64,000 nucleotides of DNA from Paracoccaceae bacterium (GTDB taxonomy: Bacteria > Pseudomonadota > Alphaproteobacteria > Rhodobacterales > Rhodobacteraceae), in assembly GCA_002708925.1 (NCBI GenBank), contig PAPN01000053.1, positions 62,001-126,000 of the forward strand, given 5' to 3'. The notes under the pieces are model-generated. The model was not told the origin of the DNA. It searched no databases and saw only the letters and a program-made list of their open reading frames with translations. The position numbers and the translations under genes are program-made. Shown piece by piece: positions 1 to 64,000 of this stretch; the first letter of the stretch is position 1, and each line of letters opens with the position of its first letter.

Positions 1-597
1 GGGGCATTGGGCAATTCGCTGATGGTCACGGTGGCCTCGACCAGTCTGGGTGTGGGGCTGGCGCTGACCATCGCAACGGCGGCGGTGCGGGTTGGCTGGG
101 CGGATGTGCTGGGAATGATGGGCTTTGCGGCATCGCCTTTGGTTCTGGGCACCGGGCTGTTTTTGATCATCACCCCGTGGGCCAGCCCCTCGGCGCTGGC
201 TTTTGTGGTGACGGCACTGGTGAATGCGGTGATGGTGCTGCCTTTTGCGCTGCGCGTCCTGAGCCCGGCCTTGCAGAGCATCGAGCACGATTTCGGCAAT
301 CTGGCTGACAGTCTGGATATGCGTGGCTGGGCGCGGTTCCGGTTTCTGATCCTGCCGCGCGTGCGCCGGTCCATCGGGTTTGCGGCGGGGCTGGCGGCGG
401 CGATGTCGATGGGGGATCTGGGGGTGATTGCCCTGTTTGCGGATCCGACGCAGGCGACTTTGCCCTTGCAGATGTACCGGCTGATGGGCGCCTATCAGAT
501 GGAGGCAGCGGCTGGCGCGGCGCTTTTGTTGCTGGCGGCCAGCCTGTCGCTGTTCTGGATCATGGATCAGGGAGGACGCGGAAATGCTGAAGCTTGA
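1..597 (+). CDS. thiP: Thiamine ABC transporter permease ThiP, C-terminal part
   Basis: The reading frame is open from base 1, so the gene begins outside the window and only about the last 198 residues are present. It is a hydrophobic inner-membrane permease with several transmembrane stretches. The cytoplasmic coupling (EAA) loop is visible near residues 98-120, with the pattern LADSLDMRGWARFRFLILP, which in this family docks on the ATPase. The stop lies inside thiQ (14-bp overlap), so the two are translated together. ThiP is known to move thiamine or thiamine phosphates delivered by the periplasmic protein ThiB. ThiB is expected upstream but is not visible here. The name rests mostly on the thiQ partner; without it this could only be called an ABC permease. 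Confidence 0.85.
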   Translation, partial: GALGNSLMVTVASTSLGVGLALTIATAAVRVGWADVLGMMGFAASPLVLGTGLFLIITPWASPSALAFVVTALVNAVMVLPFALRVLSPALQSIEHDFGNLADSLDMRGWARFRFLILPRVRRSIGFAAGLAAAMSMGDLGVIALFADPTQATLPLQMYRLMGAYQMEAAAGAALLLLAASLSLFWIMDQGGRGNAEA

Positions 598-1276
598 AGG
601 GATCGTCGTTGAGCATGACGGGTTCCAGCTGTGGGCAGACATGGAGGTGCCCGACGGGGCCCGCGTGGCTGTGATCGGGCCGTCAGGCGCTGGGAAATCC
701 ACGCTGCTGAACGTGATCGCCGGGTTTCAGGCGGCCTCTGCGGGGCGTATTTTTCTGGCTGGGCAGGAGGTGACGAAAGTGCCTCCGGGGCGGCGGCCTC
801 TGTCGGTGTTGTTTCAGGATAACAACCTGTTCCCGCATCTGACGGCGGCGCAGAATGTGGGGCTGGGGCTGCGGCCTGACCTGCGCCTGACCGCGGCGCA
901 GAAGACGCAAGTGCATCAGGCGCTGCAGCGCGTTGGCCTGCAAGGGCTTGAGGCGCGCAAACCGGCGCAATTGTCCGGAGGACAGCAAAGCCGCGTCGCG
1001 TTGGCGCGGGTGCTGGTGCAGGATCGGCCTCTGGTGCTGCTGGACGAGCCGTTTTCCGCCCTGGGCCCCGCGATGAAGGCCGAAATGCTGGATCTGCTAC
1101 AACAGCTTTTGGGGGAAACCGGCGCGACTTTGTTGTTGGTGACCCATGACCCCGAGGATGCCAAGCGTATCGCGCCTCAGACAATTCTGGTGGCCGATGG
1201 TGCGGCGCAGGGGCCGCTGGACACACAGCAGACCTTTGCTGATCCACCAAAAGCGCTGCGGGATTACCTGGGTTAG
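584..1276 (+). CDS. thiQ: Thiamine ABC transporter ATP-binding protein ThiQ
   Basis: A 230-residue ABC ATPase that powers thiamine import on the cytoplasmic side of the membrane. All nucleotide-binding motifs are present in order: Walker [10 protein letters not shown] near residue 31, Q-loop at [10 protein letters not shown], signature LSGGQQ, Walker [12 protein letters not shown] and the switch histidine in LVTHD. The short length and the [16 protein letters not shown] segment are typical of ThiQ rather than of sugar or amino-acid importers. The start overlaps the end of thiP by 14 bp. Its stop overlaps the stop of the convergent Trm112 gene by four bases. No TPP riboswitch is visible because the start of the operon is outside the window. 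Confidence 0.9.
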
Positions 1277-1455
1277 TCCAACGTCCGGGCTTCATCCACC
1301 AGCATCACCGGGATGCCATTGCGGATGGGAAAGGCCAGTTTGGCGGATTTGCTGATCAGTTCCTGGGCGTCGGCGTCATAGTCCAGCGGGCCCTGTGTCA
1401 GCGGGCAGATCAGCGCCTCAAGCATACGGCGGTCAAAGGCAGGTGTGTCGGTCAT
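1273..1455 (-). CDS. Trm112 family protein
   Basis: A 60-residue protein of the Trm112/YcaR family, small zinc-ribbon-like proteins that in other organisms activate methyltransferases. The family pattern is clear: [17 protein letters not shown] near the start, then [17 protein letters not shown] at the end. The usual second cysteine pair is degenerate, with a single Cys in ICPLT, as in many bacterial members. The start chosen (ATG at 1455) overlaps the stop of the LON-domain gene in an ATGA arrangement, which argues against a longer reading from 1530. It is the last gene of a three-gene minus-strand operon with the LON and thioredoxin genes. Its role here is inferred from family only. Confidence 0.85.
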
Positions 1456-2084
1456 TGTATCGGTTCCTCGGCGTCGCCGCCGCGTAGCGCATATTCGATC
1501 AGGGTGACAAGCGTTTCGCGGCGGGTGCACAGGCAGGGGGCCTCAAGCAGGGCCTGTTTGTCCTCGGGATCCAGATCCAGCAGCATAGACAAAGAGTTGA
1601 TCAGGAATTCGTCATCCGCGCCTTCCAGCGTTTCCCAATCGGTTTCCAGCCCGCGCTGGGTGAAATAGTTGCACAAGGCATTCAGGAACTCGGGCCGGTC
1701 AAAGCGTTCGTCCTGTTCCTCGGGGCCCAGATCGCGGCTGAACCCCTGCCAGGATACCTGACACCGGCGATAGGGGGTGAATCCCTCGATCTCGTTCAGA
1801 ATCCGGAACCGGGAAATGCCGCTGAGCGTGATCATATAGCGCCCATCCTCGGTTTCGGAAAACTGCGAGACCCGCCCCGCGCAGCCGATCTGGTGCAGCC
1901 GCTCTTTGGCGCCGCAGGGCTGAACCATCCCGATCAGCCGCCCCGGCGTTTTCAGCGCGTCATCCAGCATTGCCAGATAGCGGGGCTCGAAGATATGCAG
2001 CGGCAGGCGCGCGCGGGGCAGCAGCAGCGCCCCGGTCAACGGAAAGACCGGCAGGATATCAGGAAGGTCGAATTTCAGTGCCAT
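1452..2084 (-). CDS. LON peptidase substrate-binding domain protein
   Basis: A 210-residue protein consisting of a stand-alone N-terminal LON domain, without the AAA ATPase or protease domain of the Lon protease. Recognisable landmarks are [23 protein letters not shown] close to the start, the [10 protein letters not shown] helix and the [10 protein letters not shown] strand. The start at 2084 (MALKFDLPD) was chosen over an upstream ATG because it sits just before the conserved domain. The function of free-standing LON domains is not established; substrate recognition is the usual guess. It lies 28 bp downstream of the thioredoxin gene and overlaps the Trm112 gene by four bases, a gene order common in Rhodobacteraceae. 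Confidence 0.88.
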
Positions 2085-2112
2085 GGTGCACGAAGGTAGC
2101 CCGCAAAGGCCA

Positions 2113-3039
2113 TCAGGCAAATATCATCGAGCTAAGTTTGCGACGGCCGTTCAAAACAATGGGGTCATTGGGTTTCAATGCCTCGAAAATCGTGAACAGC
2201 TGGGCCTTGGCGGCACCGTCATTCCACTCGCGATCCCGGCGGAACAGTTCCAGCAGCTGGTCCACGGCGTCCTCGATCTGGCCGTTCGCGTGCAGCGCCT
2301 GCGCCAGATCAAGCCGCGCCTGATGGTTGGCCGGGTCCGCCTCTAGCGCGGTGCGCAGCTCATCCAGAGGGCCGGAATTTGCGGCCTGGCGGGCCAGTTC
2401 CAGTTGCGCGCGGGCGGCCTCGATCGGGGCTGAGGTGGCCAGGGTGGCGGGCACGCCGTTCAGGGCAACCTCGGCCTGGTCCAGTTCACCCGCAGCCAGA
2501 TGGCACCGGATCAGCCCGGCAAAGGCTTCGGCGTTTTCGGCGTCTTCTTGCAGAACGGCCGCGAAGACCTGAGCGGCATCGTCCAGCGCGCCCTCGGTCA
2601 GCATTTCCTCGGCTGCGGCCAGCGCATCGTCCAGCCCACCGCTGGCATCGCCGCCGGCCGCTTCGATTGCGCGTTTGATGAAAGCGTCAATCTCGGATGT
2701 GGGAACGGCGCCCTGGAACATATCGGTGGGCCGGCCTTTGACAAAGGCAACGACGGTGGGAATGGATTGCAGCGGCAGCCCCTGTTGGGCCAGAGCCTGC
2801 GCCAGCCGCTGGTTCTGATCCACGTCGATCTTGGCCATTTTCACAGCGCCCTTGGCGCGGGTCACCGCGTCCTCCAGCATCGGGCCCAGCGTTTTGCACG
2901 GCCCGCACCAGGTGGCCCAGAAATCCACGATCACCGGCACCTCATTCGAGGCCTCGACAACATCGACCATGAAGTTCTCTTCGGTGACGTCCTTGATCAG
3001 ATCGCCCGCAGGGGCAGCGTTTTGTCCAAGTTCCAGCAT
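2113..3039 (-). CDS. ybbN: Thioredoxin-domain protein with TPR-like tail (YbbN/CnoX-like)
   Basis: A 308-residue cytoplasmic protein with an N-terminal thioredoxin fold and an alpha-helical C-terminal half built of tetratricopeptide-like repeats. The redox motif WCGPC is intact at residues 44-48 (Cys45 and Cys48), followed by the cis-proline loop QSIPTVVAF. From about residue 130 the sequence is alanine-rich helices (ALAAAEEMLTEGALDDAAQVF and similar), the layout of YbbN/CnoX, which in E. coli acts as a holdase partner of the chaperonin. E. coli YbbN lacks the CxxC pair, so this member may retain oxidoreductase activity. It is first in the operon with the LON and Trm112 genes. Confidence 0.88.
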   Translation of the reverse strand: MLELGQNAAPAGDLIKDVTEENFMVDVVEASNEVPVIVDFWATWCGPCKTLGPMLEDAVTRAKGAVKMAKIDVDQNQRLAQALAQQGLPLQSIPTVVAFVKGRPTDMFQGAVPTSEIDAFIKRAIEAAGGDASGGLDDALAAAEEMLTEGALDDAAQVFAAVLQEDAENAEAFAGLIRCHLAAGELDQAEVALNGVPATLATSAPIEAARAQLELARQAANSGPLDELRTALEADPANHQARLDLAQALHANGQIEDAVDQLLELFRRDREWNDGAAKAQLFTIFEALKPNDPIVLNGRRKLSSMIFA

Positions 3040-3104
3040 GTCAGATCGTCCTTACGGATTGCGTTGCGTCATATATGAGGCCTGCACGGGCCGGGAACAA
3101 CCCG

Positions 3105-4331
3105 TCAATCTTTGTCTTTGCTGATATGCAGGCGAACAGTTTGTGCCCCAAAAGTCAGGCCTGCCAATCCCGTAGTGGCAACGATGTTCAGACCTGGGAT
3201 CAATGACAACAGGCCGCCAACGGCCGAGATCAGTCCGATCTTGTAGAGGCCCCCATAGGTGCCGTGGTCGTGGTCCAGATATTTGATGCACCTGTCAGTC
3301 AGTTTCGCCAGTTGAAGGAGCCTGTCTTTCAGCCCCTTGGCCTCGGCCTCAGTCAGGGGGCGGTTGTGATTTTCTGGCAGTTCATCCTGCAAGGCGATCA
3401 ACTCGGCCTCCATCACGTTCAGAAAGCTGGCCTTGGCATCGTATTCGGCCTTGGCGTCTTCGCCATTGGGGATGGGGATCAGCTTGTGTACCGCCTGTTC
3501 TTGCTGAACCAGCACCATGAGATGTTCGAGGCGGGACGAGAATTCCGGGCGATCGTCTTGGAACTGCGCGCGGAGTTGCGCGGCAGAGATGGCGTTCGCT
3601 GCTGAGGTAACCGATTGGCCAGTTGATGACGGAGATTTGGTGTTCTTGGGCGGCTTCCAGTTTTCCAGGTAGTCAAACAGGGTCTGGGCGCGTTCTTCTG
3701 GGTCTCTGATCTTTGCAATCCGTGCGATTTCTGGGTCTTGGCGCGCTGCTCGACAGCCTCGAAATCGCAAGCCCTCCTCTCCTGGAGCAGCGGCGAGTAG
3801 TGAGAGATGGCGAAGTGGACGCAGGTTTTCCACATCAGTGGCCTCAATACTCAGGTTTCTTATACGTTTCAGTCTCTTGAGGGGTGAAATGTCAGCTACT
3901 TTCGTATCGAAAAGCTGAAGTCGCCACAAAGATGTAAGATCGGACAGCGGTGACAAATCGCTAACAGGTTCATAGAATAGCTCTAATACGTTTAGATTTT
4001 TAAGAGCTTCCAATGCGGAAAGGTTCGACACTCGCGTAGCGCCGAGTTTTAGATGATGCAGCGAAGTCAGTTTCGCCAAAGGTGAAATATCTTCTAATGA
4101 TTTGAGGCAGTAAAGTGACAGATTTGTCAGATTTTTCAGCCCGGTCAGCGGAGTAAGATCCTCCAAGTGATTAAAAGATATATCGAGATGGCGTAAGCTG
4201 TGTGCCTCAACTATGTTCGGCGGCAAACAGGACATTTTTCGATGGCTAAGATCCAGATGCTGCCATTCATGCTTGATGGCCTCTTCTACTAAGCGTTCGT
4301 TTGCGGCATCGGTTCCGTTGAAGTCACTCAT
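3105..4331 (-). CDS. Leucine-rich-repeat protein with hydrophobic C-terminus
   Basis: A 408-residue protein of unknown function. Residues about 25-185 form seven or more leucine-rich repeats of the 22-residue bacterial type, for example LRHLDISFNHLEDLTPLTGL, LTNLSLYCLKSLEDISPL and LHHLKLGATRVSNLSAL. A charged, partly helical middle region follows. The C-terminus (about 355-398) is glycine-rich and hydrophobic (GLISAVGGLLSLIPGLNIVATTGLAG), suggesting a membrane hairpin. The start at 4331 (MSDFNG) is chosen; an in-frame ATG at 4379 would add 16 residues with no support. The repeat-coding part (roughly 3840-4320) is clearly AT-richer than the genes on either side, a sign of acquisition. No partner gene is adjacent. 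Confidence 0.7.
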   Translation of the reverse strand: MSDFNGTDAANERLVEEAIKHEWQHLDLSHRKMSCLPPNIVEAHSLRHLDISFNHLEDLTPLTGLKNLTNLSLYCLKSLEDISPLAKLTSLHHLKLGATRVSNLSALEALKNLNVLELFYEPVSDLSPLSDLTSLWRLQLFDTKVADISPLKRLKRIRNLSIEATDVENLRPLRHLSLLAAAPGEEGLRFRGCRAARQDPEIARIAKIRDPEERAQTLFDYLENWKPPKNTKSPSSTGQSVTSAANAISAAQLRAQFQDDRPEFSSRLEHLMVLVQQEQAVHKLIPIPNGEDAKAEYDAKASFLNVMEAELIALQDELPENHNRPLTEAEAKGLKDRLLQLAKLTDRCIKYLDHDHGTYGGLYKIGLISAVGGLLSLIPGLNIVATTGLAGLTFGAQTVRLHISKDKD

Positions 4332-4397
4332 TACTCTCGCCTCTGGTTGAGGGAAGAATAGTGAGGCGAGGTCGGCCACGCAACGATGGGCGAAGAC

Positions 4398-5186
4398 TTA
4401 CAGATCGAACGTGGCAAACACCGGCGCGTGGTCCGAGGGTTTTTCCCAGCCGCGGGCGTCGCGCAGCACCCGGCTGCCGTGGGCGGCGTTGGAGATGTCG
4501 GGGGTGGCCCAGATGTGATCCAGACGGCGGCCCTTGTCGGCGGCGTCCCAGTCCTTGGCGCGGTAGGACCACCACGAATACAGCTGCCCGGCGGGGATGT
4601 CCTGGCGGGTGATGTCCACCCATTTGCCGGCCTCCATCACGTCGGTCAGGTGGTTCACCTCAATGGGCGTGTGAGACACGATTTTCAGCAGTTGTTTGTG
4701 GTTCCAGACGTCATCTTCGCGCGGGGCGATGTTCAGGTCGCCCACCAGGATGGATTTTTCCGGGGCGCCCGAATGGAACCAGTCGCGCATCTCGGTCAGG
4801 TAGTCCAGTTTCTGGCCGAATTTTTCATTGATTTCACGGTCGGGTTTGTCGCCGCCGGCGGGGACATAGAAATTGTGGATCGTCACTCCGTTTTCCAGCC
4901 GTCCGGCCACGTGGCGCGCATGGCCCAGGCTGGCGAAATCCTGATCCCCGGCATCCTCGATCGGCAGTTTGGACAGGATCGCGACGCCGTTGTATCCCTT
5001 CTGCCCGCGCGCCACCATGTGGGTGTAGCCAAGCGCGTGGAACCGTTCGAGCGGGATTTTTTCCACCGGGCTTTTGCATTCCTGAAGGCACAGGACATCG
5101 GGCATTTCCTGCTCCATCAGCTGGCAGACGATGGGCTCGCGCAGGCGGACCGAGTTGATGTTCCAGGTGGCAAGCGTGAAGGGCAT
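4398..5186 (-). CDS. xthA: Exodeoxyribonuclease III (AP endonuclease)
   Basis: A 262-residue DNA-repair enzyme that cleaves abasic sites and degrades 3' ends, of the Exo III/endonuclease-exonuclease-phosphatase family. The motifs are complete: TWNINSVRLR at the start (catalytic Asn7 region), CLQECK with the metal-binding Glu, YNGVAIL, the GDLNIAP loop with Asp and Asn, RRLDHIW and the terminal SDHAPV with the catalytic His. The length matches the family. It is encoded alone between the LRR gene and a terminator that belongs to the upstream response regulator gene. The ATG at 5186 is preceded by GGAGACC, a good ribosome-binding site. Confidence 0.95.
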   Translation of the reverse strand: MPFTLATWNINSVRLREPIVCQLMEQEMPDVLCLQECKSPVEKIPLERFHALGYTHMVARGQKGYNGVAILSKLPIEDAGDQDFASLGHARHVAGRLENGVTIHNFYVPAGGDKPDREINEKFGQKLDYLTEMRDWFHSGAPEKSILVGDLNIAPREDDVWNHKQLLKIVSHTPIEVNHLTDVMEAGKWVDITRQDIPAGQLYSWWSYRAKDWDAADKGRRLDHIWATPDISNAAHGSRVLRDARGWEKPSDHAPVFATFDL

Positions 5187-5268
5187 GGGGGTCTCCTGAG
5201 TTCGCGATTGCGGGCAGGGTAGAACAGTGCGCGGGCAGGGGAAAGGCCGCGTCGCGTGGAATTCCGCA

Positions 5269-5299
5269 CAAAAAAAAGACCCGGGCGAAAACCCGGGTC
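5269..5299 (-). terminator. Rho-independent terminator downstream of the response regulator
   Basis: A perfect 8-bp stem, GACCCGGG at 5278-5285 and CCCGGGTC at 5292-5299, with a six-base loop. On the minus strand it is followed by a run of T (the A-run at 5270-5277). It lies about 110 bp beyond the stop of the response regulator gene and ahead of xthA, so it should separate the two transcripts. Confidence 0.88.
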
Positions 5300-5408
5300 A
5301 GTCCAACAGGGAGGTGCATATGATCACCCGCATATGCGACGGGATGCATGATTGATAGCCAAAGCCCAGGCGTGCCTCTTTGATCTGGCTCAACCTCAGG
5401 CTTTGTCG

Positions 5409-6095
5409 TCAGGCGACCAGCTTATAGCCGCCCGATTCCGTCACCAGCAGCCGCGCATTCGAGGGATCAGGCTCGATCTTCTGGCGCAGGCGGTAGATGT
5501 GGGTTTCCAGCGTGTGGGTGGTGACACCGGCGTTATAGCCCCAGACCTCGTGCAGCAGCACATCGCGCGGGACAACGCCCTCGGTCGAGCGGTACAGGAA
5601 CTTGAGGATATTGGTTTCCTTCTCGGTCAGGCGGATTTTCTTTTCGTCCTCGGTGACCAGCAGTTTCATCGACGGGCGGAAACTGTACGGCCCCAGCTGG
5701 AACACGGCGTCCTCGGACTGTTCGTGCTGGCGCAGCTGAGCGCGGATACGGGCCAGCAGGACGGGGAACTTGAACGGTTTGGTCACGTAATCATTCGCGC
5801 CGGCGTCCAGGCCCAGGATGGTATCGGCATCGCTGTCATGGCCGGTCAGCATCAGCACGGGGGCCTTCACGCCCTGTTTGCGCATCAGGCGACACAGCTC
5901 GCGCCCGTCGGTGTCGGGCAGGCCGACGTCCAGAATGATCAGGTCATACAGGCCTTCTTTGGTTTTCTGCATGGCGCCTGTGCCGTCGCCTGCTTCGAAG
6001 ACGTCGAAGTCCTCGGTCATGATCAGCTGTTCGCTTAGCGCCTCGCGCAGATCCTCGTCATCATCGACAAGCAGGATTTTCTTGAGTTGTCCCAT
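5409..6095 (-). CDS. OmpR/PhoB-type response regulator
   Basis: A 228-residue two-component response regulator with an N-terminal receiver and a C-terminal winged-helix DNA-binding domain. In the receiver the acidic pocket DDDED (11-15), the phosphorylated Asp56 in LIILDVGLPD, Thr84 and Lys106 (VTKPF) are all present. The output domain runs from about 130, with LTEKETNILKFLYRSTEGVV and the recognition helix THTLETHIYRLRQKIE, ending in GGYKLVA. No histidine kinase is next to it, so it is an orphan and its input cannot be read from context. It is transcribed away from ribA across a 160-bp divergent promoter region. Confidence 0.9.
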   Translation of the reverse strand: MGQLKKILLVDDDEDLREALSEQLIMTEDFDVFEAGDGTGAMQKTKEGLYDLIILDVGLPDTDGRELCRLMRKQGVKAPVLMLTGHDSDADTILGLDAGANDYVTKPFKFPVLLARIRAQLRQHEQSEDAVFQLGPYSFRPSMKLLVTEDEKKIRLTEKETNILKFLYRSTEGVVPRDVLLHEVWGYNAGVTTHTLETHIYRLRQKIEPDPSNARLLVTESGGYKLVA

Positions 6096-6255
6096 GTTCG
6101 GACCCTCCTTGGTTCATGCTAAAAACATGAGGTCACGCGATTGTTCCGACAAGTTATGCTGCAAAACTCTCACGGGCTCGTGTGAATCCGCTGCGAAATG
6201 TTTCAAATCGCATGAAAAAGACGTACATGTTCGGGGAAATTGACGGAAAGCCCCC

Positions 6256-7344
6256 ATGAGTTTTGCCCCAGATGTAACAGAAATCCTGGCTCGCGCCCGC
6301 GCCGATCTGCGGATGGGGGTGCCTGTTGTGCTGTCCGGCGCGCCGGGGATGCTGGTGATCGCGGCCGAAACCCTGTCGGCGCAGCGGCTGGCGGATCTGC
6401 GCGCATTGGGTGGCGACCCGGTGCTGGCCATCACCGCCCGCCGCGCCGAAACCCTGAAGGCGCGCTGCTATGACGTGGATCTGGCGCGGGTCATTCTGCC
6501 GCCCGATGCGGGTCTGGGCTGGATTACCGGCGTGGCCGATCCAGCCGATGACCTGATGATGCCGATGAAGGGGCCTTTGTTCACCCAGCGCGGCGGCGAG
6601 GTGCGCCCCCATCGTCTGGCCATCAACCTGGCGAAATCGGCGCTGCTGCTGCCGGCGGTGGTGATGCTGCCCTTGGCCGATCCCGATGCGTTTGCCGCGC
6701 AAAATGCGCTGACGCTGATCCAGACCACGCAGGCCGAGCCTCTTCTGGCGGCCTCGCCCGTTCCGCATCCGGTGGTCAGCGCCCGCCTGCCCGTCGAGGC
6801 GCATGAGCAAGGCCGCCTGCATATCTTCCGCCCCGAGGACGGCGGCGAGGAACATTACGCCTTTGAAATCGGTGCGCCTGCGCGGGACAAACCTGTTCTG
6901 GCGCGTCTGCACTCGGCCTGTTTTACCGGCGATGTGATGGGCAGCCTGAAATGCGATTGCGGCCCGCAACTGCACGCCGCTCTGGATCAGATGGGCACCG
7001 AAGGCGCGGGCGTTCTGCTCTATCTGAATCAGGAAGGGCGCGGCATCGGCCTGGCCAATAAAATGCGCGCCTATTCGCTACAGGATCAGGGGTTCGATAC
7101 GGTCGAGGCAAACCACCGCCTGGGCTTTGAGGATGACGAGCGCGATTTCAAACTGGGGGCGCAGATCCTTAAATCCATGGGATTCAGCGCCGTGCGCCTG
7201 CTGACAAACAACCCCCGCAAGATCGCGATGATGGAAAAGAACGGCATCGCCGTGGCAGACCGCGTTCCGCTAAAGGTGGGCGAGACCCATTTCAATCGCG
7301 GTTACCTAGCCACCAAAGCGGCCAAGTCGGGCCATTTACTCTAG
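6256..7344 (+). CDS. ribA: GTP cyclohydrolase II
   Basis: A 362-residue enzyme that opens GTP to give the first intermediate of riboflavin synthesis. The catalytic domain occupies the C-terminal half. The zinc ligands Cys222, Cys233 and Cys235 appear in HSACFTGDVMGSLKCDCG, followed by YLNQEGRGIGLANK and LLTNNPRKI. The first 180 residues form a separate domain that resembles a degenerate DHBP-synthase-like region. It lacks a clear catalytic DHBP motif, so this is probably not a bifunctional RibBA. The start at 6256 (MSFAPDVTEI) follows a purine stretch GGAAAG. It is divergent from the response regulator. No FMN riboswitch is recognisable in the 160-bp leader. Confidence 0.9.
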   Translation: MSFAPDVTEILARARADLRMGVPVVLSGAPGMLVIAAETLSAQRLADLRALGGDPVLAITARRAETLKARCYDVDLARVILPPDAGLGWITGVADPADDLMMPMKGPLFTQRGGEVRPHRLAINLAKSALLLPAVVMLPLADPDAFAAQNALTLIQTTQAEPLLAASPVPHPVVSARLPVEAHEQGRLHIFRPEDGGEEHYAFEIGAPARDKPVLARLHSACFTGDVMGSLKCDCGPQLHAALDQMGTEGAGVLLYLNQEGRGIGLANKMRAYSLQDQGFDTVEANHRLGFEDDERDFKLGAQILKSMGFSAVRLLTNNPRKIAMMEKNGIAVADRVPLKVGETHFNRGYLATKAAKSGHLL

Positions 7345-7459
7345 GCTCCGGCTGACCCGCTGCACCTGCGCCAGGACATCCACCTACAAACCGCTCGGAT
7401 CACCGTGATCAGCCTGTACCCGATTGCGCCTGGGCGCGCGCCTCGGCAATACTGCGGGC

Positions 7460-7954
7460 ATGAATGCTCACGATCTTGTCCTCACCCCGACCCATATCCG
7501 ATTCCTGAACCGCCGCTTTCCCTGTACCATCGGCCAAGGCGGCCTGACCTCCGACAAATCCGAAGGCGACGGGGCCACCCCCCGCGGCACACACCGTATC
7601 GTAGACATCTTCTACCGCGCTGACCGCCTCACAGCCCCAACCCCCAATGCCAAACCCATCGGCCCCCGCGATCTCTGGTCCGATGCGCCTACCGATCCGG
7701 CCTATAACAGCCGCGTTCAGGCGCCCTATCCGCATAGCCACGAACAGATGCGCCGGGCTGACCCGATGTATGATCTGATCCTCGTGACCGACTGGAACTA
7801 CCCCAACACGACCCCACACAAAGGCTCGGCCATCTTCTTGCACCAATGGCGTCGCCCCGGCCGCCCGACCGCTGGCTGCGTGGCCTTCGCCCGCCCGCAC
7901 CTGCGTTTCATCGCGCAAAACCTGCGGCCACACAGCCGCCTGATCATCCGCTGA
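7460..7954 (+). CDS. L,D-transpeptidase (YkuD) family protein
   Basis: A 164-residue protein with an L,D-transpeptidase catalytic domain, a family that cross-links or anchors peptidoglycan through diaminopimelate. The catalytic motif is present at the end: His128 in IFLHQW and Cys140 in PTAGCVAF. An arginine-rich spacer replaces the more usual sequence between them. The N-terminal TIGQGGLTSDKSEGDGATPRG stretch is typical of the short alphaproteobacterial members (DUF/ErfK-like). No signal peptide is evident with the ATG at 7460; an upstream in-frame ATG at 7424 would not create one either, so the export route is unclear. It is followed directly by the first copy of the dispersed hairpin repeat. 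Confidence 0.82.
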   Translation: MNAHDLVLTPTHIRFLNRRFPCTIGQGGLTSDKSEGDGATPRGTHRIVDIFYRADRLTAPTPNAKPIGPRDLWSDAPTDPAYNSRVQAPYPHSHEQMRRADPMYDLILVTDWNYPNTTPHKGSAIFLHQWRRPGRPTAGCVAFARPHLRFIAQNLRPHSRLIIR

Positions 7955-7958
7955 CCCG

Positions 7959-8014
7959 CTTCTTTGTTCCTCAAATACTCCGGGGGAGGCCGCAAGGCCG
8001 GGGGCAGCGCCCCC
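7959..8014 (+). repeat. Dispersed two-hairpin repeat, copy 1
   Basis: The element starts with CTTCTTTGTTCCTCAAATAC, then CTCCGGGGGA. A hairpin with arms GGCC/GGCC and loop GCAA follows, then a second hairpin GGGGGC-AGC-GCCCCC. It sits between the convergent L,D-transpeptidase and lpxK genes. Related copies lie at 18993 and 28201, also in convergent junctions, so it probably ends transcription from one or both sides. Confidence 0.8.
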
Positions 8015-8021
8015 ATACCCC

Positions 8022-9002
8022 CTAGAACAAAGCCCGCAACGCCCGAGCCAACAAATCCCCCTGATCCACCTGCAACCGGACAGGCAGCGTGATCACTTTT
8101 TGCTGGAAATCACCTGGCAGACGCACCGCATCCTTCTCGGTCGTTACCAGCTGGGCGCGGCGCAGTTTGGCTTCGTTCTCCAGGCGGGTCATCAACGCAG
8201 GGGTCAGGGTCTGATGATCGTCCAGGGCCTCGGCCCGGATCACCTGCGCGCCCAGCCCGCGCAGAGTCCGAAAGAATTTTTCAGGATGGCCGATCCCGGC
8301 AAAGGCCAGAAACGGCGTATCCGTCCAGTCCATCCCGGTTTCCAGAGGGGCCAGGTGGCCGGTCAGATGAGGCAGGCTCAGCCAGTCCCGCCAGGTATCG
8401 GCAAACTCTGCCTGAGCCTGCTCATCCCCGATAGACAGCACCATGTCGGCGCGTTGCAGCCCCTGCCGGACAGGTTCACGCAGGGGGCCCGCAGGCATAC
8501 AGCGCCCATTGCCGAACCCTTTTGCGGCATCCACCACGACGATCGAAAGATCCTTGTGCAAAGTAGGGTTCTGAAACCCGTCATCCATCACGATGACATC
8601 CGCGCCCTTCTGTTCGGCCAGACGGGCCCCGGCGGCGCGGTCCTTGGCGACGATGACCGGCCCGAAGGCGGCCATCAGCAGGGGCTCGTCTCCGACATCA
8701 TCGGCGTGGTGCTGGCGCGGGTCTACCTCGATCGGTCCCTCCAGACGCCCGCCATACCCGCGTGACACGACACAAGCCACCACCCCCATGGCCTGTAACC
8801 GCTGGACGATTTCGATGGTGGTGGGGGTTTTGCCCGTGCCGCCAGCATTCAGATTGCCCACGCAGATCACCGGAATTTTCGCGCGGTAAGGGGTGCCCTT
8901 GGCCAATCTGCGGCGTGTCAGAGCCGCATAGAGCGCGCCCAAAGGTGCCAGCAGAACCGCTTGCCATGCAGCAGGGCGATACCAGAATCGAGGGGGTTGC
9001 AT
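8022..9002 (-). CDS. lpxK: Tetraacyldisaccharide 4'-kinase
   Basis: A 326-residue inner-membrane kinase that phosphorylates the 4' position of the lipid A disaccharide. The N-terminus has the membrane-associated helix ([14 protein letters not shown]). The P-loop [12 protein letters not shown] lies at residues 49-60, and the LpxK motif [12 protein letters not shown] follows, with DDGFQNP containing the catalytic Asp pair. The true start is the ATG at 9002, whose first bases overlap the waaA stop (ATGA); the frame stays open upstream inside waaA but has no meaning there. It is the last gene of the lipid A/Kdo operon. Confidence 0.93.
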
Positions 9003-10219
9003 CAGAGCGCCTCCTTCAGGTCCAGAACGTCCTGAACCAGATTCATCAGCCGGTCTGTCGCCTCGGCCCCGTCCGAGCTGACCTCCCACGCGGCATGGGC
9101 CATCAGGGCGGCCTGATCGGGGGCGGACAGCCGGGTGATTGCCCCGGCCAGAGTTTCGGCATCGCGCACGATCCGCGCGGCTCCGGCGCTGGCCAGACGG
9201 GAATAGGCGGGCAAGTAGCGGCTGACATTCGGGCCATACAGGATTGCCGACCCCAGGGCGGCGGGTTCGAAGGGGTCTCGGCCTCCATGGCCGGAAATCA
9301 GCGAAGACCCCATAAAGGTGATCGGCGCCAGACGATACCACAATCCCATTTCACCCCGCGTATCGGCCAGCAAAATCTGCGTGGCTTCTTCGGGCTGATC
9401 GCCATGCGACCAGGTGGCAACCCGCCAGCCTTCGTCCTCCAGCCGGGCCTGAAAATTGGGGCCGCGGGATTCGTCATCGGGGACCAGGATCAACAGTTGC
9501 CGATGCGAATAGCGCAAAGTCGCGCGGTGCGCTTGCAAGATTGTATCCAGTTCCTCGGGTTGCATCATGGCGGCCAGCCAGACGGCCCGCCCGGCCAGAG
9601 CTTCGGCCAGATCGTCGCGTGTCTGCGCATCGCAGGGCAGGGCGGTTGCGGCCTCTTGCAGGCGGCCGGTTTCTTCGACCTGAGCGGTGGGAATGCCCAG
9701 GCGCCCCAATCTGCGGATGGCCGCCGTATCGCTGGCCATGATCTGATCGAACAGGCCCAGAATTTGGCGGCTCAGATCCGGCAGCCACTGAAACCTGTGC
9801 ACATCAAAGCCGGTTTCCTCGGCATCGATCAGGAACATGGGCACCCCGGTCCGAGAGGCCTCGTGCAGCAGGGCAGGCTGTAGGTGCCCCCCCGTCCACA
9901 GCAGCAAATCGGGCGACCAGTGTTTCAGAAACCGGCGGATTTCGCTGGCGGATTCCTCGGGGATGGGCTGCCAGATCACATCGGGTTTCAGATGATCCGG
10001 CTGCGGCAGTTCACGCGGTGTTGTCAGCAGCAGGGTCACTTTGGTGCCCTGCGCCCGCAAGCGTTGGGCCAGTTGCAGTAGCGCGGCGGCTTTGCCGAGG
10101 CTGGTGGCGTGGCCCCACAGAAGATCGCCCGCCGGACGTTCGCACGGAAACTGCGCCACCGCGCGGGGCGCGCGCCGGGTCAGGGCCAGATAGGCCGTCA
10201 GGCTAAGCGAGCGCGCCAT
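9002..10219 (-). CDS. waaA: 3-deoxy-D-manno-octulosonic acid transferase
   Basis: A 405-residue glycosyltransferase (GT30) that adds Kdo to lipid IVA at the cytoplasmic face of the inner membrane. Family landmarks are [12 protein letters not shown] in the N-terminal domain, [15 protein letters not shown], the [10 protein letters not shown] turn (equivalent to the usual WVAASTHEGEE) and the donor-site motif [20 protein letters not shown]. Some family consensus residues are altered in the middle, as in other Rhodobacteraceae members. It overlaps lpxK at the 3' end and lies ten bases from the DUF4170 gene, so the three are co-transcribed. The start at 10219 is preceded by the DUF4170 stop. Confidence 0.9.
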
Positions 10220-10228
10220 TCGCAGGCG

Positions 10229-10471
10229 TTAACCCAGTTTCTGGGTTTCCGACCCTTCCTGTTCCTCTTCCAGCAGGCGGTGCACATGGGCCACGAAATA
10301 GCGCATATGGGCATTGTCCACGGTGCGCTGGGCCTCGGCCTTCCATGCGTCGCGCGCCGAGGCGTAATCGGAATACATCCCGACCAGGTGAATGTCGTTG
10401 ACGTCTTTGAATTCGGTTCCACTGGGGTCTACCAGTTCGCCACCGAAAACCAGGTGCAGGCGTTGGGTCAT
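10229..10471 (-). CDS. DUF4170 domain-containing protein
   Basis: An 80-residue acidic protein with no transmembrane segment. The pattern LHLVFGGELVDPSGTEFKD, then YSDYASARDAWKAEAQRTVD and YFVAHVHRLLEEE matches the small DUF4170 family, found almost only in Alphaproteobacteria beside waaA/cysQ. Its function is unknown. The constant neighbourhood suggests a link to lipopolysaccharide assembly, which is inference. The gene ends ten bases before waaA. Confidence 0.85.
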   Translation of the reverse strand: MTQRLHLVFGGELVDPSGTEFKDVNDIHLVGMYSDYASARDAWKAEAQRTVDNAHMRYFVAHVHRLLEEEQEGSETQKLG

Positions 10472-10537
10472 GTCAGGTTCCTTTCAGGCTGGGGGCACCC
10501 TACTGCGCGGCCCGCGATGCTGCAAGGCGGCGAGGGC

Positions 10538-10933
10538 TCAGCCGGGGTGGCGGTCGCGCTCGGCAATCGGGTGGCCGGCACGTTTGTAATCGCCGATTCC
10601 GCCGCGCAGGCTGGCGCTGCGCAGCCCCATTTCTTGCGCGATCTGGGCCGCCAGCAGGGATCGCCATCCCGAGGCGCAATAGAACACGAATTCCTTATCC
10701 TGGGCGAAATAGGGTTTGTGATAGGGGCTTTCGGGGTCGATCCAGAATTCCAGCATCCCGCGCGGCGCGTGACGGGCCGAAGGGATCAGCCCCTCGCGGT
10801 CCAGCTCGCGCGGGTCGCGGATGTCCACCAGCACCACGTCGGGGTTTTCAATCAGCGCGGGCGCGTCTGCGGTTTCGTAGGATTTGACGGCCGCATCGGC
10901 GCGCGCCAGCAGGTCTTTGTAGCCCAGAGCCAT
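10538..10933 (-). CDS. Rhodanese-like domain protein
   Basis: A 131-residue single-domain rhodanese. VVLVDIRDPRELDREGLIPSA gives the N-terminal strand and CH2-A-like motif. The active-site loop FYCASGWRS carries the sulfur-accepting cysteine, and LRGGIGDYKRAGHP closes the fold. Proteins of this kind move sulfane sulfur or act in stress responses; the substrate is not readable. It sits between cysQ (90-bp gap) and the DUF4170 gene in a same-strand run. Confidence 0.88.
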   Translation of the reverse strand: MALGYKDLLARADAAVKSYETADAPALIENPDVVLVDIRDPRELDREGLIPSARHAPRGMLEFWIDPESPYHKPYFAQDKEFVFYCASGWRSLLAAQIAQEMGLRSASLRGGIGDYKRAGHPIAERDRHPG

Positions 10934-11022
10934 GATGATCCCCTTGGTTTTACCTTATGGTGTGCCTTGGGGCAGGCTAGGCAGATGGTGGGGCGAATCC
11001 AAGCGTTGATTAATGCGGCCGG

Positions 11023-11811
11023 TCACTCGGGCCATTGCGCCAGACGGCCGGCCAGATCCGAGTGCAGGGCAGGGGCGGCGGCCACCACGCCTTTGACCTG
11101 CGGATGCGGGTTGTTAAAGCGCAGCGGCTGGCCGCGTTTGTCGGTGGTTATTGCCCCGGCCTCGCGCAGGATCAGATCGCCGGCGGCGATGTCCCATTCC
11201 CAGCTGTCGCGCAGGGTCAGCATCGCGTCAAAGCGTCCCTCGGCGACCAAGGACAGCCTGTAGGCCAGCGAGGGCCGATAGGCGCGTTTGATCTCGGGCA
11301 CTTTCTGGCCGCGCCAGTTATGCGGATGTAGGTTCGGCTTGGCCGCGATCATGCTGGCGCCGGTCAGCTGCGTCCTGTCCGAGGCCCGGATCGGCACCCC
11401 GTTCAGCGTGGCCCCCTGTCCGGCGCTGGCGGCATAGAGCTTATCCAGAAGCGGCAGGTAGATCGCCGCGGCCGTGACCTGCCCGTTCGTAGCGATCGCC
11501 AGGGAATGCGCCCAGGTGTCCGCGCCTTCGATAAAGCTGCGGGTGCCGTCAATCGGGTCGATGATAAAGACCTTTTCCTGCGCCAGCCGGGCCTGGGTGT
11601 CCTCGGTTTCTTCGGACAGCCAGCCGTAATCGGGACGGGCGGCGGGCAGCTCGCGTTGCAGCATCTCGTTCACGGCCAGGTCGGCCTCGGTCACGGGGCC
11701 CTGATCGTCGGGTTTGTGCCATGTCTTTGCGGTCTTGCCCGAGTATCGCGTGGCAATCCGGCCCGATTCCCGCGCGGCCTCGATCAACAGGTCCAGATCA
11801 GTCGCCGGCAA
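11023..11811 (-). CDS. cysQ: 3'(2'),5'-bisphosphate nucleotidase (CysQ-like)
   Basis: A 262-residue member of the inositol-monophosphatase superfamily, most like CysQ, which recycles 3'-phosphoadenosine 5'-phosphate from sulfate assimilation. The metal site is complete: WLSEETED (Glu-Glu), IIDPIDGTRSFIEG (the DPIDGT motif) and WEWDIAAGDLILREAGA with the third aspartate. The IMPase and CysQ branches are close. The FVDPIDGT-RSFI variant and operon position with pmbA favour CysQ. Its start overlaps the pmbA stop by 14 bp. Confidence 0.82.
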   Translation of the reverse strand: MPATDLDLLIEAARESGRIATRYSGKTAKTWHKPDDQGPVTEADLAVNEMLQRELPAARPDYGWLSEETEDTQARLAQEKVFIIDPIDGTRSFIEGADTWAHSLAIATNGQVTAAAIYLPLLDKLYAASAGQGATLNGVPIRASDRTQLTGASMIAAKPNLHPHNWRGQKVPEIKRAYRPSLAYRLSLVAEGRFDAMLTLRDSWEWDIAAGDLILREAGAITTDKRGQPLRFNNPHPQVKGVVAAAPALHSDLAGRLAQWPE

Positions 11812-13144
11812 GGGTCATCCCCTCGATCAGCACAGAGGGCACGACGCGTGACAGATGCGTGCGCGCGTCATTGGCCGGGATCAGGCGCAGCAGCATATCG
11901 CGCAGATTGCCCGCGATGGTGCACTCATTCACCGCATGGGTGATCTGGCCGTTTTCCACCCAGAACCCGGCGGCACCGCGCGAATAATCCCCTGTGTTGG
12001 GGTTGATCGTCGCGCCGATCATCGAGCTTACCAGCAGCCCGGTGCCCATATCGCGGATCAGGTCGTCACGGGTCTGATCGCCCTGTGTCAGTGACACATT
12101 CCAGATCGAGGGCGCAGGCGGGGCCGACACGCCGCTGGCCGCGTTCGCGGTGGAGGGCATCCCCAGTTTGCGCCCGCTGGCCAGATCCAGGGTCCAGCCG
12201 GTCAGGGTGCCGTTCTCGACGATGGTGCGTTTCTGTGTCGGCAGGCCTTCGGCATCGAAAGGGCGCGAGGCCCCGACGCGCGGGCGGTGCGGGTCTTCGA
12301 TCAGCGACAGCGTGTCGGGCAGAACCTGGCTGCCCTTTGCGTTCAGCAGCCACGATGACCCCCGCGCAATCGCGCTGCCATTCACCGCCGCCAGCAGATG
12401 CCCGATCAAGGAAGAGGACACCCGTTCATCGAACAGCACCGGATAGGTGCCGGTCTTGGGCTTGGATGCGCCCATGCGGGCAACGGCGCGTTCGCCAGCG
12501 GTTTGGCCCACATCCTGGGGCGTGCGCAGATCGGCCTGAAAGATGCGCGAATCCCCGTCATAGTCACGCTCCATCCCGGTGCCGCTGCCTGCGATGGCCA
12601 CGCAGCTGACGGCGCGATCCGTCCGGTCATAGCCCCCCGCAAACCCGTTCGAGGCGGCCATGTGATATTGCCGTTTTCCATAGGCCGTAGTTGCGCCGCT
12701 GACCTGAGTCACGCCCTTGACGGCCAGCGCGGCGGCCTCGGCGGTCTGGGCGTCCGATTGCAGGGCGGCGGGGTCGGGTTCCGCTGCCGGGTCGCACAGT
12801 TCCAGCGCGTCAATATCCCAGCCTGTCGCCAGCTGATCCGGCGCGGCCAGGCCGATATAGGGATCCTCGGGGGCCTCTTTGGCCATGGCGACGGCGCGTT
12901 CGGCCATCGCGCGCAATGTCTCGGGCCGGGTGTCCGAGGCAGAGACGTTCGCCTGGCGCTGCCCCACCAGAACCCGCAGGCCGATATCCGTGCCCTCGGA
13001 CCGTTCGGCCTGTTCCAGTTTGCCCGCGCGCACATCAATCGAAACTGAGGTGCCGGTGACGGCAATCGCATCGGCGGCATCGGCGCCGGCGGTTTTGGCG
13101 GCGTCCAGCAGGGCTTGGGTCAGGTCGGGCAGGGATTGTGTCAT
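11798..13144 (-). CDS. pmbA: TldD/PmbA family metalloprotease-like protein
   Basis: A 448-residue protein of the TldD/PmbA family, which processes peptides such as microcin B17 precursors in E. coli. PmbA (TldE) is the non-catalytic half of the heterodimer. PmbA-type features include RAGKLEQAERSEGTDIGLRV near the start, the YDGDSRIF segment, and GTGLLVSSMIGATINPNTGDYSRGAAGFWVENG at the end. The HExxxH zinc motif of TldD is absent, as expected of PmbA. The start at 13144 (MTQSLPDL) was chosen over an upstream one at 13228. A possible TldD partner is not in the window. Confidence 0.88.
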   Translation of the reverse strand: MTQSLPDLTQALLDAAKTAGADAADAIAVTGTSVSIDVRAGKLEQAERSEGTDIGLRVLVGQRQANVSASDTRPETLRAMAERAVAMAKEAPEDPYIGLAAPDQLATGWDIDALELCDPAAEPDPAALQSDAQTAEAAALAVKGVTQVSGATTAYGKRQYHMAASNGFAGGYDRTDRAVSCVAIAGSGTGMERDYDGDSRIFQADLRTPQDVGQTAGERAVARMGASKPKTGTYPVLFDERVSSSLIGHLLAAVNGSAIARGSSWLLNAKGSQVLPDTLSLIEDPHRPRVGASRPFDAEGLPTQKRTIVENGTLTGWTLDLASGRKLGMPSTANAASGVSAPPAPSIWNVSLTQGDQTRDDLIRDMGTGLLVSSMIGATINPNTGDYSRGAAGFWVENGQITHAVNECTIAGNLRDMLLRLIPANDARTHLSRVVPSVLIEGMTLAGD

Positions 13145-13212
13145 GCAGGTCCGTGTTCTGATGTTTGTCGTCAGGTAAACGCAGCGGGGTGAATGCGCAA
13201 GCGGCGGGCGTG

Positions 13213-13242
13213 AAAAGGCCGCGGACAAGGCTGCCCGCGGCC
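13213..13242 (-). terminator. Rho-independent terminator after the DUF2125 gene
   Basis: A perfect 8-bp stem, GGCCGCGG at 13217-13224 and CCGCGGCC at 13235-13242, with a ten-base loop. In the minus-strand direction it is followed by four T residues. It lies 20 bases beyond the DUF2125 stop and ahead of pmbA. Confidence 0.82.
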
Positions 13243-13261
13243 CCGAGTGCCTAAGTTCGGG

Positions 13262-14779
13262 TTATTTCAGGCGCTGGCCGTTGGCCAGAACGTGGCCCTG
13301 CTCGTTCACCTCGATTGTCGAGGTCAGGGTGTCCTCGCCCGCGCCGGGGACGGCGAACAGGCCCATCATCATGCGCGCGCCCATGGCCTGATCTTCGGGG
13401 ACAAAGCCCATGGCGACCAGTTTATCCAGCAGCCCGTTGCCGCCGATCAGTTGCAGGTTCAGCGTGCCTTCGGGCCGGGGCATCCCGTCGAACGAGGTCA
13501 GGTCCGTGTTATCGAAGGTGAACCCGCCATTGCCGGTCAGTTCGGCCCCGGCGGCGCGCACGGTCAGCGTGTTGATGTTCGTGGCGTGCAGCTCACCCGG
13601 AGGGGTGCCGCCCAGCTGTGCCATCGCCTTTTCGTCCATCAGATCGTGGGTCAGTTTGACCTGGCCGGTCAGGTCCACGTCAATGGTGGCCGGATCGCGC
13701 GGCAGTTGCTGCGTGGGGTCAAAGATGCCCCACAGCAGATCCGCCATGGTGAAATCGCCTAGCGTCAGTGAAATCTGGTAATCCTGTAGCGCGTCGGACT
13801 TGGCCAGCGGCATCATCAGCTTCATCGCGGCCTGCTGCATCCGGAACGAGACCGGCAGCGGAATATCCGAGCCTGACATATCTACCGCCAGCCCCTGCGA
13901 GGCCAGCTCGTATACCAGCTGCCCCGCATCCATGGCGATGCCAAACGCGCCGCCCGTGGTGCTGGTGCTGCCCGAGAATTGATCTTCGGGGCTGGTAAAG
14001 GTGAACTCGGTCTGACCGCCGGTATGGGTGAACCCGCCGTTGAACCCGAAACCGGCCTTCAGCGCGGCGTTCATGTCCTGCATATCCACGCCCTCGGGCA
14101 TCGAGGACGCGCCGTCACTGCTTAGCCCGCTCAGGGCACCCTTCAGGAAAACGCGGCCTTCTTTGCCGTCGGGATCAGCCATATCCAGCAGGTAGTTCAG
14201 CGATTGCGCGGCAAAGGACTGCTTGGCGGTTTTCACCGCGCCTTCAACGGTGTTGGACAGCCCGCTGACGCCGGTCATCTCCAACTTGGCGGCGCCCAGA
14301 TCGATGGCCTCACCCTCGACGGTCAGATTGGTCATCTCAACGCCCAGAGAGTCGGCCTTGTAGGTAAAGGTCATGTTGTCCGGCGTGCCCGAAATCGTGT
14401 TCTTCATGCCCGCGCTGGTCAGGTTCAGGATGAATTCGACGTCGTCGTCATTTTCGACATCCACCTTGGCTTTCATAGGCAAGGCAGCCGGGATGATCAT
14501 ATCAACCGTGCCGTCCCCGTTTTCGGCAAAGGACATGGTGCCCAGTTCGAGGGTCACCTTGCCCTCGTCCTCGGGTATCACGACGTTCATCACGATATTC
14601 GACAGGGTCAGGGTTCCGCCCGACATCGATTCGTCGGCTGAGACGGAATAGCCAAATTGCTCCATCTGCTCTTTCCAAGAGCCCCAGACATCCTGCGCGG
14701 TCACGTCGGCAAATGCGGCCGATCCCGTCAAACAAAGCGCGGTGGCCGCGCTGGTATTCAACAAAGTCCAATGTTTCAT
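13262..14779 (-). CDS. DUF2125 domain-containing secreted protein
   Basis: A 505-residue protein with a clean signal peptide (MKHWTLLNTSAATALCLTGSAAFA, given in parts: MKHWTLLNTSAA then TALCLTGSAAFA) and a periplasmic remainder. It matches the alphaproteobacterial DUF2125 family, which resembles large beta-rich LPS or lipid-associated periplasmic proteins. Repeated LTVEGEAIDLGAAKL and LTVRAAGAELTGNGGFTF segments suggest beta-strand repeats. The start at 14779 is decided by a strong ribosome-binding site (AAGGAAGG) seven bases upstream; the frame is open for another 155 codons that lie antisense to the SDR gene. Its function is unknown. Confidence 0.82.
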   Translation of the reverse strand: MKHWTLLNTSAATALCLTGSAAFADVTAQDVWGSWKEQMEQFGYSVSADESMSGGTLTLSNIVMNVVIPEDEGKVTLELGTMSFAENGDGTVDMIIPAALPMKAKVDVENDDDVEFILNLTSAGMKNTISGTPDNMTFTYKADSLGVEMTNLTVEGEAIDLGAAKLEMTGVSGLSNTVEGAVKTAKQSFAAQSLNYLLDMADPDGKEGRVFLKGALSGLSSDGASSMPEGVDMQDMNAALKAGFGFNGGFTHTGGQTEFTFTSPEDQFSGSTSTTGGAFGIAMDAGQLVYELASQGLAVDMSGSDIPLPVSFRMQQAAMKLMMPLAKSDALQDYQISLTLGDFTMADLLWGIFDPTQQLPRDPATIDVDLTGQVKLTHDLMDEKAMAQLGGTPPGELHATNINTLTVRAAGAELTGNGGFTFDNTDLTSFDGMPRPEGTLNLQLIGGNGLLDKLVAMGFVPEDQAMGARMMMGLFAVPGAGEDTLTSTIEVNEQGHVLANGQRLK

Positions 14780-14912
14780 AATCAAACCTTCCTTATAATT
14801 TCGCCGTAGCTTCCGTTCATTGGCCGGCGTGGTCAAGGCCCAAGCGACTGGACCCGAGGGCAGAGGCGGTTTACCACATGCAGGCACAACAGATAGGAAC
14901 GCAGGCGGCAGG

Positions 14913-15665
14913 ATGACAGAGTTTCTTGGAAAAACAGTGATGATCACCGGCGCCAGCCGTGGCATCGGTGAATCGGCAGCCCGGCTGTTTGCGCAGGCCG
15001 GGGCGAATGTGGTGCTGATGGCCCGCTCTGAAGGGCGGACTGCGCAGATCGCGGAGCAGATCGGGGCGCAGGCTCTGGCCGTTCCCGGCGATGTCAGCAA
15101 ATGGGCCGATGTGCAGGCGGCGGTGCAGCTGGCCGTGGATCGGTTCGGCGGGCTGGATATTCTGATCAACAACGCTGGTGTGATCGAGCCGATCTCGCCC
15201 TTGATTGACGCCGACCCCGAGGGCTGGGGCGCGGCGATCGACATTAACCTTAAGGGCGTTTTTTACGGCCTGCGCGCGGCCGCGCCGGTGATGGTGGCAG
15301 CCGGAGGCGGAACGGTGATTACCATCAGCTCGGGTGCGGCGCATAACGCGCTGGAGGGCTGGAGCCACTATTGCAGCTCCAAGGCGGGGGCGGCGATGCT
15401 GACCCGGAACGCCGATCTGGAACTGCGCGGGCGGGGCCTGCGGATCATGGGGCTGTCGCCCGGCACCGTGGCCACCCAGATGCAGAAGGAAATCAAGGTC
15501 AGCGGCATCAACCCCGTCGCGCAGCTGGAATGGGAGGATCACATCCCCCCCGAATGGCCCGCGCGCTGCCTGATGTGGATGTGCGGGCCGGCGGGCGATG
15601 ATCTGTGCGGCCAGGAAATATCGCTGCGCAATGAGGATATTCGCAAAGAGGTGGGCCTGACATGA
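14913..15665 (+). CDS. SDR family NAD(P)-dependent oxidoreductase
   Basis: A 250-residue classical short-chain dehydrogenase. The cofactor motif TGASRGIG is at residues 12-19, NNAG follows strand four, and the catalytic Ser-Tyr-Lys set is visible as ISSGAA, then HYCSSKAG. The ATG at 14913 follows GGCAGG; an earlier in-frame ATG at 14820 would add 31 unsupported residues. The substrate cannot be named. It overlaps the enoyl-CoA hydratase gene by four bases (ATGA), so a joint role in acyl or 3-hydroxyacyl metabolism is plausible. Confidence 0.9.
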   Translation: MTEFLGKTVMITGASRGIGESAARLFAQAGANVVLMARSEGRTAQIAEQIGAQALAVPGDVSKWADVQAAVQLAVDRFGGLDILINNAGVIEPISPLIDADPEGWGAAIDINLKGVFYGLRAAAPVMVAAGGGTVITISSGAAHNALEGWSHYCSSKAGAAMLTRNADLELRGRGLRIMGLSPGTVATQMQKEIKVSGINPVAQLEWEDHIPPEWPARCLMWMCGPAGDDLCGQEISLRNEDIRKEVGLT

Positions 15666-16267
15666 TCGAGCTGCAAAGGGACAACGGGCTGTGGGTGGTA
15701 ACGATCAACCGGCCCGACAAGGCGAATTCCTTGACATCCGGAATGCTGGAACGCCTGTGCGAGATCTATGAAAGCGCCGGTGACGCGCGGGTGGTGATCC
15801 TGACCGGGGCGGGCAAGGTGTTCAGCGCCGGTGCCGATCTGGACGAGGCGCGGGCGGGGCTGGCGACCTCGGGTCTGTGGGAGCGTCTTTCGGGGGCGGT
15901 GGCCGCCTGTCCGGGGCTGACGATCGCCGCGCTGAACGGTACGCTGGCCGGTGGCGCGAACGGGATGGTGCTGGCCTGTGATATTCGCCTGGCCGTGCCG
16001 GGGGCGAAGTTTTTCTATCCGGTGATGAAGCTGGGATATTTGCCGCAGCCTTCGGATCCGGGGCGGATGGCGGCTTTGATCGGGCCATCGCGGACCAAGC
16101 TGATCCTGATGGGCGGGCAGAAAATCCTGTCAGATGAGGCGCTGAGCTTTGGCCTGGTGGATCGGCTGATTGACGGCGATGTGGTGGCGGCTGCGAAAGA
16201 GATTGCCGCCGACACGCTGGGTGCGAAGCCGGAAATCGCGGTGGGGATCAAGGCCCTGTGCGCCTGA
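15662..16267 (+). CDS. Enoyl-CoA hydratase/isomerase family protein
   Basis: A 201-residue crotonase-fold protein, about 50 residues shorter than the usual 255-260. The N-terminal strands (WVVTINRPDKANSL), the oxyanion-hole segment FSAGADLDE and the second loop LNGTLAGGANGMVLACD are present. The C-terminal helices that normally complete the trimer interface are trimmed. The first catalytic Glu of hydratases is replaced by an Ala-Gly-Gly-Ala context, so the reaction is uncertain (isomerase, hydrolase or decarboxylase). It is translationally coupled to the SDR gene. Confidence 0.8.
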   Translation: MIELQRDNGLWVVTINRPDKANSLTSGMLERLCEIYESAGDARVVILTGAGKVFSAGADLDEARAGLATSGLWERLSGAVAACPGLTIAALNGTLAGGANGMVLACDIRLAVPGAKFFYPVMKLGYLPQPSDPGRMAALIGPSRTKLILMGGQKILSDEALSFGLVDRLIDGDVVAAAKEIAADTLGAKPEIAVGIKALCA

Positions 16268-16526
16268 GGTGGGCGTGATCCGAAGGGGCGTTCTGACGCA
16301 CGCGCAGGATGTCTCGTCGGCGGCCTTTGGCCTTCTCCTCGGGGGGGCGCCTGGTGCAAGCGTTGCGTCTGGAAATCCCGCGCTCGTTCGGATGCGCTGA
16401 AAGAGGCGTGGATTTCACCGAGGCAGAGGGGCAGATCGGACCGGGGCGTATTGTGGCTTGTGTCATTGGGCCCGGCGCGGCAGGTAGAGTGTGGCCGGAA
16501 CGGGCCAGAACGCAAGGAGCAGGCGA

Positions 16527-17849
16527 ATGGATTTTGATCTATCGGAGCAGCCCGAGATCGTACAGCAGGCGGCGGGCTATGCTTTGCAGATCTGGGAGCT
16601 GGCGCAATCGTGGCTGCTGAGCCCGCAGGCGTGGTCTCAGTTCGGGCTGCTGCTGGTGGCCTGGTTCGTGGCCGTTATTGCCTCCAAGCGGTTGCAGCCC
16701 TTTCTGCTGCGGTTTCTGACCCCAGAAGAGGACACGGGCTATACCGCGCGGGCGCGTCTGTTCGTGAGGCAATTTCTGCCGCTTTTGCTGCCGCTGCTGG
16801 CCTGGCTGTTCACCGGGATCGGCGAAGGCGTGGTGCGCTCGATCTTTGATTCCGGGGCGGTGATTGCCTTTGGCAAGCGGGTTTTTCTGTTCGTGGCCGT
16901 GCGTCTGCTGGTCCGCGAGATCATCAAGGATCCGTTTTTCAAGCTGCTGGGGCGCTATGTGATGCTGCCTCTTGCGGCGGTTTATGCGCTGGGTCTGCTG
17001 GATTTTGTGACGGCCAAGCTGGAAGAAACAGTGGTGCCGCTGGGCAACCTGTCGTTTTCGATGCTGGATCTGATCCGGTTTGTGATTGTGGGCGGCGTGA
17101 TTTTCTGGCTGGGGCGGTGGTCGAACGATCAATCTTCGACCTTGATCCAGAAACAAGAGGCCATGCGCCCCGCGACCCGGCAATTGGCGGTCAAAGTGGC
17201 CGAGATCGGGATTTTCGGCGTCGCGTTTCTGGTTTTCATGAACATCATGGGGATTCCGCTGACCTCTTTGGCGGTGCTGACGGGGGCGATTGGCGTGGGG
17301 CTGGGCTTTGGCTTGCAGAAAATCGCGTCGAATTTCATCTCTGGCGTGATCCTGCTGGTCGAGGGGCAGGCCACCGTTGGCGATTACGTGGAACTGGATG
17401 GCGGTGAGGCCGGCACCATCGTGAAAATGACCGCTCGCGCCGCGATTTTGGAAACTTTCGATGGGCGCTGGATCGTGGTGCCGAACGAGGATTTCATCAC
17501 CACCCGCGTTGTGAACTATTCGGATCAGGGCAGCGCCAACCGATACGAGGCCGCTTTCTCGGTCAGCTATGACACGGATATTAACCAGGTGCCCGATGTC
17601 ATTCAGGCGGCTGTGGCCAGGCTGCCCTTTGTTCTGGATGACCCCGAAGGCCCCGATTGCGAGCTGCGCGGCTTTGGCGATTCCGGCATAGATTTCTGTG
17701 TGGAATTCTGGGTGAATGGCATTGATGACGGGCGCAACAAATATAGCTCTCAGGTGTTGTTTGCGGTCTGGAATGCGCTGAAAGAATCCGGAATCGAAAT
17801 CCCCTATCCGCATCGTGTGATCGAGTTCAAGAACGGCCTGCCGGGATGA
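16527..17849 (+). CDS. MscS family mechanosensitive ion channel
   Basis: A 440-residue inner-membrane channel that opens under membrane tension to relieve osmotic shock. Four to five hydrophobic spans precede the MscS core. The pore-lining helix is visible as LTGAIGVGLGFGLQKIASNFISG, with the glycine/alanine packing pattern, followed by the beta domain (VGDYVELDGGEAGTIVKMTARA and WIVVPNEDFITTRVVNYS). The start at 16527 (MDFDLSEQ) has an AAGGAG ribosome-binding site. The stop overlaps the next gene's start by four bases. Confidence 0.92.
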   Translation: MDFDLSEQPEIVQQAAGYALQIWELAQSWLLSPQAWSQFGLLLVAWFVAVIASKRLQPFLLRFLTPEEDTGYTARARLFVRQFLPLLLPLLAWLFTGIGEGVVRSIFDSGAVIAFGKRVFLFVAVRLLVREIIKDPFFKLLGRYVMLPLAAVYALGLLDFVTAKLEETVVPLGNLSFSMLDLIRFVIVGGVIFWLGRWSNDQSSTLIQKQEAMRPATRQLAVKVAEIGIFGVAFLVFMNIMGIPLTSLAVLTGAIGVGLGFGLQKIASNFISGVILLVEGQATVGDYVELDGGEAGTIVKMTARAAILETFDGRWIVVPNEDFITTRVVNYSDQGSANRYEAAFSVSYDTDINQVPDVIQAAVARLPFVLDDPEGPDCELRGFGDSGIDFCVEFWVNGIDDGRNKYSSQVLFAVWNALKESGIEIPYPHRVIEFKNGLPG

Positions 17850-19006
17850 GCTATGCACTGGTCATCGGCGCAGGCCCGGCTGGGTTGATGGCGGCCGACG
17901 CGCTGTCTTCGGCGGGTCACCGGGTGATCGTGGCCGAGGCCAAGCCCTCACCGGCGCGCAAATTCCTGATGGCGGGCAAATCCGGCCTGAACCTGACAAA
18001 AGACGAACCCACGGATCGCTTTGTTTCGCACTTCTTTCAGGCCGCGCCGACCCTGCGCCCTATGCTGGCCGCTTTCGGCCCCGCTCAGGTGCAGGACTGG
18101 GCCAGAGCGCTGGACCAGGAGATCTTCACCGGCTCCTCCGGGCGGGTGTTTCCCAAGGCGATGAAGGCCTCTCCTTTGCTGCGTGCCTGGCTGCGTCGGC
18201 TTTCGGATCAAGGCGTCGAAATCCGCACCCGCTGGCGCTGGACATCCGGCCTGCGCAATCCGGTGTTCGATACGCCCGATGGCCCGCAAACTCTGACCCC
18301 TGCGGCGCTTATCCTCGCCTGCGGCGGTGCCAGCTGGGCCAGGTTAGGCTCTGATGCGGACTGGGTGCGCCACCTGCCGGTCAGGGATCTGGCCCCGTTC
18401 CAGCCCGCCAATATGGGCTTTTACGTGGACTGGTCTCCCCATATGGAAAAACACTTCGGCCAGCCGGTGAAGAACACCCTGCTCAAAGCCGGCCCCACCC
18501 ACATACGCGCCGAGTTTGTCCTCACCCGCCGCGGGGTCGAGGGCGGCGGCATCTACGCCGTCTCCCGCCCCTTGCGCCAGGGTGCTCCCCTGACGCTGGA
18601 CTTGTTGCCGGATCTGCCCACCGAAACCATCCGCGCGCGCCTGTCGAACACCAAACAATCCCTCCCGAACCGCCTGCGCCGCCTGCTGCGCGACCCGGTC
18701 AAACAAGCGCTTGTGCTCGAATGCGCCCGCCCCCTGCCCAATGACATCGCGCCACTATTGAAAAACCTGCCCCTGCCGGTCACCGCCCCCTTCCCCATGG
18801 ACGAGGCAATCTCCACCGCAGGCGGCCTGCGCTTCACCGCTCTCACAGACGGGCTGATGCTGCAATCACACCCCGGCATCTTCGCCGCCGGAGAAATGCT
18901 CGACTGGGAGGCCCCAACCGGCGGCTATCTGCTCACCGGCTGCCTGGCCACGGGCAAATGGGCGGGCGAAAATGCCGCCCGCTTCCTGGCCTCTTCTTTG
19001 CTCTGA
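17846..19006 (+). CDS. NAD(P)/FAD-dependent flavoprotein, BaiN/HI0933-like (TIGR03862 type)
   Basis: A 386-residue flavoprotein. The N-terminal dinucleotide fold reads VIGAGPAGLMAADAL, then the HI0933-family marker ARKFLMAGKSGLNLT. The middle contains ILACGGASWARLGSDADWV, and the C-terminal FAD contact is GGYLLTGCLATGKWAG. Proteins of this group have no settled reaction. The last five codons run into the dispersed repeat copy at 18993, so the repeat supplies the natural stop. It is coupled to the MscS gene. Confidence 0.88.
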   Translation: MSYALVIGAGPAGLMAADALSSAGHRVIVAEAKPSPARKFLMAGKSGLNLTKDEPTDRFVSHFFQAAPTLRPMLAAFGPAQVQDWARALDQEIFTGSSGRVFPKAMKASPLLRAWLRRLSDQGVEIRTRWRWTSGLRNPVFDTPDGPQTLTPAALILACGGASWARLGSDADWVRHLPVRDLAPFQPANMGFYVDWSPHMEKHFGQPVKNTLLKAGPTHIRAEFVLTRRGVEGGGIYAVSRPLRQGAPLTLDLLPDLPTETIRARLSNTKQSLPNRLRRLLRDPVKQALVLECARPLPNDIAPLLKNLPLPVTAPFPMDEAISTAGGLRFTALTDGLMLQSHPGIFAAGEMLDWEAPTGGYLLTGCLATGKWAGENAARFLASSLL

Positions 19007-19053
19007 CAATCCTCCGGGGGAATGTGCCGCAGGCACAGGGGGCAGCGCCCCCA
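18993..19053 (+). repeat. Dispersed two-hairpin repeat, copy 2
   Basis: It begins CTTCTTTGCTCTGACAATCC, inside the last codons of the flavoprotein gene. The first hairpin has arms TGTGCC/GGCACA around GCA, and the second is GGGGGC-AGC-GCCCCC. Compared with copy 1 the first stem differs in sequence but stays paired, while the second hairpin is identical. It lies between convergent genes. Confidence 0.8.
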
Positions 19054-19059
19054 GATGCC

Positions 19060-19644
19060 TCAGTTGGCAACTGCCCGCTTAAACGCATCCCGCCCGCGCA
19101 TCGCCTTGGCATAGGCCAGCAGCGCTTCGTTCTCGAACGGGAATTTCGCGGCATAAGCCCAGTTCAGGCAATGAGTCGCAATGATGTCGGGAATCGTCAT
19201 CTTCTCGCCCATCAGAAACGGGCCTTCCAGACATTTGGCGATTCGCTCGGCGTTGCGTGCGAATTCCCACTTCAGGCTGGTTTTCACCTCGGGGACGCGT
19301 TTGTCCTCGGGCAGGATAAAGCCATGCCGCGCGCCAGCCCACAGCACCGCATCCATTTCATCCAGGATCATATTGGTCAGCCCGTCTTGCCGGGCGCGCT
19401 CGATCGTGCCGGCCGGATAGGTCAGCCCGCCGTGTTTATCGGCCAGATAGGTCATGATCGCGGTTGAATCCGTCAGGATCGTGTCGCCTTCTTTCAGCGC
19501 GGGAATCTTCCCCGAGGCATTGCAGGCATAGGCCTCTTTCGAGTGCGGCTTGGCCTTGATCTGCTCATAGGGCTGGCCCAGTTCCTCTAGCATCCAGGTG
19601 ACGCGAAAGGCGCGGCTTTGGGTGTCGCCAATGACTTGGTACAT
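19060..19644 (-). CDS. Glutathione S-transferase family protein
   Basis: A 194-residue cytosolic GST. The thioredoxin-like N-terminal domain contains SRAFRVTWMLEELG, NASGKIPAL (the cis-proline) and the glutathione-contact DSTAIMTYLA; an all-helical domain follows with MTIPDIIATHCLNWA. The start at 19644 (MYQVIGDT) has the ribosome-binding sequence AGGGAGAAG. An upstream ATG at 19710 has none. The substrate is unknown. Confidence 0.88.
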   Translation of the reverse strand: MYQVIGDTQSRAFRVTWMLEELGQPYEQIKAKPHSKEAYACNASGKIPALKEGDTILTDSTAIMTYLADKHGGLTYPAGTIERARQDGLTNMILDEMDAVLWAGARHGFILPEDKRVPEVKTSLKWEFARNAERIAKCLEGPFLMGEKMTIPDIIATHCLNWAYAAKFPFENEALLAYAKAMRGRDAFKRAVAN

Positions 19645-19740
19645 AAAATCTTCTCCCTGTTCGCCCGCGTGTTGCGGGGTCTCCTGCTGGGAACAAAGCG
19701 CAGATTCCATAAGAAGGCCAGAGTAACCTAACGGCGTAAC

Positions 19741-20748
19741 TTAGCGCCGGTTCATCCGGGCGATGCGGATCAGCATCCGTTCCACCAGAGCCATCGCCGG
19801 GGCATTCTGCCCGGCCGAGCGCAGTTGCAGATCGGTGTCGGTGATATGGGCCAGCGCGCGTTCCAGCCGCTCGGAGCCCAGGGTTTGGGCCTGCCGGGTG
19901 CTGCGCTCTTTTTGTTTGAAATTGCCGGGGATGAACACGCGCCCACCGGGATTGGCCGCGATGGTATAGAGCGTTCGGAAATGCCGGGTTGCGCCGATGC
20001 ACAGGGTGACGGGATTGGCCCCCTGCGCCTGCATTTTCTTCAGCATCGGGTCCAGTTCGCTGTCACGCCCCTCGGCCACGACATTCAGCAGATCGTCCAG
20101 CGCCGCCTCGGTCGAGGCAGGGGCGCAGGCCTGAATATCGGCGCTGGTGACGGGGGTGTCCTCGCTGCGTTTATACAGCGCCAGTTTTTCCAGCGTCTGC
20201 CGGAAATCGCCGGGTTGCAGATCGCGCGCCAGGGCGGTCAGGTCCTGCATGGCCCCGTCAGCCAGCCGGGTCAGGCCGGAACGGGCCAGCTCGGCCTCGA
20301 TCTCGTCCCGCGTCATCGGATCGTCATAAAGCGCGGCGGCAAAGGCGTTTGGATGCGCCTCGAACGCTTTGCGCAGCTTCGAGGTAGGTTTCAGATCGCC
20401 CGCCGTCACCACGATCTGCGCATCGCCCTGGGCCCAATCGGTCAGAGCATTCAGAATCGCGGGGGCGGCGGTCTCGTTTGCATCCTCGACAAAGGCGACG
20501 CGCTGGCCGGGGAAAAAGCTGATCGCCTTGACCGCATCCAGCAATTGCGCGGGATCTTTGCGCAGATCGGCGCCGGGAATGCGGGTCAGGCGCATTTCCT
20601 CTTCGCCATTGGGGCCGATCAGGGCGGCGATGGCCTCTTGGCGTTTCAGGGCCACGCGCATGGCATCCTTGCCGAAAATCAGCAGCCCGGCCTTCGCCGG
20701 ATCGGGCTTCGCGAAATAGCGGGACGCCTCGCGCGGGGGGAGCTTCAT
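19741..20748 (-). CDS. holA: DNA polymerase III subunit delta
   Basis: A 335-residue clamp-loader delta subunit that opens the sliding clamp. The sequence shows the family layout: an N-terminal fold with GLLIFGKDAMRV and FFPGQRVAFVED, the middle AAA-like region (IVVTAGDLKPTSKLRKAFE), and a C-terminal helical collar with NPVTLCIGATRHFRTLYT and FKQKERSTRQAQ. As usual for delta, it has no P-loop. Its start overlaps the lptE stop by four bases, and the leuS-lptE-holA order is conserved in many proteobacteria. Confidence 0.92.
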   Translation of the reverse strand: MKLPPREASRYFAKPDPAKAGLLIFGKDAMRVALKRQEAIAALIGPNGEEEMRLTRIPGADLRKDPAQLLDAVKAISFFPGQRVAFVEDANETAAPAILNALTDWAQGDAQIVVTAGDLKPTSKLRKAFEAHPNAFAAALYDDPMTRDEIEAELARSGLTRLADGAMQDLTALARDLQPGDFRQTLEKLALYKRSEDTPVTSADIQACAPASTEAALDDLLNVVAEGRDSELDPMLKKMQAQGANPVTLCIGATRHFRTLYTIAANPGGRVFIPGNFKQKERSTRQAQTLGSERLERALAHITDTDLQLRSAGQNAPAMALVERMLIRIARMNRR

Positions 20749-21236
20749 TCCGCCAGCCCCGGCGAGGCCGCGATCAGCCGCGTGACGATCTGATCGGCCA
20801 GGATCACCGCCAGCCGTTCGCGGGCATCGCGCTCTGAGGCCAGGGTGGCCACCGTGCTGGAGGTCGTCGAATAGCCGGTAAAGCTGTTGACCTTACCGCT
20901 GGTCAGAACCGTGCCGGTATCGGCATCGCGCAGCGCGTAGGCGGCGCTGCCGACGATGTTGAACCGCGTGGTGATGTTGTCGGCGGATACGGCCATGCGT
21001 TCCTCGACAAAGGTCAGCTGATAGCCCAGCTGATAGCGTTCCTGCGCGGTGCGTCCCAGCCGGGTTTCCAGCCGTTGCACCAGCAATTGTTCGTCCCGCG
21101 TGTCCGGCGCATCTACGGCGATTGCCGATTGCAGCTGCGTGGCCGGGCCCGATGGCCCGTAAGCAGGGGCAAAGCCGCAGCCCGTCAGGGCCACGGTCAG
21201 TCCGATGATCAGGGTTCTACGGTTAAATAACCACAT
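20745..21236 (-). CDS. lptE: LPS assembly lipoprotein LptE
   Basis: A 163-residue outer-membrane lipoprotein that plugs the LptD barrel during lipopolysaccharide insertion. The signal peptide [17 protein letters not shown] ends in the lipobox LTGC, with the lipidated Cys20 followed by [10 protein letters not shown], the pattern of alphaproteobacterial LptE. The rest is a mixed alpha/beta fold with a conserved [16 protein letters not shown] segment. It overlaps both leuS (14 bp) and holA (4 bp). Confidence 0.9.
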
Positions 21237-23766
21237 TCACGATGCGTCCGGGCACTACAATCAGCTTCTTCGGGGTGGCCCCATCCAGAGCCTTGATCAC
21301 AGCATCCTGCGCCAGCGCCAGCTTTTCAACCTCTTCCTTGGGCATATCCTTGGGCACGCTGATTTCCGCGCGGCGTTTGCCGTTGATCTGGATCGGCAGG
21401 GTGACGGCATCGTCCACCAGCATTGCCTCATCCGCGACGGGCCAGGTGGCGGTGGCAATCAGGCCTTCGCCGCCCAGCAGTTGCCAGATTTCCTCGGACA
21501 GGTGGGGGGTCATGGGCGACATCAGCTGCGCCAGAACCTGCGCGGCCTGGGTTTTTGCGCCCTTCCCGGCCTTGGATTTCGCCAGCGTGTTGGTGAACCC
21601 ATAGAGCTTCGCAATCGAGGCGTTGAAGCCAAAGCTTTCGATCCCGCCGGTCACGTCATGGATACATTTGTGCATCGCGCGCAGCAGGGCCTTATCTTCG
21701 CTGGGGTTCTCGGCGGCATCCATGCCCGCGATGTCATTGGCGATGCGGTAGACGCGCGCCAGGTGCTTGGCGGCTGCCTCGGCGCCAGCGGCGGTCCATT
21801 CCACATCCCGTTCGGGGGGCGAGTCGCTCAGCACGAACCAGCGCGCGGTATCGGCGCCGTATTGCTGGATGATCTGCACCGGGTCCACGACGTTGTTTTT
21901 CGACTTGGACATCTTGGCCGAGGGCACGATGGTTACCTCGGTCCCGTCCTTCAGGAAACCCTTGCCGTCGCGCAGCGTCACTTCCTCGGGGTAGTGGTAG
22001 ACGGGCCGGCCATCGGTGCCGGTGGTTTTGTAAATCGCGTGAGTCACCATGCCCTGGGTGAACAGGGCGTTGAACGGTTCCTTGGATTTCTCGGGCAGGT
22101 GGCCGCAGATGTTCATCGCGCGGGCAAAGAAGCGCGAATAGAGCAGGTGCAAAATCGCATGTTCAATGCCACCGATATACTGATCCACGTTCATCCAGTA
22201 TTCGGCCTCGGCCAGATCGGTGGGCGTGTCGGCGCGCGGGGCGGTGAAGCGGGCGAAATACCAGCTGCTGTCCACAAACGTGTCCATCGTGTCGGTTTCG
22301 CGCTGCGCAGGCTTACCGCATTTGGGGCAGGTGCAGTTCCGCCAGGTCGGGTGACGGTCCAGCGGGTTGCCGGGAATATCGAACGAGACATCATCGGGCA
22401 GTTTGACCGGCAGGTTTTCCTTTTTCTCGGGCACCACGCCGCAGGTGTCGCAATGCACCACGGGAATCGGACAGCCCCAATAACGCTGACGCGAAAGGCC
22501 CCAGTCACGCAGGCGGAATTTCGTCACGCCCTGGCCGATGCCATTGGATTCGCAATGATCCACGGCGGCGGCGACGGCCTCGTCCCCGGTTTGGAGCTCG
22601 GCCCCGGCGAAGCCCTTCACATAGCGGACTTTTTCCGATTTTACCGGCACATAGGGGGCGTTTTCCGGGTAATCCCCTTCGAGCGGTTCAAAAGTCGGGA
22701 TGATCGGCAGGCCGTATTTGGTGGCGAACTCATGGTCACGTTCGTCATGGGCCGGGCAGGCAAAGACCGCGCCGGTGCCGTAATCCATCAGGATGAAGTT
22801 GGCGATCCAGACGGGCAGTTCCCAATTCGGATCCAGCGGGTGTTTGACGGTCAGCCCGGTGTCAAAGCCCAGCTTTTCGGCGGTTTCGATGGCCTCGGCG
22901 GTGGTGCCGCCCTTGCGGGCCTCGGCGCAGAATTCCGCGACCTCGGGGCGCTGAGCCTCCAGTTCCTTGGCCAGCGGATGATCGGGCGAGATGCCCACAA
23001 AGGACGCGCCCATCAGCGTGTCGGGACGGGTGGTGTACACCTCGATCTCGCCCCCGTCGGTGCGTTCAAAGCTGAATTGCAACCCGCGCGATTTACCGAT
23101 CCAGTTGGCCTGCATCAGTTTGACCTTGGCGGGCCAGTCATCCAGCCCGTCCAGCGCATCCAGCAATTCGCCCGAGAAATCCGAGATCTTGAAGAACCAC
23201 TGCGTCAGCTCGCGCCGTTCCACATCCGCGCCGGAACGCCAGCCCTTGCCGTCGATCACCTGTTCGTTGGCCAGAACGGTCATATCCACCGGATCCCAGT
23301 TCACCACGGCGTTTTTGCGGTAAACCAGCCCCTTCTCGATGAAGTCGATGAACATCGACTGCTGCTGGCCGTAATATTCCGGATCGCAAGTGGCAAACAT
23401 CCGGGTCCAGTCCAGCGCAAAGCCCAGCGGCTTCATCTGGCCGACCATCGTGTCGATATTGTCGTAGGTCCAATCCTTGGGGTGCCCGCCCGAGGCCATA
23501 GCCGCGTTTTCAGCCGGCATCCCGAAGGCGTCAAACCCCATCGGGTGCAGCACGTTATGCCCGGTGGACATCTTATAGCGCGCGATAACGTCGCCCATGG
23601 TGTAGTTGCGCACGTGCCCGATATGGATGCGTCCCGAGGGATAGGGGAACATCTCTAGCACATAGTATTTCGGTTTGTCGTCGCTGCGGACGGCCTTGAA
23701 GGTTTCAGCCTTGTCCCAGGCTTCTTGCCACTTGGCTTCGATTTCGCCGGCAGAATAGCGCGTCAT
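21223..23766 (-). CDS. leuS: Leucyl-tRNA synthetase
   Basis: An 847-residue class I aminoacyl-tRNA synthetase that charges tRNA-Leu. The HIGH motif appears as HIGH in [14 protein letters not shown], the zinc-type insert has HCDTCG and CTCPKCG, the editing domain has the [17 protein letters not shown] threonine-rich pocket, and the KMSKS loop is intact ([14 protein letters not shown]). The start at 23766 ([13 protein letters not shown]) is the conserved family start. It heads the leuS-lptE-holA operon and is divergent from the glycosyltransferase gene. Confidence 0.97.
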
Positions 23767-23909
23767 ATCGGGCGGACCTTTCCTTAGTCGCGTGTCGGAA
23801 CGGGTGATAGGCATGTGTGGGCCGCTGGTCTAGGGGGAAGTCGTGAAAACCAGCCCTGTTCGAGGCAGTTTTGCGGGGTATAAAGAAGAAAACCCATACA
23901 GGCCCGTCC

Positions 23910-25169
23910 ATGAAAATCCTTTTTATCCATCAGAATTTCCCCGGCCAGTTCAAACATCTGGCTCCGGCCTTGGCTGCGCAGGGGCATCAATGCGTCGCGC
24001 TGACCCTGCGCGTGAAAGAGCCGGGCACCTGGCAGGGGGTGCGTGTTCTGCCCTACCGGCTGACGCGCAAACAGGGGACGGGCATTCATCCTTGGGTGCA
24101 GGATTTCGACACCAAGGTCATCCGGGCCGAGGCCTGTTTCGCCGCCGCGCTCAAGCTGCGCGATCAGGGGTTTACCCCCGATATCATCGTCGGTCACCCC
24201 GGCTGGGGTGAAACGATGTTCCTGCGCGATGTGTGGCCCTCGGCGCGGATCGGGCTCTATTGCGAGCTGTATCACCTGTCCGGTCCCGATCATGTGGGCT
24301 TTGATCCCGAGTTTCAGTCAAAGACAGGCCCGGCCGAACCCATGCGGATACGGCTCAAGAACCTCAATAACCGGATGCATTTTGATGTGGCGGATGCGGG
24401 GCTGTCGCCGACAAGGTTCCAGGCCAGCACTTTTCCGGCTGACTGGCAGGACAAGATCAGCGTCATTCATGATGGCATCGACACCGATCATCTGGTGCAG
24501 AACCCCGGTGCGCGGCTGACTTTGCCCGATGGGTCGGTCGTAACGCGCGAGGATGAGGTGATCACCTTCGTCAACCGAAACCTGGAACCTTATCGGGGCT
24601 ATCATATCTTCATGCGCGCGCTGCCGCGCCTGCTGAAGGAGCGCCCCAACGCGCGGGTTCTGATCGTTGGCGGGGATGAGGTCAGCTATGGCGCGCGTCC
24701 GCCCAAGGGGCAGACCTGGAAACAGATTTTCATAGATGAGGTGCGCGGCCGTATTCCCACCCCCGATTGGGACCGTGTGCATTTTCTAGGCCGCATCCCC
24801 TATGATCAGTTCATCAGCCTGTTGCAGGTCAGCCGCGTGCATGTCTACCTGACCTATCCCTTCGTGCTGTCCTGGTCCCTGTTCGAGGCCATGTCCACTC
24901 AGGCCGCCATCGTCGCCAGCGATACCGCCCCCGTGGCCGAGGCCATCACCCACGATGTGAACGGCCGTCTGGTGGATTTCTTTGACAAGGATGCGCTGGT
25001 GAGTGAAATTTCTGGCCTGCTGGACGACCCTGCGGCGCGCGCTCGGCTGGGGGCTGCGGCGCGGGATCTGATCGTGCGGAATTACGACCTGAAAACCGTC
25101 TGCCTGCCCCGGCAGTTGGACTGGATTGAACGTCTGTATCAGATGGCTCCGGGTGCGGTGGCCGGTTAG
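23910..25169 (+). CDS. Glycosyltransferase family 4 protein
   Basis: A 419-residue GT-B glycosyltransferase. The N-terminal domain starts MKILFIHQNFPGQFKHLAP, the pattern of the GT4 group with an N-terminal Glyco_trans_4_3-type domain. The C-terminal GT1 domain has VTFVNRNLEPYRGYHIFMRA, VLIVGGDEVSYG, and the nucleotide-sugar contacts VYLTYPFVLSWSLFEAMSTQ and AEAITHDVNGRLVDF. The acceptor is unknown; polysaccharide or LPS side chains are likely. It is followed ten bases later by the cupin gene. Confidence 0.88.
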   Translation: MKILFIHQNFPGQFKHLAPALAAQGHQCVALTLRVKEPGTWQGVRVLPYRLTRKQGTGIHPWVQDFDTKVIRAEACFAAALKLRDQGFTPDIIVGHPGWGETMFLRDVWPSARIGLYCELYHLSGPDHVGFDPEFQSKTGPAEPMRIRLKNLNNRMHFDVADAGLSPTRFQASTFPADWQDKISVIHDGIDTDHLVQNPGARLTLPDGSVVTREDEVITFVNRNLEPYRGYHIFMRALPRLLKERPNARVLIVGGDEVSYGARPPKGQTWKQIFIDEVRGRIPTPDWDRVHFLGRIPYDQFISLLQVSRVHVYLTYPFVLSWSLFEAMSTQAAIVASDTAPVAEAITHDVNGRLVDFFDKDALVSEISGLLDDPAARARLGAAARDLIVRNYDLKTVCLPRQLDWIERLYQMAPGAVAG

Positions 25170-25178
25170 GAGGGACAC

Positions 25179-25670
25179 ATGACGAATGAGACATACCTGC
25201 TGCGCGCCGCAGAGATCGACGCCATGGACGGGGCCCGGAAAACCCATTTCCTGAACCCGAATGCGCAGCGTCTGAACAAATCTCTGGGCGATGCAACGGG
25301 GCTGACGGGGCTGGGCGTGCATCTGATCGAGGTGCAACCGGGCCATGAAACCACCGAACTTCACCTGCACCACCACGAGGATGAATGCGTCTATATCCTG
25401 TCCGGCACCGGGACCGCTGTGATTGGCGATCAGGAACACGCTATCGGGCCCGGCGACTTTCTGGGCTATCGCAAGGGCGGGCTGGCGCATACGATTGTGA
25501 ACACGGGCCAGACGGCTCTGCGCTGTCTGGTGATCGGCCAGCGGCTGCCCCATGACGTGTGCGATTACCCGAACAAGGACAAACGCCTTTTTCGCAGCGC
25601 GGGGTTGCCGTGGTCTCTGGTGGATCGGTCCGCAATTGCAGTGCCGGGCGGCTCTGTGGGGCGGAAATAG
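25179..25670 (+). CDS. Cupin domain-containing protein
   Basis: A 163-residue cupin with both metal motifs. Motif 1 reads ELHLHHHEDECVYILSG (histidines and glutamate) and motif 2 reads GPGDFLGYRKGGLAHTIVN. This type is similar to small cupins often annotated as transcriptional or sugar-epimerase-like, but no fused DNA-binding domain is present. Metal dependence is likely; a reaction cannot be assigned. A good GGAGGG ribosome-binding site precedes the ATG at 25179. Confidence 0.87.
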   Translation: MTNETYLLRAAEIDAMDGARKTHFLNPNAQRLNKSLGDATGLTGLGVHLIEVQPGHETTELHLHHHEDECVYILSGTGTAVIGDQEHAIGPGDFLGYRKGGLAHTIVNTGQTALRCLVIGQRLPHDVCDYPNKDKRLFRSAGLPWSLVDRSAIAVPGGSVGRK

Positions 25671-25720
25671 CCCGCCACAATCGGCGCACACGGGCAAAAT
25701 GCCGGTAATGAAGGCCCCAA

Positions 25721-25750
25721 AGAAAACCCCCGGCGCCGGGCGCTCGGGGG
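25721..25750 (-). terminator. Rho-independent terminator after the DUF3576 lipoprotein
   Basis: An outer stem CCCCCG (25727-25732) pairs with CGGGGG (25745-25750), with an inner GCGC/GCGC stem and a small bulge. On the minus strand it runs into TTTTC. It lies 27 bases beyond the stop of the minus-strand lipoprotein gene. It may also serve the convergent cupin gene. Confidence 0.75.
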
Positions 25751-25776
25751 GGGCGTTTACATCGGGATTGCGCCGA

Positions 25777-26265
25777 TCAGAAGCGCCGTGCCGAAATCCG
25801 CAGCTGACGGGCGCGTGACAGAATCGCATCTTCAACCGCGCGCTGGGTGCTGGCGCTGATCGGGCGGCCGGCCTTGTCCTGCATCGCGACGACCAGCGAG
25901 CGCGCCTCTAGCGCGGGGTCTTTTACATGAACCGTCGCGCGATAGGCGCGCCCCCCACCCGGAGGCGTGCCATACCCCATGACAATCACGCCCGTGAACG
26001 GATCCACCGATTCGACCGGCAGAAAGTTCAGCACCTCCAGCGAGGCGTTCCAGATAAAGCGGTTCACCGCCACGTTCACATCCGAGTTCTTCTTGCGGAA
26101 GGCATCCCAGATGCTGGTGCCCTCGGTGCGGAAGGCGCGATCGCGCGGGGTCAGGTTCGAGGCGTCGGCCTCTTCGGTCGGGGGTCCGCCAGCGCAGCCC
26201 GCCAGGGCCAGAACGGCCGCCAGCGCCACCGCTTTCGTTTTGATGCCTGTGAACGTCATAGCCAA
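25777..26265 (-). CDS. DUF3576 lipoprotein
   Basis: A 162-residue lipoprotein. The signal segment KTKAVALAAVLALAGC ends at Cys24, followed by AGGPPTEEADASNLTPRDRAFRTEG. The body matches the alphaproteobacterial DUF3576 family (SIWDAFRKKNSDVNVAVNRFIWNASLEVLNFLP and TPPGGGRAYRATVHV). It is probably anchored to the outer membrane; its function is unknown. It is divergent from the porin across 281 bp. Confidence 0.85.
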   Translation of the reverse strand: MAMTFTGIKTKAVALAAVLALAGCAGGPPTEEADASNLTPRDRAFRTEGTSIWDAFRKKNSDVNVAVNRFIWNASLEVLNFLPVESVDPFTGVIVMGYGTPPGGGRAYRATVHVKDPALEARSLVVAMQDKAGRPISASTQRAVEDAILSRARQLRISARRF

Positions 26266-26546
26266 GCCCAGTTCCCTTAAGAATTATGGAAACCTTCCTA
26301 TCCAACCGCCCGTGTCTGGGCAAGGTCTTAGTCCCGTCCGGTCCAGAGGCGCGCAAAGGTCGGCCTATGGGCGCGAACGGAATGGGCCCTGACGGACTGT
26401 GGCAAAGCTGCACCATCTGCGGGGGCAATGTGACATCGGCATGTCGGTTCGCTTGCAAACGACCCCCGAAAAGAGCGACACAACCGCCATACCCAATACG
26501 GATTCCCCGTTTTGGGGCGCATGATTGGAAAACCGAGGGAAAAACT

Positions 26547-27419
26547 ATGAAAAAAGTTCTCTTCGCAACGACTGCCCTGATCGCCACCGCTGGCATGGCA
26601 GCTGCAGACATCAACCTGTCGGGCTACGGCCGTTTCGGCGCTCTGTACAACGACGCAACCGATGACACCAACTTCATCTCGCGTCTGCGCATCCAGATCG
26701 ACGTGTCGGCTGAAACCCAGTCGGGCATCAAATTCGGTGCACGTCAGCGTATCCAGACCGAAGAAAACGGCATGGGCGCAGGTAACGGCGCACGCTTCTA
26801 CCTGACCACCGGCGGCCTGACCGTTGCTGCAGGTAACATCCTGGGCGCCATCGAAGCCATGCCGAACCTGTACATGGGCACCAAGTCCGCAGGCATGGGC
26901 CTGGAAGGTAACGGCTTCACCTCGCTGGTGACCAACACCTACGGCGCTGGCTTCTGGACCTGGGACGCATACTCCTCGGGCGGCACCGGTGTTGTGAACG
27001 GCGTCGAAGTGATCTACTCGGCAAACGGCTTCACCGCTCACCTGTCGTCGTCGGACAGCTCGGACGCTCTGGCTCTGGCCTACACCTTCGGTGACTACAC
27101 CGCAGCCATCGCCGTGCAAGACTCGTCGACCATCGGCGACAAAACCGTTGTGACCTTCGGCGGCAACATCGGCGCAGCTGACTTCCAGATCGGTTACGCT
27201 GACAACGAAGGCGTCGACAAGTGGTCGATCTCGGGCGGCGCAAATGTTGGCGCAGCCACCTACCTGTACGGCATGGTGTCGTCGGAAGACGGTGCTGGCG
27301 AAACCTACGGTCTGGGCGTCAGCCACGATCTGGGCGGCGCGTCGATCGAAGCTGGCCTGACCCAGAACGACATCACCGACGTGACCCTGCTGTCGGCTGG
27401 TTTCTTCTTCGCGTTCTAA
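26547..27419 (+). CDS. General outer-membrane porin
   Basis: A 290-residue porin with signal peptide MKKVLFATTALIATAGMAAA and mature start DINLSGYGRFGALYND, the Rhodobacteraceae porin pattern, ending in the barrel-terminal aromatic residue (SAGFFFAF). Alternating hydrophobic strands give a beta barrel of the 16-strand class. Codon choice is strikingly uniform (GGC, GCA, ACC, TCG), as in highly expressed genes. The start at 26547 follows a GAGGGA ribosome-binding site; the frame upstream is open but includes a long leader with no domain. A strong terminator follows 25 bases after the stop. Confidence 0.92.
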   Translation: MKKVLFATTALIATAGMAAADINLSGYGRFGALYNDATDDTNFISRLRIQIDVSAETQSGIKFGARQRIQTEENGMGAGNGARFYLTTGGLTVAAGNILGAIEAMPNLYMGTKSAGMGLEGNGFTSLVTNTYGAGFWTWDAYSSGGTGVVNGVEVIYSANGFTAHLSSSDSSDALALAYTFGDYTAAIAVQDSSTIGDKTVVTFGGNIGAADFQIGYADNEGVDKWSISGGANVGAATYLYGMVSSEDGAGETYGLGVSHDLGGASIEAGLTQNDITDVTLLSAGFFFAF

Positions 27420-27443
27420 TCGAACCAGAAGATCCTTATAGGG

Positions 27444-27475
27444 AAGAGCGGGCCTTGCGCCCGCTCTTTTCTTTT
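27444..27475 (+). terminator. Rho-independent terminator of the porin gene
   Basis: A perfect 10-bp stem, AAGAGCGGGC at 27444-27453 and GCCCGCTCTT at 27459-27468, has a five-base loop CTTGC and is followed by TTCTTTT. It starts 24 bases after the porin stop. Confidence 0.95.
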
Positions 27476-27543
27476 GCGCAGCCGGGTTTTGACTGTCTGC
27501 GGAAAACATGTTTCATGACCCTGTCAAAATTGCCGGAGGCCCC

Positions 27544-28197
27544 ATGTCCCTGCCCGAAATCCAGACCCGTATCGCCAAGGCCGAGCAGGCCGCAGGCCGC
27601 CCCGCTGGCAGCGTGCAGCTGATTGCTGTCTCCAAGGTGCAGCCCAATGCGCGCGTCCAGGCCGTTCTGGACGAAGGTCACCGCCTCTTCGGGGAAAACA
27701 AGGTTCAGGAAGCCGCCGCCAAATGGCCCGATTTCCGCTCTCAGTATAAAGACGTAAAGGTCCACATGATCGGTCCGCTGCAAACCAACAAAGCGCGCCA
27801 GGCCATGCACCTCTTCGAGGCCATCCACACCCTGGACCGTCCCAAACTGGCCAATACCCTGGCCCGTCTGACCCAGGAACTGGGCCACTGCCCCGATCTG
27901 TTCATCCAGGTCAACACCGGCGAAGAGCCACAAAAGGCAGGCGTCCTGCCCGCCGATGCCGACAGCTTCATCGCTGAATGCCGCGCGCTGGATCTGCCGG
28001 TTCGGGGGCTGATGTGCATCCCCCCCGTGGACGAAGAATCCAGCCTCCACTTCGCCCTGCTACAGAAAATCGCCGCCCGCAATGGGCTCGATCAGCTCTC
28101 GATGGGCATGTCGGATGATTTCGAAAAGGCCATCGCCCAAGGCGCCACCCATGTGCGCGTCGGCTCCGCCATTTTCGGGGCCCGCGACTACGGCTAA
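27544..28197 (+). CDS. yggS: YggS family PLP homeostasis protein
   Basis: A 217-residue single-domain TIM-barrel protein of the PLPBP/YggS family, which binds pyridoxal phosphate and tunes vitamin B6 and amino-acid pools but has no known enzyme activity. The Schiff-base lysine is in LIAVSKVQPN. HRLFGENKVQEA, HMIGPLQTNKAR, QVNTGEEPQKAG, SMGMSDDFEKAI and VRVGSAIFGAR complete the signature. The ATG at 27544 follows GGAGGCCCC. The convergent repeat copy 3 follows directly. Confidence 0.93.
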   Translation: MSLPEIQTRIAKAEQAAGRPAGSVQLIAVSKVQPNARVQAVLDEGHRLFGENKVQEAAAKWPDFRSQYKDVKVHMIGPLQTNKARQAMHLFEAIHTLDRPKLANTLARLTQELGHCPDLFIQVNTGEEPQKAGVLPADADSFIAECRALDLPVRGLMCIPPVDEESSLHFALLQKIAARNGLDQLSMGMSDDFEKAIAQGATHVRVGSAIFGARDYG

Positions 28198-28200
28198 CCC

Positions 28201-28260
28201 CTTCTTTGCTCTAGCCAATACTCTGGGGGAGCGCCGCCAGGCGCGGGGGCAAAGCCCCCC
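28201..28260 (+). repeat. Dispersed two-hairpin repeat, copy 3
   Basis: It begins CTTCTTTGCTCTAGCCAATA, then CTCTGGGGGA. The first hairpin has arms GCGCC/GGCGC around GCCA. The second is GGGGGC-AAA-GCCCCC. Like the other copies it lies exactly in a convergent junction, here between yggS and the CoA-transferase gene. Confidence 0.8.
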
Positions 28261-29373
28261 TTACCCGTCCTCTCCCAGCCTGGGCGAGGGGCGCTGCAAG
28301 TTCAGTTCAGCCTCCGAGAATACGATCGGCATCCGCACCCCCGGCACACCGTCCAGGTCGATCCGCATCCCACGCGCCTGCACCTGAGGGTCGTCGAACA
28401 CTTCGGCCATATCGTTGATCGGTCCGGCGGGAATTCCCTGCGCCTCGCAGCCATCCAGCAGCTCGGCCTTGGTCCAGCCGCGCGTCGCTTCCATCAACAG
28501 GTCGATCATCCGGTCGCGATTGGCAATCCGGTCTGCATTCTTCAGGAACTCGGGGGCCTCGGCCATCCAATCCAGGCCTAACAGCTTACAAAGTCGTTGA
28601 TATTGCGGGTCATTTCCGGTGGCGATGATAATGAACCCGTCCTTGCAGTCGAACACCTGATAGGGCGCAAGATTGGGGTGATAGTTCCCCGTCCGCCCCG
28701 GAGGCGTCCCGGTGCTCAGGTAATTCATCGCCTGGTTTGCGGTCACGGCCACCGCGCAATCCAGCAGGGCCATGTCGATATGCTGGCCGGTTCCGGTGCG
28801 TTCGCGCTGATAAAGCGCGGCCAGAATCCCCGTGACGGAATACATGCCCGTAAACACATCGGTAATGGCCACGCCCGCGCGCTGGGGCTGTCCATCCGGA
28901 TCGCCCGTAATCGACATCAGCCCGGACATGCCCTGAATGATATAGTCATAGCCCGCGCGATGCGCATAGGGCCCGGTTTGGCCGAACCCGGTGATCGAGC
29001 AATAGATCAGCCGCGGATTCACCTGCCGCAGCGAATCGTAATCCAGCCCGTATTTGGCCAGCCCGCCCAGCTTGAAATTCTCGATCAGAATGTCGGCGTC
29101 GCGCACCAGTTCACGGATTTTTTCCTGGCCCTCGGCGGTGCGAAAATCCACGGTGACCGAGCGCTTCCCCCGATTGCACGCATGGAAATAGGCGGCGGTC
29201 TTGTCGTTTTCGCGCTCGATGAACGGAGGGCCCCATTGGCGGGTGTCATCGCCAGCCGGGCTCTCGACTTTGATGACCTCGGCTCCCAGATCCGACAGGG
29301 CCTGGCCGGCCCAGGGGCCCGCCAGAATCCGTGCCAGTTCAACGACTTTGACGCCTTCCAGTGGGGTGGTCAT
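28261..29373 (-). CDS. CaiB/BaiF family (class III) CoA-transferase
   Basis: A 370-residue class III CoA-transferase, which moves CoA between carboxylic acids through an aspartyl intermediate. Family marks are VKVVELARILAGPWAGQ, the LGAEVIKVESP strand and DDTRQWGPPF. The predicted catalytic aspartate lies in HIDMALLDCAVAVTANQAM. The pair of acids is unknown; formyl-CoA transferase-like and dicarboxylate types are both possible. Its start overlaps the DsbA stop by one base, which suggests co-transcription. Confidence 0.88.
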   Translation of the reverse strand: MTTPLEGVKVVELARILAGPWAGQALSDLGAEVIKVESPAGDDTRQWGPPFIERENDKTAAYFHACNRGKRSVTVDFRTAEGQEKIRELVRDADILIENFKLGGLAKYGLDYDSLRQVNPRLIYCSITGFGQTGPYAHRAGYDYIIQGMSGLMSITGDPDGQPQRAGVAITDVFTGMYSVTGILAALYQRERTGTGQHIDMALLDCAVAVTANQAMNYLSTGTPPGRTGNYHPNLAPYQVFDCKDGFIIIATGNDPQYQRLCKLLGLDWMAEAPEFLKNADRIANRDRMIDLLMEATRGWTKAELLDGCEAQGIPAGPINDMAEVFDDPQVQARGMRIDLDGVPGVRMPIVFSEAELNLQRPSPRLGEDG

Positions 29374-30026
29374 CAGGCCTCCAGAGCTTCGTCCAGCAAG
29401 GTTTTCAGATCGGTATACGACATGTTCGAATGTTTTTTACCGTTCAGGATCAACGAGGGCGTGCTGTCGATGTCGTCGGCCTTGGCGTTATCCTGGAACC
29501 AGGTGTACAGGGTCTGCGCGCGGGTGCCGTCGCTTAGGCAGGTGTCCAGCTGTTCCTCGGTCAGGCCAGCGATGCGGCCGATCTTGCGCAGGTTTTCGAC
29601 GATACCGGCCGGATCGCCCGATCCGACCCACGCCTTCTGATCGCCATACAGCAGGTCCGAGATGCCAAAGAATTTGGACGGATCGCAGCGTGCCACCAGC
29701 GCGGCCCACAGGCCGGGGCGGTCGAAATACACATCGCGATAGATAAAGCGGACTTTGCCGGTCTCGACATATTCCTCTTTGATTTTCTTCAGCGGGCCAT
29801 TGTGGAACGTGGCGCAATGCGGGCAGGTATACGAGGCGTACTCGATCAGTGTCACCTTGGCGTCTTCGGCGCCCAGAGCCATCTCAACCACCGAGGACGT
29901 GTCCACTCCTTCCCCTTCGGCCAGGGCAGCCATCGGCGGCAGGCCGTCGCTGCGTTTGGTCAGGGTCAGGGCGCCTCCGATGACGGCGGCGGCGCCAATC
30001 ACACCCAGTGCATATCTGCGGTCCAT
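29373..30026 (-). CDS. DsbA-family thiol oxidoreductase
   Basis: A 217-residue periplasmic thioredoxin-fold protein. A short N-terminal hydrophobic segment (YALGVIGAAAVIGGALTL) with an RR pair before it suggests a Tat-type or simple signal sequence. The active site is CPHC in YASYTCPHCATFHNG, the cis-proline loop is STPSLILNG, and LWAALVARC is in the helical insert. The ATG at 30026 has an AAAGG ribosome-binding site; a TTG two codons earlier is less likely. It is followed without gap by the CoA-transferase gene and preceded by the DUF721 gene. Confidence 0.88.
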   Translation of the reverse strand: MDRRYALGVIGAAAVIGGALTLTKRSDGLPPMAALAEGEGVDTSSVVEMALGAEDAKVTLIEYASYTCPHCATFHNGPLKKIKEEYVETGKVRFIYRDVYFDRPGLWAALVARCDPSKFFGISDLLYGDQKAWVGSGDPAGIVENLRKIGRIAGLTEEQLDTCLSDGTRAQTLYTWFQDNAKADDIDSTPSLILNGKKHSNMSYTDLKTLLDEALEA

Positions 30027-30040
30027 CTGCAAAACCTTTC

Positions 30041-30550
30041 TTAGTGTTTCGATTTGGATAGAACATTTCTGGCCAGGGCTTCCAGTGCCTGGCGCAGGTT
30101 TTCATCTGTTGCGCCTTCGGCCATCTGGCGGGCCTGGCTGGTGATTTCCGGATCGGGGGCCTTTGGTTTGGGTTTCTGCCGGTAGGCGAAACTGGCCTGT
30201 CCCTCGGAAAATCCGGTGGGCGCGGTCTGTGTGATGCGGATCCGTGCGATGGCGTTATAGCCGTAGACTCCGTTCACCTTCTGGCGGATCTGATCCTTCT
30301 GCATTTCCAGCATCGGAGCCTGCGCGCCGGTGGTCAGCAAGGTCAGCGTGGCACCAAACCCCCCGCTGCGCCCGTATTTCACATCCACGGGCCGGGCGAT
30401 GGCGGCGATATCCTCGCCGACAACCTCGGGCCAGTGGGTCAGCAGGCGGGTAACGGCGAATCCACGCGATTCTCCGGCCTTGCGAATGCGTGATTGCAAC
30501 AAGGCCGAGGTGCGGGCAAACCCTTTGGTTGTGCTATAGCGCGCGGCCAT
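30041..30550 (-). CDS. DUF721 (DciA-like) protein
   Basis: A 169-residue protein with an N-terminal DUF721/DciA domain (TTKGFARTSALLQSRIRKAGESRGFAVTRLLTHWPEVVG, given in part: LTHWPEVVGEDIAAIARPVDV). DciA in other bacteria loads or assists the replicative helicase DnaB; this alphaproteobacterial branch is longer and its role is unproven. The start at 30550 (MAARYSTTKGF) is chosen; a further ATG nine bases upstream is possible. It is divergent from mutY, a conserved pairing in the group. Confidence 0.8.
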   Translation of the reverse strand: MAARYSTTKGFARTSALLQSRIRKAGESRGFAVTRLLTHWPEVVGEDIAAIARPVDVKYGRSGGFGATLTLLTTGAQAPMLEMQKDQIRQKVNGVYGYNAIARIRITQTAPTGFSEGQASFAYRQKPKPKAPDPEITSQARQMAEGATDENLRQALEALARNVLSKSKH

Positions 30551-30647
30551 GACTTGCATCCTTCTGACTGGCGCTATTCTAGTAGCCAGACGAAAAGACA
30601 CCAGCAGATTACGACCTGACAGGGGATAAAGATTGCGTGACGTGAAA

Positions 30648-31700
30648 ATGGATCAGACCAGTGACTTGCTGGAATGGTATGATGTGAGCGCGCGGGTGAT
30701 GCCTTGGCGTGTGGGGCCGCAGGATCGGCAGGCCGGCCAGCGCCCCGATCCCTATCGCGTCTGGCTGTCCGAGGTCATGTTGCAGCAGACAACCGTGGCG
30801 GCGGTGAAAGAGTATTTCCTCCGTTTTACCACCCGTTGGCCCACGGTGGCCGATCTGGCGGCTGCCGCGGATGAGGACGTGATGGCCGAATGGGCGGGTT
30901 TGGGATACTACGCCCGCGCGCGCAACCTGCTGAAATGCGCCCGTGTGGTGGCTGGCGATTTGGGCGGCATATTTCCCGACACGCGTGAGGCCCTGTTGAA
31001 ACTGCCAGGCATCGGGCCCTATACGGCGGCGGCCATTTCCTCGATCGCGTTTGACCGTGCGGAAACCGTGGTGGATGGCAATGTCGAGCGTGTCATGGCG
31101 CGGGTTTACGATGTTCATACGCCTCTGCCCCGCGCCAAGCCCGAACTGACCGCGCTGGCCGAGGCCCTGACCCCGCCGCAGCGTCCGGGGGATTACGCGC
31201 AGGCGGTGATGGATCTGGGCGCGACGATCTGCACCCCGCGCAATCCGGCCTGCGGGATTTGCCCATGGCGCGCGCCTTGTCTGGCCCGTCAGCGCGGCAC
31301 TGCCGCCGAACTGCCCAAGAAAGAGCCGAAGAAACCCAAACCCACCCGGTTGGGCATTGCCTATATCGCGCAGCGCACGGATGGGGCCTATCTGCTGGAA
31401 CGCCGCCCGGACAAAGGCCTGCTGGGCGGGATGCTGGGCTGGCCCGGTTCGGATTGGAGCGCGGCGCCCCAGCCTGCGCCTCCTTTCCAGGCCGATTGGC
31501 AGCAAATCCCGGCCGAGGCGCGCCACACCTTTACCCATTTCCACTTGCGCCTGACTGTGATGATCGCCCGTGCCGCGCCTGATACGCGCCCACAGGTTGG
31601 CGCGTTCCGGCCTCTCGCGACATTTCGCCCGTCAGATTTGCCCACCGTGATGCGAAAGGCATTTGACCTGGCCCGGCCCGAGTTCGACAATACCCCCTGA
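30648..31700 (+). CDS. mutY: A/G-specific adenine glycosylase
   Basis: A 350-residue base-excision enzyme that removes adenine mispaired with 8-oxoguanine. SEVMLQQTTVAAV carries the catalytic Glu, the helix-hairpin-helix reads LPGIGPYTAAAI, and VVDGNVERVMAR carries the catalytic Asp. The 4Fe-4S cluster loop is C-x6-C-x2-C-x5-C in ICTPRNPACGICPWRAPC. The C-terminal NUDIX-like domain (LERRPDKGLLGGMLGWPGSDW and HTFTHFHLRLTV) recognises 8-oxoguanine. The ATG at 30648 is used; a TTG at 30633 with AGGGGAT upstream is an alternative start. Confidence 0.93.
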   Translation: MDQTSDLLEWYDVSARVMPWRVGPQDRQAGQRPDPYRVWLSEVMLQQTTVAAVKEYFLRFTTRWPTVADLAAAADEDVMAEWAGLGYYARARNLLKCARVVAGDLGGIFPDTREALLKLPGIGPYTAAAISSIAFDRAETVVDGNVERVMARVYDVHTPLPRAKPELTALAEALTPPQRPGDYAQAVMDLGATICTPRNPACGICPWRAPCLARQRGTAAELPKKEPKKPKPTRLGIAYIAQRTDGAYLLERRPDKGLLGGMLGWPGSDWSAAPQPAPPFQADWQQIPAEARHTFTHFHLRLTVMIARAAPDTRPQVGAFRPLATFRPSDLPTVMRKAFDLARPEFDNTP

Positions 31701-31724
31701 ACGCGCCCCTACCCGGAGCTTCCC

Positions 31725-32861
31725 ATGTCTATCGTTCCCATTGCCTCGTTTCGCCGTGCCGCGCCTTTCTGGATGTCGCTGGGGCTGGTGCCTCTGGCCT
31801 GGATCGGAGCCGTCTTTGGCGGCTGGACGGTGTTCTTGCTGCCTTTGCTGGGCTGGTGGGTGTTCACCGGACTGGATGCCGCGCTGGGGCTGAACACGGA
31901 AAACCCCGATCCAAACACCGAAGAGGCGCAGCTGTTCTGGTATCGCGTGATCACCATGATGTGGTTCCCGGTGCAGGCGATTACCGTGTTCGGGCTGATC
32001 TGGTATGTCACGCATACCGGCCATCTGGCGGCCTGGGAACAGATCGTTCTGTTCTTTGGCGTGGGGGTGCTGACGGGCACCATCGGCATCGTCTATGCGC
32101 ATGAACTGCTGCACCAATCCAACATGTCCGAGCGCTGGCTGGGCGATCTGCTGCTGGCAATGGTGCTCTATTCTCATTTCCGGACCGAGCACCTGCTGGT
32201 GCATCACCGCCATGTGGGGACGCCGCGCGATGCGGTGACGGCGCGCTATAATGAGAATTTCCACCGCTTTTTCCTGCGTGTTCTACAAGAATGCCCCCGA
32301 TCCGCCTGGCAGGCCGAACGCATCATGCTGGCCCGCCGTAAACTGCCTGTCACCAGCCTGCGCAATCCGTTCTGGCGCTATGGGGCGTTGCAACTGGCCG
32401 CGATTGTTCTGGCTGTCGTTCTGGGCGGCTGGCAGGGGCTGGCTTTGTTTCTGCTACAGGCGATCAGCGCGATTTGGCAGTTGGAGCTGACCAACTATGT
32501 GGAACATTACGGCCTGACCCGCAAACACCTGGGGGACGGCAAATACGAACATGTCAAACCGCACCACAGCTGGAATGCCTCGCATACCGCGACGAACTGG
32601 TTGCTGATCAATTTGCAGCGCCATTCGGATCATCACTATAAACCTGACCGGCGGTTTCCGCTGCTGCAAACCTATGATGAAACCGAGGCCCCGCAGCTGC
32701 CCTATGGCTATCCTCTGATGGCGGCGCTGGCGACGATCCCGCCGGTCTGGCGGCGGATGATGAACCCGCGTGTGCGCGCCTGGCGGCGGCAATATTACCC
32801 CGAAATCGAGGATTGGAGCGCCTATAAGGCCGGCACGAACCCGCTGCCTCGGCATGTGTGA
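31725..32861 (+). CDS. alkB: Alkane 1-monooxygenase (AlkB type)
   Basis: A 378-residue integral-membrane di-iron hydroxylase that oxidises the terminal carbon of alkanes or fatty acids. The three histidine boxes are complete: HELLH, HLLVHHRHV and LQRHSDHH. The conserved NYVEHYGL motif also reads clearly. About six hydrophobic segments surround them. Rubredoxin and rubredoxin reductase partners are not adjacent. The gene follows mutY by 24 bases on the same strand and may share its transcript; a minus-strand terminator lies just beyond the stop. Confidence 0.92.
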   Translation: MSIVPIASFRRAAPFWMSLGLVPLAWIGAVFGGWTVFLLPLLGWWVFTGLDAALGLNTENPDPNTEEAQLFWYRVITMMWFPVQAITVFGLIWYVTHTGHLAAWEQIVLFFGVGVLTGTIGIVYAHELLHQSNMSERWLGDLLLAMVLYSHFRTEHLLVHHRHVGTPRDAVTARYNENFHRFFLRVLQECPRSAWQAERIMLARRKLPVTSLRNPFWRYGALQLAAIVLAVVLGGWQGLALFLLQAISAIWQLELTNYVEHYGLTRKHLGDGKYEHVKPHHSWNASHTATNWLLINLQRHSDHHYKPDRRFPLLQTYDETEAPQLPYGYPLMAALATIPPVWRRMMNPRVRAWRRQYYPEIEDWSAYKAGTNPLPRHV

Positions 32862-32865
32862 AACC

Positions 32866-32894
32866 AAAAAGCCCCGCTGGACGAACCAGCGGGG
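32866..32894 (-). terminator. Rho-independent terminator of ccrM
   Basis: A perfect 9-bp stem, CCCCGCTGG at 32872-32880 and CCAGCGGGG at 32886-32894, has loop ACGAA. On the minus strand it is followed by CTTTTT. It lies about 50 bases beyond the ccrM stop and may also limit read-through from alkB. Confidence 0.9.
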
Positions 32895-32943
32895 AAGTCA
32901 GGTGCCGTGTCAGGCCACAGGCACCGGCGGTGTTTGATATGTC

Positions 32944-34137
<1,194 letters not shown>

Positions 34138-34139
<2 letters not shown>

Positions 34140-34770
34140 AGTCACTTACATTTTTCTGTTGATACAAGATATTGTGGACGGGTTTGAACGAACGTCTATG
34201 GTGTGGGGTCACACCAAGGTTTTGCAGCGCTTCGCGGTGTTGGGGGGACGGATAACCGGCGTTTTTCTCCCAGCCATAGCCGGGGAACTGTTGCGCTAAC
34301 TCCACCATCAGTTGATCGCGCCTTATTTTGGCCACAATCGAGGCCGCCGCAATCGACACTGACAGCCCATCGCCCTTGATCACGGCCTGAGACGGAATGG
34401 CCAGATCGCGCGGGATCATATTGCCGTCGATCAGCGCGAAATCCGGCTGTTGCGGCAGGCCCTGAATGGCGCGAACCATGGCGATATGACTGGCGCGCAG
34501 GATGTTATGGGTGTCGATTTCCTGAACGCTGGCATGGGCCACGGAAATCTGCGCGACGTCCAGCAACTCCTCCAGCACGGCGGCGCGTTTCTTGGCTGAC
34601 AGTTTTTTGGAATCGTTCAGCCCGGCGGGAATGCGATTCGGGTCCAGGATGACGGCGGCGGCGGTGACGGGGCCGGCCAGCGGCCCGCGCCCGACCTCAT
34701 CAACGCCCGCCACGCGCAGGTATCCCTGCGCGTGGGCCGACTGCTCGAAGGTATAATCCGGTGTGCTCAT
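34138..34770 (-). CDS. rnhB: Ribonuclease HII
   Basis: A 210-residue endonuclease that removes RNA from RNA:DNA hybrids and single ribonucleotides from DNA. VAGVDEVGRGPLAGPV has the DEVGRG motif with two catalytic acidic residues. ALIDGNMIP and SIAAASIVAKIRRD supply the rest of the site, and YGWEKNAGYPSPQHREAL completes the family pattern. Its stop lies at the third GANTC site of the ccrM leader. The rnhB-ccrM pairing recurs in Alphaproteobacteria. Confidence 0.94.
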
Positions 34771-34809
34771 TCCTGTGTTGAAGCCGAACCGGAGGGGCGG
34801 ATCAAGCCC

Positions 34810-35349
34810 TTAGCCGCGTTCCAGGCGATACCCGCGGTCTTTCAGGCAATTGATCGAATAGCCGCGTTTTTTCTGATTGCGGTCGTAGAACATGATCTTG
34901 CATTTTTTCGGCAGCTCATGCGCGAACGAGTAGTTCCGCTTCAGGCAACGGTTATCCATGTATTTCTGGCGGCCCTCTGGTGTCCAGAAACTGCTGCGGC
35001 ATTGGGCGGGCAGCACGTTTTTACGGTAGCGGCGCTCGGCATCCCGCGTGGCGCGGGGGGCATGACGGCGGTCGAAATAAACACGCGGAGGCGTGTCCCG
35101 CCCATAGCGCCCATGATCATTCCAGCGGTCCCGGTGCTGCCCGTCCCGGTAATACCGATCACGATCATGACGCGAGACCTCGCGCGTGCTTTTCTTATCG
35201 TCCTCCAGCGCTTTGCCGATGATCACCAGCGCGGTGGCCCCGGCCAGGAATTTCATCAGATCGTCACCGTCAGCGCGGGCCGGCGCCGCCGAGATTGAGG
35301 TGATGGCCAGCGATGCAGCCAGAACAGAAGCGATAAATTTGCGGGACAT
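34810..35349 (-). CDS. Secreted basic protein of unknown function
   Basis: A 179-residue protein with signal peptide MSRKFIASVLAASLAITSIS and a cut near APARA. After a short hydrophobic helix (KFLAGATALVIIGKAL) comes a very basic, Tyr/Arg/Asp-rich stretch with RHDRDRYYRDGQHRDRW. The C-terminal part has four cysteines (LPAQCRSSF, DNRCLKRN, KKCKIMF, INCLKDRGY). The cysteines suggest two disulfides in the periplasm. The family is not recognised. The ATG at 35349 has a clear AGGAGG ribosome-binding site. It is divergent from the small secreted gene at 35534, with palindromes between. Confidence 0.75.
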   Translation of the reverse strand: MSRKFIASVLAASLAITSISAAPARADGDDLMKFLAGATALVIIGKALEDDKKSTREVSRHDRDRYYRDGQHRDRWNDHGRYGRDTPPRVYFDRRHAPRATRDAERRYRKNVLPAQCRSSFWTPEGRQKYMDNRCLKRNYSFAHELPKKCKIMFYDRNQKKRGYSINCLKDRGYRLERG

Positions 35350-35440
35350 GGGTGTCCTCCTGTGTTCGGGTTGGTCTTCCGATTTGCCCGATGCGGTGCA
35401 GACGGGCTGTGATGGAATCACCCTGGTCCAGGGGGGCAGA

Positions 35441-35507
35441 GTCGCTCAATAACGCCCTTCGGTTATCGGATAACATTGGATGCAAACCCTTTTGGTTATT
35501 GAATAAC
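35441..35507. promoter_or_regulatory. Tandem palindromic operator-like sites in a divergent promoter
   Basis: Two 13-bp palindromes of the form GTTATYGRATAAC occur at 35462-35474 (GTTATCGGATAAC) and 35495-35507 (GTTATTGAATAAC). A 9-of-13 match lies at 35441-35453. Centre spacings are 21 and 33 bases, close to two and three helical turns. They lie between the divergent secreted-protein genes and look like a regulator binding array. Confidence 0.6.
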
Positions 35508-35533
35508 TACGCCGGCCCGCGCATTCTGAGACC

Positions 35534-35824
35534 ATGAAACAGATCTTTGCCATATTGCTGTCTGCACTGGTTTTGCTGCCTGTCGTCGCCTTGGCGGACG
35601 GGCCATGTTATGCCGATTACAAGGCCAAGCAGGACAGCCCTTTGCGTCTGCACTACGGTGTCATGAAACTGGATGGTGCCTGTGATCGGTCCTCGGCCCG
35701 GTCCGAGGTCGCCGCGCGTCTGTCCCGCGAAGGGTGGGTGCTGTTGAACGTGTTGTCTGTCTTTGATCGGGACGGGCTAAGCGAAAGGAAAGACAGTGCA
35801 GGACGGTATTACCTCCGCTTCTGA
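35534..35824 (+). CDS. Small secreted protein of unknown function
   Basis: A 96-residue protein with signal peptide MKQIFAILLSALVLLPVVALA, mature from about DGPCYADYKAKQ. Two cysteines (PCYADY and GACDRSS) could form a disulfide. The sequence LHYGVMKLDGACDRSSARSEVAARLSREGWVLLNVLSVFD reads as a small folded domain (given in parts in the protein: LHYGVMKLDG then REGWVLLNVLSVFD). No family is recognised. Its last 29 bases overlap the start of the membrane winged-helix gene, so the two are co-expressed. Confidence 0.7.
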   Translation: MKQIFAILLSALVLLPVVALADGPCYADYKAKQDSPLRLHYGVMKLDGACDRSSARSEVAARLSREGWVLLNVLSVFDRDGLSERKDSAGRYYLRF

Positions 35825-36500
35825 AATGCGCCGTTCGGGCGGGCGGATCGTGGTGTTCGGGATCGTGGCGATTGTCGCGATTCTGCTGGTGGCGGCTGTG
35901 GTGCTGTTCCTGACGCTGCCCGATGCCAACGCGTTTAACGCGCGGGTCGAACGGATTTTCGTCGAGAGCGACCTGCTGACCGGCCAGGCGGAAATCAAGC
36001 TGCTGGAAATTCTGGCCCAGTCCGGCACGGCCTTTTCCGACACGCTGGCCAGCTACCGGGTGGTGATTTTCGTGCTGCTGGTGTTTGCCACCGCGCTGCT
36101 GGTGGCGGCGCTGGTGTTCCTGGTGATGCTGGTGACGCTGAACCGCCGCATGGCGCAGATTGAACAAGCGGGGATTCAGGTGTCCTCGTTGCTGATTTCC
36201 CGCGATGAAAACACGGTTTATCTGAACAATATGGGCTTCAAGCTGACCGGCGCAGCGATGGAGACCCTATCGGTTCTGGCCGAGGCCCGGATGGATGAGG
36301 ATGTGCTGTCCGGCTCCGAGATCGAGGCGATGGTTTCGGGCCGTGATGCCGCCGATTGCGAAGAGGCCGCCGGCGCCACCCGGATCAAGCGCCTGCGCGA
36401 CACGCTGGGCAATCAGATGATTTCCGAGCTGCTGGTGAAAAACATCGCGCGCAAAGGTTACATGCTGGCCGTCGATAAGGACGTGATCCGCATGATCTAG
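35796..36500 (+). CDS. Membrane protein with C-terminal OmpR-like winged helix
   Basis: A 234-residue protein starting at GTG 35796, with GAAAGGAAAG upstream as ribosome-binding site. Two transmembrane segments lie at about 18-40 and 88-114, joined by a periplasmic loop of some 45 residues. The cytoplasmic part (145-226) resembles an OmpR-type winged helix: LTGAAMETLSVLAEARMDED, LSGSEIEAMVSG, ATRIKRLRDTLGNQMISELL and IARKGYMLAVD, matching the helix/turn/RxxxRGY pattern. A membrane-anchored transcription regulator of reversed order (membrane first, DNA-binding last) is inferred. It overlaps the preceding secreted gene and ends in four bases overlapping the LacI gene stop. Confidence 0.65.
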   Translation: MQDGITSASEMRRSGGRIVVFGIVAIVAILLVAAVVLFLTLPDANAFNARVERIFVESDLLTGQAEIKLLEILAQSGTAFSDTLASYRVVIFVLLVFATALLVAALVFLVMLVTLNRRMAQIEQAGIQVSSLLISRDENTVYLNNMGFKLTGAAMETLSVLAEARMDEDVLSGSEIEAMVSGRDAADCEEAAGATRIKRLRDTLGNQMISELLVKNIARKGYMLAVDKDVIRMI

Positions 36501-37516
36501 CGCAGGCTGTCGCCGCGGGTGATTGTGGGGGTCAGCTCGATATGGCTGGGCGAGCCTTGCTCGGGGTTTTCGATCCGGTTCAGAATCACCTTGGCGGCTT
36601 TGCGCCCGATTTCAGACCGACAGGCATCCATCGTAGCCAGTTGTTTGGGCAGACCTTGCAGCAACTCGACCCCGTTAAAGCCCGCCAGACCGATCCGGCC
36701 GGGCACGTCATAGCCTTTCTCGATCAGATACAGCAGCCCGCCCGCGCCGATCATGTCATTCGAATAATAGAGAAAATCCAGATCCGGCGTGCGTTCCAGC
36801 ATGGCGGCGGTCATCTCGCGGCCCTTGGCCAGCGCCGACCCACCCGAGTAAAACTCCTGATCGGTTACTTCGACCCCGCCACGGGCCAGCGCCTGGGTGA
36901 AGCCTTCGAACCGTTTGCGCGCGCGGTGATCCAAAGGCATCTTCGTGCCCAGGAACCCGATGCGTTTATAGCCTGCCTGCAAAATCGCCTCGGCCATCTG
37001 GCGGCCCGCGCGGCGATGCGAGATGCCAACGCAGGTGTCCACGGGTTCGCCATCAACGTCCATGATTTCAACCACCGGAATTCCCGCCGCGCGCAGCATG
37101 GCGCGGGCCGCATCGGAATGTTCCAGCCCGGCGATGATCACCCCCGAAGGCCGCCAGGACAGCATCTCATAGAGAACCTTTTCCTCTTTTTCGGGGCTGT
37201 AATCGGTGACCCCTACAACGGGTTGCAGGCCGGTATCTTCCAGCGTGCGGCTGATGCCGGCCATGACCTCGGGGAACACCATGTTGGACAGGGACGGAAT
37301 GATCACGGCCACCAGATTGACCCGCTGACTGGCCAGCGCCCCGGCAATCTTATTCGGCACATAGCCCAGCTGTTTCGCGGCTTTCAGCACCTTTTCCCGT
37401 GTGGCTGCACTGACATCGCTGCGGTTTCGCAACACGCGGCTGACCGTCATTTCAGACACGCCCGAGGCCTCGGACACGTCGCGCAGGGTAAGGGGGCGGC
37501 TGGTGGCTTGGTTCAA
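36497..37516 (-). CDS. LacI-family transcriptional regulator
   Basis: A 339-residue repressor. The N-terminal helix-turn-helix (TLRDVSEASGVSEMTVSRVLR) and hinge (YVPNKIAGALASQR) are typical, followed by the periplasmic-binding-like effector domain with VAVIIPSLSNMVFPEVMAG and a C-terminal IGLAGFNGVELL. The effector is likely a sugar or gluconate-type acid, but no sugar genes are adjacent. It stands alone, convergent with the membrane gene, and 92 bases upstream of the tRNA on the opposite strand. Confidence 0.9.
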   Translation of the reverse strand: MNQATSRPLTLRDVSEASGVSEMTVSRVLRNRSDVSAATREKVLKAAKQLGYVPNKIAGALASQRVNLVAVIIPSLSNMVFPEVMAGISRTLEDTGLQPVVGVTDYSPEKEEKVLYEMLSWRPSGVIIAGLEHSDAARAMLRAAGIPVVEIMDVDGEPVDTCVGISHRRAGRQMAEAILQAGYKRIGFLGTKMPLDHRARKRFEGFTQALARGGVEVTDQEFYSGGSALAKGREMTAAMLERTPDLDFLYYSNDMIGAGGLLYLIEKGYDVPGRIGLAGFNGVELLQGLPKQLATMDACRSEIGRKAAKVILNRIENPEQGSPSHIELTPTITRGDSLR

Positions 37517-37548
37517 ATCACGGGTCCTGATAATTGCGGGTTCATAAG

Positions 37549-37562
37549 TGTTAGCGCGAACC
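37549..37562 (-). promoter_or_regulatory. Candidate LacI-family operator upstream of its own gene
   Basis: TGTTAGCGCGAACC at 37549-37562 matches the LacI-family consensus TGTTAGCGCTAACA at 12 of 14 positions. It lies 33 bases ahead of the lacI-type start, the position expected for autorepression. Confidence 0.45.
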
Positions 37563-37608
37563 CCGACACTTGTTCAAGCGTTTGCATCGGGCTAAGACGC
37601 AAGGGTGC

Positions 37609-37685
37609 GGTCCCGTGGCTCAACTGGATAGAGCAGCCCCCTCCTAAGGGGCAGGTTGCAGGTTCGAATCCTGCCGGGGTCGCCA
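37609..37685 (+). tRNA. tRNA-Arg (anticodon CCT)
   Basis: A full cloverleaf of 77 bases including an encoded CCA. The acceptor arms are GGTCCCG/CGGGGTC (two wobble pairs), the D stem GCTC/GAGC, the anticodon stem GCCCC/GGGGC with loop CTCCTAA, and the T arm GCAGG-TTCGAAT-CCTGC. Anticodon CCT reads the arginine codon AGG. Its 3' end is the attachment site of the island that follows. Confidence 0.97.
37671..37685 (+). repeat. Attachment-site core, left copy (tRNA 3' end)
   Basis: CTGCCGGGGTCGCCA, the end of the T stem, acceptor and CCA of tRNA-Arg. The same 15 bases with one change (G to A) recur at 58276-58290. The integrase gene starts 83 bases further right. Together these define the left boundary of the integrated element. 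Confidence 0.8.
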
Positions 37686-37736
37686 TTTGACAAAATGCAC
37701 GTTTATTTCTCCTATTTTACAGTAGGTTGCGAAGGT

Positions 37737-37764
37737 GTGTCCCGTTCCTGGGTAAGCGTGTCCC
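37737..37764 (+). repeat. Integrase arm-site-like direct repeats, left end
   Basis: GTGTCCC occurs at 37737-37743 and again at 37758-37764, 21 bases apart (two helical turns), just inside the left boundary and before the integrase stop. The same 7-mer occurs twice at the right end in the same orientation. Confidence 0.55.
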
Positions 37765-37767
37765 AAT

Positions 37768-38772
37768 TTAGGCAACCCCTACCAGCAACTTGACCATTCG
37801 TTCACGGTCAGCAGCGCGCGTATAGCGCTCTACTTCAGAAAGGCTCATATGCCCAGCCATTGCCGCAATCTGGTGAGTGGTCGCGTCATTTTCAGCCCAA
37901 TAAATGCAGAAGGCTTTGCGTAGGCCATGAAGGCGAGAAGCCATCCCAGCCTCTCGTGCCGCGTCGCCAAACTCATTGCCCAAGCTTGTGGCCTTGAAGG
38001 GCTTACCAGCACTGGTAAGGATAAAGGCGGGAGCAATATCTGGGGTGCGATTGATAGCGGCTCGGAGTTCAGCCGTAAGCGGCACACGCGCGATGACCCC
38101 ACTTTTCTGGCGCTCATAAACTAACAGATCGCCCTTGATGTTCTTTCGGCTTAGTTTGGCTAGATCGGTGCGAGCTGCGCCAGTATATAAACCCAAATCA
38201 AAAATCAGGCGTTCACGAGTGCCCACTGGCCAGCGCTTTTGGAAGGCTGCAATGTCTTCAGCGTCGGCGACAGGAAAGCCTTTAATCTTCGGTTTATCCA
38301 ACTCGATCCCGACTAGAGGATTTTTGCGGATGAAACCCAAGCGACGGAGGTGTTCAAAGACCGGCTTGAGCGCTTTGTACTCGTTTATCGCACCATGCCC
38401 GCCCTTGGCATACAGGGCACGTTCTACAACTTCGCCTGTGATCGTTTTGACCGGGCGCGCGCCCTGCGTCTTGCGGTAACGCGCAAAGATCGCAGAGCGG
38501 GCCGAGCGTGTGCCGTCCGCATACTTTACCCACCTCTTATTACCTGAGGTGTAAAGGTCCAGCGCCCACGCAAATGTTCCCGCTTCAGGGGTCTCGGTAT
38601 CCGGTGGCATTTCCTGCCAACGCGCGTGTTCCGCCGCCCATGCGGCTAAGACCTTGGGGTCTTTTGGGTGCAGTCCATGGACACCTAGAGACCGCTCTAC
38701 ATCGCCGCGACGATACGTGTGAAACCAACGCCCACGCCGCAGTTTAGAGCGCAGATAAGGTAATTTCTTCAT
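37768..38772 (-). CDS. int: Tyrosine integrase of the island
   Basis: A 334-residue site-specific recombinase. The catalytic set can be read: Arg201 (TGAARTDL), the box H282-x-x-R285 (LHGLRKAF), His308 (AGHMS) and nucleophile Tyr317 (EVERYTRA). The N-terminal part contains an AP2/core-binding region (KKLPYLRSKLRRGRWFHTYRRGD, in parts). The start at 38772 is decided by GGAGATGCGGC upstream and an ATGA overlap with the preceding small gene. It reads toward the tRNA, as usual for tRNA-inserted elements. Confidence 0.93.
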   Translation of the reverse strand: MKKLPYLRSKLRRGRWFHTYRRGDVERSLGVHGLHPKDPKVLAAWAAEHARWQEMPPDTETPEAGTFAWALDLYTSGNKRWVKYADGTRSARSAIFARYRKTQGARPVKTITGEVVERALYAKGGHGAINEYKALKPVFEHLRRLGFIRKNPLVGIELDKPKIKGFPVADAEDIAAFQKRWPVGTRERLIFDLGLYTGAARTDLAKLSRKNIKGDLLVYERQKSGVIARVPLTAELRAAINRTPDIAPAFILTSAGKPFKATSLGNEFGDAAREAGMASRLHGLRKAFCIYWAENDATTHQIAAMAGHMSLSEVERYTRAADRERMVKLLVGVA

Positions 38773-38960
38773 GCCGCATCTCCTGAGAAGGGCTGCCCTT
38801 CCCATTCATGGCTTGCTTCGTCACTATCAGGATAGTCAAAGATTACGCCCTCAGGCCCCACGCCCTTGATGCGCACACCAGGGCACAGTTCGCGAGCAAC
38901 CTTGTAGGCCTCTTTGATCTGGCGCTCTGTTGGCATGGACGGGGATCGAGGGCTTGGCAT
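38769..38960 (-). CDS. Small protein upstream of the integrase
   Basis: A 63-residue acidic protein whose last codon overlaps the integrase start (ATGA), so it is part of the integrase transcript. The visible core is MPTERQIKEAYKVARELCPG followed by VRIKGVGPEGVIFDYPDSDEA. Small proteins of this kind often precede integrases in alphaproteobacterial elements. No function is known. The ATG at 38936 could be the real start. Confidence 0.6.
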   Translation of the reverse strand: MPSPRSPSMPTERQIKEAYKVARELCPGVRIKGVGPEGVIFDYPDSDEASHEWEGQPFSGDAA

Positions 38961-39043
38961 CAGTAGTTAAATCCACACTTTATCAATTAACCAAGAGTCG
39001 GACGCATTGGGCTCTGGCAAATCATCGTTGTTCCAATTTGTTG

Positions 39044-39256
39044 TCATTGTTGTGCGGTCCGCTGGTTCGATGATGCGTCAATTCTAAGCAACGCCTCGAT
39101 ATGAGCTGCGCTAAGCAACATGGCGCGTCCCAGAGAGTAGAACTGCCCATGTTCTCTAGCTTTTGTACGCAAAGCCCTGGCCGAGATTGTTGCTCCAGTC
39201 TTGCTTAATTTTTTGCACCATTCTTCTGGCGTCAGCGCGTCTTCAAAATCTTGCAC
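39044..39256 (-). CDS. Excisionase-like small DNA-binding protein
   Basis: A 70-residue protein with an excisionase or MerR-type helix-turn-helix look: EEWCKKLSKTGATISARALR, then KAREHGQFYSLGRAMLLSAAHIEALL, the second helix carrying the YSLGRAML motif resembling Xis proteins. Position near the integrase fits a directionality factor. The assignment is from pattern only. Confidence 0.5.
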   Translation of the reverse strand: MQDFEDALTPEEWCKKLSKTGATISARALRTKAREHGQFYSLGRAMLLSAAHIEALLRIDASSNQRTAQQ

Positions 39257-39353
39257 GAGCTTACACTCCCAACTACGGATAACTACAAGTTATTGCACGT
39301 TTTTGCTGGCTATCTAGCTTTAATTTCGGTTTTTTGGTGTTAGTCTATTGATG

Positions 39354-39367
39354 GGAACATATGTTCC
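39354..39367. promoter_or_regulatory. 14-bp palindrome upstream of the XRE regulator
   Basis: GGAACATATGTTCC is a perfect palindrome, 31 bases ahead of the XRE-family start. It is the natural candidate operator for that regulator. It also resembles the Gram-positive-type LexA box, but alphaproteobacterial LexA uses GTTC direct repeats, so a LexA site is less likely. Confidence 0.5.
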
Positions 39368-39397
39368 TATATGACTCCGAAAAACAGAGGAAATTTC

Positions 39398-40051
39398 ATG
39401 GATCGAAGCCAATTTTTAGATCAGTTTAACAGAGAAGCGAGGCGCGAGCGCAGTCCCCAACACCGAGCAGCCCGAATCAAACGGGACAATGCACGCGCAA
39501 ATCAAGCTGTCGCGGAAAGGATACGTTTCAAACGCACTCAACAGCTGCGAGCCAGCAGAAAAAACTTGTGTATAGCTCAAGGTCTAAGAAAATGTCGCGA
39601 GCTGCGAGGCATGTCACGTGACGAATTTGCGCAGGCAATGGGCATTACCAGACGAGCATTGTACAATTATGAGACTGGGCTACGTAGTGTTCCGGGCGAG
39701 CTGATTGAAAAAATCGCAAAAAACGGTGACTTAGAGCTCCACGATATTCTCGGGACCAAATTTGAAAACCCACCTACCGAACGACGTAAGTCAGATGCAA
39801 CTCTCGCTATTCGGATCTACAAAAATCTGAAGTTTGAATTCGCTGAAGCCAGCAATTCCGAGGTCTCGCATATTTCTGCCGACGATACTGACATGCAACG
39901 CGTTGCCGCGGACGCTGCCGCTGCTTGGTCTCACACCGCAAAAGTCACCGAAAAGAGCATTGCCAAACTCACCAAACGCCTAGCTGCACAGTTGGCTGAC
40001 GACTACGCCCTGACAGATCTCGCCAACAGCTGGCATCTCGAGAACGATTAG
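39398..40051 (+). CDS. XRE-family transcriptional regulator
   Basis: A 217-residue protein. A basic N-terminal stretch of about 60 residues (REARRERSPQHRAARIKRD) precedes a helix-turn-helix: LRKCRELRGMSRDEFAQAMG, then ITRRALYNYETGLRSVPGEL. The C-terminal part is helical with no known domain. The start at 39398 (MDRSQFLDQF) is used; an ATG at 39371 is also in frame. A palindrome lies upstream. It is probably the island's controller. Confidence 0.8.
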   Translation: MDRSQFLDQFNREARRERSPQHRAARIKRDNARANQAVAERIRFKRTQQLRASRKNLCIAQGLRKCRELRGMSRDEFAQAMGITRRALYNYETGLRSVPGELIEKIAKNGDLELHDILGTKFENPPTERRKSDATLAIRIYKNLKFEFAEASNSEVSHISADDTDMQRVAADAAAAWSHTAKVTEKSIAKLTKRLAAQLADDYALTDLANSWHLEND

Positions 40052-40065
40052 TCCGGCAGCGGCTG

Positions 40066-40326
40066 TTAAGTATCATTTGCTAAGAGGGCGTTCATCCGTT
40101 CAAACCTCGCAATGGGCACCAGCGCAAATCGTCGTCCTCTTTCGTCGGCAAAGAGGACATTCTGATTCTCTGCAATCCGCAAATACGCATCAAAGTTATC
40201 CAGTAGCTTTCCGATCGAGATATCCACGTCGGCTTGCCGCACAATATCGTTTAGGTTGAACGCTAAGTTGAGAAAATTCGGCGCAATCCTATTTGCTCGA
40301 CTCGCTTTCCTTGTAATTTCGTGCAA
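40066..40326 (-). CDS. Small protein, antitoxin-like pattern at its end
   Basis: An 86-residue protein, no known family with certainty. The last part, VLFADERGRRFALVPIARFE, resembles the end of Phd/YefM antitoxins (RG-x-x-x-A-L-V-P-x-x-x-F-E). The first part (ITRKASRANRIAPNFLNLAF) is basic. No toxin gene is next to it. It is convergent with the XRE gene and divergent from the radical-SAM cluster. Low confidence in the assignment, moderate in the gene. Confidence 0.45.
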   Translation of the reverse strand: MHEITRKASRANRIAPNFLNLAFNLNDIVRQADVDISIGKLLDNFDAYLRIAENQNVLFADERGRRFALVPIARFERMNALLANDT

Positions 40327-40367
40327 GCTTCAGGTGAGCACATGTGAAAAATTCAGCGGGGGAAAAA

Positions 40368-40847
40368 ATGCAAAATTCTGAAGACAGCTTGGGTCTCGTA
40401 ATGAGCGCTGATTTGCAAGCAAGACAAGCTGGAATGGACACAGCCTACTACGACACGAATTCCTCTGAAGTTCATGTTTTGAATGCGACTGCGTCTGCCA
40501 TTTTTTCACATGTTACACCTGATCGTTCAATCAAGGAGATCGCACTCAATATCACGCTGGGGTTCTCTGAGGTTGGAGCCGCAGCCGACGTTGAGAGCGA
40601 CGTCGTTTGGCTAGTTCAAGAGCTAAAACGAAGGAAGATGCTTGTGGAACCAAGCAAGGCGACCGAAAAGCAGAAGAAAGAGGCAGTGCTCACTGAGTAT
40701 TCCATGAGTGAAGTCCCATGCGCCTACTTCAGGCCCGTTATTGCGACTTACTCGCTTGAAGAGTTGCGTGAAATGTACTCGTCCGGCAGATCTGGGTCAG
40801 TAAAATTTGGTGATACATGGAATCCAGATATTGGAACAATTGCGTAA
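40368..40847 (+). CDS. PqqD/RRE-like protein with precursor-like tail
   Basis: A 159-residue protein. Residues about 12-94 match the PqqD/RiPP recognition element fold: SEVHVLNATASAIFSHVTPD, RSIKEIALNITLGF and VVWLVQELKRRKML. After a charged linker, the tail from 112 contains C118-A-Y120-F-R-P123-V-I125, then TYSLEELREMY and an FGDTWNPDIGTIA end. This resembles a leader motif of the YxxPxL type plus a short aromatic core. A protein fusing recognition domain and substrate is inferred. The ATG at 40368 has GGGGGAA upstream. It is coupled to the two radical-SAM genes. Confidence 0.65.
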   Translation: MQNSEDSLGLVMSADLQARQAGMDTAYYDTNSSEVHVLNATASAIFSHVTPDRSIKEIALNITLGFSEVGAAADVESDVVWLVQELKRRKMLVEPSKATEKQKKEAVLTEYSMSEVPCAYFRPVIATYSLEELREMYSSGRSGSVKFGDTWNPDIGTIA

Positions 40848-42171
40848 TGAGACGACAGGCTCTGCTGAGGATCTACGACGGGTCTATAATTCGATCGCTA
40901 ATTACTGCGATGCTGAATCCAACGACCCCCTAGAAGTAGCTATTGCCAGAAGCCTTAAGCGAACCAAAGCGGCCTTATGTGATGTTGCGTTGCTCGATTT
41001 CAATGATCAGGCGATGCCGCAAGCCGGTTCTAACGTAAGTACTGTACTTCTGAAACCCGTGGGTGACATGTGCAATATGGCGTGTTCCTATTGTTACGAA
41101 AGGGAGCGTCTCAGATTTTCCCATCAGAAGAAGATGCGGCTCGAAGACATGCGGCGTATTGTAGAAAACCTGATGTGTGACGGAAGCAATGTTCAAGAGA
41201 TCTTCCTTCATGGAGGTGAACCGCTGCTTGCCGGGATCGAGTTCTTTGAAGCGCTTGTAAATGAAGTAAATAGTCGATTTGGCGAAGGAAAAATCTCATT
41301 TGGAGTTCAATCAAACGCTACGTTGATTAACGACGAATGGATCGAATTTTTTCATCGTCATGAATTTAGGGTCGGCGTCAGCATCGATGGAGATTCGAGT
41401 ATCCATGATCGGCATCGAGTTTTTCCGAATGGCAATGGATCATTCAATGCAGTTCGAGAAAACATAAGTAAGCTTACAGGAAGGGTTAGCAACGTAGGGG
41501 CAATTGCCGTTGTAACCAAACGGACAATGCAAGAACGAAATTCTGCAGCAAGAATTTTTGAAGCACTTTCTGAGTTAGGGATCCAATACATAGATGTGCA
41601 TCCTGCGCTGACAGTTCATGACGTTGCTGGGAGCGCAGCGAACGACAATCCGAGTCCTCGTGATTTTGCAAGCTTCATGGGTGACTTGTTGAGCGTTTGG
41701 AGGTGCAGTCAAGATACTAGAGTTCGTGTCCGAAACATCGAAAATGTTCTTGAAAACTTGAGTGTCGTTCCATCTGACACTTGCTATAGTTCAGGTCGAT
41801 GCGGTCAGATCCTAGGGATTGAGCCAGACGGTAGAGTGGCTCCATGCACCCGGCCCTTTAGTAAGCACTCTATTCTTGGGAACGCACTAGAAGATTCAAT
41901 TTTTGCAATAGAGCGTGGCAGAGCAAACAAAGAATTTCTTGACCAAGAAGCGCGTGGCCGTAGTAAAACAAAAGGCTGCGAATGGCACTCTTTGTGCGGT
42001 CAAGGGAACTGCCCGCACGAGAGAATACGAAAAGACATCCAAGATGTGAGCGGGAGGCACATATATTGCACTTGCGATAGTCTTGAACCAGATGAAGGCT
42101 TCCCCGGCTTTTTTCGCGCTCTTAGCACCCATCTAACTTCGTTGTCACGTAAACTGAGTCCGTTGATTTGA
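40807..42171 (+). CDS. Radical SAM/SPASM enzyme
   Basis: A 454-residue iron-sulfur enzyme. The radical SAM cluster motif CNMACSYC gives Cys89, Cys93 and Cys96, followed by HGGEPLL at 135-141. The C-terminal SPASM region has Cys at about 326, 332, 347, 391, 397, 402, 421 and 423, enough for auxiliary clusters. The family matures ribosomal peptides or proteins. There is no ATG near the start; TTG 40807 gives an overlap of 41 bases with the preceding gene, and TTG 40831 or 40840 are alternatives. The next gene starts at its stop. Codon use and GC are island-like. Confidence 0.85.
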   Translation: MVIHGIQILEQLRNETTGSAEDLRRVYNSIANYCDAESNDPLEVAIARSLKRTKAALCDVALLDFNDQAMPQAGSNVSTVLLKPVGDMCNMACSYCYERERLRFSHQKKMRLEDMRRIVENLMCDGSNVQEIFLHGGEPLLAGIEFFEALVNEVNSRFGEGKISFGVQSNATLINDEWIEFFHRHEFRVGVSIDGDSSIHDRHRVFPNGNGSFNAVRENISKLTGRVSNVGAIAVVTKRTMQERNSAARIFEALSELGIQYIDVHPALTVHDVAGSAANDNPSPRDFASFMGDLLSVWRCSQDTRVRVRNIENVLENLSVVPSDTCYSSGRCGQILGIEPDGRVAPCTRPFSKHSILGNALEDSIFAIERGRANKEFLDQEARGRSKTKGCEWHSLCGQGNCPHERIRKDIQDVSGRHIYCTCDSLEPDEGFPGFFRALSTHLTSLSRKLSPLI

Positions 42172-43535
42172 CACAGTTTGTTTTCCACCATGTCCTAATT
42201 AATCAGACTGGCGCCCCTCATTCTCCGCCGATTGGTGTCCTTGGGCTAATCGCTCGGCTCGAAGATGAAGGTATGACGGCGGGCTTTTGCCAATTCAACC
42301 ACAACCGAGGCGAAGAGCTCGACCCCGGCAATCTGGCAAAACAAATATTGAAGCAACCGGGTAACGTGGGCATCAGTACGATGATTAACTCCCTGCCGTT
42401 TGTGCTTATGGCAGCTCGTTTGGTGAAGGCAACCGACCCTAGTCGCGTGATTGTTCTGGGCGGAGCTGGAATGAACGGTATCTCTAAAAAAATAGTAGAG
42501 TGTTTTGAGCAGGTTGACTTCGTTTGTTTTGGTGAGGGCGAGGAACAGGTGGTGCCGCTCTTAAAGTTCTTGTGTGGCTCTGAGATGCAATCTCAGATAC
42601 CCGCTGTATCTTTTAGAGTATCAGGCGGAGTTAATACCAATGCAGCAGTACCAAGAGTAGTTGAACTCGATCGGCTGCCTCTCCCCCGGTTCGATTTGAT
42701 CTCTCTTCAAGACTATCAACATGTTCCAGTAATGGGATCTAGAGGATGTCCGTTGAAATGCCAGTTTTGTGACGTTGCACCTAGCTGGGGAAGGCGGAAT
42801 ACGTCTCGCTCTCCCGGACACGTCGTAAACCAGTTAAAGCAACTCTCTGAGAGCTACGGCGTAAGGCGCGTGACGTTTGTTGATGACTTATTCACCTTAA
42901 ACAAAAGATGGGTGAAGGAATTCTGTCATTCGATGCGAAGTGAAGCTTGCGATGTCTCATGGAGGGCTAACTCGCACGTAAATTTCTTGTCGGAAGAGCT
43001 GCTTGAGACGATGGTGCTAGCAGGTTGCGAGGGTCTTTTTTTTGGTGTCGAGTCTGGATCAGATAAGATACTTTCCGATATTCAGAAGAACTTTTCTGCC
43101 AAGAAGGCGCAAACCATAGTCTCTTTGGCGCAAAATTATGTAAAGGTGTCCGTGAATTTGATGTGGGGCTTTCCAAGTGAAACCATCACCACTATGGAGC
43201 AGACTTTAGCATTGAGAAGTGAGTTTGAGAGAAACTCGGTTGAGACCAGTCTTGTGATGCTCGCACCGCTCAGTCTTGCCCCTATTTTAAGGGGTTCGCA
43301 GATAATTTTTAGTGAGGATGTACCGAACATCTTCTTGCAGGACTATCATGAGCTCGCTGTTGATTATCGTCGGGAATGGAAAGAAATGATTGTGTCGCAC
43401 CCCGGTATTTTTGGTGCATTCTATCACTTCAACAACAAGTACATGGACGATCTCATTGATCGGGTTGAGGCGGATAGCCTTATGGGATTTATCTTGAAGT
43501 CCTCTGAAAATGGCGAAGCGTGGAAGCGGCTTTAG
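42168..43535 (+). CDS. B12-binding-type radical SAM enzyme
   Basis: A 455-residue enzyme with an N-terminal cobalamin-binding-like domain (TGAPHSPPIGVLGLIARLED, VIVLGGAGMNG, CFGEGEEQVVPLL) and a radical SAM domain with CPLKCQFC at 194-201, then VTFVDDLFTLN and GVESGSDKIL. Family members methylate unactivated carbons or build ring systems; the B12 motif DxHxxG is not evident, so cobalamin binding is uncertain. TTG 42168 is the start, overlapping the stop of the SPASM gene (TTGA). It is the third gene of the cluster. Confidence 0.82.
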   Translation: MTQFVFHHVLINQTGAPHSPPIGVLGLIARLEDEGMTAGFCQFNHNRGEELDPGNLAKQILKQPGNVGISTMINSLPFVLMAARLVKATDPSRVIVLGGAGMNGISKKIVECFEQVDFVCFGEGEEQVVPLLKFLCGSEMQSQIPAVSFRVSGGVNTNAAVPRVVELDRLPLPRFDLISLQDYQHVPVMGSRGCPLKCQFCDVAPSWGRRNTSRSPGHVVNQLKQLSESYGVRRVTFVDDLFTLNKRWVKEFCHSMRSEACDVSWRANSHVNFLSEELLETMVLAGCEGLFFGVESGSDKILSDIQKNFSAKKAQTIVSLAQNYVKVSVNLMWGFPSETITTMEQTLALRSEFERNSVETSLVMLAPLSLAPILRGSQIIFSEDVPNIFLQDYHELAVDYRREWKEMIVSHPGIFGAFYHFNNKYMDDLIDRVEADSLMGFILKSSENGEAWKRL

Positions 43536-43618
43536 ATCGCGGACAGTTAACCTCACAAGCTGTCGAGCTCTTAGCAGTAGGGATGCCCGAAAGACAAACC
43601 TACCTAGCTGGGAGAAGT

Positions 43619-43672
43619 GCTGCCGAATGGCAGCTACCGTTTCAGTGCCGCAATAACGACCCTTTTTGCGGC
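43619..43672. repeat. Two inverted repeats between radical-SAM and recombinase genes
   Basis: GCTGCC-GAAT-GGCAGC at 43619-43634 is a 6-bp hairpin. GCCGCAA at 43647-43653 pairs with TTGCGGC at 43666-43672 over a 12-base gap. No T-run follows the second, so a plain terminator is not obvious. They may be a recombination or operator site of the serine recombinase downstream, or a transcript-ending structure. Confidence 0.4.
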
Positions 43673-43747
43673 AATTTCCGCGTTGCCACTAAGCCATTGA
43701 TTCCAATTGTTCTGGACTGCTGCAAAAACCTCGTGCAAAACGATTCT

Positions 43748-44311
43748 ATGAAAATCGGCTACGCAAGAGTGTCTACAGAAGAACAGAACCTTGATTTACA
43801 GATCGAGGCGCTGACCGAAGCCGGATGTGATCGTATCATTACAGATCAGGCTATAAGCGGAGTAACAGCCGCCGAGGGCCGAACCGGTTTTTCAGAGGCA
43901 ATGGAGCTTTTAGACGACGGTGATGTTCTTGTGGTTTGGAAGCTGGACAGGATAGGGCGGTCCATTGCTGACCTCGTACACCTTTTGAAGCTCTTCGGGG
44001 ATCGCGGCATAGAATTCCGCAGCCTTACGGACGGGATTGACACGACGACAGCAGGGGGCCGACTGGTGTTTCACATTATGGGAGCCTTGGCTGAGTTTGA
44101 ACGGGACCTGATCCAGGAACGCACCAAGGCGGGACTTGCAGCCGCCAGGAAGCGCGGCAAACGGCTTGGCCGACCTCCTGCGCTGACACCCGCACAAATC
44201 CAGCACGCGAAGGCCGCCATATCGGCAAGGCGAGAGACAGTTTCGGGCATGGCGGAAATACTTGGGGTGAACCGCAGCACCATCCAGCGCGCCATCGGGG
44301 CAATCCGGTGA
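43748..44311 (+). CDS. Serine recombinase/invertase (resolvase family)
   Basis: A 187-residue site-specific recombinase of the Hin/Tn3 resolvase type. GYARVSTEEQNLDLQ carries catalytic Ser9 and Arg7, VWKLDRIGRS and ALAEFERDLIQERTKAGL are the other family motifs, and a C-terminal helix-turn-helix (GMAEILGVNRSTIQRAIGAIR) binds DNA. The frame is open from 43520 upstream, but that part has no family likeness and carries inverted repeats. The stop overlaps the next gene by four bases (ATGA), so it is part of the ABC-3C transcript. Confidence 0.92.
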   Translation: MKIGYARVSTEEQNLDLQIEALTEAGCDRIITDQAISGVTAAEGRTGFSEAMELLDDGDVLVVWKLDRIGRSIADLVHLLKLFGDRGIEFRSLTDGIDTTTAGGRLVFHIMGALAEFERDLIQERTKAGLAAARKRGKRLGRPPALTPAQIQHAKAAISARRETVSGMAEILGVNRSTIQRAIGAIR

Positions 44312-45222
44312 TGGACGAGCTTCAGAGACATCTTTTCCAGCTCAAGTTCCGCATCGCCTTCCTTGAGAGCCAAGGGAAGGCGTTTGAGGACCTGTTCTCC
44401 CGGATTATGGGTCATGCCTTCGCAAGCGACTTCCAGGCTGTGCGGCCATACGGGAACAAGGGTGATCTGAAGTGCGACGGCTATCGGGTTAGCGATAAGA
44501 CCGTGTTTCAGTGCTATGCACCGAAAACAACTAAGCTCGATAAGCTCCAGGCGAAGGTCGACGAAGATTTCAACGGCGCAGTCGCGCATTGGGGGTCGCG
44601 CATGGAGCGCTGGACCTTTGTGCATAATGACGACGATGGCCTTCCAGCCGATGTGATTCAGCAGTTGATAGACCTTGGCAAAGCTCACTCGAAAGTGTCG
44701 CTCGGCCAGATGAGCTACCCGGAGATCTTCGACATCACCATGGCACTGACGGCTTCACAACTCGAAGACCTGTTCGGTCCGGCACCGACGCAACGCACGC
44801 TTGCACAGCTTGATTTCGAAGCTCTGCGACCGGTCGTCATGCTGATCCAACGGATTGATCCGGATGAAAACCCGTCCTTAGCAGCACCGTCCGCGTCAAA
44901 GCTGAAAGCGAACGATTTGTCCGACGATGCAGCAGAACTCTTGCGTCAGGGGCGGCGTAGAGAACGACTGGTAGAGGACTTTTTCAACCAGTTTCCGAAT
45001 CCGGACTTTGGCGAAGAGATCGCTCAGGGCTTCCGTGATCGCTACCAGGACCTGAAACAACAAGGCCACTCTGCAGATCATATTTTCATGGAGCTTCAGC
45101 ACTTCGCGGGCGGAATGAGCGGTACACCGCAGCATCAAGCCGCTGTTTTGGCCGTCATGTCGTATTTCTTCGAGCGTTGCGACATTTTTGAGGACTATGT
45201 GGAAGCGGAGGCCGACACATGA
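44308..45222 (+). CDS. ABC-3C system component with endonuclease-like N-terminus
   Basis: A 304-residue protein of the ABC-three-component (ABC-3C) type. The N-terminal region reads FLESQGKAFEDLFSRIMGHA, then PYGNKGDLKCDGYRVSDKTV and FQCYAP, with Glu27, Asp53 and Asp57 as possible metal-site residues of a restriction-endonuclease-like fold. The C-terminus (about 200-300) is helical and typical of ABC-3C C-terminal domains. It overlaps the recombinase before it and the middle component after it by four bases each. Its target is unknown; conflict or defence function is proposed from comparative genomics. Confidence 0.72.
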   Translation: MMDELQRHLFQLKFRIAFLESQGKAFEDLFSRIMGHAFASDFQAVRPYGNKGDLKCDGYRVSDKTVFQCYAPKTTKLDKLQAKVDEDFNGAVAHWGSRMERWTFVHNDDDGLPADVIQQLIDLGKAHSKVSLGQMSYPEIFDITMALTASQLEDLFGPAPTQRTLAQLDFEALRPVVMLIQRIDPDENPSLAAPSASKLKANDLSDDAAELLRQGRRRERLVEDFFNQFPNPDFGEEIAQGFRDRYQDLKQQGHSADHIFMELQHFAGGMSGTPQHQAAVLAVMSYFFERCDIFEDYVEAEADT

Positions 45223-45464
45223 TCTTGCCAACCAAACATATCCGTCCCGAACGCGCGCTCCTGACCGTGGGTGCCGATATACTGGCGTGCCTAAAAGGAC
45301 CGATGACGGTATCTCGGGTTTGGGACGAAGTGCGTAGGCAACGTGGCGAAGCAGTGGGGGTGGCACCTATTAATTACGATTGGTTCATTCTCGCCCTTGA
45401 TCTCCTGTTTATCACAAAGGCGGTAAGCTTTGAAAACGGCGTGCTTCGCAAGGGCGCGCCATGA
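45219..45464 (+). CDS. ABC-3C middle component
   Basis: An 81-residue winged-helix-like protein: RPERALLTVGADILACLKGP, then MTVSRVWDEVRRQRGEAVGV and APINYDWFILALDLLFITKA. It matches the small middle components that link the effector and the ATPase of ABC-3C systems, probably type 6 or related. Its start overlaps the previous gene and its stop overlaps the ATPase gene (four bases each), a tightly coupled trio. Confidence 0.75.
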   Translation: MILPTKHIRPERALLTVGADILACLKGPMTVSRVWDEVRRQRGEAVGVAPINYDWFILALDLLFITKAVSFENGVLRKGAP

Positions 45465-47221
45465 TCCACAATCTCACAAGTGATTTGGAGAGCTTCAAAA
45501 CTCTCACCTTCGGTCCAGGTCTTAACATTCTCTTGGCTGAGAAGACGGCGCAATCAACGGATCGGCAGACGCGAAACGGAGCAGGGAAAACTAGTTTTGT
45601 CGAACTGGTCCATTTTATCTATGGGGGCAACGCCAAGCCTGACAGCATCTTTCGCTCCGATGAACTGACATCGCACACCTTCGAAATGCAGACCGATATC
45701 AGCGGGCACACGATCTCTGCCGCGCGGTCGGGCAAGAAACCTGCGCGCATCAGACTTCAGGGCGAGACGGAGCACTGGCCGATCAAACCCGAACTCGACA
45801 ACAAGACCGGCGACCTGGTGCTTTCGAACACAAACTGGCGAGCAGATCTGGGCGCTTTGCTGTTCGATCTGCCGACGGATCCGGATGCTATCAGCCGGTT
45901 CGGTCCAACATTCCGTTCACTCTTTTCTTATTTTGCGCGCCGACAAGGCAGTGGCGGGTTCGTTCAGCCAACTCAGCAGTCTGGGCCTCAGCAGAACTGG
46001 GATCAACAGGTAGCGATTTCTTACCTTCTTGGGCTGGATGCCAGCATCGCACAGCAGTTTCAGGAGGCGCGCGCCCAAGAGAGCGCAATGGCGGAATTGC
46101 GCAAGGCGGCAAAGAAAGGTGATTTGGGTGAATTTTACGGAAACTCCGCCGACTTCAGAACACGTTTAGCGATCGCAGAAACCAAGGCTCGTCAGCTGAA
46201 ACGGCAACTCGCTGAATTTAATGTTGTTCCAGAATATACTTCGATGGAGCAGGAAGCGTCGGAGATTACTCGTTCTATTTCCACAATCAACGATGACAAC
46301 TTGATTGATAGAGAGCTGGTTTTGCAGCTCCAAACAGCGTTGGAGAGCGAAGAGCCACCTGCAATTGCCAACGTCGAAAAGCTGTACAACGAAGCTGGTG
46401 TTGTGCTTCCAGAAACTGTTGGTCGCAGATTTGAAGAAGTTTCTGAGTTTCATGAGGCGATCATTCGCAACCGCCAAGCTCATCTTTCTGCTGAGATCAC
46501 CGCTGCCGAGGCGCGGATTACGGAACGGGAAGCGCAGCGGCTAGAACTGGATCGCCGTCGAGGCCAGCTAATGGGCATTCTCCAATCAGGGGGTGCGTTG
46601 GAACACTACTCACGCCTTCAGGAAGAAGCCGGGCGCACCGAGGCTAAAGTGGAGGCGCTGCGTCAACAGCTGGAGATTGCCGAGCGGATCGAAAGCACGA
46701 AAGTCCAACTCGACATCGAGCGGGCCCGTCTGCAGCAAGCACTTCAAGCCGACCTGCACGAGCGTAACGACATCACGAATGATGCCATCGTGATTTTCGA
46801 AGAATTGTCCAACTCGCTCTACGAGCAGGCTGGGCACCTGACAATTGCTGCGACTTCGAACGGCCCAACGTTTGAAGTCGCCATCGATGCACAACGAAGC
46901 AAGGGCATCAACAGTATGCAGATTTTCTGTTTCGATCTGATGCTGGCCGAACTGACGACGAAACGGGGTATTGGACCAGGCTTTTTGATTCACGATAGCC
47001 ATCTTTTTGATGGCGTTGATGAGAGACAGGTGGCCAAAGCCCTGCAACTGGGGGCTAATCATGCGGAAAGAGTTGGTTTCCAATATATCGTGACCATGAA
47101 CTCAGACGCACTGCCCGTGGACGGGTTCCAAGACGGTTTCGATGTGCGCCAGTACGTCAATCCGACTCGTCTCACAGACGAAGAAGAAACAGGTGGTCTG
47201 TTTGGTCTGAGATTTGGATAA
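45461..47221 (+). CDS. ABC-3C ATPase (DUF2326, SMC/Rad50-like)
   Basis: A 586-residue ABC ATPase. Walker A is NGAGKTS at residues 39-45, the coiled-coil region runs about 190-430 (for example ARITEREAQRLELDRRRGQLMG), and the C-terminal half has FCFDLMLAEL and GFLIHDSHLFDG, a Walker-B-like strand. The arrangement is SMC/Rad50-like with DUF2326. In ABC-3C systems the ATPase probably senses foreign DNA or replication structures and triggers the effector. Third gene of the trio. Confidence 0.82.
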   Translation: MIHNLTSDLESFKTLTFGPGLNILLAEKTAQSTDRQTRNGAGKTSFVELVHFIYGGNAKPDSIFRSDELTSHTFEMQTDISGHTISAARSGKKPARIRLQGETEHWPIKPELDNKTGDLVLSNTNWRADLGALLFDLPTDPDAISRFGPTFRSLFSYFARRQGSGGFVQPTQQSGPQQNWDQQVAISYLLGLDASIAQQFQEARAQESAMAELRKAAKKGDLGEFYGNSADFRTRLAIAETKARQLKRQLAEFNVVPEYTSMEQEASEITRSISTINDDNLIDRELVLQLQTALESEEPPAIANVEKLYNEAGVVLPETVGRRFEEVSEFHEAIIRNRQAHLSAEITAAEARITEREAQRLELDRRRGQLMGILQSGGALEHYSRLQEEAGRTEAKVEALRQQLEIAERIESTKVQLDIERARLQQALQADLHERNDITNDAIVIFEELSNSLYEQAGHLTIAATSNGPTFEVAIDAQRSKGINSMQIFCFDLMLAELTTKRGIGPGFLIHDSHLFDGVDERQVAKALQLGANHAERVGFQYIVTMNSDALPVDGFQDGFDVRQYVNPTRLTDEEETGGLFGLRFG

Positions 47222-47279
47222 TGGCTGATCCTTGTTTGCCAGCAGGTGGTCACGAGAAACGGCACGTCAGATAGCGAAC

Positions 47280-48086
47280 ATGAATTACCGCAGCACCGCC
47301 CGCACCCACTGCCAATCGGCCAAAGATCTCCTGTCGAGTGGCGCTGACGACGACGTGTTGCTTGCCGCCCTGAAGCTGCGCATGGCCTTGGAAAGCATCA
47401 CCTACGATCGATCTAAAGGCTTTGCTGAAGATCTGGGGACCGAGGCCATGAAGACATGGCAACCCAAGAAGCTCATGGAGCGAATGCTAGAAGTCGATCC
47501 CCACGCCGATGCTGACGCAACGCTGTCCTTTGGCGAAGAGCCATCCCTCGGGGAGGCGCCGGAAACCATGCAGCTCCTCGGTACAGATCACGTCTTGAAC
47601 CTGCGGACGCTGAAAAAGCACTATGACGCCCTCGGCTCATATCTTCATACGCCAACCCTCGCCCAGATCGAGCAAGGCAAAACGCACGACTATGCCAAGC
47701 TCGGTCAGCGTTGTTCAAAGATCATCGACGCTCTGGATACCGCTCTGGGCTCCAAGGTCTGGAATTCCACCTTCGCCACCCGAGGCGTTATGGATTGCAG
47801 CGAGTGCGGATCAACCATTCGACGCCGCCTGCCAAAGGACATTTCTGAGCGCGTGGTCCAGTGCTGGTCATGCTCAGCCAGTTACACAATGACCGAGATC
47901 GAAGACCAAAAAGTGCGCTTTGAGCCACGACAGGTCCGGGTCACATGCCCTAAACCGGATTGCGGCGATGAATCCTATATCTGGGAGCGTAATGTCGAAC
48001 GGGGAAACTCGTGGCCCTGCCACGGTTGTGGCTCTAAGCTGATGTTCGCACTCGGAGTTGCCGTCGCGCCTAGCGACAAACCGTAA
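47280..48086 (+). CDS. Zinc-ribbon protein, possible HEPN-like N-terminus
   Basis: A 268-residue protein. The N-terminal part is helical (TARTHCQSAKDLLSSGADDD and LLAALKLRMALESITYDRSK), resembling the DUF4145/HEPN-type fold. The C-terminal half contains cysteine pairs CSECGSTI, CWSCSASY, CPKPDCGD and CHGCGSK, probably two zinc ribbons. The start at 47280 is used, 58 bases after the ATPase. It may be an accessory of the ABC-3C system or separate; the family is not recognised. Confidence 0.62.
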   Translation: MNYRSTARTHCQSAKDLLSSGADDDVLLAALKLRMALESITYDRSKGFAEDLGTEAMKTWQPKKLMERMLEVDPHADADATLSFGEEPSLGEAPETMQLLGTDHVLNLRTLKKHYDALGSYLHTPTLAQIEQGKTHDYAKLGQRCSKIIDALDTALGSKVWNSTFATRGVMDCSECGSTIRRRLPKDISERVVQCWSCSASYTMTEIEDQKVRFEPRQVRVTCPKPDCGDESYIWERNVERGNSWPCHGCGSKLMFALGVAVAPSDKP

Positions 48087-48158
48087 AGACCAGCCACTGA
48101 TTTGTCCGCCGTAGAATATCCAGCGAATTTGCTATAGCTATGCCCAAAAAAGCGAAAA

Positions 48159-48290
48159 CCCGCGAGGACCGGTGAAGGCTGTCGCGGGCATCTAAAAGGT
48201 TGAAGACCTAAAGTTGTCTTCGATTGATGTGAATATAGGGTGATTTCCACCCGAATGTCAAGAAAAACGGTCTAGACCCGTTAAGGACCG
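48159..48290 (+). ncRNA. Hairpin-rich leader upstream of the Abi-like gene (candidate RNA)
   Basis: Four hairpins can be drawn in 130 bases: CCCGCGA (48159-48165) with TCGCGGG (48182-48188); AGGT/ACCT at 48197-48209; GGGTG/CACCC at 48238-48252; and AACGG/CCGTT at 48266-48282, or instead CGGTC (48268-48272) with GACCG (48286-48290). No open reading frame covers it. Known Abi-family genes of the AbiF type have a structured RNA nearby (abiF motif), so this may be such an RNA. Alignment to that motif was not possible here. Confidence 0.5.
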
Positions 48291-48307
48291 AGCGGAGCAG
48301 TAAGGCA

Positions 48308-48922
48308 TTGGTTGCAAATATAATTTCTCAGGAGCGCCTGACAAAGTACCTAAGAGAGGCTGGCCACGATCAGCAGCGAGCACTAGCGCTTTATGGATGG
48401 AACATCCAACTGAGCGAAGCATTTTTCCCGGTTTTGAGCGCTTCTGAGGTGTGCCTTCGCAATACCATCTGCACACAATTGATCGCCCTGTATGGGCAAA
48501 CGTGGTGGGATGACCAAGCTTTTCTCCTTCAGATCAAGAAGAATGGAACGCGGATCGTCAAGACAGCCCGTGACAAACTTAGAACCCATGGTCCCGTCAC
48601 CTCGGGGGGAATGACAGCTGAACTCAACTTCGGTTTTTGGGTCAACATGCTCTTGCCAAGACACGAACCGGTGTTTTGGCCGAACCTGAATGCTGCCTTT
48701 CCAGATCTGCCACCGACAGTCACCTATGACGCGCTCTATAAGAGATGCGATGATGTCCGTGAGTTTCGGAACCGGATATTCCACCATGAACCGATCATGC
48801 ACCGCAACATTACCAAAGAATACAGTCAGATCATGGAGCTCATCGGTTGGCTGAGCCCGGATAAGGCCAAGTGGATCAAGCCATATTCACGGGTGATGAC
48901 AGTGGCACGACAAAAACCTTAA
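48308..48922 (+). CDS. Abi-like (abortive infection) HEPN protein
   Basis: A 204-residue protein of the Abi/HEPN type. The first family segment is SEAFFPVLSASEVCLRNTI (the pattern LExxLRN), and the catalytic-type motif is R154-N-R-I-F-H159 (Rx4H) in REFRNRIFHHEPI, followed by a helical end. Such proteins are RNases that act in anti-phage defence or dormancy. TTG 48308 is the start and no ATG precedes the conserved part. The structured leader ends 17 bases upstream. Confidence 0.75.
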   Translation: MVANIISQERLTKYLREAGHDQQRALALYGWNIQLSEAFFPVLSASEVCLRNTICTQLIALYGQTWWDDQAFLLQIKKNGTRIVKTARDKLRTHGPVTSGGMTAELNFGFWVNMLLPRHEPVFWPNLNAAFPDLPPTVTYDALYKRCDDVREFRNRIFHHEPIMHRNITKEYSQIMELIGWLSPDKAKWIKPYSRVMTVARQKP

Positions 48923-49013
48923 AGAGCACGCGCGATATGAGATTCCTTCCGATAGCAAAGGGGGAACACTCAAGCCGCAAACATCACGAAAATTGGGTCA
49001 TGGATTTTCGAAT

Positions 49014-49433
49014 TCAGTTTTGCTGTTGCGATGATTCGAGTTCTGTCATGGCGCTTTCTAGCCACTGACTTGGCAGTTTCCCTTCGTTCGTTGCAATCAG
49101 CGCGTTTATCACTGCAGCACCCCAATTCAGGCTGCTACTACTGCCGATAGGAAAAGCGCGATATTCCATGAAGTCAGGCAAAGACGCTTCATGCCCGTTC
49201 GTCGGTTCTCGTTTAATCGGCGATATACGCCTCGCCACGGGGACATAGCAGAAAGCGCCCAGCTCCTCGTCTTCTGCGCAAACAACGGACATACCAATGT
49301 AAAGTCCGCCCTTCATCGAGAAACCGGCATCATTCATCTCAGCCACATACTCTGGCACCCAACACTCGTCACCCATCACGATGTCCGCACGATTTACAAT
49401 CAGATCAAATTTCTGAATTAAATTATCTGTCAT
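49014..49433 (-). CDS. Conserved-looking hypothetical protein
   Basis: A 139-residue acidic protein with no transmembrane segment. It reads MTDNLIQKFDLIVNRADIVMG, then GLYIGMSVVCAEDEELGAFC and RRISPIKREPTNGHEASLPD (given in parts). No family is recognised and no catalytic motif is visible. It lies nine bases downstream of the VasI-like gene start on the same strand's far end, so co-transcription is possible but not shown. Island gene of unknown role. Confidence 0.6.
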   Translation of the reverse strand: MTDNLIQKFDLIVNRADIVMGDECWVPEYVAEMNDAGFSMKGGLYIGMSVVCAEDEELGAFCYVPVARRISPIKREPTNGHEASLPDFMEYRAFPIGSSSSLNWGAAVINALIATNEGKLPSQWLESAMTELESSQQQN

Positions 49434-49441
49434 GCCTAACC

Positions 49442-50455
49442 TCAGAAGCTCCAGTTACACGTCTCGGCCAACTCTCCAAGCACCCCGCGCAGACCGGAAA
49501 CATCAAAGATCGCCGTGTTCGGATTCTCGCCGTATGGGATCGTCTGTAGAACCAGCCGCTCCTCGCCCAAAAGCTCCTTCAGGAGGTTTCCCGCCCAGCT
49601 TGGGGCAAAAGTAGCGTTCCGATCCGTGGACACCCCCCACCGCTCTTCTCTCGCCTGCCCCGAGCCGATCCGGACGGTGACGCGCTTCCATTCCGAATAC
49701 ACATCGCCGGAATCGTCGCCGAGGAAATCGCCCCAAACGACGTAGGCCTCTGTCGTGTTGGATTTGCAGCGGGCGATAAATGTCACGGGATCTCCAGATC
49801 GCGACGTGCCGGTCTCGGCCGCAAGCGACAGTGTGACCGTATGTGTGTCATCGATCGGGTTGGTTGTTGTACGCACACGCCATGCGCCCGTTCCATCGCT
49901 TTCGGTCATCGATGTGACTGGCTCCGCTGGCACGGCCGTCTCGTCGACCGACGCGCCGATCTCGTAGGTGAAAGTGCCGCACAAACCTGGACTGTTGATG
50001 TCAAACGGCGGCTCAGCCGATTGGAAGACAACCATTGTGAGAGATGGATCACCCCCAAACAGGCTTTGCTCATAGAAAACCACGAAGAGCTCCTGTTCAG
50101 GATCGCCACCACCACACAACGTGTTCCCGTTCTGCAGGGAACCGGGATCACCCGAGAGACGGAACACTTCGGCCGTCTGTTTCCTCTGCCCGTCTAGATC
50201 CCATGCTCGCCAGGACGCTCCTTCAGACACCAGATCGACCAACGCACCATTCCCAAAGCTCATTCTCATGGTGCTGCCTTCGGTCGCGAATTCTGGATTG
50301 CCCGACAGTGTGATCGCGCCCGTGATCGCCCCAGCAGTCCTGCTGATCGGCGCAAAGGACCGCGCGTCTTGCCAAACATGGCGCTCAATCGCCGACTGAG
50401 CAAATGCTGGTGACGACAGAAATAGTAGAGAAAGGGCTGCTGGACTTAAGTTCAT
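49442..50455 (-). CDS. Secreted protein with VasI-like C-terminal domain
   Basis: A 337-residue protein with signal peptide MNLSPAALSLLFLSSPAFA. The C-terminal 120 residues (RRSGDPVTFIARCKSNTTEAYVVWGDFLG, then RIGSGQAREERWGVSTDRNA, and IFDVSGLRGVLGELAETCNW) resemble the VasI family associated with type VI secretion and similar periplasmic modules. Two cysteines pair (ARCKSN and TCNWSF). No type VI genes are nearby, so the function is unclear. The start at 50455 is chosen because it gives the signal peptide. Confidence 0.6.
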   Translation of the reverse strand: MNLSPAALSLLFLSSPAFAQSAIERHVWQDARSFAPISRTAGAITGAITLSGNPEFATEGSTMRMSFGNGALVDLVSEGASWRAWDLDGQRKQTAEVFRLSGDPGSLQNGNTLCGGGDPEQELFVVFYEQSLFGGDPSLTMVVFQSAEPPFDINSPGLCGTFTYEIGASVDETAVPAEPVTSMTESDGTGAWRVRTTTNPIDDTHTVTLSLAAETGTSRSGDPVTFIARCKSNTTEAYVVWGDFLGDDSGDVYSEWKRVTVRIGSGQAREERWGVSTDRNATFAPSWAGNLLKELLGEERLVLQTIPYGENPNTAIFDVSGLRGVLGELAETCNWSF

Positions 50456-50581
50456 TGAGCGTTCCACAGTTGGCGATAAGACAGGTTGCGAGAACATTGG
50501 TATCAAGGAAAATTATCACTGCCGAAAAAGGGAAGTCCATGGTCCAATAGGTACTGCGTATCCCACTGTTTATAGACCGAA

Positions 50582-50623
50582 ACGTGAGTTATGAAATGAC
50601 TCGTGTCAGTTCAAAACTCACGT
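50582..50623 (+). promoter_or_regulatory. 42-base dyad upstream of the ParA-like gene
   Basis: Arms ACGTGAGTT (50582-50590) and AACTCACGT (50615-50623) and inner arms TGAA/TTCA and TGAC/GTCA share one centre, giving 17 of 19 pairs around a four-base TCGT turn. The ribosome-binding site AGGAGG lies just after it. It may be a parS-like or repressor site, or a leader hairpin limiting translation of the ParA-like gene. Confidence 0.65.
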
Positions 50624-50637
50624 ACAGGAGGAAACCC

Positions 50638-51390
50638 ATGCAAACCATCACCTTCTTTGCAAACAAAGGCGGCTCAGGCCGTACGGTTTCCACAATGGCG
50701 CTTGCATCGGGCTTCCTCGCTCAAGGTAAGCGGGTTGGTGTGATGGACTGTAGCGATCTGGCGGGCTGCGAAGCTTCACCGCTACGTGCTTGGCTACAGC
50801 AGATCTTGAGATGTGAACTTCACCGACAGCAATTGAAGCTAATTGAATGTGAGACACGTGAGGAAGTTGAGGACGGCGCAGCTGGAGCGCAAGCACAAGG
50901 TATCGACGTCTTGTTGATCGATACCTCGGCGCGAACTTATGAACCCCAACTTGTCGCGCTGGACATGGCCGATTTGATCATCGCGCCCGCGATTGGCCCG
51001 CTTGAAGCTAAGCATATCTCGGATAGTGTCGCCAAATACCTCGACACGCCCAAGCAATTTTATGGCCTAGTAATCGGCAGTCACAACGGATTGCCTATAG
51101 CCGCGAAGACACGCAAAGCCTTCGGCTTTCATCATGTTCTCAAATCTGAACTCCCCTGGGCCGAGGCACTATCCGAACAGATGTTGAATGGTGACATCGA
51201 ACAATTCGTTGCGACGCTTGCGTGCAAGCCCGACGAACCTGGCTTTGCACGTTTCCGCGCAGCACAGGCCGCATGGAATGCCGTGCAACGCCTAACCTTT
51301 GAGGTCGAGTGGGCGTTCGATGGCTATCGACTCGAAGAACTCGACGGCGACCAATCCATAGCTCACTTTGGAAGAAAGGCAGTTGCTTGA
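50638..51390 (+). CDS. ParA/MinD-like ATPase with altered Walker A
   Basis: A 250-residue deviant-Walker ATPase. The loop reads FFANKGGSGRTVST: the signature lysine of the family is present (Lys10) but the P-loop lysine is Arg15. The Walker-B-like strand is VLLIDTSARTYEP. The C-terminal part is mostly helical. Partition or VirC1-type roles are possible. No ParB is next to it. The ATG at 50638 has a perfect AGGAGG. The dyad sits directly upstream. Confidence 0.8.
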   Translation: MQTITFFANKGGSGRTVSTMALASGFLAQGKRVGVMDCSDLAGCEASPLRAWLQQILRCELHRQQLKLIECETREEVEDGAAGAQAQGIDVLLIDTSARTYEPQLVALDMADLIIAPAIGPLEAKHISDSVAKYLDTPKQFYGLVIGSHNGLPIAAKTRKAFGFHHVLKSELPWAEALSEQMLNGDIEQFVATLACKPDEPGFARFRAAQAAWNAVQRLTFEVEWAFDGYRLEELDGDQSIAHFGRKAVA

Positions 51391-51423
51391 TCTGACACCG
51401 CGACTACCAAGCACTCACCTAGA

Positions 51424-52509
51424 TCACGAGGCGTCTGGCCCGCGAAGTTTGAACTCCTTTGCAGGTTCTGAAAGTCTTGCTTCATGAGCTGTTTTTATCT
51501 CGGCAAGACTTTCTCTACCGAAGAGGCTCCTCAAGACGGCCCATAACAGATTGAGAGCGCGTTTGAGGGCCTTTTCACGCTTTGCCGCTGCCGTTGCCTT
51601 CTCCTCGGCTTTCTGGAGCCGCTCGGAAGCTCTCTCTGTGACCATCTCGTCAATTCGTCGTTTGACGCGTTCCCATGCGCGCTCCTCCGCCTCCAAGTAG
51701 GCCTCTGAGCGATGTTCTTCATCCAACGCCCATCTCTGGTCAATTTCGGCCTGTATGATGGTCTCAGCGTCTTTGACAGCTTCCTGACGTGCTTTCTCTG
51801 CCAGTTCTTTATAGAGATCTGGTGGTACATGTTCACGGCCAGTCTCTTTTTTGGGTTTGCCGCGCTTCAGTCGATTGTCGAGGTTGTTCTGAGCCCACTT
51901 CGCCCAATCTGTTTGTTGTGCAGTCCAACCATTCGAAACCCCGTGCTTACCAGCCAACTCGTTGTTGGCTTTCCTTACCGAAATCGAAAGCTTGCTAGAT
52001 CCGCTTTTGTGGTGCTCTGTTCTGATAGGGCTGGCTAGGATATCGACGATTCCGCTTCCAGCTTCATCGGTGTCATAGCGCACGGCCCAAACGGCTCCCT
52101 CACCCATCCAGCTTTCAGCCCATAGCTTGGCTTCAGCAATGAGCTGCTGAACGCGAACGTTGGCGAGGTCTCGAGGATCTCCCGTCTCTTCGAGCCACTC
52201 AGGAGACACGCAGACAAGCGTGTGAACTCCAAGCGCAGCATTCTTCCGCTCACTCTTCACGCCCATCTGCTTTTTGTGCTTGCGGTAGGCCTTGGAGTAG
52301 TCAGCGCCGCCGCCCTCGAGGCCATCACCCATCTTGGACCAGAAATAGTTGGCTGTGTGGCTGCGGCCCTCTACCTGCCGAGCTTGAGAGGTCGCATCCT
52401 TCCGCTTGGCGTGGCTCTCTGCCGAGATGATATCTGAAAAGCTACCCAGATGGTTCTTATTGCTTTCTCGCCTTGGATTGCGAACGAATGCATACATGGG
52501 ATCAGGCAT
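51424..52509 (-). CDS. Mob/Pre-like mobilisation or plasmid recombination protein
   Basis: A 361-residue protein. The N-terminal region has SFSDIISAESHAKRKDATSQ and NYFWSKMGDGLEGGGADYSK, then WAVRYDTDEAGSGIVDILAS and RTEHHKSGSSKLSISVRKAN, similar to the MobV/Pre fold (plasmid mobilisation or recombination). The C-terminal third is charged coiled coil (ERASERLQKAEEKATAAAKR). The canonical HxDE-x-x-PHxH motif is not visible, replaced by RYDTDEAG, so activity is uncertain. The start at 52509 is used. Confidence 0.6.
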   Translation of the reverse strand: MPDPMYAFVRNPRRESNKNHLGSFSDIISAESHAKRKDATSQARQVEGRSHTANYFWSKMGDGLEGGGADYSKAYRKHKKQMGVKSERKNAALGVHTLVCVSPEWLEETGDPRDLANVRVQQLIAEAKLWAESWMGEGAVWAVRYDTDEAGSGIVDILASPIRTEHHKSGSSKLSISVRKANNELAGKHGVSNGWTAQQTDWAKWAQNNLDNRLKRGKPKKETGREHVPPDLYKELAEKARQEAVKDAETIIQAEIDQRWALDEEHRSEAYLEAEERAWERVKRRIDEMVTERASERLQKAEEKATAAAKREKALKRALNLLWAVLRSLFGRESLAEIKTAHEARLSEPAKEFKLRGPDAS

Positions 52510-52812
52510 AGTTCTATTAGCCTTCTTTGGTTCAATAGTTAGCACACATACGGTTGGGCGAAATTCCTGTCGGATTTTCGCCGCGCTCCGCTCAACCAGT
52601 GTGCCCTCCGGGGGCCTCCGATCTTGCAACTTTCAGCCACGATCTGCGCGGATCTTCGATCCTTGCGAGCCGTCCCGACGGACGGCGCAAAACGCACTCC
52701 TCCCCTGCCTTGTGGCGGGCGATGTCGGTGTGAATTTTGCGGGGAGCCTAGACAGCCCGGAGACCTCAAATATCGGAGGGCTGGCCAGGCAAGGATGCAG
52801 GCTCCAAGTTGG
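52510..52812. other. Gene-free stretch with two adjacent hairpins, possible oriT
   Basis: No coding region is supported in these 303 bases. Two hairpins lie side by side: GGATC-TTC-GATCC at 52650-52662 and GCCGTCC-CGAC-GGACGGC at 52669-52686. The position directly upstream of the Mob/Pre-like gene fits a transfer origin or a leader region. No nick-site consensus was recognised. Confidence 0.4.
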
Positions 52813-53319
52813 TTAGAGAAGCACGCCATCCCGCCTCTCCTTTAGTTGGCTGAGCAGACGTCTCTCGGCATCTTCGAGCGCGGCCTTCTCAATCGGATGT
52901 GCGGTTGCCATAATCGTCAGAATGGTACGCCCATCTAGTTTCGGAGCGGCCAAGCGGCGGGCGACAACGCGCGCAATATTTGGAAAGTCAGAGGGCTCGT
53001 AAAGCTGATTGAAATCTTCTTGCGCGAACCGCTCTCGGTATTGTTGCAGTTGGCGGCGTCGGCGGGCAATTTCCAGCTCTGTTGGTTGTCTGTAGGCGGG
53101 TTCTCCCAAGACATAAAAACGCGACGTCGTTCGCGCCCATTGTTTGCAATGATCGAGGACAAGAAGGGGCGACGTGAATATCCGTTGATCGTCCAAGACT
53201 GGGTGTCCTGTCACTTCACCGCGCAAACGCGTGGATCTGGAATCCCGGATTTTTGCCCATCGCTCTAACCGAGGAGCATTCGCCAGGTCTGCGGACGTTG
53301 GATTGAATTTGCTGTTCAT
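52813..53319 (-). CDS. DUF6634-like hypothetical protein
   Basis: A 168-residue soluble protein. The reading VTGHPVLDDQRIFTSPLLVL, then DHCKQWARTTSRFYVLGEPA resembles small alphaproteobacterial plasmid/element proteins grouped as DUF6634. The rest is charged and helical (RRRRQLQQYRERFAQEDFNQ). No catalytic motif is seen. Its start overlaps the stop of the zinc-ribbon gene by four bases. Confidence 0.6.
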   Translation of the reverse strand: MNSKFNPTSADLANAPRLERWAKIRDSRSTRLRGEVTGHPVLDDQRIFTSPLLVLDHCKQWARTTSRFYVLGEPAYRQPTELEIARRRRQLQQYRERFAQEDFNQLYEPSDFPNIARVVARRLAAPKLDGRTILTIMATAHPIEKAALEDAERRLLSQLKERRDGVLL

Positions 53320-53516
53320 CGCTCGATCACCCGGCCTACGCCTTTCACCCCCGCGTTGTCGGCCTCAGTGCGACCGCACTCGCACCATGCCACACCACGC
53401 GTCTCGCCCTTGGGCATGTACTTTGTTGTGTGTTGCCAGCTATTGGCGATGGTTCCGCAATGAGGGCACCTGACCTGGAACGGGCTGGTTGTCGGAGTTC
53501 GCTGTTTTTTGGGCAT
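53316..53516 (-). CDS. Small zinc-ribbon protein
   Basis: A 66-residue protein with two cysteine pairs: VRCPHCGTIANSWQ and VAWCECGRTEADNA, giving a zinc ribbon. The N-terminus is basic (MPKKQRTPTTSPF). It is coupled to the DUF6634-like gene by a four-base overlap. Small zinc ribbons of this type are common in mobile elements; role unknown. Confidence 0.62.
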   Translation of the reverse strand: MPKKQRTPTTSPFQVRCPHCGTIANSWQHTTKYMPKGETRGVAWCECGRTEADNAGVKGVGRVIER

Positions 53517-53535
53517 GATCAGTTTCCCTGTCTGG

Positions 53536-53853
53536 CTATCGGCTCTTCGGCTTGCGTAGAGTGGAAATCACAAACATCGCCAGGACCAATAGCGCCGCAT
53601 AGCTGGTAGTGATGGACCAAACGATGATGACTGTTGACGCCAGATAGAATCCAATGCCAACACCGCTGCCTGGAATGTCATCTACCGCGATACTCAGCAG
53701 AAAACCCCAGGCCAGCAGAGACAGGACGAGCGCCCAGGCCGCACCGAGATACCGCCCGCCAAGCCTTTCGGCCCATCCCCTTTTCAACGCGGTTAAGGGA
53801 CGAAAGAACGTGGTTGCCATATCGAACATCAAGTTATCGAGAAACGTGGTCAT
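53536..53853 (-). CDS. Small inner-membrane protein
   Basis: A 105-residue protein with two transmembrane segments, GAAWALVLSLLAWGFLLSIA and GFYLASTVIIVWSITTSYAA plus LLVLAMFVIS, and charged flanks (LTALKRGWAERLGGRYL). No family is recognised. It starts at 53853 inside the stop of the lipoprotein gene (ATGA), so it belongs to the dotA-like transcript and may be a small partner of that protein. Confidence 0.65.
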   Translation of the reverse strand: MTTFLDNLMFDMATTFFRPLTALKRGWAERLGGRYLGAAWALVLSLLAWGFLLSIAVDDIPGSGVGIGFYLASTVIIVWSITTSYAALLVLAMFVISTLRKPKSR

Positions 53854-54221
53854 TGCGCGACCTCCTCGACAAGCCAACCGGCATCACCTTTGAAGACATG
53901 TCCGCGAATATCCTTGATGCCTGCCTGCACCACAAAGCCATCATCGCGGAGCAGGTCGAAATTGTAGATGCACAGATAACCAACATTGGTTGGATGCTCT
54001 TCGCATGAGGTCAGCTCCACGTTGCGGGCGCGCATCTTAAGCGAGAGCTGCAAGCCAGCGGGCATGTCTACGATTGAACCGTATTGCGCCAAAGCGGCTG
54101 TTTTATCCGCCTCGATGCCGTTCAAATAGCCTTGCTCAATATCCGCAGCAGTTGGGCTGTCATCTTTGCATCCGGCCAGAACCGACAATGCCAAAATTGC
54201 AATTGTAGTCTTTTTCATCAT
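53850..54221 (-). CDS. Lipoprotein in the DotA/TraY transcript
   Basis: A 123-residue lipoprotein: signal MMKKTTIAILALSVLAGC with lipidated Cys18, then KDDSPTAADIEQGYLNG. Two more cysteines (TSCEEHP and YLCIYNF) may pair. The pattern recalls small lipoproteins encoded beside conjugation-type membrane proteins. It overlaps the DotA/TraY gene stop by one base and the next membrane gene start by four. Function unknown. Confidence 0.7.
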   Translation of the reverse strand: MMKKTTIAILALSVLAGCKDDSPTAADIEQGYLNGIEADKTAALAQYGSIVDMPAGLQLSLKMRARNVELTSCEEHPTNVGYLCIYNFDLLRDDGFVVQAGIKDIRGHVFKGDAGWLVEEVAQ

Positions 54222-56410
54222 CAGTTCCCTTTCGACTTTGGACCCTTGAGGACGCGCTGCGCGCCATGGCCGACTCCGGCCTTGGTCACACGTCCCACGG
54301 CAGATGCTTGATTGCTGATGATCCGTGTGGGTGCGGCTGTGCCAACCACGTTGGATTCAAGGTTCATGGTGTTCGCTCTTTCAGTGAGCATCCCGGCGAG
54401 CGAAAGTACACGATCACCCAGCTCTGTGATCAGGCTGGATGCCACAATGACCAGGTAGAGCGTTACCAAAACGTACATACAGACCAGGCCTACCAGAATG
54501 ATCACAGTGAACCAGGACCCACCCGCTGTCATGAAACCGAGGAAGCCCGAGAACAGAAGGAATAGAAAATCCATCCCGATCCGCATGATGATCAGGCTGG
54601 CAATGAAACCCAAAATAATGAACAGCGGTCTCAGAGCCGCTCCAAGGATCGAGGTCAATATACCTGCCGCCGGGCCGATTAGCGTTCCGTCTCGAGCGGG
54701 CGCAAAATATGCGAGAACGGCTAGAGGTGCTGCGAACAGGATTTCAATGACGGTCAGCAGCCAGGACAGAACAGCGGCGAAGAAATACACGAGCGGTATC
54801 GCCGGAATGATCGCGATCAAGACGAAACCGAAGATCAGCAACGCCCACCCGACCGGGTAAAGCAGATACTCGGCGACATATCCGAGACCCTTTGCAAGCC
54901 CGCCAAACATCGAAACACCATCCGCAACAGCACCAGCGGCAATCATTGTCCCGCCCACGGCCGAGATCTGTTTGCCGACCGTGATCACGTCCGCCATCGG
55001 ATCAAGATAGGTCGCGGTGTCGCCGCCATCTGTGACTGTGAAGACTTCAAGTAAAACCTGATACAGACGATAGAACCACCCACTGGTGTCGCTGTTACCT
55101 GCGTTCACGACTGTCGCTGTCGCACCAGGTTCATACGTGCCCAGCTCGGTCACGAAGCCCTCGAATTGCTCTAGGTATCCGAAGTCATCGTTAACCTTCT
55201 GGAACATGGCGGCATCGACGGAGCCCGTCATTCGCGACAGCAGCCCACCAAAGTAGTCGTTTATGCCATTGTCGAAATTGGTGTAAATCTGAAGCTCGGC
55301 TGCGGTTCCAGTGGATGTGTAAGCGGCCATTGTGATGCCGCGATGCCAGCTCAGCGCAAACGGCCAGCCAAGAGTGTCCACTTCATCCAACAGGTCGGCA
55401 TGAAGCGCCTCGTATTCGGTATTCGACAAGCCTCCAGATGTGATGCCGGCCATGTAGTTGGCGAACGCAGTCGAGACGGCATCATCCATTAAGGTTTGGA
55501 TAGAATCCCTGTCACGCTCTCCGGCGAAGATCAAATCAGCAATCTGGGATGCCACAGGCAGTAGATTACCAGTGATGGCACCGTCAGCGGCTTGGTATCG
55601 ATTGAGCAGAACACCGGAACCAACGCGGGTTGCGAAGTCGGCGCTGTTTTCGCCATCGGCAGCAGCAATGTACTCGACCTGATGCGAAACACTGGCGCAG
55701 AGATTATCCGCGCTCCCGTAGGCACCACCCTCATCCGAGTAATAGATCTGGCGTTCCAGGTGCGTGTATTCAGTCGAGTTTATGCCCAGAAAACCTGTCC
55801 GCGTAACGCCATAACTGTCAGAATCTACGACGCGCTGAGTTGTCCCTGCTGGCCTCTGTGCAAGGACCGCAAGACGATCCATTTGGCGTTGGCAAAGTTC
55901 GCCGTGGGCAAGCGCGTAGAGCGTATTAGCGAACTGCTGGTTGATCAGGTAGTCGGTTTCCGAAAGCGGCGCACTGGCAGCGAGGACAGGCTCATCCCGC
56001 AGCGCGCCATCTGCAACAGTACGCCATGCCACGTCGCCCAGGGCCGATCCTTGGACGCTCAGCCAGACTAGCGCGAGCTGGGCAACGGTCAGCCCGCCCT
56101 GGATGGGGACAAACGCCATCGCCCCCACAAGAATGCGAACGATGGTGTACTTGGTGTCCGACTGGTTGCCGAAGGTCTTACCATCGGCAGCGGTGTCAAA
56201 AACAAGCACGTATGTCGTATAGCTGCCGACAATCAGGGCAAGCATAAGGCACGCCGTGTTGAAGATCGAAATCAAGTCTGTGAGTAGCGTTCCATCCGTC
56301 AATGACCCGCCTTCACCAGACACAAACTCGACCACGCCTCCTAAAACGCGTGTCAGAAGGTCAACCGCATAATCGTTGTCTGAAAGGTTAAAGAGATCAC
56401 TGAAATCCAT
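54221..56410 (-). CDS. DotA/TraY-like membrane protein (orphan)
   Basis: A 729-residue inner-membrane protein of the DotA/TraY family, known from type IVB (Dot/Icm, IncI) secretion and conjugation. Several transmembrane helices at both ends (LISIFNTACLMLALIVGSYT; LLIFGFVLIAIIPAIPLVYF; FIILGFIASLIIMRIGMDFL) flank a large soluble loop of about 400 residues with a Cys pair (GELCQRQ and DNLCASV). No other Dot/Icm or Tra genes are present, so it is an orphan. The ATG at 56410 has GGAGGC upstream. Confidence 0.82.
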   Translation of the reverse strand: MDFSDLFNLSDNDYAVDLLTRVLGGVVEFVSGEGGSLTDGTLLTDLISIFNTACLMLALIVGSYTTYVLVFDTAADGKTFGNQSDTKYTIVRILVGAMAFVPIQGGLTVAQLALVWLSVQGSALGDVAWRTVADGALRDEPVLAASAPLSETDYLINQQFANTLYALAHGELCQRQMDRLAVLAQRPAGTTQRVVDSDSYGVTRTGFLGINSTEYTHLERQIYYSDEGGAYGSADNLCASVSHQVEYIAAADGENSADFATRVGSGVLLNRYQAADGAITGNLLPVASQIADLIFAGERDRDSIQTLMDDAVSTAFANYMAGITSGGLSNTEYEALHADLLDEVDTLGWPFALSWHRGITMAAYTSTGTAAELQIYTNFDNGINDYFGGLLSRMTGSVDAAMFQKVNDDFGYLEQFEGFVTELGTYEPGATATVVNAGNSDTSGWFYRLYQVLLEVFTVTDGGDTATYLDPMADVITVGKQISAVGGTMIAAGAVADGVSMFGGLAKGLGYVAEYLLYPVGWALLIFGFVLIAIIPAIPLVYFFAAVLSWLLTVIEILFAAPLAVLAYFAPARDGTLIGPAAGILTSILGAALRPLFIILGFIASLIIMRIGMDFLFLLFSGFLGFMTAGGSWFTVIILVGLVCMYVLVTLYLVIVASSLITELGDRVLSLAGMLTERANTMNLESNVVGTAAPTRIISNQASAVGRVTKAGVGHGAQRVLKGPKSKGN

Positions 56411-56921
56411 GTTGCCTCCGTAGTGCGACAAACACCGCTGCTCGATGGTATTGGGGGAGGTGTTTGTAGCCTGCGTCCAAAACTCTCGATGCGGTGCTTC
56501 GAGTAAGCGGCCCGGTTACGATCAAGAGTGCGGCCTGTGATGGGAATTCTGGCAAAGCTCTTCCGCTGTAACGGCGGGTGTCAAAAAGCAGCGCGTCTAC
56601 CGGAGGCGCGTCGACAGTTTCATCCATCACCACGACATTTGTGCGTTGGTTGAGTTGCAGAGTCTTGCGTGCAAGGCGCAGGCACATCGCATCCGGGTCA
56701 GTGCAGAAAATCTGGTGTGTCTTGGGAGCAAGGTATGCGGTTCTCAGCCCGAAATTACAGCCGAATTCCGCTACGGATTTTCCCGACAACAACGGAGCGA
56801 GCCAATCGTTTTCCGACAAGCATTCCCCAAAGCTCAACTCGGCAGAGATTTGTGGATGCGATGCAGCCTCAGCTGGAACTTTGAGTGAGCAGAAAGTGTT
56901 TTGTGCTTGTAGCGCGATCAT
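56397..56921 (-). CDS. SAM-dependent methyltransferase-like protein
   Basis: A 174-residue protein with a class I methyltransferase-like nucleotide site: SVAEFGCNFGLRTAYLAPKT at 49-68 (glycine loop at 53-58) and FCTDPDAM at 72-79. The FGCNFG variant resembles FkbM-type sequences. The rest is small for a full methyltransferase, so the protein may be truncated or a divergent enzyme. It overlaps the repC gene (four bases) and the DotA/TraY start (14 bases), so the three are co-transcribed. Confidence 0.6.
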   Translation of the reverse strand: MIALQAQNTFCSLKVPAEAASHPQISAELSFGECLSENDWLAPLLSGKSVAEFGCNFGLRTAYLAPKTHQIFCTDPDAMCLRLARKTLQLNQRTNVVVMDETVDAPPVDALLFDTRRYSGRALPEFPSQAALLIVTGPLTRSTASRVLDAGYKHLPQYHRAAVFVALRRQHGFQ

Positions 56922-58006
56922 AATTCTCCTCCAGACTGAATGAGCGCATGCGTCAGTTCCCCGATCAGGCTGTCTAAAACAGCGGCCTCTCTGGCTTCGC
57001 TTCGAGCCATTTCTGTGAAGGAAGCAGCTGCATTATCGCGCTGAAAGCTTCCCTTTCGTTGAGAGTTTCGGTCGGCGACAATCAAACAAAGCACCGTCGG
57101 CCACACACCAATCCGGGTGCACATCTCTTCCCAGATTCGGCGCGATATGCCCAATTCATGAGCTCGGTCATGTGCTGCGCGGGTAATCGATTGCCAATCC
57201 GGAGGGCTGCCATTGGCGTACAGGTCAATGTGTCCCCTCAATTGTCCTCCTGCCAAAATCCGAGCGTGTGCAGGGCTGGTGTTCAACCCGCGCTTACTCA
57301 ACGGTTTTGCAGCCATACGAATTTTGTTTTTCTTTTCTTTGTTCGTAATGAGACGGACATTTTCGTCTGACTCGACGGTAATCTCTGGCTGACCGGCAAC
57401 TACCGAAAAATCTGCAAGTACTGCTTCCAGCGCCTCGGCCACCTCCTGCATTTTCTTGATATCGCTCAGCTCGTTGGGCCGACGACGCGGCAGAATGCAG
57501 GTCGCTGCCTCATCGGCATCGGCGTTATCCAGATCTCGTATCTGCCGAAAGAGGCCCTGAATATACTCGCGCAACCGCTTGCGGTCTTCATCGGCCTGCA
57601 TCTGACGGCTCACCAGCAACCGAATGTACTCCGCCTGCTCGATAAGCGGAGCCAGGTTGATGCCCGCTGCACGCTTGATCACACCATCAACGCGGTCACC
57701 GGAGCGGCTTTTGCGTTCAGGGTAAGTGCGTTTGATCAGGCCCGCACCAACCAGTTCAGCTTCAATTCTGGTAATCTGACGCTTCGACAACCCAAGGAGA
57801 ACGGCAAGCCGCTCCAGCGAATGCCAGATGGCGCAAATCCTGCCTTGCTGGAAATCGGACGGCTGACAGTTATCTATCGCGAATTCGAGATACTTGAGCG
57901 CGCCGCTCGACAGGCCGAGAGCAATCCTCGCCTGCTGTAGTAAAAGCTTCAGTCGGTAAGATGTCATGTCGGCAGGCAAGCCGTTGTGGGTCAACCGAAC
58001 ACTCAT
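56918..58006 (-). CDS. repC: RepC-family plasmid replication initiator
   Basis: A 362-residue replication initiator of the alphaproteobacterial repABC type. The N-terminal RP-C region is clear (LLQQARIALGLSSGALKYLE, CAIWHSLERLAVLLGLSKRQ, ITRIEAELVGAGLIKRTYPE), as is the C-terminal RP-C part (WPTVLCLIVADRNSQRKGSF). RepA and RepB are not adjacent; the only ParA-like protein is at 50638. The origin in repABC plasmids lies within repC itself. A plus-strand terminator lies 108 bases upstream of its start, antisense to its leader. Confidence 0.88.
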   Translation of the reverse strand: MSVRLTHNGLPADMTSYRLKLLLQQARIALGLSSGALKYLEFAIDNCQPSDFQQGRICAIWHSLERLAVLLGLSKRQITRIEAELVGAGLIKRTYPERKSRSGDRVDGVIKRAAGINLAPLIEQAEYIRLLVSRQMQADEDRKRLREYIQGLFRQIRDLDNADADEAATCILPRRRPNELSDIKKMQEVAEALEAVLADFSVVAGQPEITVESDENVRLITNKEKKNKIRMAAKPLSKRGLNTSPAHARILAGGQLRGHIDLYANGSPPDWQSITRAAHDRAHELGISRRIWEEMCTRIGVWPTVLCLIVADRNSQRKGSFQRDNAAASFTEMARSEAREAAVLDSLIGELTHALIQSGGEL

Positions 58007-58113
58007 GACACACCGCCCGGCAGCAGTTTGCCGCCTTCATTACTGATTGATTCAGCGTCGAGATTTGCGGTAAGGTGGCTGGGAAAGCTGGAGGCTTTTA
58101 CTGTAGATTTGAT

Positions 58114-58150
58114 CCCGGTTTCGGTTGCCGCCGAGCCGGGGTTTTTCTTT
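58114..58150 (+). terminator. Plus-strand terminator in the repC leader (candidate antisense RNA end)
   Basis: Stem CCCGG (58114-58118) with CCGGG (58136-58140) and TTCGG with CCGAG inside, loop TTGCCG, then GTTTTTCTTT. No plus-strand gene ends here. In repABC plasmids a small countertranscribed RNA, ending in such a terminator, lies opposite the repC leader and limits RepC. That is the simplest reading of it. The RNA itself would start near 58060-58100; no promoter is certain. Confidence 0.6.
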
Positions 58151-58167
58151 AGGAATGACAGGAAGCA

Positions 58168-58229
58168 GTGTCCCGGACCCTGAGGTAACCCATTGTTCTC
58201 TAAAGCACCGAAAAACCTGTTTGTGTCCC
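58168..58229 (+). repeat. Integrase arm-site-like direct repeats, right end
   Basis: GTGTCCC at 58168-58174 and 58223-58229, both followed by GG, in the same orientation as the two at the left end. They lie within 110 bases of the right att core. Together with the left pair they suggest arm-type binding sites for the integrase. Confidence 0.55.
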
Positions 58230-58275
58230 GGTGGCAATGTTGATTTCGTTGAGATTTCCAGCAACTTTGAGTGTT

Positions 58276-58290
58276 CTGCCGGGATCGCCA
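58276..58290 (+). repeat. Attachment-site core, right copy
   Basis: CTGCCGGGATCGCCA, identical to the last 15 bases of tRNA-Arg(CCT) except for one G-to-A change. Directly after it the sequence returns to GC-rich core genes (the sulfotransferase). It marks the right boundary of the island. Confidence 0.78.
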
Positions 58291-58327
58291 GTGGGCGTTT
58301 GCGCGGTACGCAGATCAGGGCAGGACG

Positions 58328-59047
58328 ATGGCACTCTATACTCCTCGTGAACGGATCAGGCTGCGGCTGCGCGATCTAGAGCATCGCCCGATGCCGGATT
58401 GGGCGCGGGCGTGGCTGACCGCCAGATTGCCCGATCCCTACCGATTTGACCTGGCACCGGACCGGGCGCAGCCCCTGATTTTCCTGCATGTCCCCAAGGC
58501 CGCAGGGACATCCCTGGCCGAGGCGCTGGGATGGAAATACGGCCATGTGCCGGCCTCGCGGTATCGGATCGCTGATCCTGTGCGGTTTGATCGGGCGCTG
58601 CGCGTGGGGTTTGTCCGTAACCCCTGGACGCGTCTGGCCTCGGCCTTCCACTATCTGCATAGCGCGATCGGGATCAATGCCTCGCCGGATGTCCGGTGGG
58701 CGACTGATAATTTGGCGCAGTATCCGGATTTCACCAGCTTTGTCATGGCGTTAGAGTCTGATCGGATTTGGAATTCTATTCGGCTCTATCCGCATTTCCG
58801 GGCGCAGATGGATTGGATTTCCCTGCCCCGAGACAGCGCCCATTGCCTGCATTTCCTGGGCCGGTTCGAGACGTTGGAACAGGACGTTCACACCCTGTTT
58901 CAGCAGCTGGGCATCGCGCAGCCGCTGAATCATCTGCGCCGTCCGCAAAGACCCGGTGCCGGGCCGCACTGGACTCCGCAGATGATCGAGATCGTGCGCC
59001 ACCGCTATGCCCGCGATGTGCAGACGCTGGGATATGCGGCGCCCTAG
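58328..59047 (+). CDS. Sulfotransferase family protein
   Basis: A 239-residue sulfotransferase (family 2 type) that would move sulfate from PAPS to a sugar or lipid. The PAPS loop reads IFLHVPKAAGTSLAEAL and the 3'-phosphate site FVRNPWTRLASAFHYLH. The C-terminus (HFLGRFETLEQDVHTL) is normal. The substrate is unknown. ATG 58328 follows CAGGACG; it is the first core gene after the island, convergent with fdsD. Confidence 0.88.
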   Translation: MALYTPRERIRLRLRDLEHRPMPDWARAWLTARLPDPYRFDLAPDRAQPLIFLHVPKAAGTSLAEALGWKYGHVPASRYRIADPVRFDRALRVGFVRNPWTRLASAFHYLHSAIGINASPDVRWATDNLAQYPDFTSFVMALESDRIWNSIRLYPHFRAQMDWISLPRDSAHCLHFLGRFETLEQDVHTLFQQLGIAQPLNHLRRPQRPGAGPHWTPQMIEIVRHRYARDVQTLGYAAP

Positions 59048-59259
59048 GCGCTGGCTTTGATCGCCAGAGCGGCTTGCAGTACCAGCGGCTCCAGGCCTGC
59101 GCCGCCCGCTTCGACATAGCTTAGCAGCTGCGCCCGCATCCGAGGTTCCCAGAAATCGGTCAGGTGGTCGGCGACACGCGCGGCCTGATCGTCACCCGGC
59201 TGGGTTTTGAAAAACGTGGCGATCTGGTTGGCCATCATGACCATCTTTTCAGGCGACAT
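59044..59259 (-). CDS. fdsD: Formate dehydrogenase subunit delta
   Basis: A 71-residue small subunit: MSPEKMVMMANQIATFFKTQ, then AARVADHLTDFWEPRMRAQL and GAGLEPLVLQAALAIKA, the FdsD pattern. The start at 59259 overlaps fdhD by 11 bases. It is the last gene of the operon and the smallest subunit of the soluble NAD-linked formate dehydrogenase. Its exact role is not settled. Confidence 0.88.
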   Translation of the reverse strand: MSPEKMVMMANQIATFFKTQPGDDQAARVADHLTDFWEPRMRAQLLSYVEAGGAGLEPLVLQAALAIKASA

Positions 59260-60064
59260 CTGAGGCTCCGGTTTCGATGCGTTCGGGGTGAGAATACAAG
59301 TCAAACCCGCCACCACGGGCAAAGGCGGCAAGCGTAATCCCCGCAGTTTCAGCGGTGCGCACGGCCAGCGCGGTTGGGGCGGACACCGCGATCAGCACAG
59401 GGCAGCCCGCCAGAGCGGCCTTTTGCACCAATTCAACGGACAGGCGACTGGTCAGGACAATGGCACCTGTGCCGGGGGCGATACCTGTCTGCACCAGATG
59501 GCCGATCAGCTTATCCAGCGCATTGTGGCGTCCCACGTCTTCGCGGGTGGCGATCAGGCCCCGATCGGGGGTCAGAAACCCCGCCGCATGGACGGCGTGC
59601 GTCTGGTCATGCAGCGGCTGATGCTGGCGCAGCGCGTCACTGGCGCGGGCTACCAGATCACGCGGCAGGCGCAGGGCCGAGACAACGGGCGGCAGATCTT
59701 GCTGGGCCTGATCCAGACTGTCGATGCCACACAGCCCGCAGCCCACCGGCCCGGTCATGGCACGGCGACGGGCGCGCAGGGCCTTGGAGGCCTTGTCCTT
59801 CAGCAACAGGCGGGCCTCGATCCCCTGCGCGTGTTCGACGATCTCGAAGCTGTCGATTTGTGCCGGGGTGGTGACGATCCCTTCGCCGATTGCAAAGCCG
59901 ACGGCGAAATCATCCAGATCGGCGGGGGTGGCCATCATGACAGCCTGCGTTTCGCCGTTGAAAACCAGCACAACGGGCACTTCCTGCGGTAAAGAGCGCG
60001 CGATGCGGCGCTGGCCGTCGCGCTGCACCGACAGACCGGGCAGAGAGAGGGCCGGGGGCCTCAT
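59249..60064 (-). CDS. fdhD: Formate dehydrogenase accessory sulfurtransferase FdhD
   Basis: A 271-residue protein that hands sulfur to the molybdenum cofactor of formate dehydrogenase. The reactive cysteines are C109-G-L-C112 in GPVGCGLCGID. Other landmarks are ATREDVGRHNALDKLIGHLV, TSRLSVELVQKAALAG and SAPTALAVRTAE. It overlaps fdsA by four bases and fdsD by eleven, so all are made from one transcript. Confidence 0.94.
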   Translation of the reverse strand: MRPPALSLPGLSVQRDGQRRIARSLPQEVPVVLVFNGETQAVMMATPADLDDFAVGFAIGEGIVTTPAQIDSFEIVEHAQGIEARLLLKDKASKALRARRRAMTGPVGCGLCGIDSLDQAQQDLPPVVSALRLPRDLVARASDALRQHQPLHDQTHAVHAAGFLTPDRGLIATREDVGRHNALDKLIGHLVQTGIAPGTGAIVLTSRLSVELVQKAALAGCPVLIAVSAPTALAVRTAETAGITLAAFARGGGFDLYSHPERIETGASDVA

Positions 60065-62937
60065 TCCGCGGCCTCGATCCGGCGCGACAGGGCGGCCTGG
60101 GCGGCGTAATCCTCTTGCCAGTCGGTTGGCCCGTTCGAGGGGCTGACCTGTACCGCCGTCACCTTATATTCGGGGCAGTTCGTGGCCCAGTCGCTGTAAT
60201 CGGTGGTGACAACATTCGCCTGCGTATCGGGGTGGTGGAAGGTGGTATAGACCACGCCGGGATTGACGCGATCGGTGATCTGCGCCCGCAGCGTGATCTC
60301 GCCCGAGCGCGAGGCCAGTTTCACGAAATCCCCGTCCTTGATACCCCGGTTTTCCGCGTCATGAGGGTGGATTTCCAGCCGATCCTGATCATGCCAGACC
60401 ACGTTTTCCGTCCGCCTGGTTTGCGCGCCGACGTTATATTGCGACAGCACGCGGCCCGTGGTCAGCAGCAGCGGGAAACGCGGGCCGGTGCGTTCATCCG
60501 TGGCCACGTATTCGGTGTGGATGAACCGCCCCTTGCCGCGCACGAACCCATCCACATGCATCAGCGGAGTGCCATCCGGGTTGTCATCATTACAGGGCCA
60601 TTGGATGCTGCCCATTTGCTCCAGACGGTCATAGGTCACCCCGGCAAAAGACGGCGTAGTGGCCGAGATTTCCGCCATGATTTCAGAGGGATGCTCATAC
60701 TTCCAATCCGCGCCCATGGCATTGGCCAGCATCTGCGTGACCTGCCAGTCCTCATAGCCATTGAGCGGAGCCATCACCTTGCGGACCATGTTGATACGGC
60801 GCTCGGCATTGGTGAAGGTGCCGTTCTTTTCCAAAAAGGACGAGCCAGGCAGGAACACATGCGCATAGTTCGCGGTCTCGTTCAGGAACAGGTCATGCAC
60901 GATGACGCATTCCATCGCAGCCAGCCCGGCGGCAACGTGTTTGGTGTCAGGGTCCGATTGCAGGATGTCCTCGCCCTGACAATACAGCCCTTTGAATGTG
61001 CCCTCCACGGCGGCGTCCAGCATGTTGGGGATGCGCAGGCCCGGTTCGGGGTCAATCTGAACGCCCCAGGCGTCCTCGAAAATGGCGCGAACCTCGGGCA
61101 GTTTGACATGGCGATAGCCGGGCAATTCATGCGGGAAGCTGCCCATATCGCACGATCCCTGCACGTTATTCTGTCCGCGCAGGGGATTCACGCCCACGCC
61201 GGTGCGGCCGATATTGCCGGTCAGCATCGCCAGATTCGCAATCCCGATCACGGTGGTCGAGCCTTGGCTGTGTTCGGTCACGCCCAGACCATAGTAAATC
61301 GCGCCGTTCCCGCCGGTGGCGAACAGACGCGCGGCGGCGCGCAGCTCGTCTGCGGGGACGCCGGTCAGAGCCTCGACAGATTCGGGGGAATGGCGCGGAT
61401 CGCTGGCAAACTCGGCATATTCCTGAAATTCGTCCCAATCGCAGCGCGCGCGGATAAAGGCCTCGTCATACAGCCCCTCGGTGACGATCACATGGGCCAG
61501 AGCAGTCACCACGGCGACGTTGGTGCCGGGGCGCAGCGCCAGGTGATGCTGCGCCTGAATGTGGTTCGATTTCACCATATCCGTGCGGCGCGGATCCACG
61601 ACGATCAGCTTTGCCCCCGCCCGCAGGCGCTTTTTCAAACGCGATGCAAAGACCGGATGCCCGTCGGTTGGGTTTGCCCCGATGATGATCACCACATCCG
61701 TATGCTCGACACTGTCGAAATCCTGCGTGCCCGCGCTGGTGCCAAAGGTCTGCCCCAGCCCGTAGCCCGTGGGCGAATGACACACCCGCGCGCAGGTATC
61801 GGTGTTGTTATTGCCAAAAACCGCGCGGGTCAGTTTCTGCACCAGAAAGGTTTCCTCGTTCGTGCAGCGGCTGGATGTAATCACCCCGACCGAGCGCCGC
61901 CCGTGTTTTTCCTGAATCCCGCGCATCCGGGCCGCAGCGAATTCCAGCGCCTCGTCCCAGCTGACCTGTTGCCAGGGCTGATCAATACTGTCGCGGATCA
62001 TCGGGTTCAGGATGCGCTCCTTGTGGGTGGCATAGCCAAAGGCGAACCGGCCCTTCACGCAGGAATGACCGCGGTTCGCCTTACCCTGTTTATGCGGAAC
62101 CATGCGCACCAGCTGATCGCCCTGCATCTCGGCCTTGAACGAACAGCCCACCCCGCAATAGGCGCAGGTGGTCACGATGGACCGATCCGGCACGCCTATT
62201 TCGATCACGGATTTTTCCTGCAAGGTCGCCGTGGGGCAAGCCTGCACACAGGCGCCGCAGCTGACGCAATCCGAGGACAGGAAATCATCGAACGAGGCCC
62301 CGGCGCTGATCCGGCTGTCAAAGCCGCGGCCTTCCATTGTCAGGGCAAAGGTGCCCTGGACCTCTTCGCAGGCGCGCACACAGCGCGAACATGCGATACA
62401 TTTCTGCGGATCATAGGTGAAATACGGGTTGCTTTCGTCCTTGGGGATGTAGCGCGCATTCGGGGCGTCCCCGGCGCGGGTTTCAAAGTGGTTTTCGCCC
62501 GGTGTATAGCGCACATCGCGCAGCCCGACGGCCCCGGCCATATCCTGCAATTCGCAATCGCCATTGGCCGCGCAGGTCAGGCAATCCAGCGGGTGGTCGC
62601 TGATATACAGCTCCATCACGCCTTTGCGGATTTTGCGTACCTTCGAGGACTGTGTGTGCACCACCATCCCCGGCGAAACGGGCGTGGTGCAGGACGCGGG
62701 CGTGCCGCGCCGGCCCTCGATTTCCACCACACACAGGCGGCATGAACCGAAGGCCTCGATCGAATCCGTGGCGCAGAGCTTCGGCACGGAAATCCCGGCC
62801 TCAGCCGCGGCGCGCATGACGGATGTGCCCTCGGGCACCGTGACCTCGAACCCGTCGATGTTCAGCGTGACCGGAGCGCCAGATTTGGCGGGGGTGCCCA
62901 TGTCGCGGTCATCCCAGGGGATAATCAAGTCCTTCAT
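60061..62937 (-). CDS. fdsA: NAD-dependent formate dehydrogenase subunit alpha
   Basis: A 958-residue molybdenum or tungsten enzyme that oxidises formate to CO2. N-terminal 2Fe-2S cysteines 55, 66, 69 and 83, then H115/C119/C122/C128, two ferredoxin-type 4Fe-4S sets (C180 to C190 and C224 to C234), a further 4Fe-4S set (258, 261, 265, 293), and the catalytic Cys386 (RVCHS). Cysteine, not selenocysteine, is at the active site. The C-terminal dinucleotide-binding region is complete. It is coupled to fdsB (four-base overlap). Confidence 0.95.
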   Translation of the reverse strand: MKDLIIPWDDRDMGTPAKSGAPVTLNIDGFEVTVPEGTSVMRAAAEAGISVPKLCATDSIEAFGSCRLCVVEIEGRRGTPASCTTPVSPGMVVHTQSSKVRKIRKGVMELYISDHPLDCLTCAANGDCELQDMAGAVGLRDVRYTPGENHFETRAGDAPNARYIPKDESNPYFTYDPQKCIACSRCVRACEEVQGTFALTMEGRGFDSRISAGASFDDFLSSDCVSCGACVQACPTATLQEKSVIEIGVPDRSIVTTCAYCGVGCSFKAEMQGDQLVRMVPHKQGKANRGHSCVKGRFAFGYATHKERILNPMIRDSIDQPWQQVSWDEALEFAAARMRGIQEKHGRRSVGVITSSRCTNEETFLVQKLTRAVFGNNNTDTCARVCHSPTGYGLGQTFGTSAGTQDFDSVEHTDVVIIIGANPTDGHPVFASRLKKRLRAGAKLIVVDPRRTDMVKSNHIQAQHHLALRPGTNVAVVTALAHVIVTEGLYDEAFIRARCDWDEFQEYAEFASDPRHSPESVEALTGVPADELRAAARLFATGGNGAIYYGLGVTEHSQGSTTVIGIANLAMLTGNIGRTGVGVNPLRGQNNVQGSCDMGSFPHELPGYRHVKLPEVRAIFEDAWGVQIDPEPGLRIPNMLDAAVEGTFKGLYCQGEDILQSDPDTKHVAAGLAAMECVIVHDLFLNETANYAHVFLPGSSFLEKNGTFTNAERRINMVRKVMAPLNGYEDWQVTQMLANAMGADWKYEHPSEIMAEISATTPSFAGVTYDRLEQMGSIQWPCNDDNPDGTPLMHVDGFVRGKGRFIHTEYVATDERTGPRFPLLLTTGRVLSQYNVGAQTRRTENVVWHDQDRLEIHPHDAENRGIKDGDFVKLASRSGEITLRAQITDRVNPGVVYTTFHHPDTQANVVTTDYSDWATNCPEYKVTAVQVSPSNGPTDWQEDYAAQAALSRRIEAAE

Positions 62938-64000
62938 TCTGCGGCCTCCTGCATCACAGGGAAATCATCGGGGAAATGGGTCAGTGCGGACATCACCGGA
63001 TAGGGCGTGAAGCCCCCCAACGCACAGAGCGAGCCCTCTTTCATCGTTTCGCACAGGTCGGTCAGCAGCTCGACGGCGCTGGCATCGCCCTGGCCGATCC
63101 GGTCCAGCGTTTCCATCCCGCGCACCGCGCCGATCCGGCAGGGCGTGCATTTCCCGCAGCTTTCCACCGCGCAGAACTCCATCGCGAAACGGGCCATTTT
63201 CAGCATGTCCGCGCTGTCATCGAAGACCACCACACCCGCGTGGCCGATCAGCGCGCCCTGACCGTCGAACTCTTCATAGCCAAACGGCGTATCGAACTGA
63301 TCGGGCGGCAGATAGGCCCCCAAAGGCCCACCCACCTGCACCGCCTTTACCGGCAGCCCCGAGGCCGTGCCGCCTCCGATGTCATTCACCAGATCCCCCA
63401 AGGGCAGGCCAAAAGCGGTTTCAAACAGCCCGCCATGTTTGATGTTTCCGGCCAGTTGAATCGGCATCGTCCCGCGTGAACGCCCCAGCCCGAAGCCCGC
63501 GTAATGTTCAGCGCCTTTTTCAAAGATCACCGGCACGGTTGCCAGCGACAGCACGTTATTCACCACCGTCGGTTTGCCCATAAACCCTTCCAGCGCGGGC
63601 AGAGGCGGTTTGGCCCGAACGGTGCCGCGTTTACCCTCAAGCGAGTTCAGCAGGCTGGTTTCCTCGCCGCAGACATAGGCCCCGGCCCCCACGCGGATTT
63701 CCATGTCAAAAGCCGGGCCCTGGCCCAGGACGCTGGCCCCCAGAATGCCCTGCGCGCGGGCGATCGCCACGGCCCGGTTCATGACCTTGATCGCATCGGG
63801 GTATTCGCTGCGCAGATAGACAAAGCCCTTGGTTGCCCCGGTGGCCAGCCCGGCGATGGTCATGCCCTCGATCAGGCAGAAGGGATCGCCCTCTATGATC
63901 ATGCGGTCGGCAAAGGTGCCGCTATCGCCTTCGTCGGCATTGCAGACGATGTATTTCTGATCCGCCTGCGCCTGGGAAACCGTGTCCCATTTGATGCCGG
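62934..64000 (-). CDS. fdsB: NAD-dependent formate dehydrogenase subunit beta, partial
   Basis: The frame runs off the window end, so only the C-terminal part is present. It is NuoF-like: CNADEGDSGTFADRMIIEGD (FMN/NADH site), GAGAYVCGEETSLLNSLEGK, VNNVLSLATVPVIFEKGAEH, and the 4Fe-4S loop ESCGKCTPCRIGAVRGMETL. The subunit takes electrons from the alpha subunit and gives them to NAD. It is the first gene visible of the operon; fdsG is expected just outside. Confidence 0.93.
   Translation of the reverse strand, partial: GIKWDTVSQAQADQKYIVCNADEGDSGTFADRMIIEGDPFCLIEGMTIAGLATGATKGFVYLRSEYPDAIKVMNRAVAIARAQGILGASVLGQGPAFDMEIRVGAGAYVCGEETSLLNSLEGKRGTVRAKPPLPALEGFMGKPTVVNNVLSLATVPVIFEKGAEHYAGFGLGRSRGTMPIQLAGNIKHGGLFETAFGLPLGDLVNDIGGGTASGLPVKAVQVGGPLGAYLPPDQFDTPFGYEEFDGQGALIGHAGVVVFDDSADMLKMARFAMEFCAVESCGKCTPCRIGAVRGMETLDRIGQGDASAVELLTDLCETMKEGSLCALGGFTPYPVMSALTHFPDDFPVMQEAAE

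Follow-up and report, generated by a model that had tools for sequence, protein, structure and literature searches.

An RRE protein with a leader-like tail that may carry its own substrate beside two radical SAM enzymes

Three overlapping genes on a genomic island

The window, which is the whole 64,000-nucleotide stretch of DNA analysed here, carries on its + strand a cluster of three overlapping genes, P1, P2 and P3 (40368–43535), that sits on a bacterial genomic island. The features of the cluster, with residue numbers referring to P1, are as follows.

40368–40847, + strand: P1, 159 aa, RRE followed by a tail, proposed as a self-carrying precursor
40389–40649, + strand: RRE fold, residues 8–94, with the PF05402 match at 29–92
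40650–40724, + strand: linker, residues 95–119, of which 104–117 lie below pLDDT 50
40725–40742, + strand: YFRPVI, lasso-type RRE recognition motif, residues 120–125
40740–40754, + strand: predicted strand IATYS, residues 125–129
40782–40844, + strand: candidate core SGRSGSVKFGDTWNPDIGTIA, residues 139–159
40806–40814, + strand: FGD, within the candidate core
40818–40826, + strand: WNP, within the candidate core
40840–42171, + strand: P2, SPASM radical SAM enzyme, start TTG 40840
42168–43535, + strand: P3, compact B12-binding radical SAM enzyme, 455 aa

An earlier note on this DNA had given the coordinates and sequences of the three genes and described overlapping starts for P2 and P3, and all of this held on re-checking. 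P1 starts at ATG 40368, preceded by the upstream sequence GCGGGGGAAAAA, and ends at 40847. Alternative starts of P2 lie inside P1 (TTG 40831, GTG 40810 and TTG 40807), and the P1/P2 overlap accordingly measures 8 to 41 bases, depending on the start chosen; P3 starts at TTG 42168 and overlaps the P2 stop by 4 bases. Pfam searches with P1, P2, P3 and seven neighbouring proteins found no peptidase or exporter and neither the cyclase nor the leader peptidase gene of a lasso cluster, and no MNIO, P450 or methyltransferase was present among the neighbours scanned.

The window's island is mobile and adjoins defence genes; its attR was searched for and not found. A defence role of the three genes themselves was considered and rejected, since the PADLOC matches were generic only (pVip for P2, 45 bits; PDC-M51A for P3, 47 bits), and P1 gave no match.

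The N-terminal part of P1 is an RRE

The N-terminal part of P1 is an RRE of the PqqD fold. The earlier note, which had placed such a domain at about residues 12–94 and held that the lack of a profile match would count against it, was borne out by both profile search and structure prediction. PF05402 matched residues 29–92 with 24.3 bits (cut-off 23.4; E 3.9e-5), and three NCBIfam PqqD-type models matched as well, all under their own cut-offs. The AF2 model, built on 7 sequences, contains strands at residues 16–21, 24–29 and 34–38 and helices at 40–47, 55–65 and 72–88, the order of three strands and then three helices seen in solved RREs. Its top Foldseek matches were TbiB1 and a lasso B1 with leader, both lasso RREs solved with leader peptides, and comparison with 6jx3_B, 5v1u_A and 5v1v_A yielded Z-scores of 10.9, 10.4 and 10.3, respectively, the first over residues 8–94.

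A recognition motif lies in a partly disordered tail

Beyond the RRE, P1 continues for 65 residues, ending in KFGDTWNPDIGTIA. The YFRPVI sequence at residues 120–125, which had been singled out before as a lasso-like pattern, is an exact YxxP-type motif and fits the recognition motif [Y/W]xxPx[LVIFA] given in the available text of PMC12710340 and PMC13381572. In the AF2 model, the block comprising residues 121–130 has a mean pLDDT of 83, with disorder on either side and a confident strand at 125–129, and residues 141–159 fall below pLDDT 50. The pattern Y..P.[ILV] arose in 3.5% of shuffled P1 tails, and [YF]..P.[ILV] in 5.5% of shuffled P1 tails and 2.1% of shuffled tails of the Kuenenia protein described below; the motif alone is weak evidence, because the same pattern appears by chance at a few per cent. 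GC by codon position in the P1 tail (0.48, 0.46 and 0.51) shows weak contrast. Among ORFs of at least 20 aa overlapping 39950–40420 and 43480–43780, no other precursor-like ORF stood out by eye.

Tails on PF05402 proteins were rare among the loci examined. PF05402 matched in 44 of 142 class genomes, and the best-match locus was taken from 30 genomes, with domain ends estimated from the locus centre. On that basis 28 of the 30 ORFs stop within 14 residues of the domain end, and L228 is the only one with a long extension (167 more residues); L235 is off-centre, and the end read there is the domain's own.

P2 and P3 are radical SAM enzymes without an RRE

Domain matches and a CxxxCxxC motif in both proteins agree with the earlier assignment of P2 as a SPASM and P3 as a B12-type radical SAM enzyme. 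P2 matched PF04055 with 64.5 bits and PF13186 with 25.5 bits (cut-off 21.5), and its CxxxCxxC occupies residues 89–96, numbering from TTG 40807. Its best matches are anaerobic sulfatase maturases and crosslinking SPASM enzymes (DynA, DarE, PapB and GrrM), with scores below the curated cut-offs in all of the 25 families shown. The nearest solved chain, 4k37_A, is an anaerobic sulfatase maturase; we rejected that role for P2, which scored 231.7 bits with TIGR03942, under the cut-off of 349.45, and for which Pfam revealed no sulfatase either in the cluster or in the seven neighbours scanned.

P3 matched PF02310 with 33.6 bits (cut-off 32.1) and PF04055 with 69.1 bits, and carries CxxxCxxC at residues 194–201 (C194, C198 and C201). 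Its best NCBIfam match is ApyD, the aminopyruvatide B12-binding radical SAM enzyme that beta-methylates Tyr and acts in a RiPP context (available text of PMC10635010), although at 182.6 bits with the ApyD model NF050148, under the cut-off of 750, P3 falls outside the equivalog. ApyD contains an RRE and is longer (model length 645), whereas the 455-aa P3 has its RRE on P1 instead. Neither P2 nor P3 showed an RRE with Pfam, and a custom RRE profile gave −0.3 and −0.8 bits, respectively.

Relatives of the three proteins

Among 385 class genomes, P1 had a match in one, which was P1 itself, and none was found in plasmids; a pattern search retrieved no relative from genome contigs or viral contigs, and the tail has no second copy in its own genome (about 83% complete). 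At 1e-40, P2 matched only itself in the 385 class genomes, and P3 matched itself and G676 in 292 order genomes. As single queries in viral contigs neither enzyme gave a confirmed match; plasmid matches of P3 and P2 stayed below 32% identity among the 20 listed for each, and phage records held only distant radical SAM matches to P2 (below 30% identity among the 20 listed).

The P3 clade comprises 15 of 31 tree rows with support of 100/99. Its members adjoin NHLP-type genes (at L199 an Os1348-family NHLP protein, 43.5 bits, cut-off 40), a YcaO and a TfuA-like gene (L177) and also a tail-less RRE. RREs without a tail lie beside other B12-binding radical SAM enzymes at L203, L004, L008 and L095; because these are remote homologues, they speak against a fixed architecture and not against a fusion in P1. 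The plasmid locus L004 was rejected as an instance of the same arrangement, because its RRE is separate and its layout differs.

A second RRE-plus-tail gene in Candidatus Kuenenia

The best P3 relative among the matches listed (80 kept loci) is L088 from the anammox bacterium Candidatus Kuenenia hertensis, where an RRE with an FEKPSV tail (about 34 residues) is followed by three B12-binding radical SAM genes; for the two of these enzymes that were scanned, the best NCBIfam match is again ApyD. Of 62 genomes from Kuenenia's order, 5 carry the RRE-tail gene, with an adjoining SPASM gene in L088 only. Its RRE scored 16.2 bits with PF05402, under the cut-off, and an unrelated family scored 17.5 bits, also under its own; the model retrieves the same lasso RREs as P1, and its tail lies below pLDDT 50 with no placement. 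By eye, the P1 and Kuenenia tails are unlike beyond the motif. The four distinct copies of the gene available from this order all keep FEKPSV, while the tail end changes faster than the RRE, with pN/pS of 0.23 in the RRE versus 1.1 after FEKPSV, values that derive from a handful of substitutions.

No small ORF behind the RRE-tail gene is intact in all 4 genomes compared (of the 5). G417 has an ORF there that begins with an ATG overlapping the stop of the RRE-tail gene, stays open for 46 codons and could be a separate peptide gene; in G385 the ORF breaks off at codon 6, and in G405 and G407 it runs for only 21 and 10 codons, respectively. No start-like codon occurs between residues 68 and 105 of the Kuenenia gene, ahead of the motif.

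A search of 226 genomes of Kuenenia's phylum with query A3 at 1e-75 gave matches in 12. Eleven further P3-like loci from 10 of those 12 genomes have an RRE at L203 only, and a weak one (E 0.027). In a different set, of 398 phylum genomes, the same query found only itself at 1e-90, a threshold that was probably too strict.

Proposed arrangement and alternative explanations

The reading that we favour, and regard as somewhat probable, is that a single chain, P1, combines the recognition domain with leader and core and serves two enzymes that lack an RRE. On this view the RRE at the N-terminus of P1 would be joined by a flexible linker to a YxxP leader segment, which would fit into the RRE groove of its own P1 molecule or of an adjacent one, and roughly the last 20 residues would be the core. 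P2 and P3 would both dock on the RRE of P1 and modify the core, P2 possibly by radical crosslinking or a comparable oxidation and P3 by methylation or crosslinking through cobalamin chemistry. The RRE fold, the motif, the gene overlaps, the enzyme families and the second RRE-plus-tail gene beside P3 relatives are computed results; the tail's role as substrate and its binding within P1 are inferred. The kind and site of modification, including the crosslinks that the earlier note tentatively placed at FGD and WNP, are likewise proposals, and the core may or may not be released. The earlier note's central claim, that RRE and substrate are one protein, is upheld in part: the RRE, the YxxP motif, the disordered tail end, the second RRE-plus-tail gene and the fact that no further precursor ORF is evident next to the cluster argue for it. 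The tail-less RREs beside other B12-binding radical SAM enzymes count only against a fixed architecture.

Those tail-less RREs (L203, L004, L008 and L095) indicate that a plain RRE can suffice for enzymes of this type, and P1 could likewise be an ordinary stand-alone RRE whose unmodified tail serves as a docking arm or self-blocking pseudo-leader, with the true precursor elsewhere in the genome. A YxxP strand lying in its own groove could inhibit, and the small ORF overlapping the RRE-tail gene stop in G417 also fits this account. We nevertheless consider it rather unlikely: the remaining three genomes compared have that ORF only in broken or short form, no other precursor ORF is evident beside the window's cluster, a pseudo-leader has no need of about 20 residues past the motif, and in the four Kuenenia-order copies the end residues vary more than the motif. 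That the tail is a functionless chance extension, arising from a lost stop, a frameshift or a decaying gene, seems improbable. P1 has no close relative that could reveal selection on the tail, and the weak codon-position GC contrast would suit this origin, but an exact recognition motif with a confident predicted strand, the gene overlaps and the similar arrangement seen in a second phylum count against it.

Two further accounts were weighed. In one, which we hold to be unlikely, the tail is modified and never released, P1 acting whole as a protein-borne cofactor or modified effector. The three genes and seven neighbours scanned include no peptidase or exporter, and the candidate core shares a chain with a folded domain. 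RiPP clusters can, however, use host proteases, and a peptidase gene is absent from some of them; moreover, this account is a variant of our favoured reading, not its opposite. In the other, the locus makes two products, the full-length RRE protein and a separate 47-aa precursor that begins MSEVPCAYFRPV and starts at the in-frame ATG 40704 of P1. That ATG stands just ahead of the motif, and the peptide would be of ordinary precursor size, but the closest GAGG has its end 20 bases before the ATG, beyond the usual spacing, and the Kuenenia gene offers no start-like codon ahead of its motif, which makes this account highly improbable.

Relation to known systems and implications

P1 shares its fold, domain size and YxxP-type motif with the discrete RREs of lasso and PQQ pathways (TbiB1, FusB1 and PqqD). 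In those systems, however, RRE and precursor are separate, whereas P1 has its motif and candidate core behind the RRE in one chain. Borosins of types I–III, in which the precursor is fused to its own methyltransferase (available text of PMC8429565), likewise link a substrate to a component of the machinery that matures it, but in borosins the core is joined to the enzyme, and in P1 only to the recognition domain. NHLP/proteusin and borosin binding domain precursors resemble P1 in placing a folded N-terminal domain before the core, although their folded leaders are not RREs. In the accessible portion of the RRE literature, which mostly excludes subscription journals, we found no RRE–precursor fusion, the layouts given being separate or enzyme-fused, and none of the binding models in the available text of PMC10858898 places the RRE on the precursor. 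Among the papers listed in a search for anammox RiPPs, none showed the RRE-plus-tail kind. Among nine possible novel RRE clusters, 3 had probable precursors and 4 more had RODEO-predicted candidates (available text of PMC7470986).

If the RRE protein is itself the precursor, such clusters would seem precursor-less and be overlooked in RiPP mining, which searches around RREs and radical SAM enzymes for a precursor that is short and separately encoded. The anammox look-alike and its kin suggest a real, possibly undescribed route to modified peptides. Tentatively, and as a possibility that we rate as somewhat unlikely, P1 may belong to a self-presenting RiPP class in which an RRE with its own leader and core recruits several RRE-less radical SAM enzymes and the modified tail stays attached as a protein-borne group, a class that would have arisen or spread in at least two phyla. 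A natural RRE–substrate fusion would be a self-contained handle that brings radical SAM enzymes to chosen peptides.

The three-gene cluster and its island

Coordinates and sequences place three open reading frames (ORFs) where the earlier note had put them, on a genomic island recognizable by a tRNA-Arg, an integrase and lowered GC content (46 to 57% over 38 to 58 kb vs 57 to 65% in the flanks).

37609–37685, tRNA-Arg, island edge feature
37771–38805, phage-type integrase (Pfam scan)
40368–40847, + strand, P1, RRE plus tail, 159 aa; ATG start preceded by a purine-rich GGGGGA stretch
TTG 40840 (most modest choice) or TTG 40807 (longest reading), + strand, start of P2, SPASM radical SAM enzyme, inside the end of P1
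TTG 42168, + strand, start of P3, compact B12-type radical SAM enzyme (B12-rSAM), 455 aa, on the P2 stop

Because the genes overlap, the sequence suggests that P1, P2 and P3 form a single operon; it holds no peptidase or exporter gene. A search for a second att site of the island found none. ParA-like and replication-protein genes (PHROG matches, 50584–58006) suggest that the island is a present or former plasmid-like element. Directly downstream of the cluster, with a resolvase gene between, lie ABC-three-component-type genes (CTD10, DUF2326; 44308–47221) matching PDC-M68, a candidate defence system, with the second gene scoring 546 bits; LmuA/LmuB similarity is weak. A further gene (48308–48922) partially matches the defence protein PD-T4-5, with a weak AbiD match.

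P1 is an RRE with a tail

The first 94 residues of P1 are an RRE, as had been claimed: PF05402 scores 24.3 bits (cut-off 23.4), and the fold and structural matches of an AlphaFold2 model, built on a seven-sequence alignment and comprising three strands and three helices, agree. The top Foldseek match was TbiB1 with leader peptide (E 1.4e-3; none reaches 0.001). A structural aligner ranked 6jx3_B, 5v1u_A and 5v1v_A highest (Z 10.9, 10.4 and 10.3; 84 to 86 residues superposed at 2.0 to 2.4 Å), all lasso-type RREs solved with leader peptides, followed by the methyltransferase domain 8hkr_B (8.5); PqqD 5sxy scored 7.3. Pfam and our own RRE profile (−0.3 bits for P2, −0.8 bits for P3) revealed no RRE in either enzyme, so P1 is the sole recognition domain found in the cluster.

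The tail (residues 95–159) had no family match in NCBIfam, Pfam, PADLOC or PHROG profile scans. The YFRPVI reported earlier, a YxxP pattern, is present at residues 120–125; the lasso RRE motif is given as YxxP and as [Y/W]xxPx[L/V/I/F/A] in the accessible parts of PMC12710340 and PMC13381572, respectively. Taken alone the motif is weak evidence, because 3.5% of shuffled P1 tails contain Y..P.[ILV]. In the model, residues 104–117 and 141–159 have pLDDT below 50 and the block 121–130 averages 83, with a predicted strand at 125–129, a pattern that might be expected if P1 binds its own tail. Any tail on a PF05402 protein is unusual: across 142 genomes of the class, 30 PF05402 loci were retrieved, and 28 of these end at most 14 residues past the estimated domain end; L228 has 167 extra residues, and the L235 stretch was mis-centred. 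No relatives of P1 were found in viral contigs, genome contigs, 385 class genomes or plasmids.

A second RRE-plus-tail protein in Kuenenia

A second case was reached through the P3 family. Genome contigs were searched with an alignment that combined P3 with two relatives from plasmids. The best of 80 loci among the matches listed belongs to Candidatus Kuenenia hertensis (L088; E 2e-68, 31% identity) and contains an RRE-plus-tail gene:

L088 4782–5204, RRE-plus-tail ORF, 141 aa, motif FEKPSV, C-terminal end ...RKRKSFEKPSVIVKDLSTALQNLDFQESVVSQYE

PF05402 covers profile positions 3–67 of 67 at 16.2 bits, below cut-off, and a match to an unrelated family reaches 17.5 bits, likewise below its own; the model matches the same lasso RREs as P1 (5v1v_A, E 1.8e-4) and leaves the tail unplaced. 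By eye, the two tails are unalike outside the motif. Three B12-rSAM genes of P3 length and a HemN/HemW-like gene follow, and a SPASM gene lies upstream; the latter is absent from the stretches read of two further genomes (G405 and G414), and in G407 the contig starts just ahead of the RRE-tail gene. Of the 62 genomes of the order, 5 carry the RRE-tail gene, and from this order we infer that the four further genomes are anammox bacteria. Among four copies that differ from one another (one of the identical pair L172 and L173 was dropped), FEKPSV is unchanged and pooled pN/pS rises from 0.23 in the RRE to 0.53 in the tail and 1.1 after FEKPSV, a trend that, with very few changes, points in the direction expected for a leader and core.

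The two radical SAM enzymes

A 31-row tree groups P3 and the first two Kuenenia enzymes in a clade of 15 (support 100/99), within which P3 has a long branch and an uncertain position; the third Kuenenia enzyme lies outside. Clade members occur in RiPP settings: in L199, next to an NHLP protein of the Os1348 family (43.5 bits against a cut-off of 40); in L198 and L202, next to similar proteins that score 29.2 and 23.2 bits and miss this cut-off; and in L177, from the family of the window's organism, beside YcaO and TfuA-like genes. L199, from Kuenenia's phylum, holds the NHLP-type protein together with another that resembles it by eye (11107–11757 and 13048–14106). The YcaO, P3-like and TfuA-like genes of L177 form one run (7786–11368), in which no precursor was identified.

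Among named families, P3 matches ApyD best (182.6 bits, cut-off 750). Available text describes the ApyD product as beta-methyltyrosine (PMC10635010) and places PbsB, a B12-rSAM, in a cluster crosslinking ortho-tyrosines (PMC12257519). P2 best matches a sulfatase-maturase model (231.7 bits, cut-off 349.45), followed by DynA and a group that includes DarW, PapB and DarE; the solved chain closest to P2 comes from an anaerobic sulfatase maturase. A recurring cluster on a Sinorhizobium plasmid (L004 2122–7906) and an IMG/VR contig (L008 3062–9125) comprises a QueA-like gene, a separate RRE, a SPASM enzyme, a long ApyD-like enzyme and a diaminopimelate-decarboxylase-like gene. In L181 (89–2848), a 483-aa ORF lies close to two short ORFs that have cysteine repeats at their ends, which looks by eye like a further RiPP cluster.

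Proposed role of P1

The substrate might instead be a separate peptide. In the Kuenenia case, a short ORF may supply it: an ATG overlaps the stop codon of the RRE-tail gene at the start of a gap of ~290 to 400 bases to the next enzyme gene in G385, G407 and G405, mostly dissimilar among them between flanking genes that are alike. In G417, where an insertion-sequence gene pair comes next, the ORF from this ATG runs for 46 codons (L170 1917–2054; ~86% identity over 35 residues with the Kuenenia stretch, which has a stop at codon 6) and may be a present or former peptide gene. Because the ORF meets a stop at codon 6 in G385 and is 21 and 10 codons long in G405 and G407, the four genomes compared share no intact small ORF, of the five with the gene (the G414 tail protein is identical to that of G405). 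In P1, the internal ATG 40704 could give a free 47-aa precursor, but it has no well-placed ribosome site. Against P1 presenting its own tail we also count the failure of the searches above to find a P1 relative, the dissimilarity of the two tails outside the motif, and the tail-less RREs beside other B12-rSAMs in L004, L008, L095 and L203; in L203 the RRE-like gene lies directly upstream (own profile E 0.027, no NCBIfam match), and the remaining P3-like loci read from Kuenenia's phylum showed no RRE.

In the accessible parts of PMC7470986, PMC12710340 and PMC10858898, an RRE is either a protein of its own or part of an enzyme fusion, and in the literature searched, likewise partly accessible, we found no description of an RRE fused to a precursor. 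Folded non-RRE leaders are known from NHLP and the borosin binding domain (PMC12455567, in part), whereas the folded part of P1 is an RRE. Borosins fuse the substrate to the enzyme (PMC8429565), whereas P1 carries its candidate substrate on the RRE. Within the tail, FGD would fit the aromatic-X-X pattern used by cyclophane-type SPASM enzymes, and WNP, with proline in third position, would be a poorer fit. The most likely reading is that P1 offers its tail as the substrate: the YxxP segment would bind the RRE groove of the same P1 or another copy, and P2 and P3 would then dock and modify the final ~20 residues.
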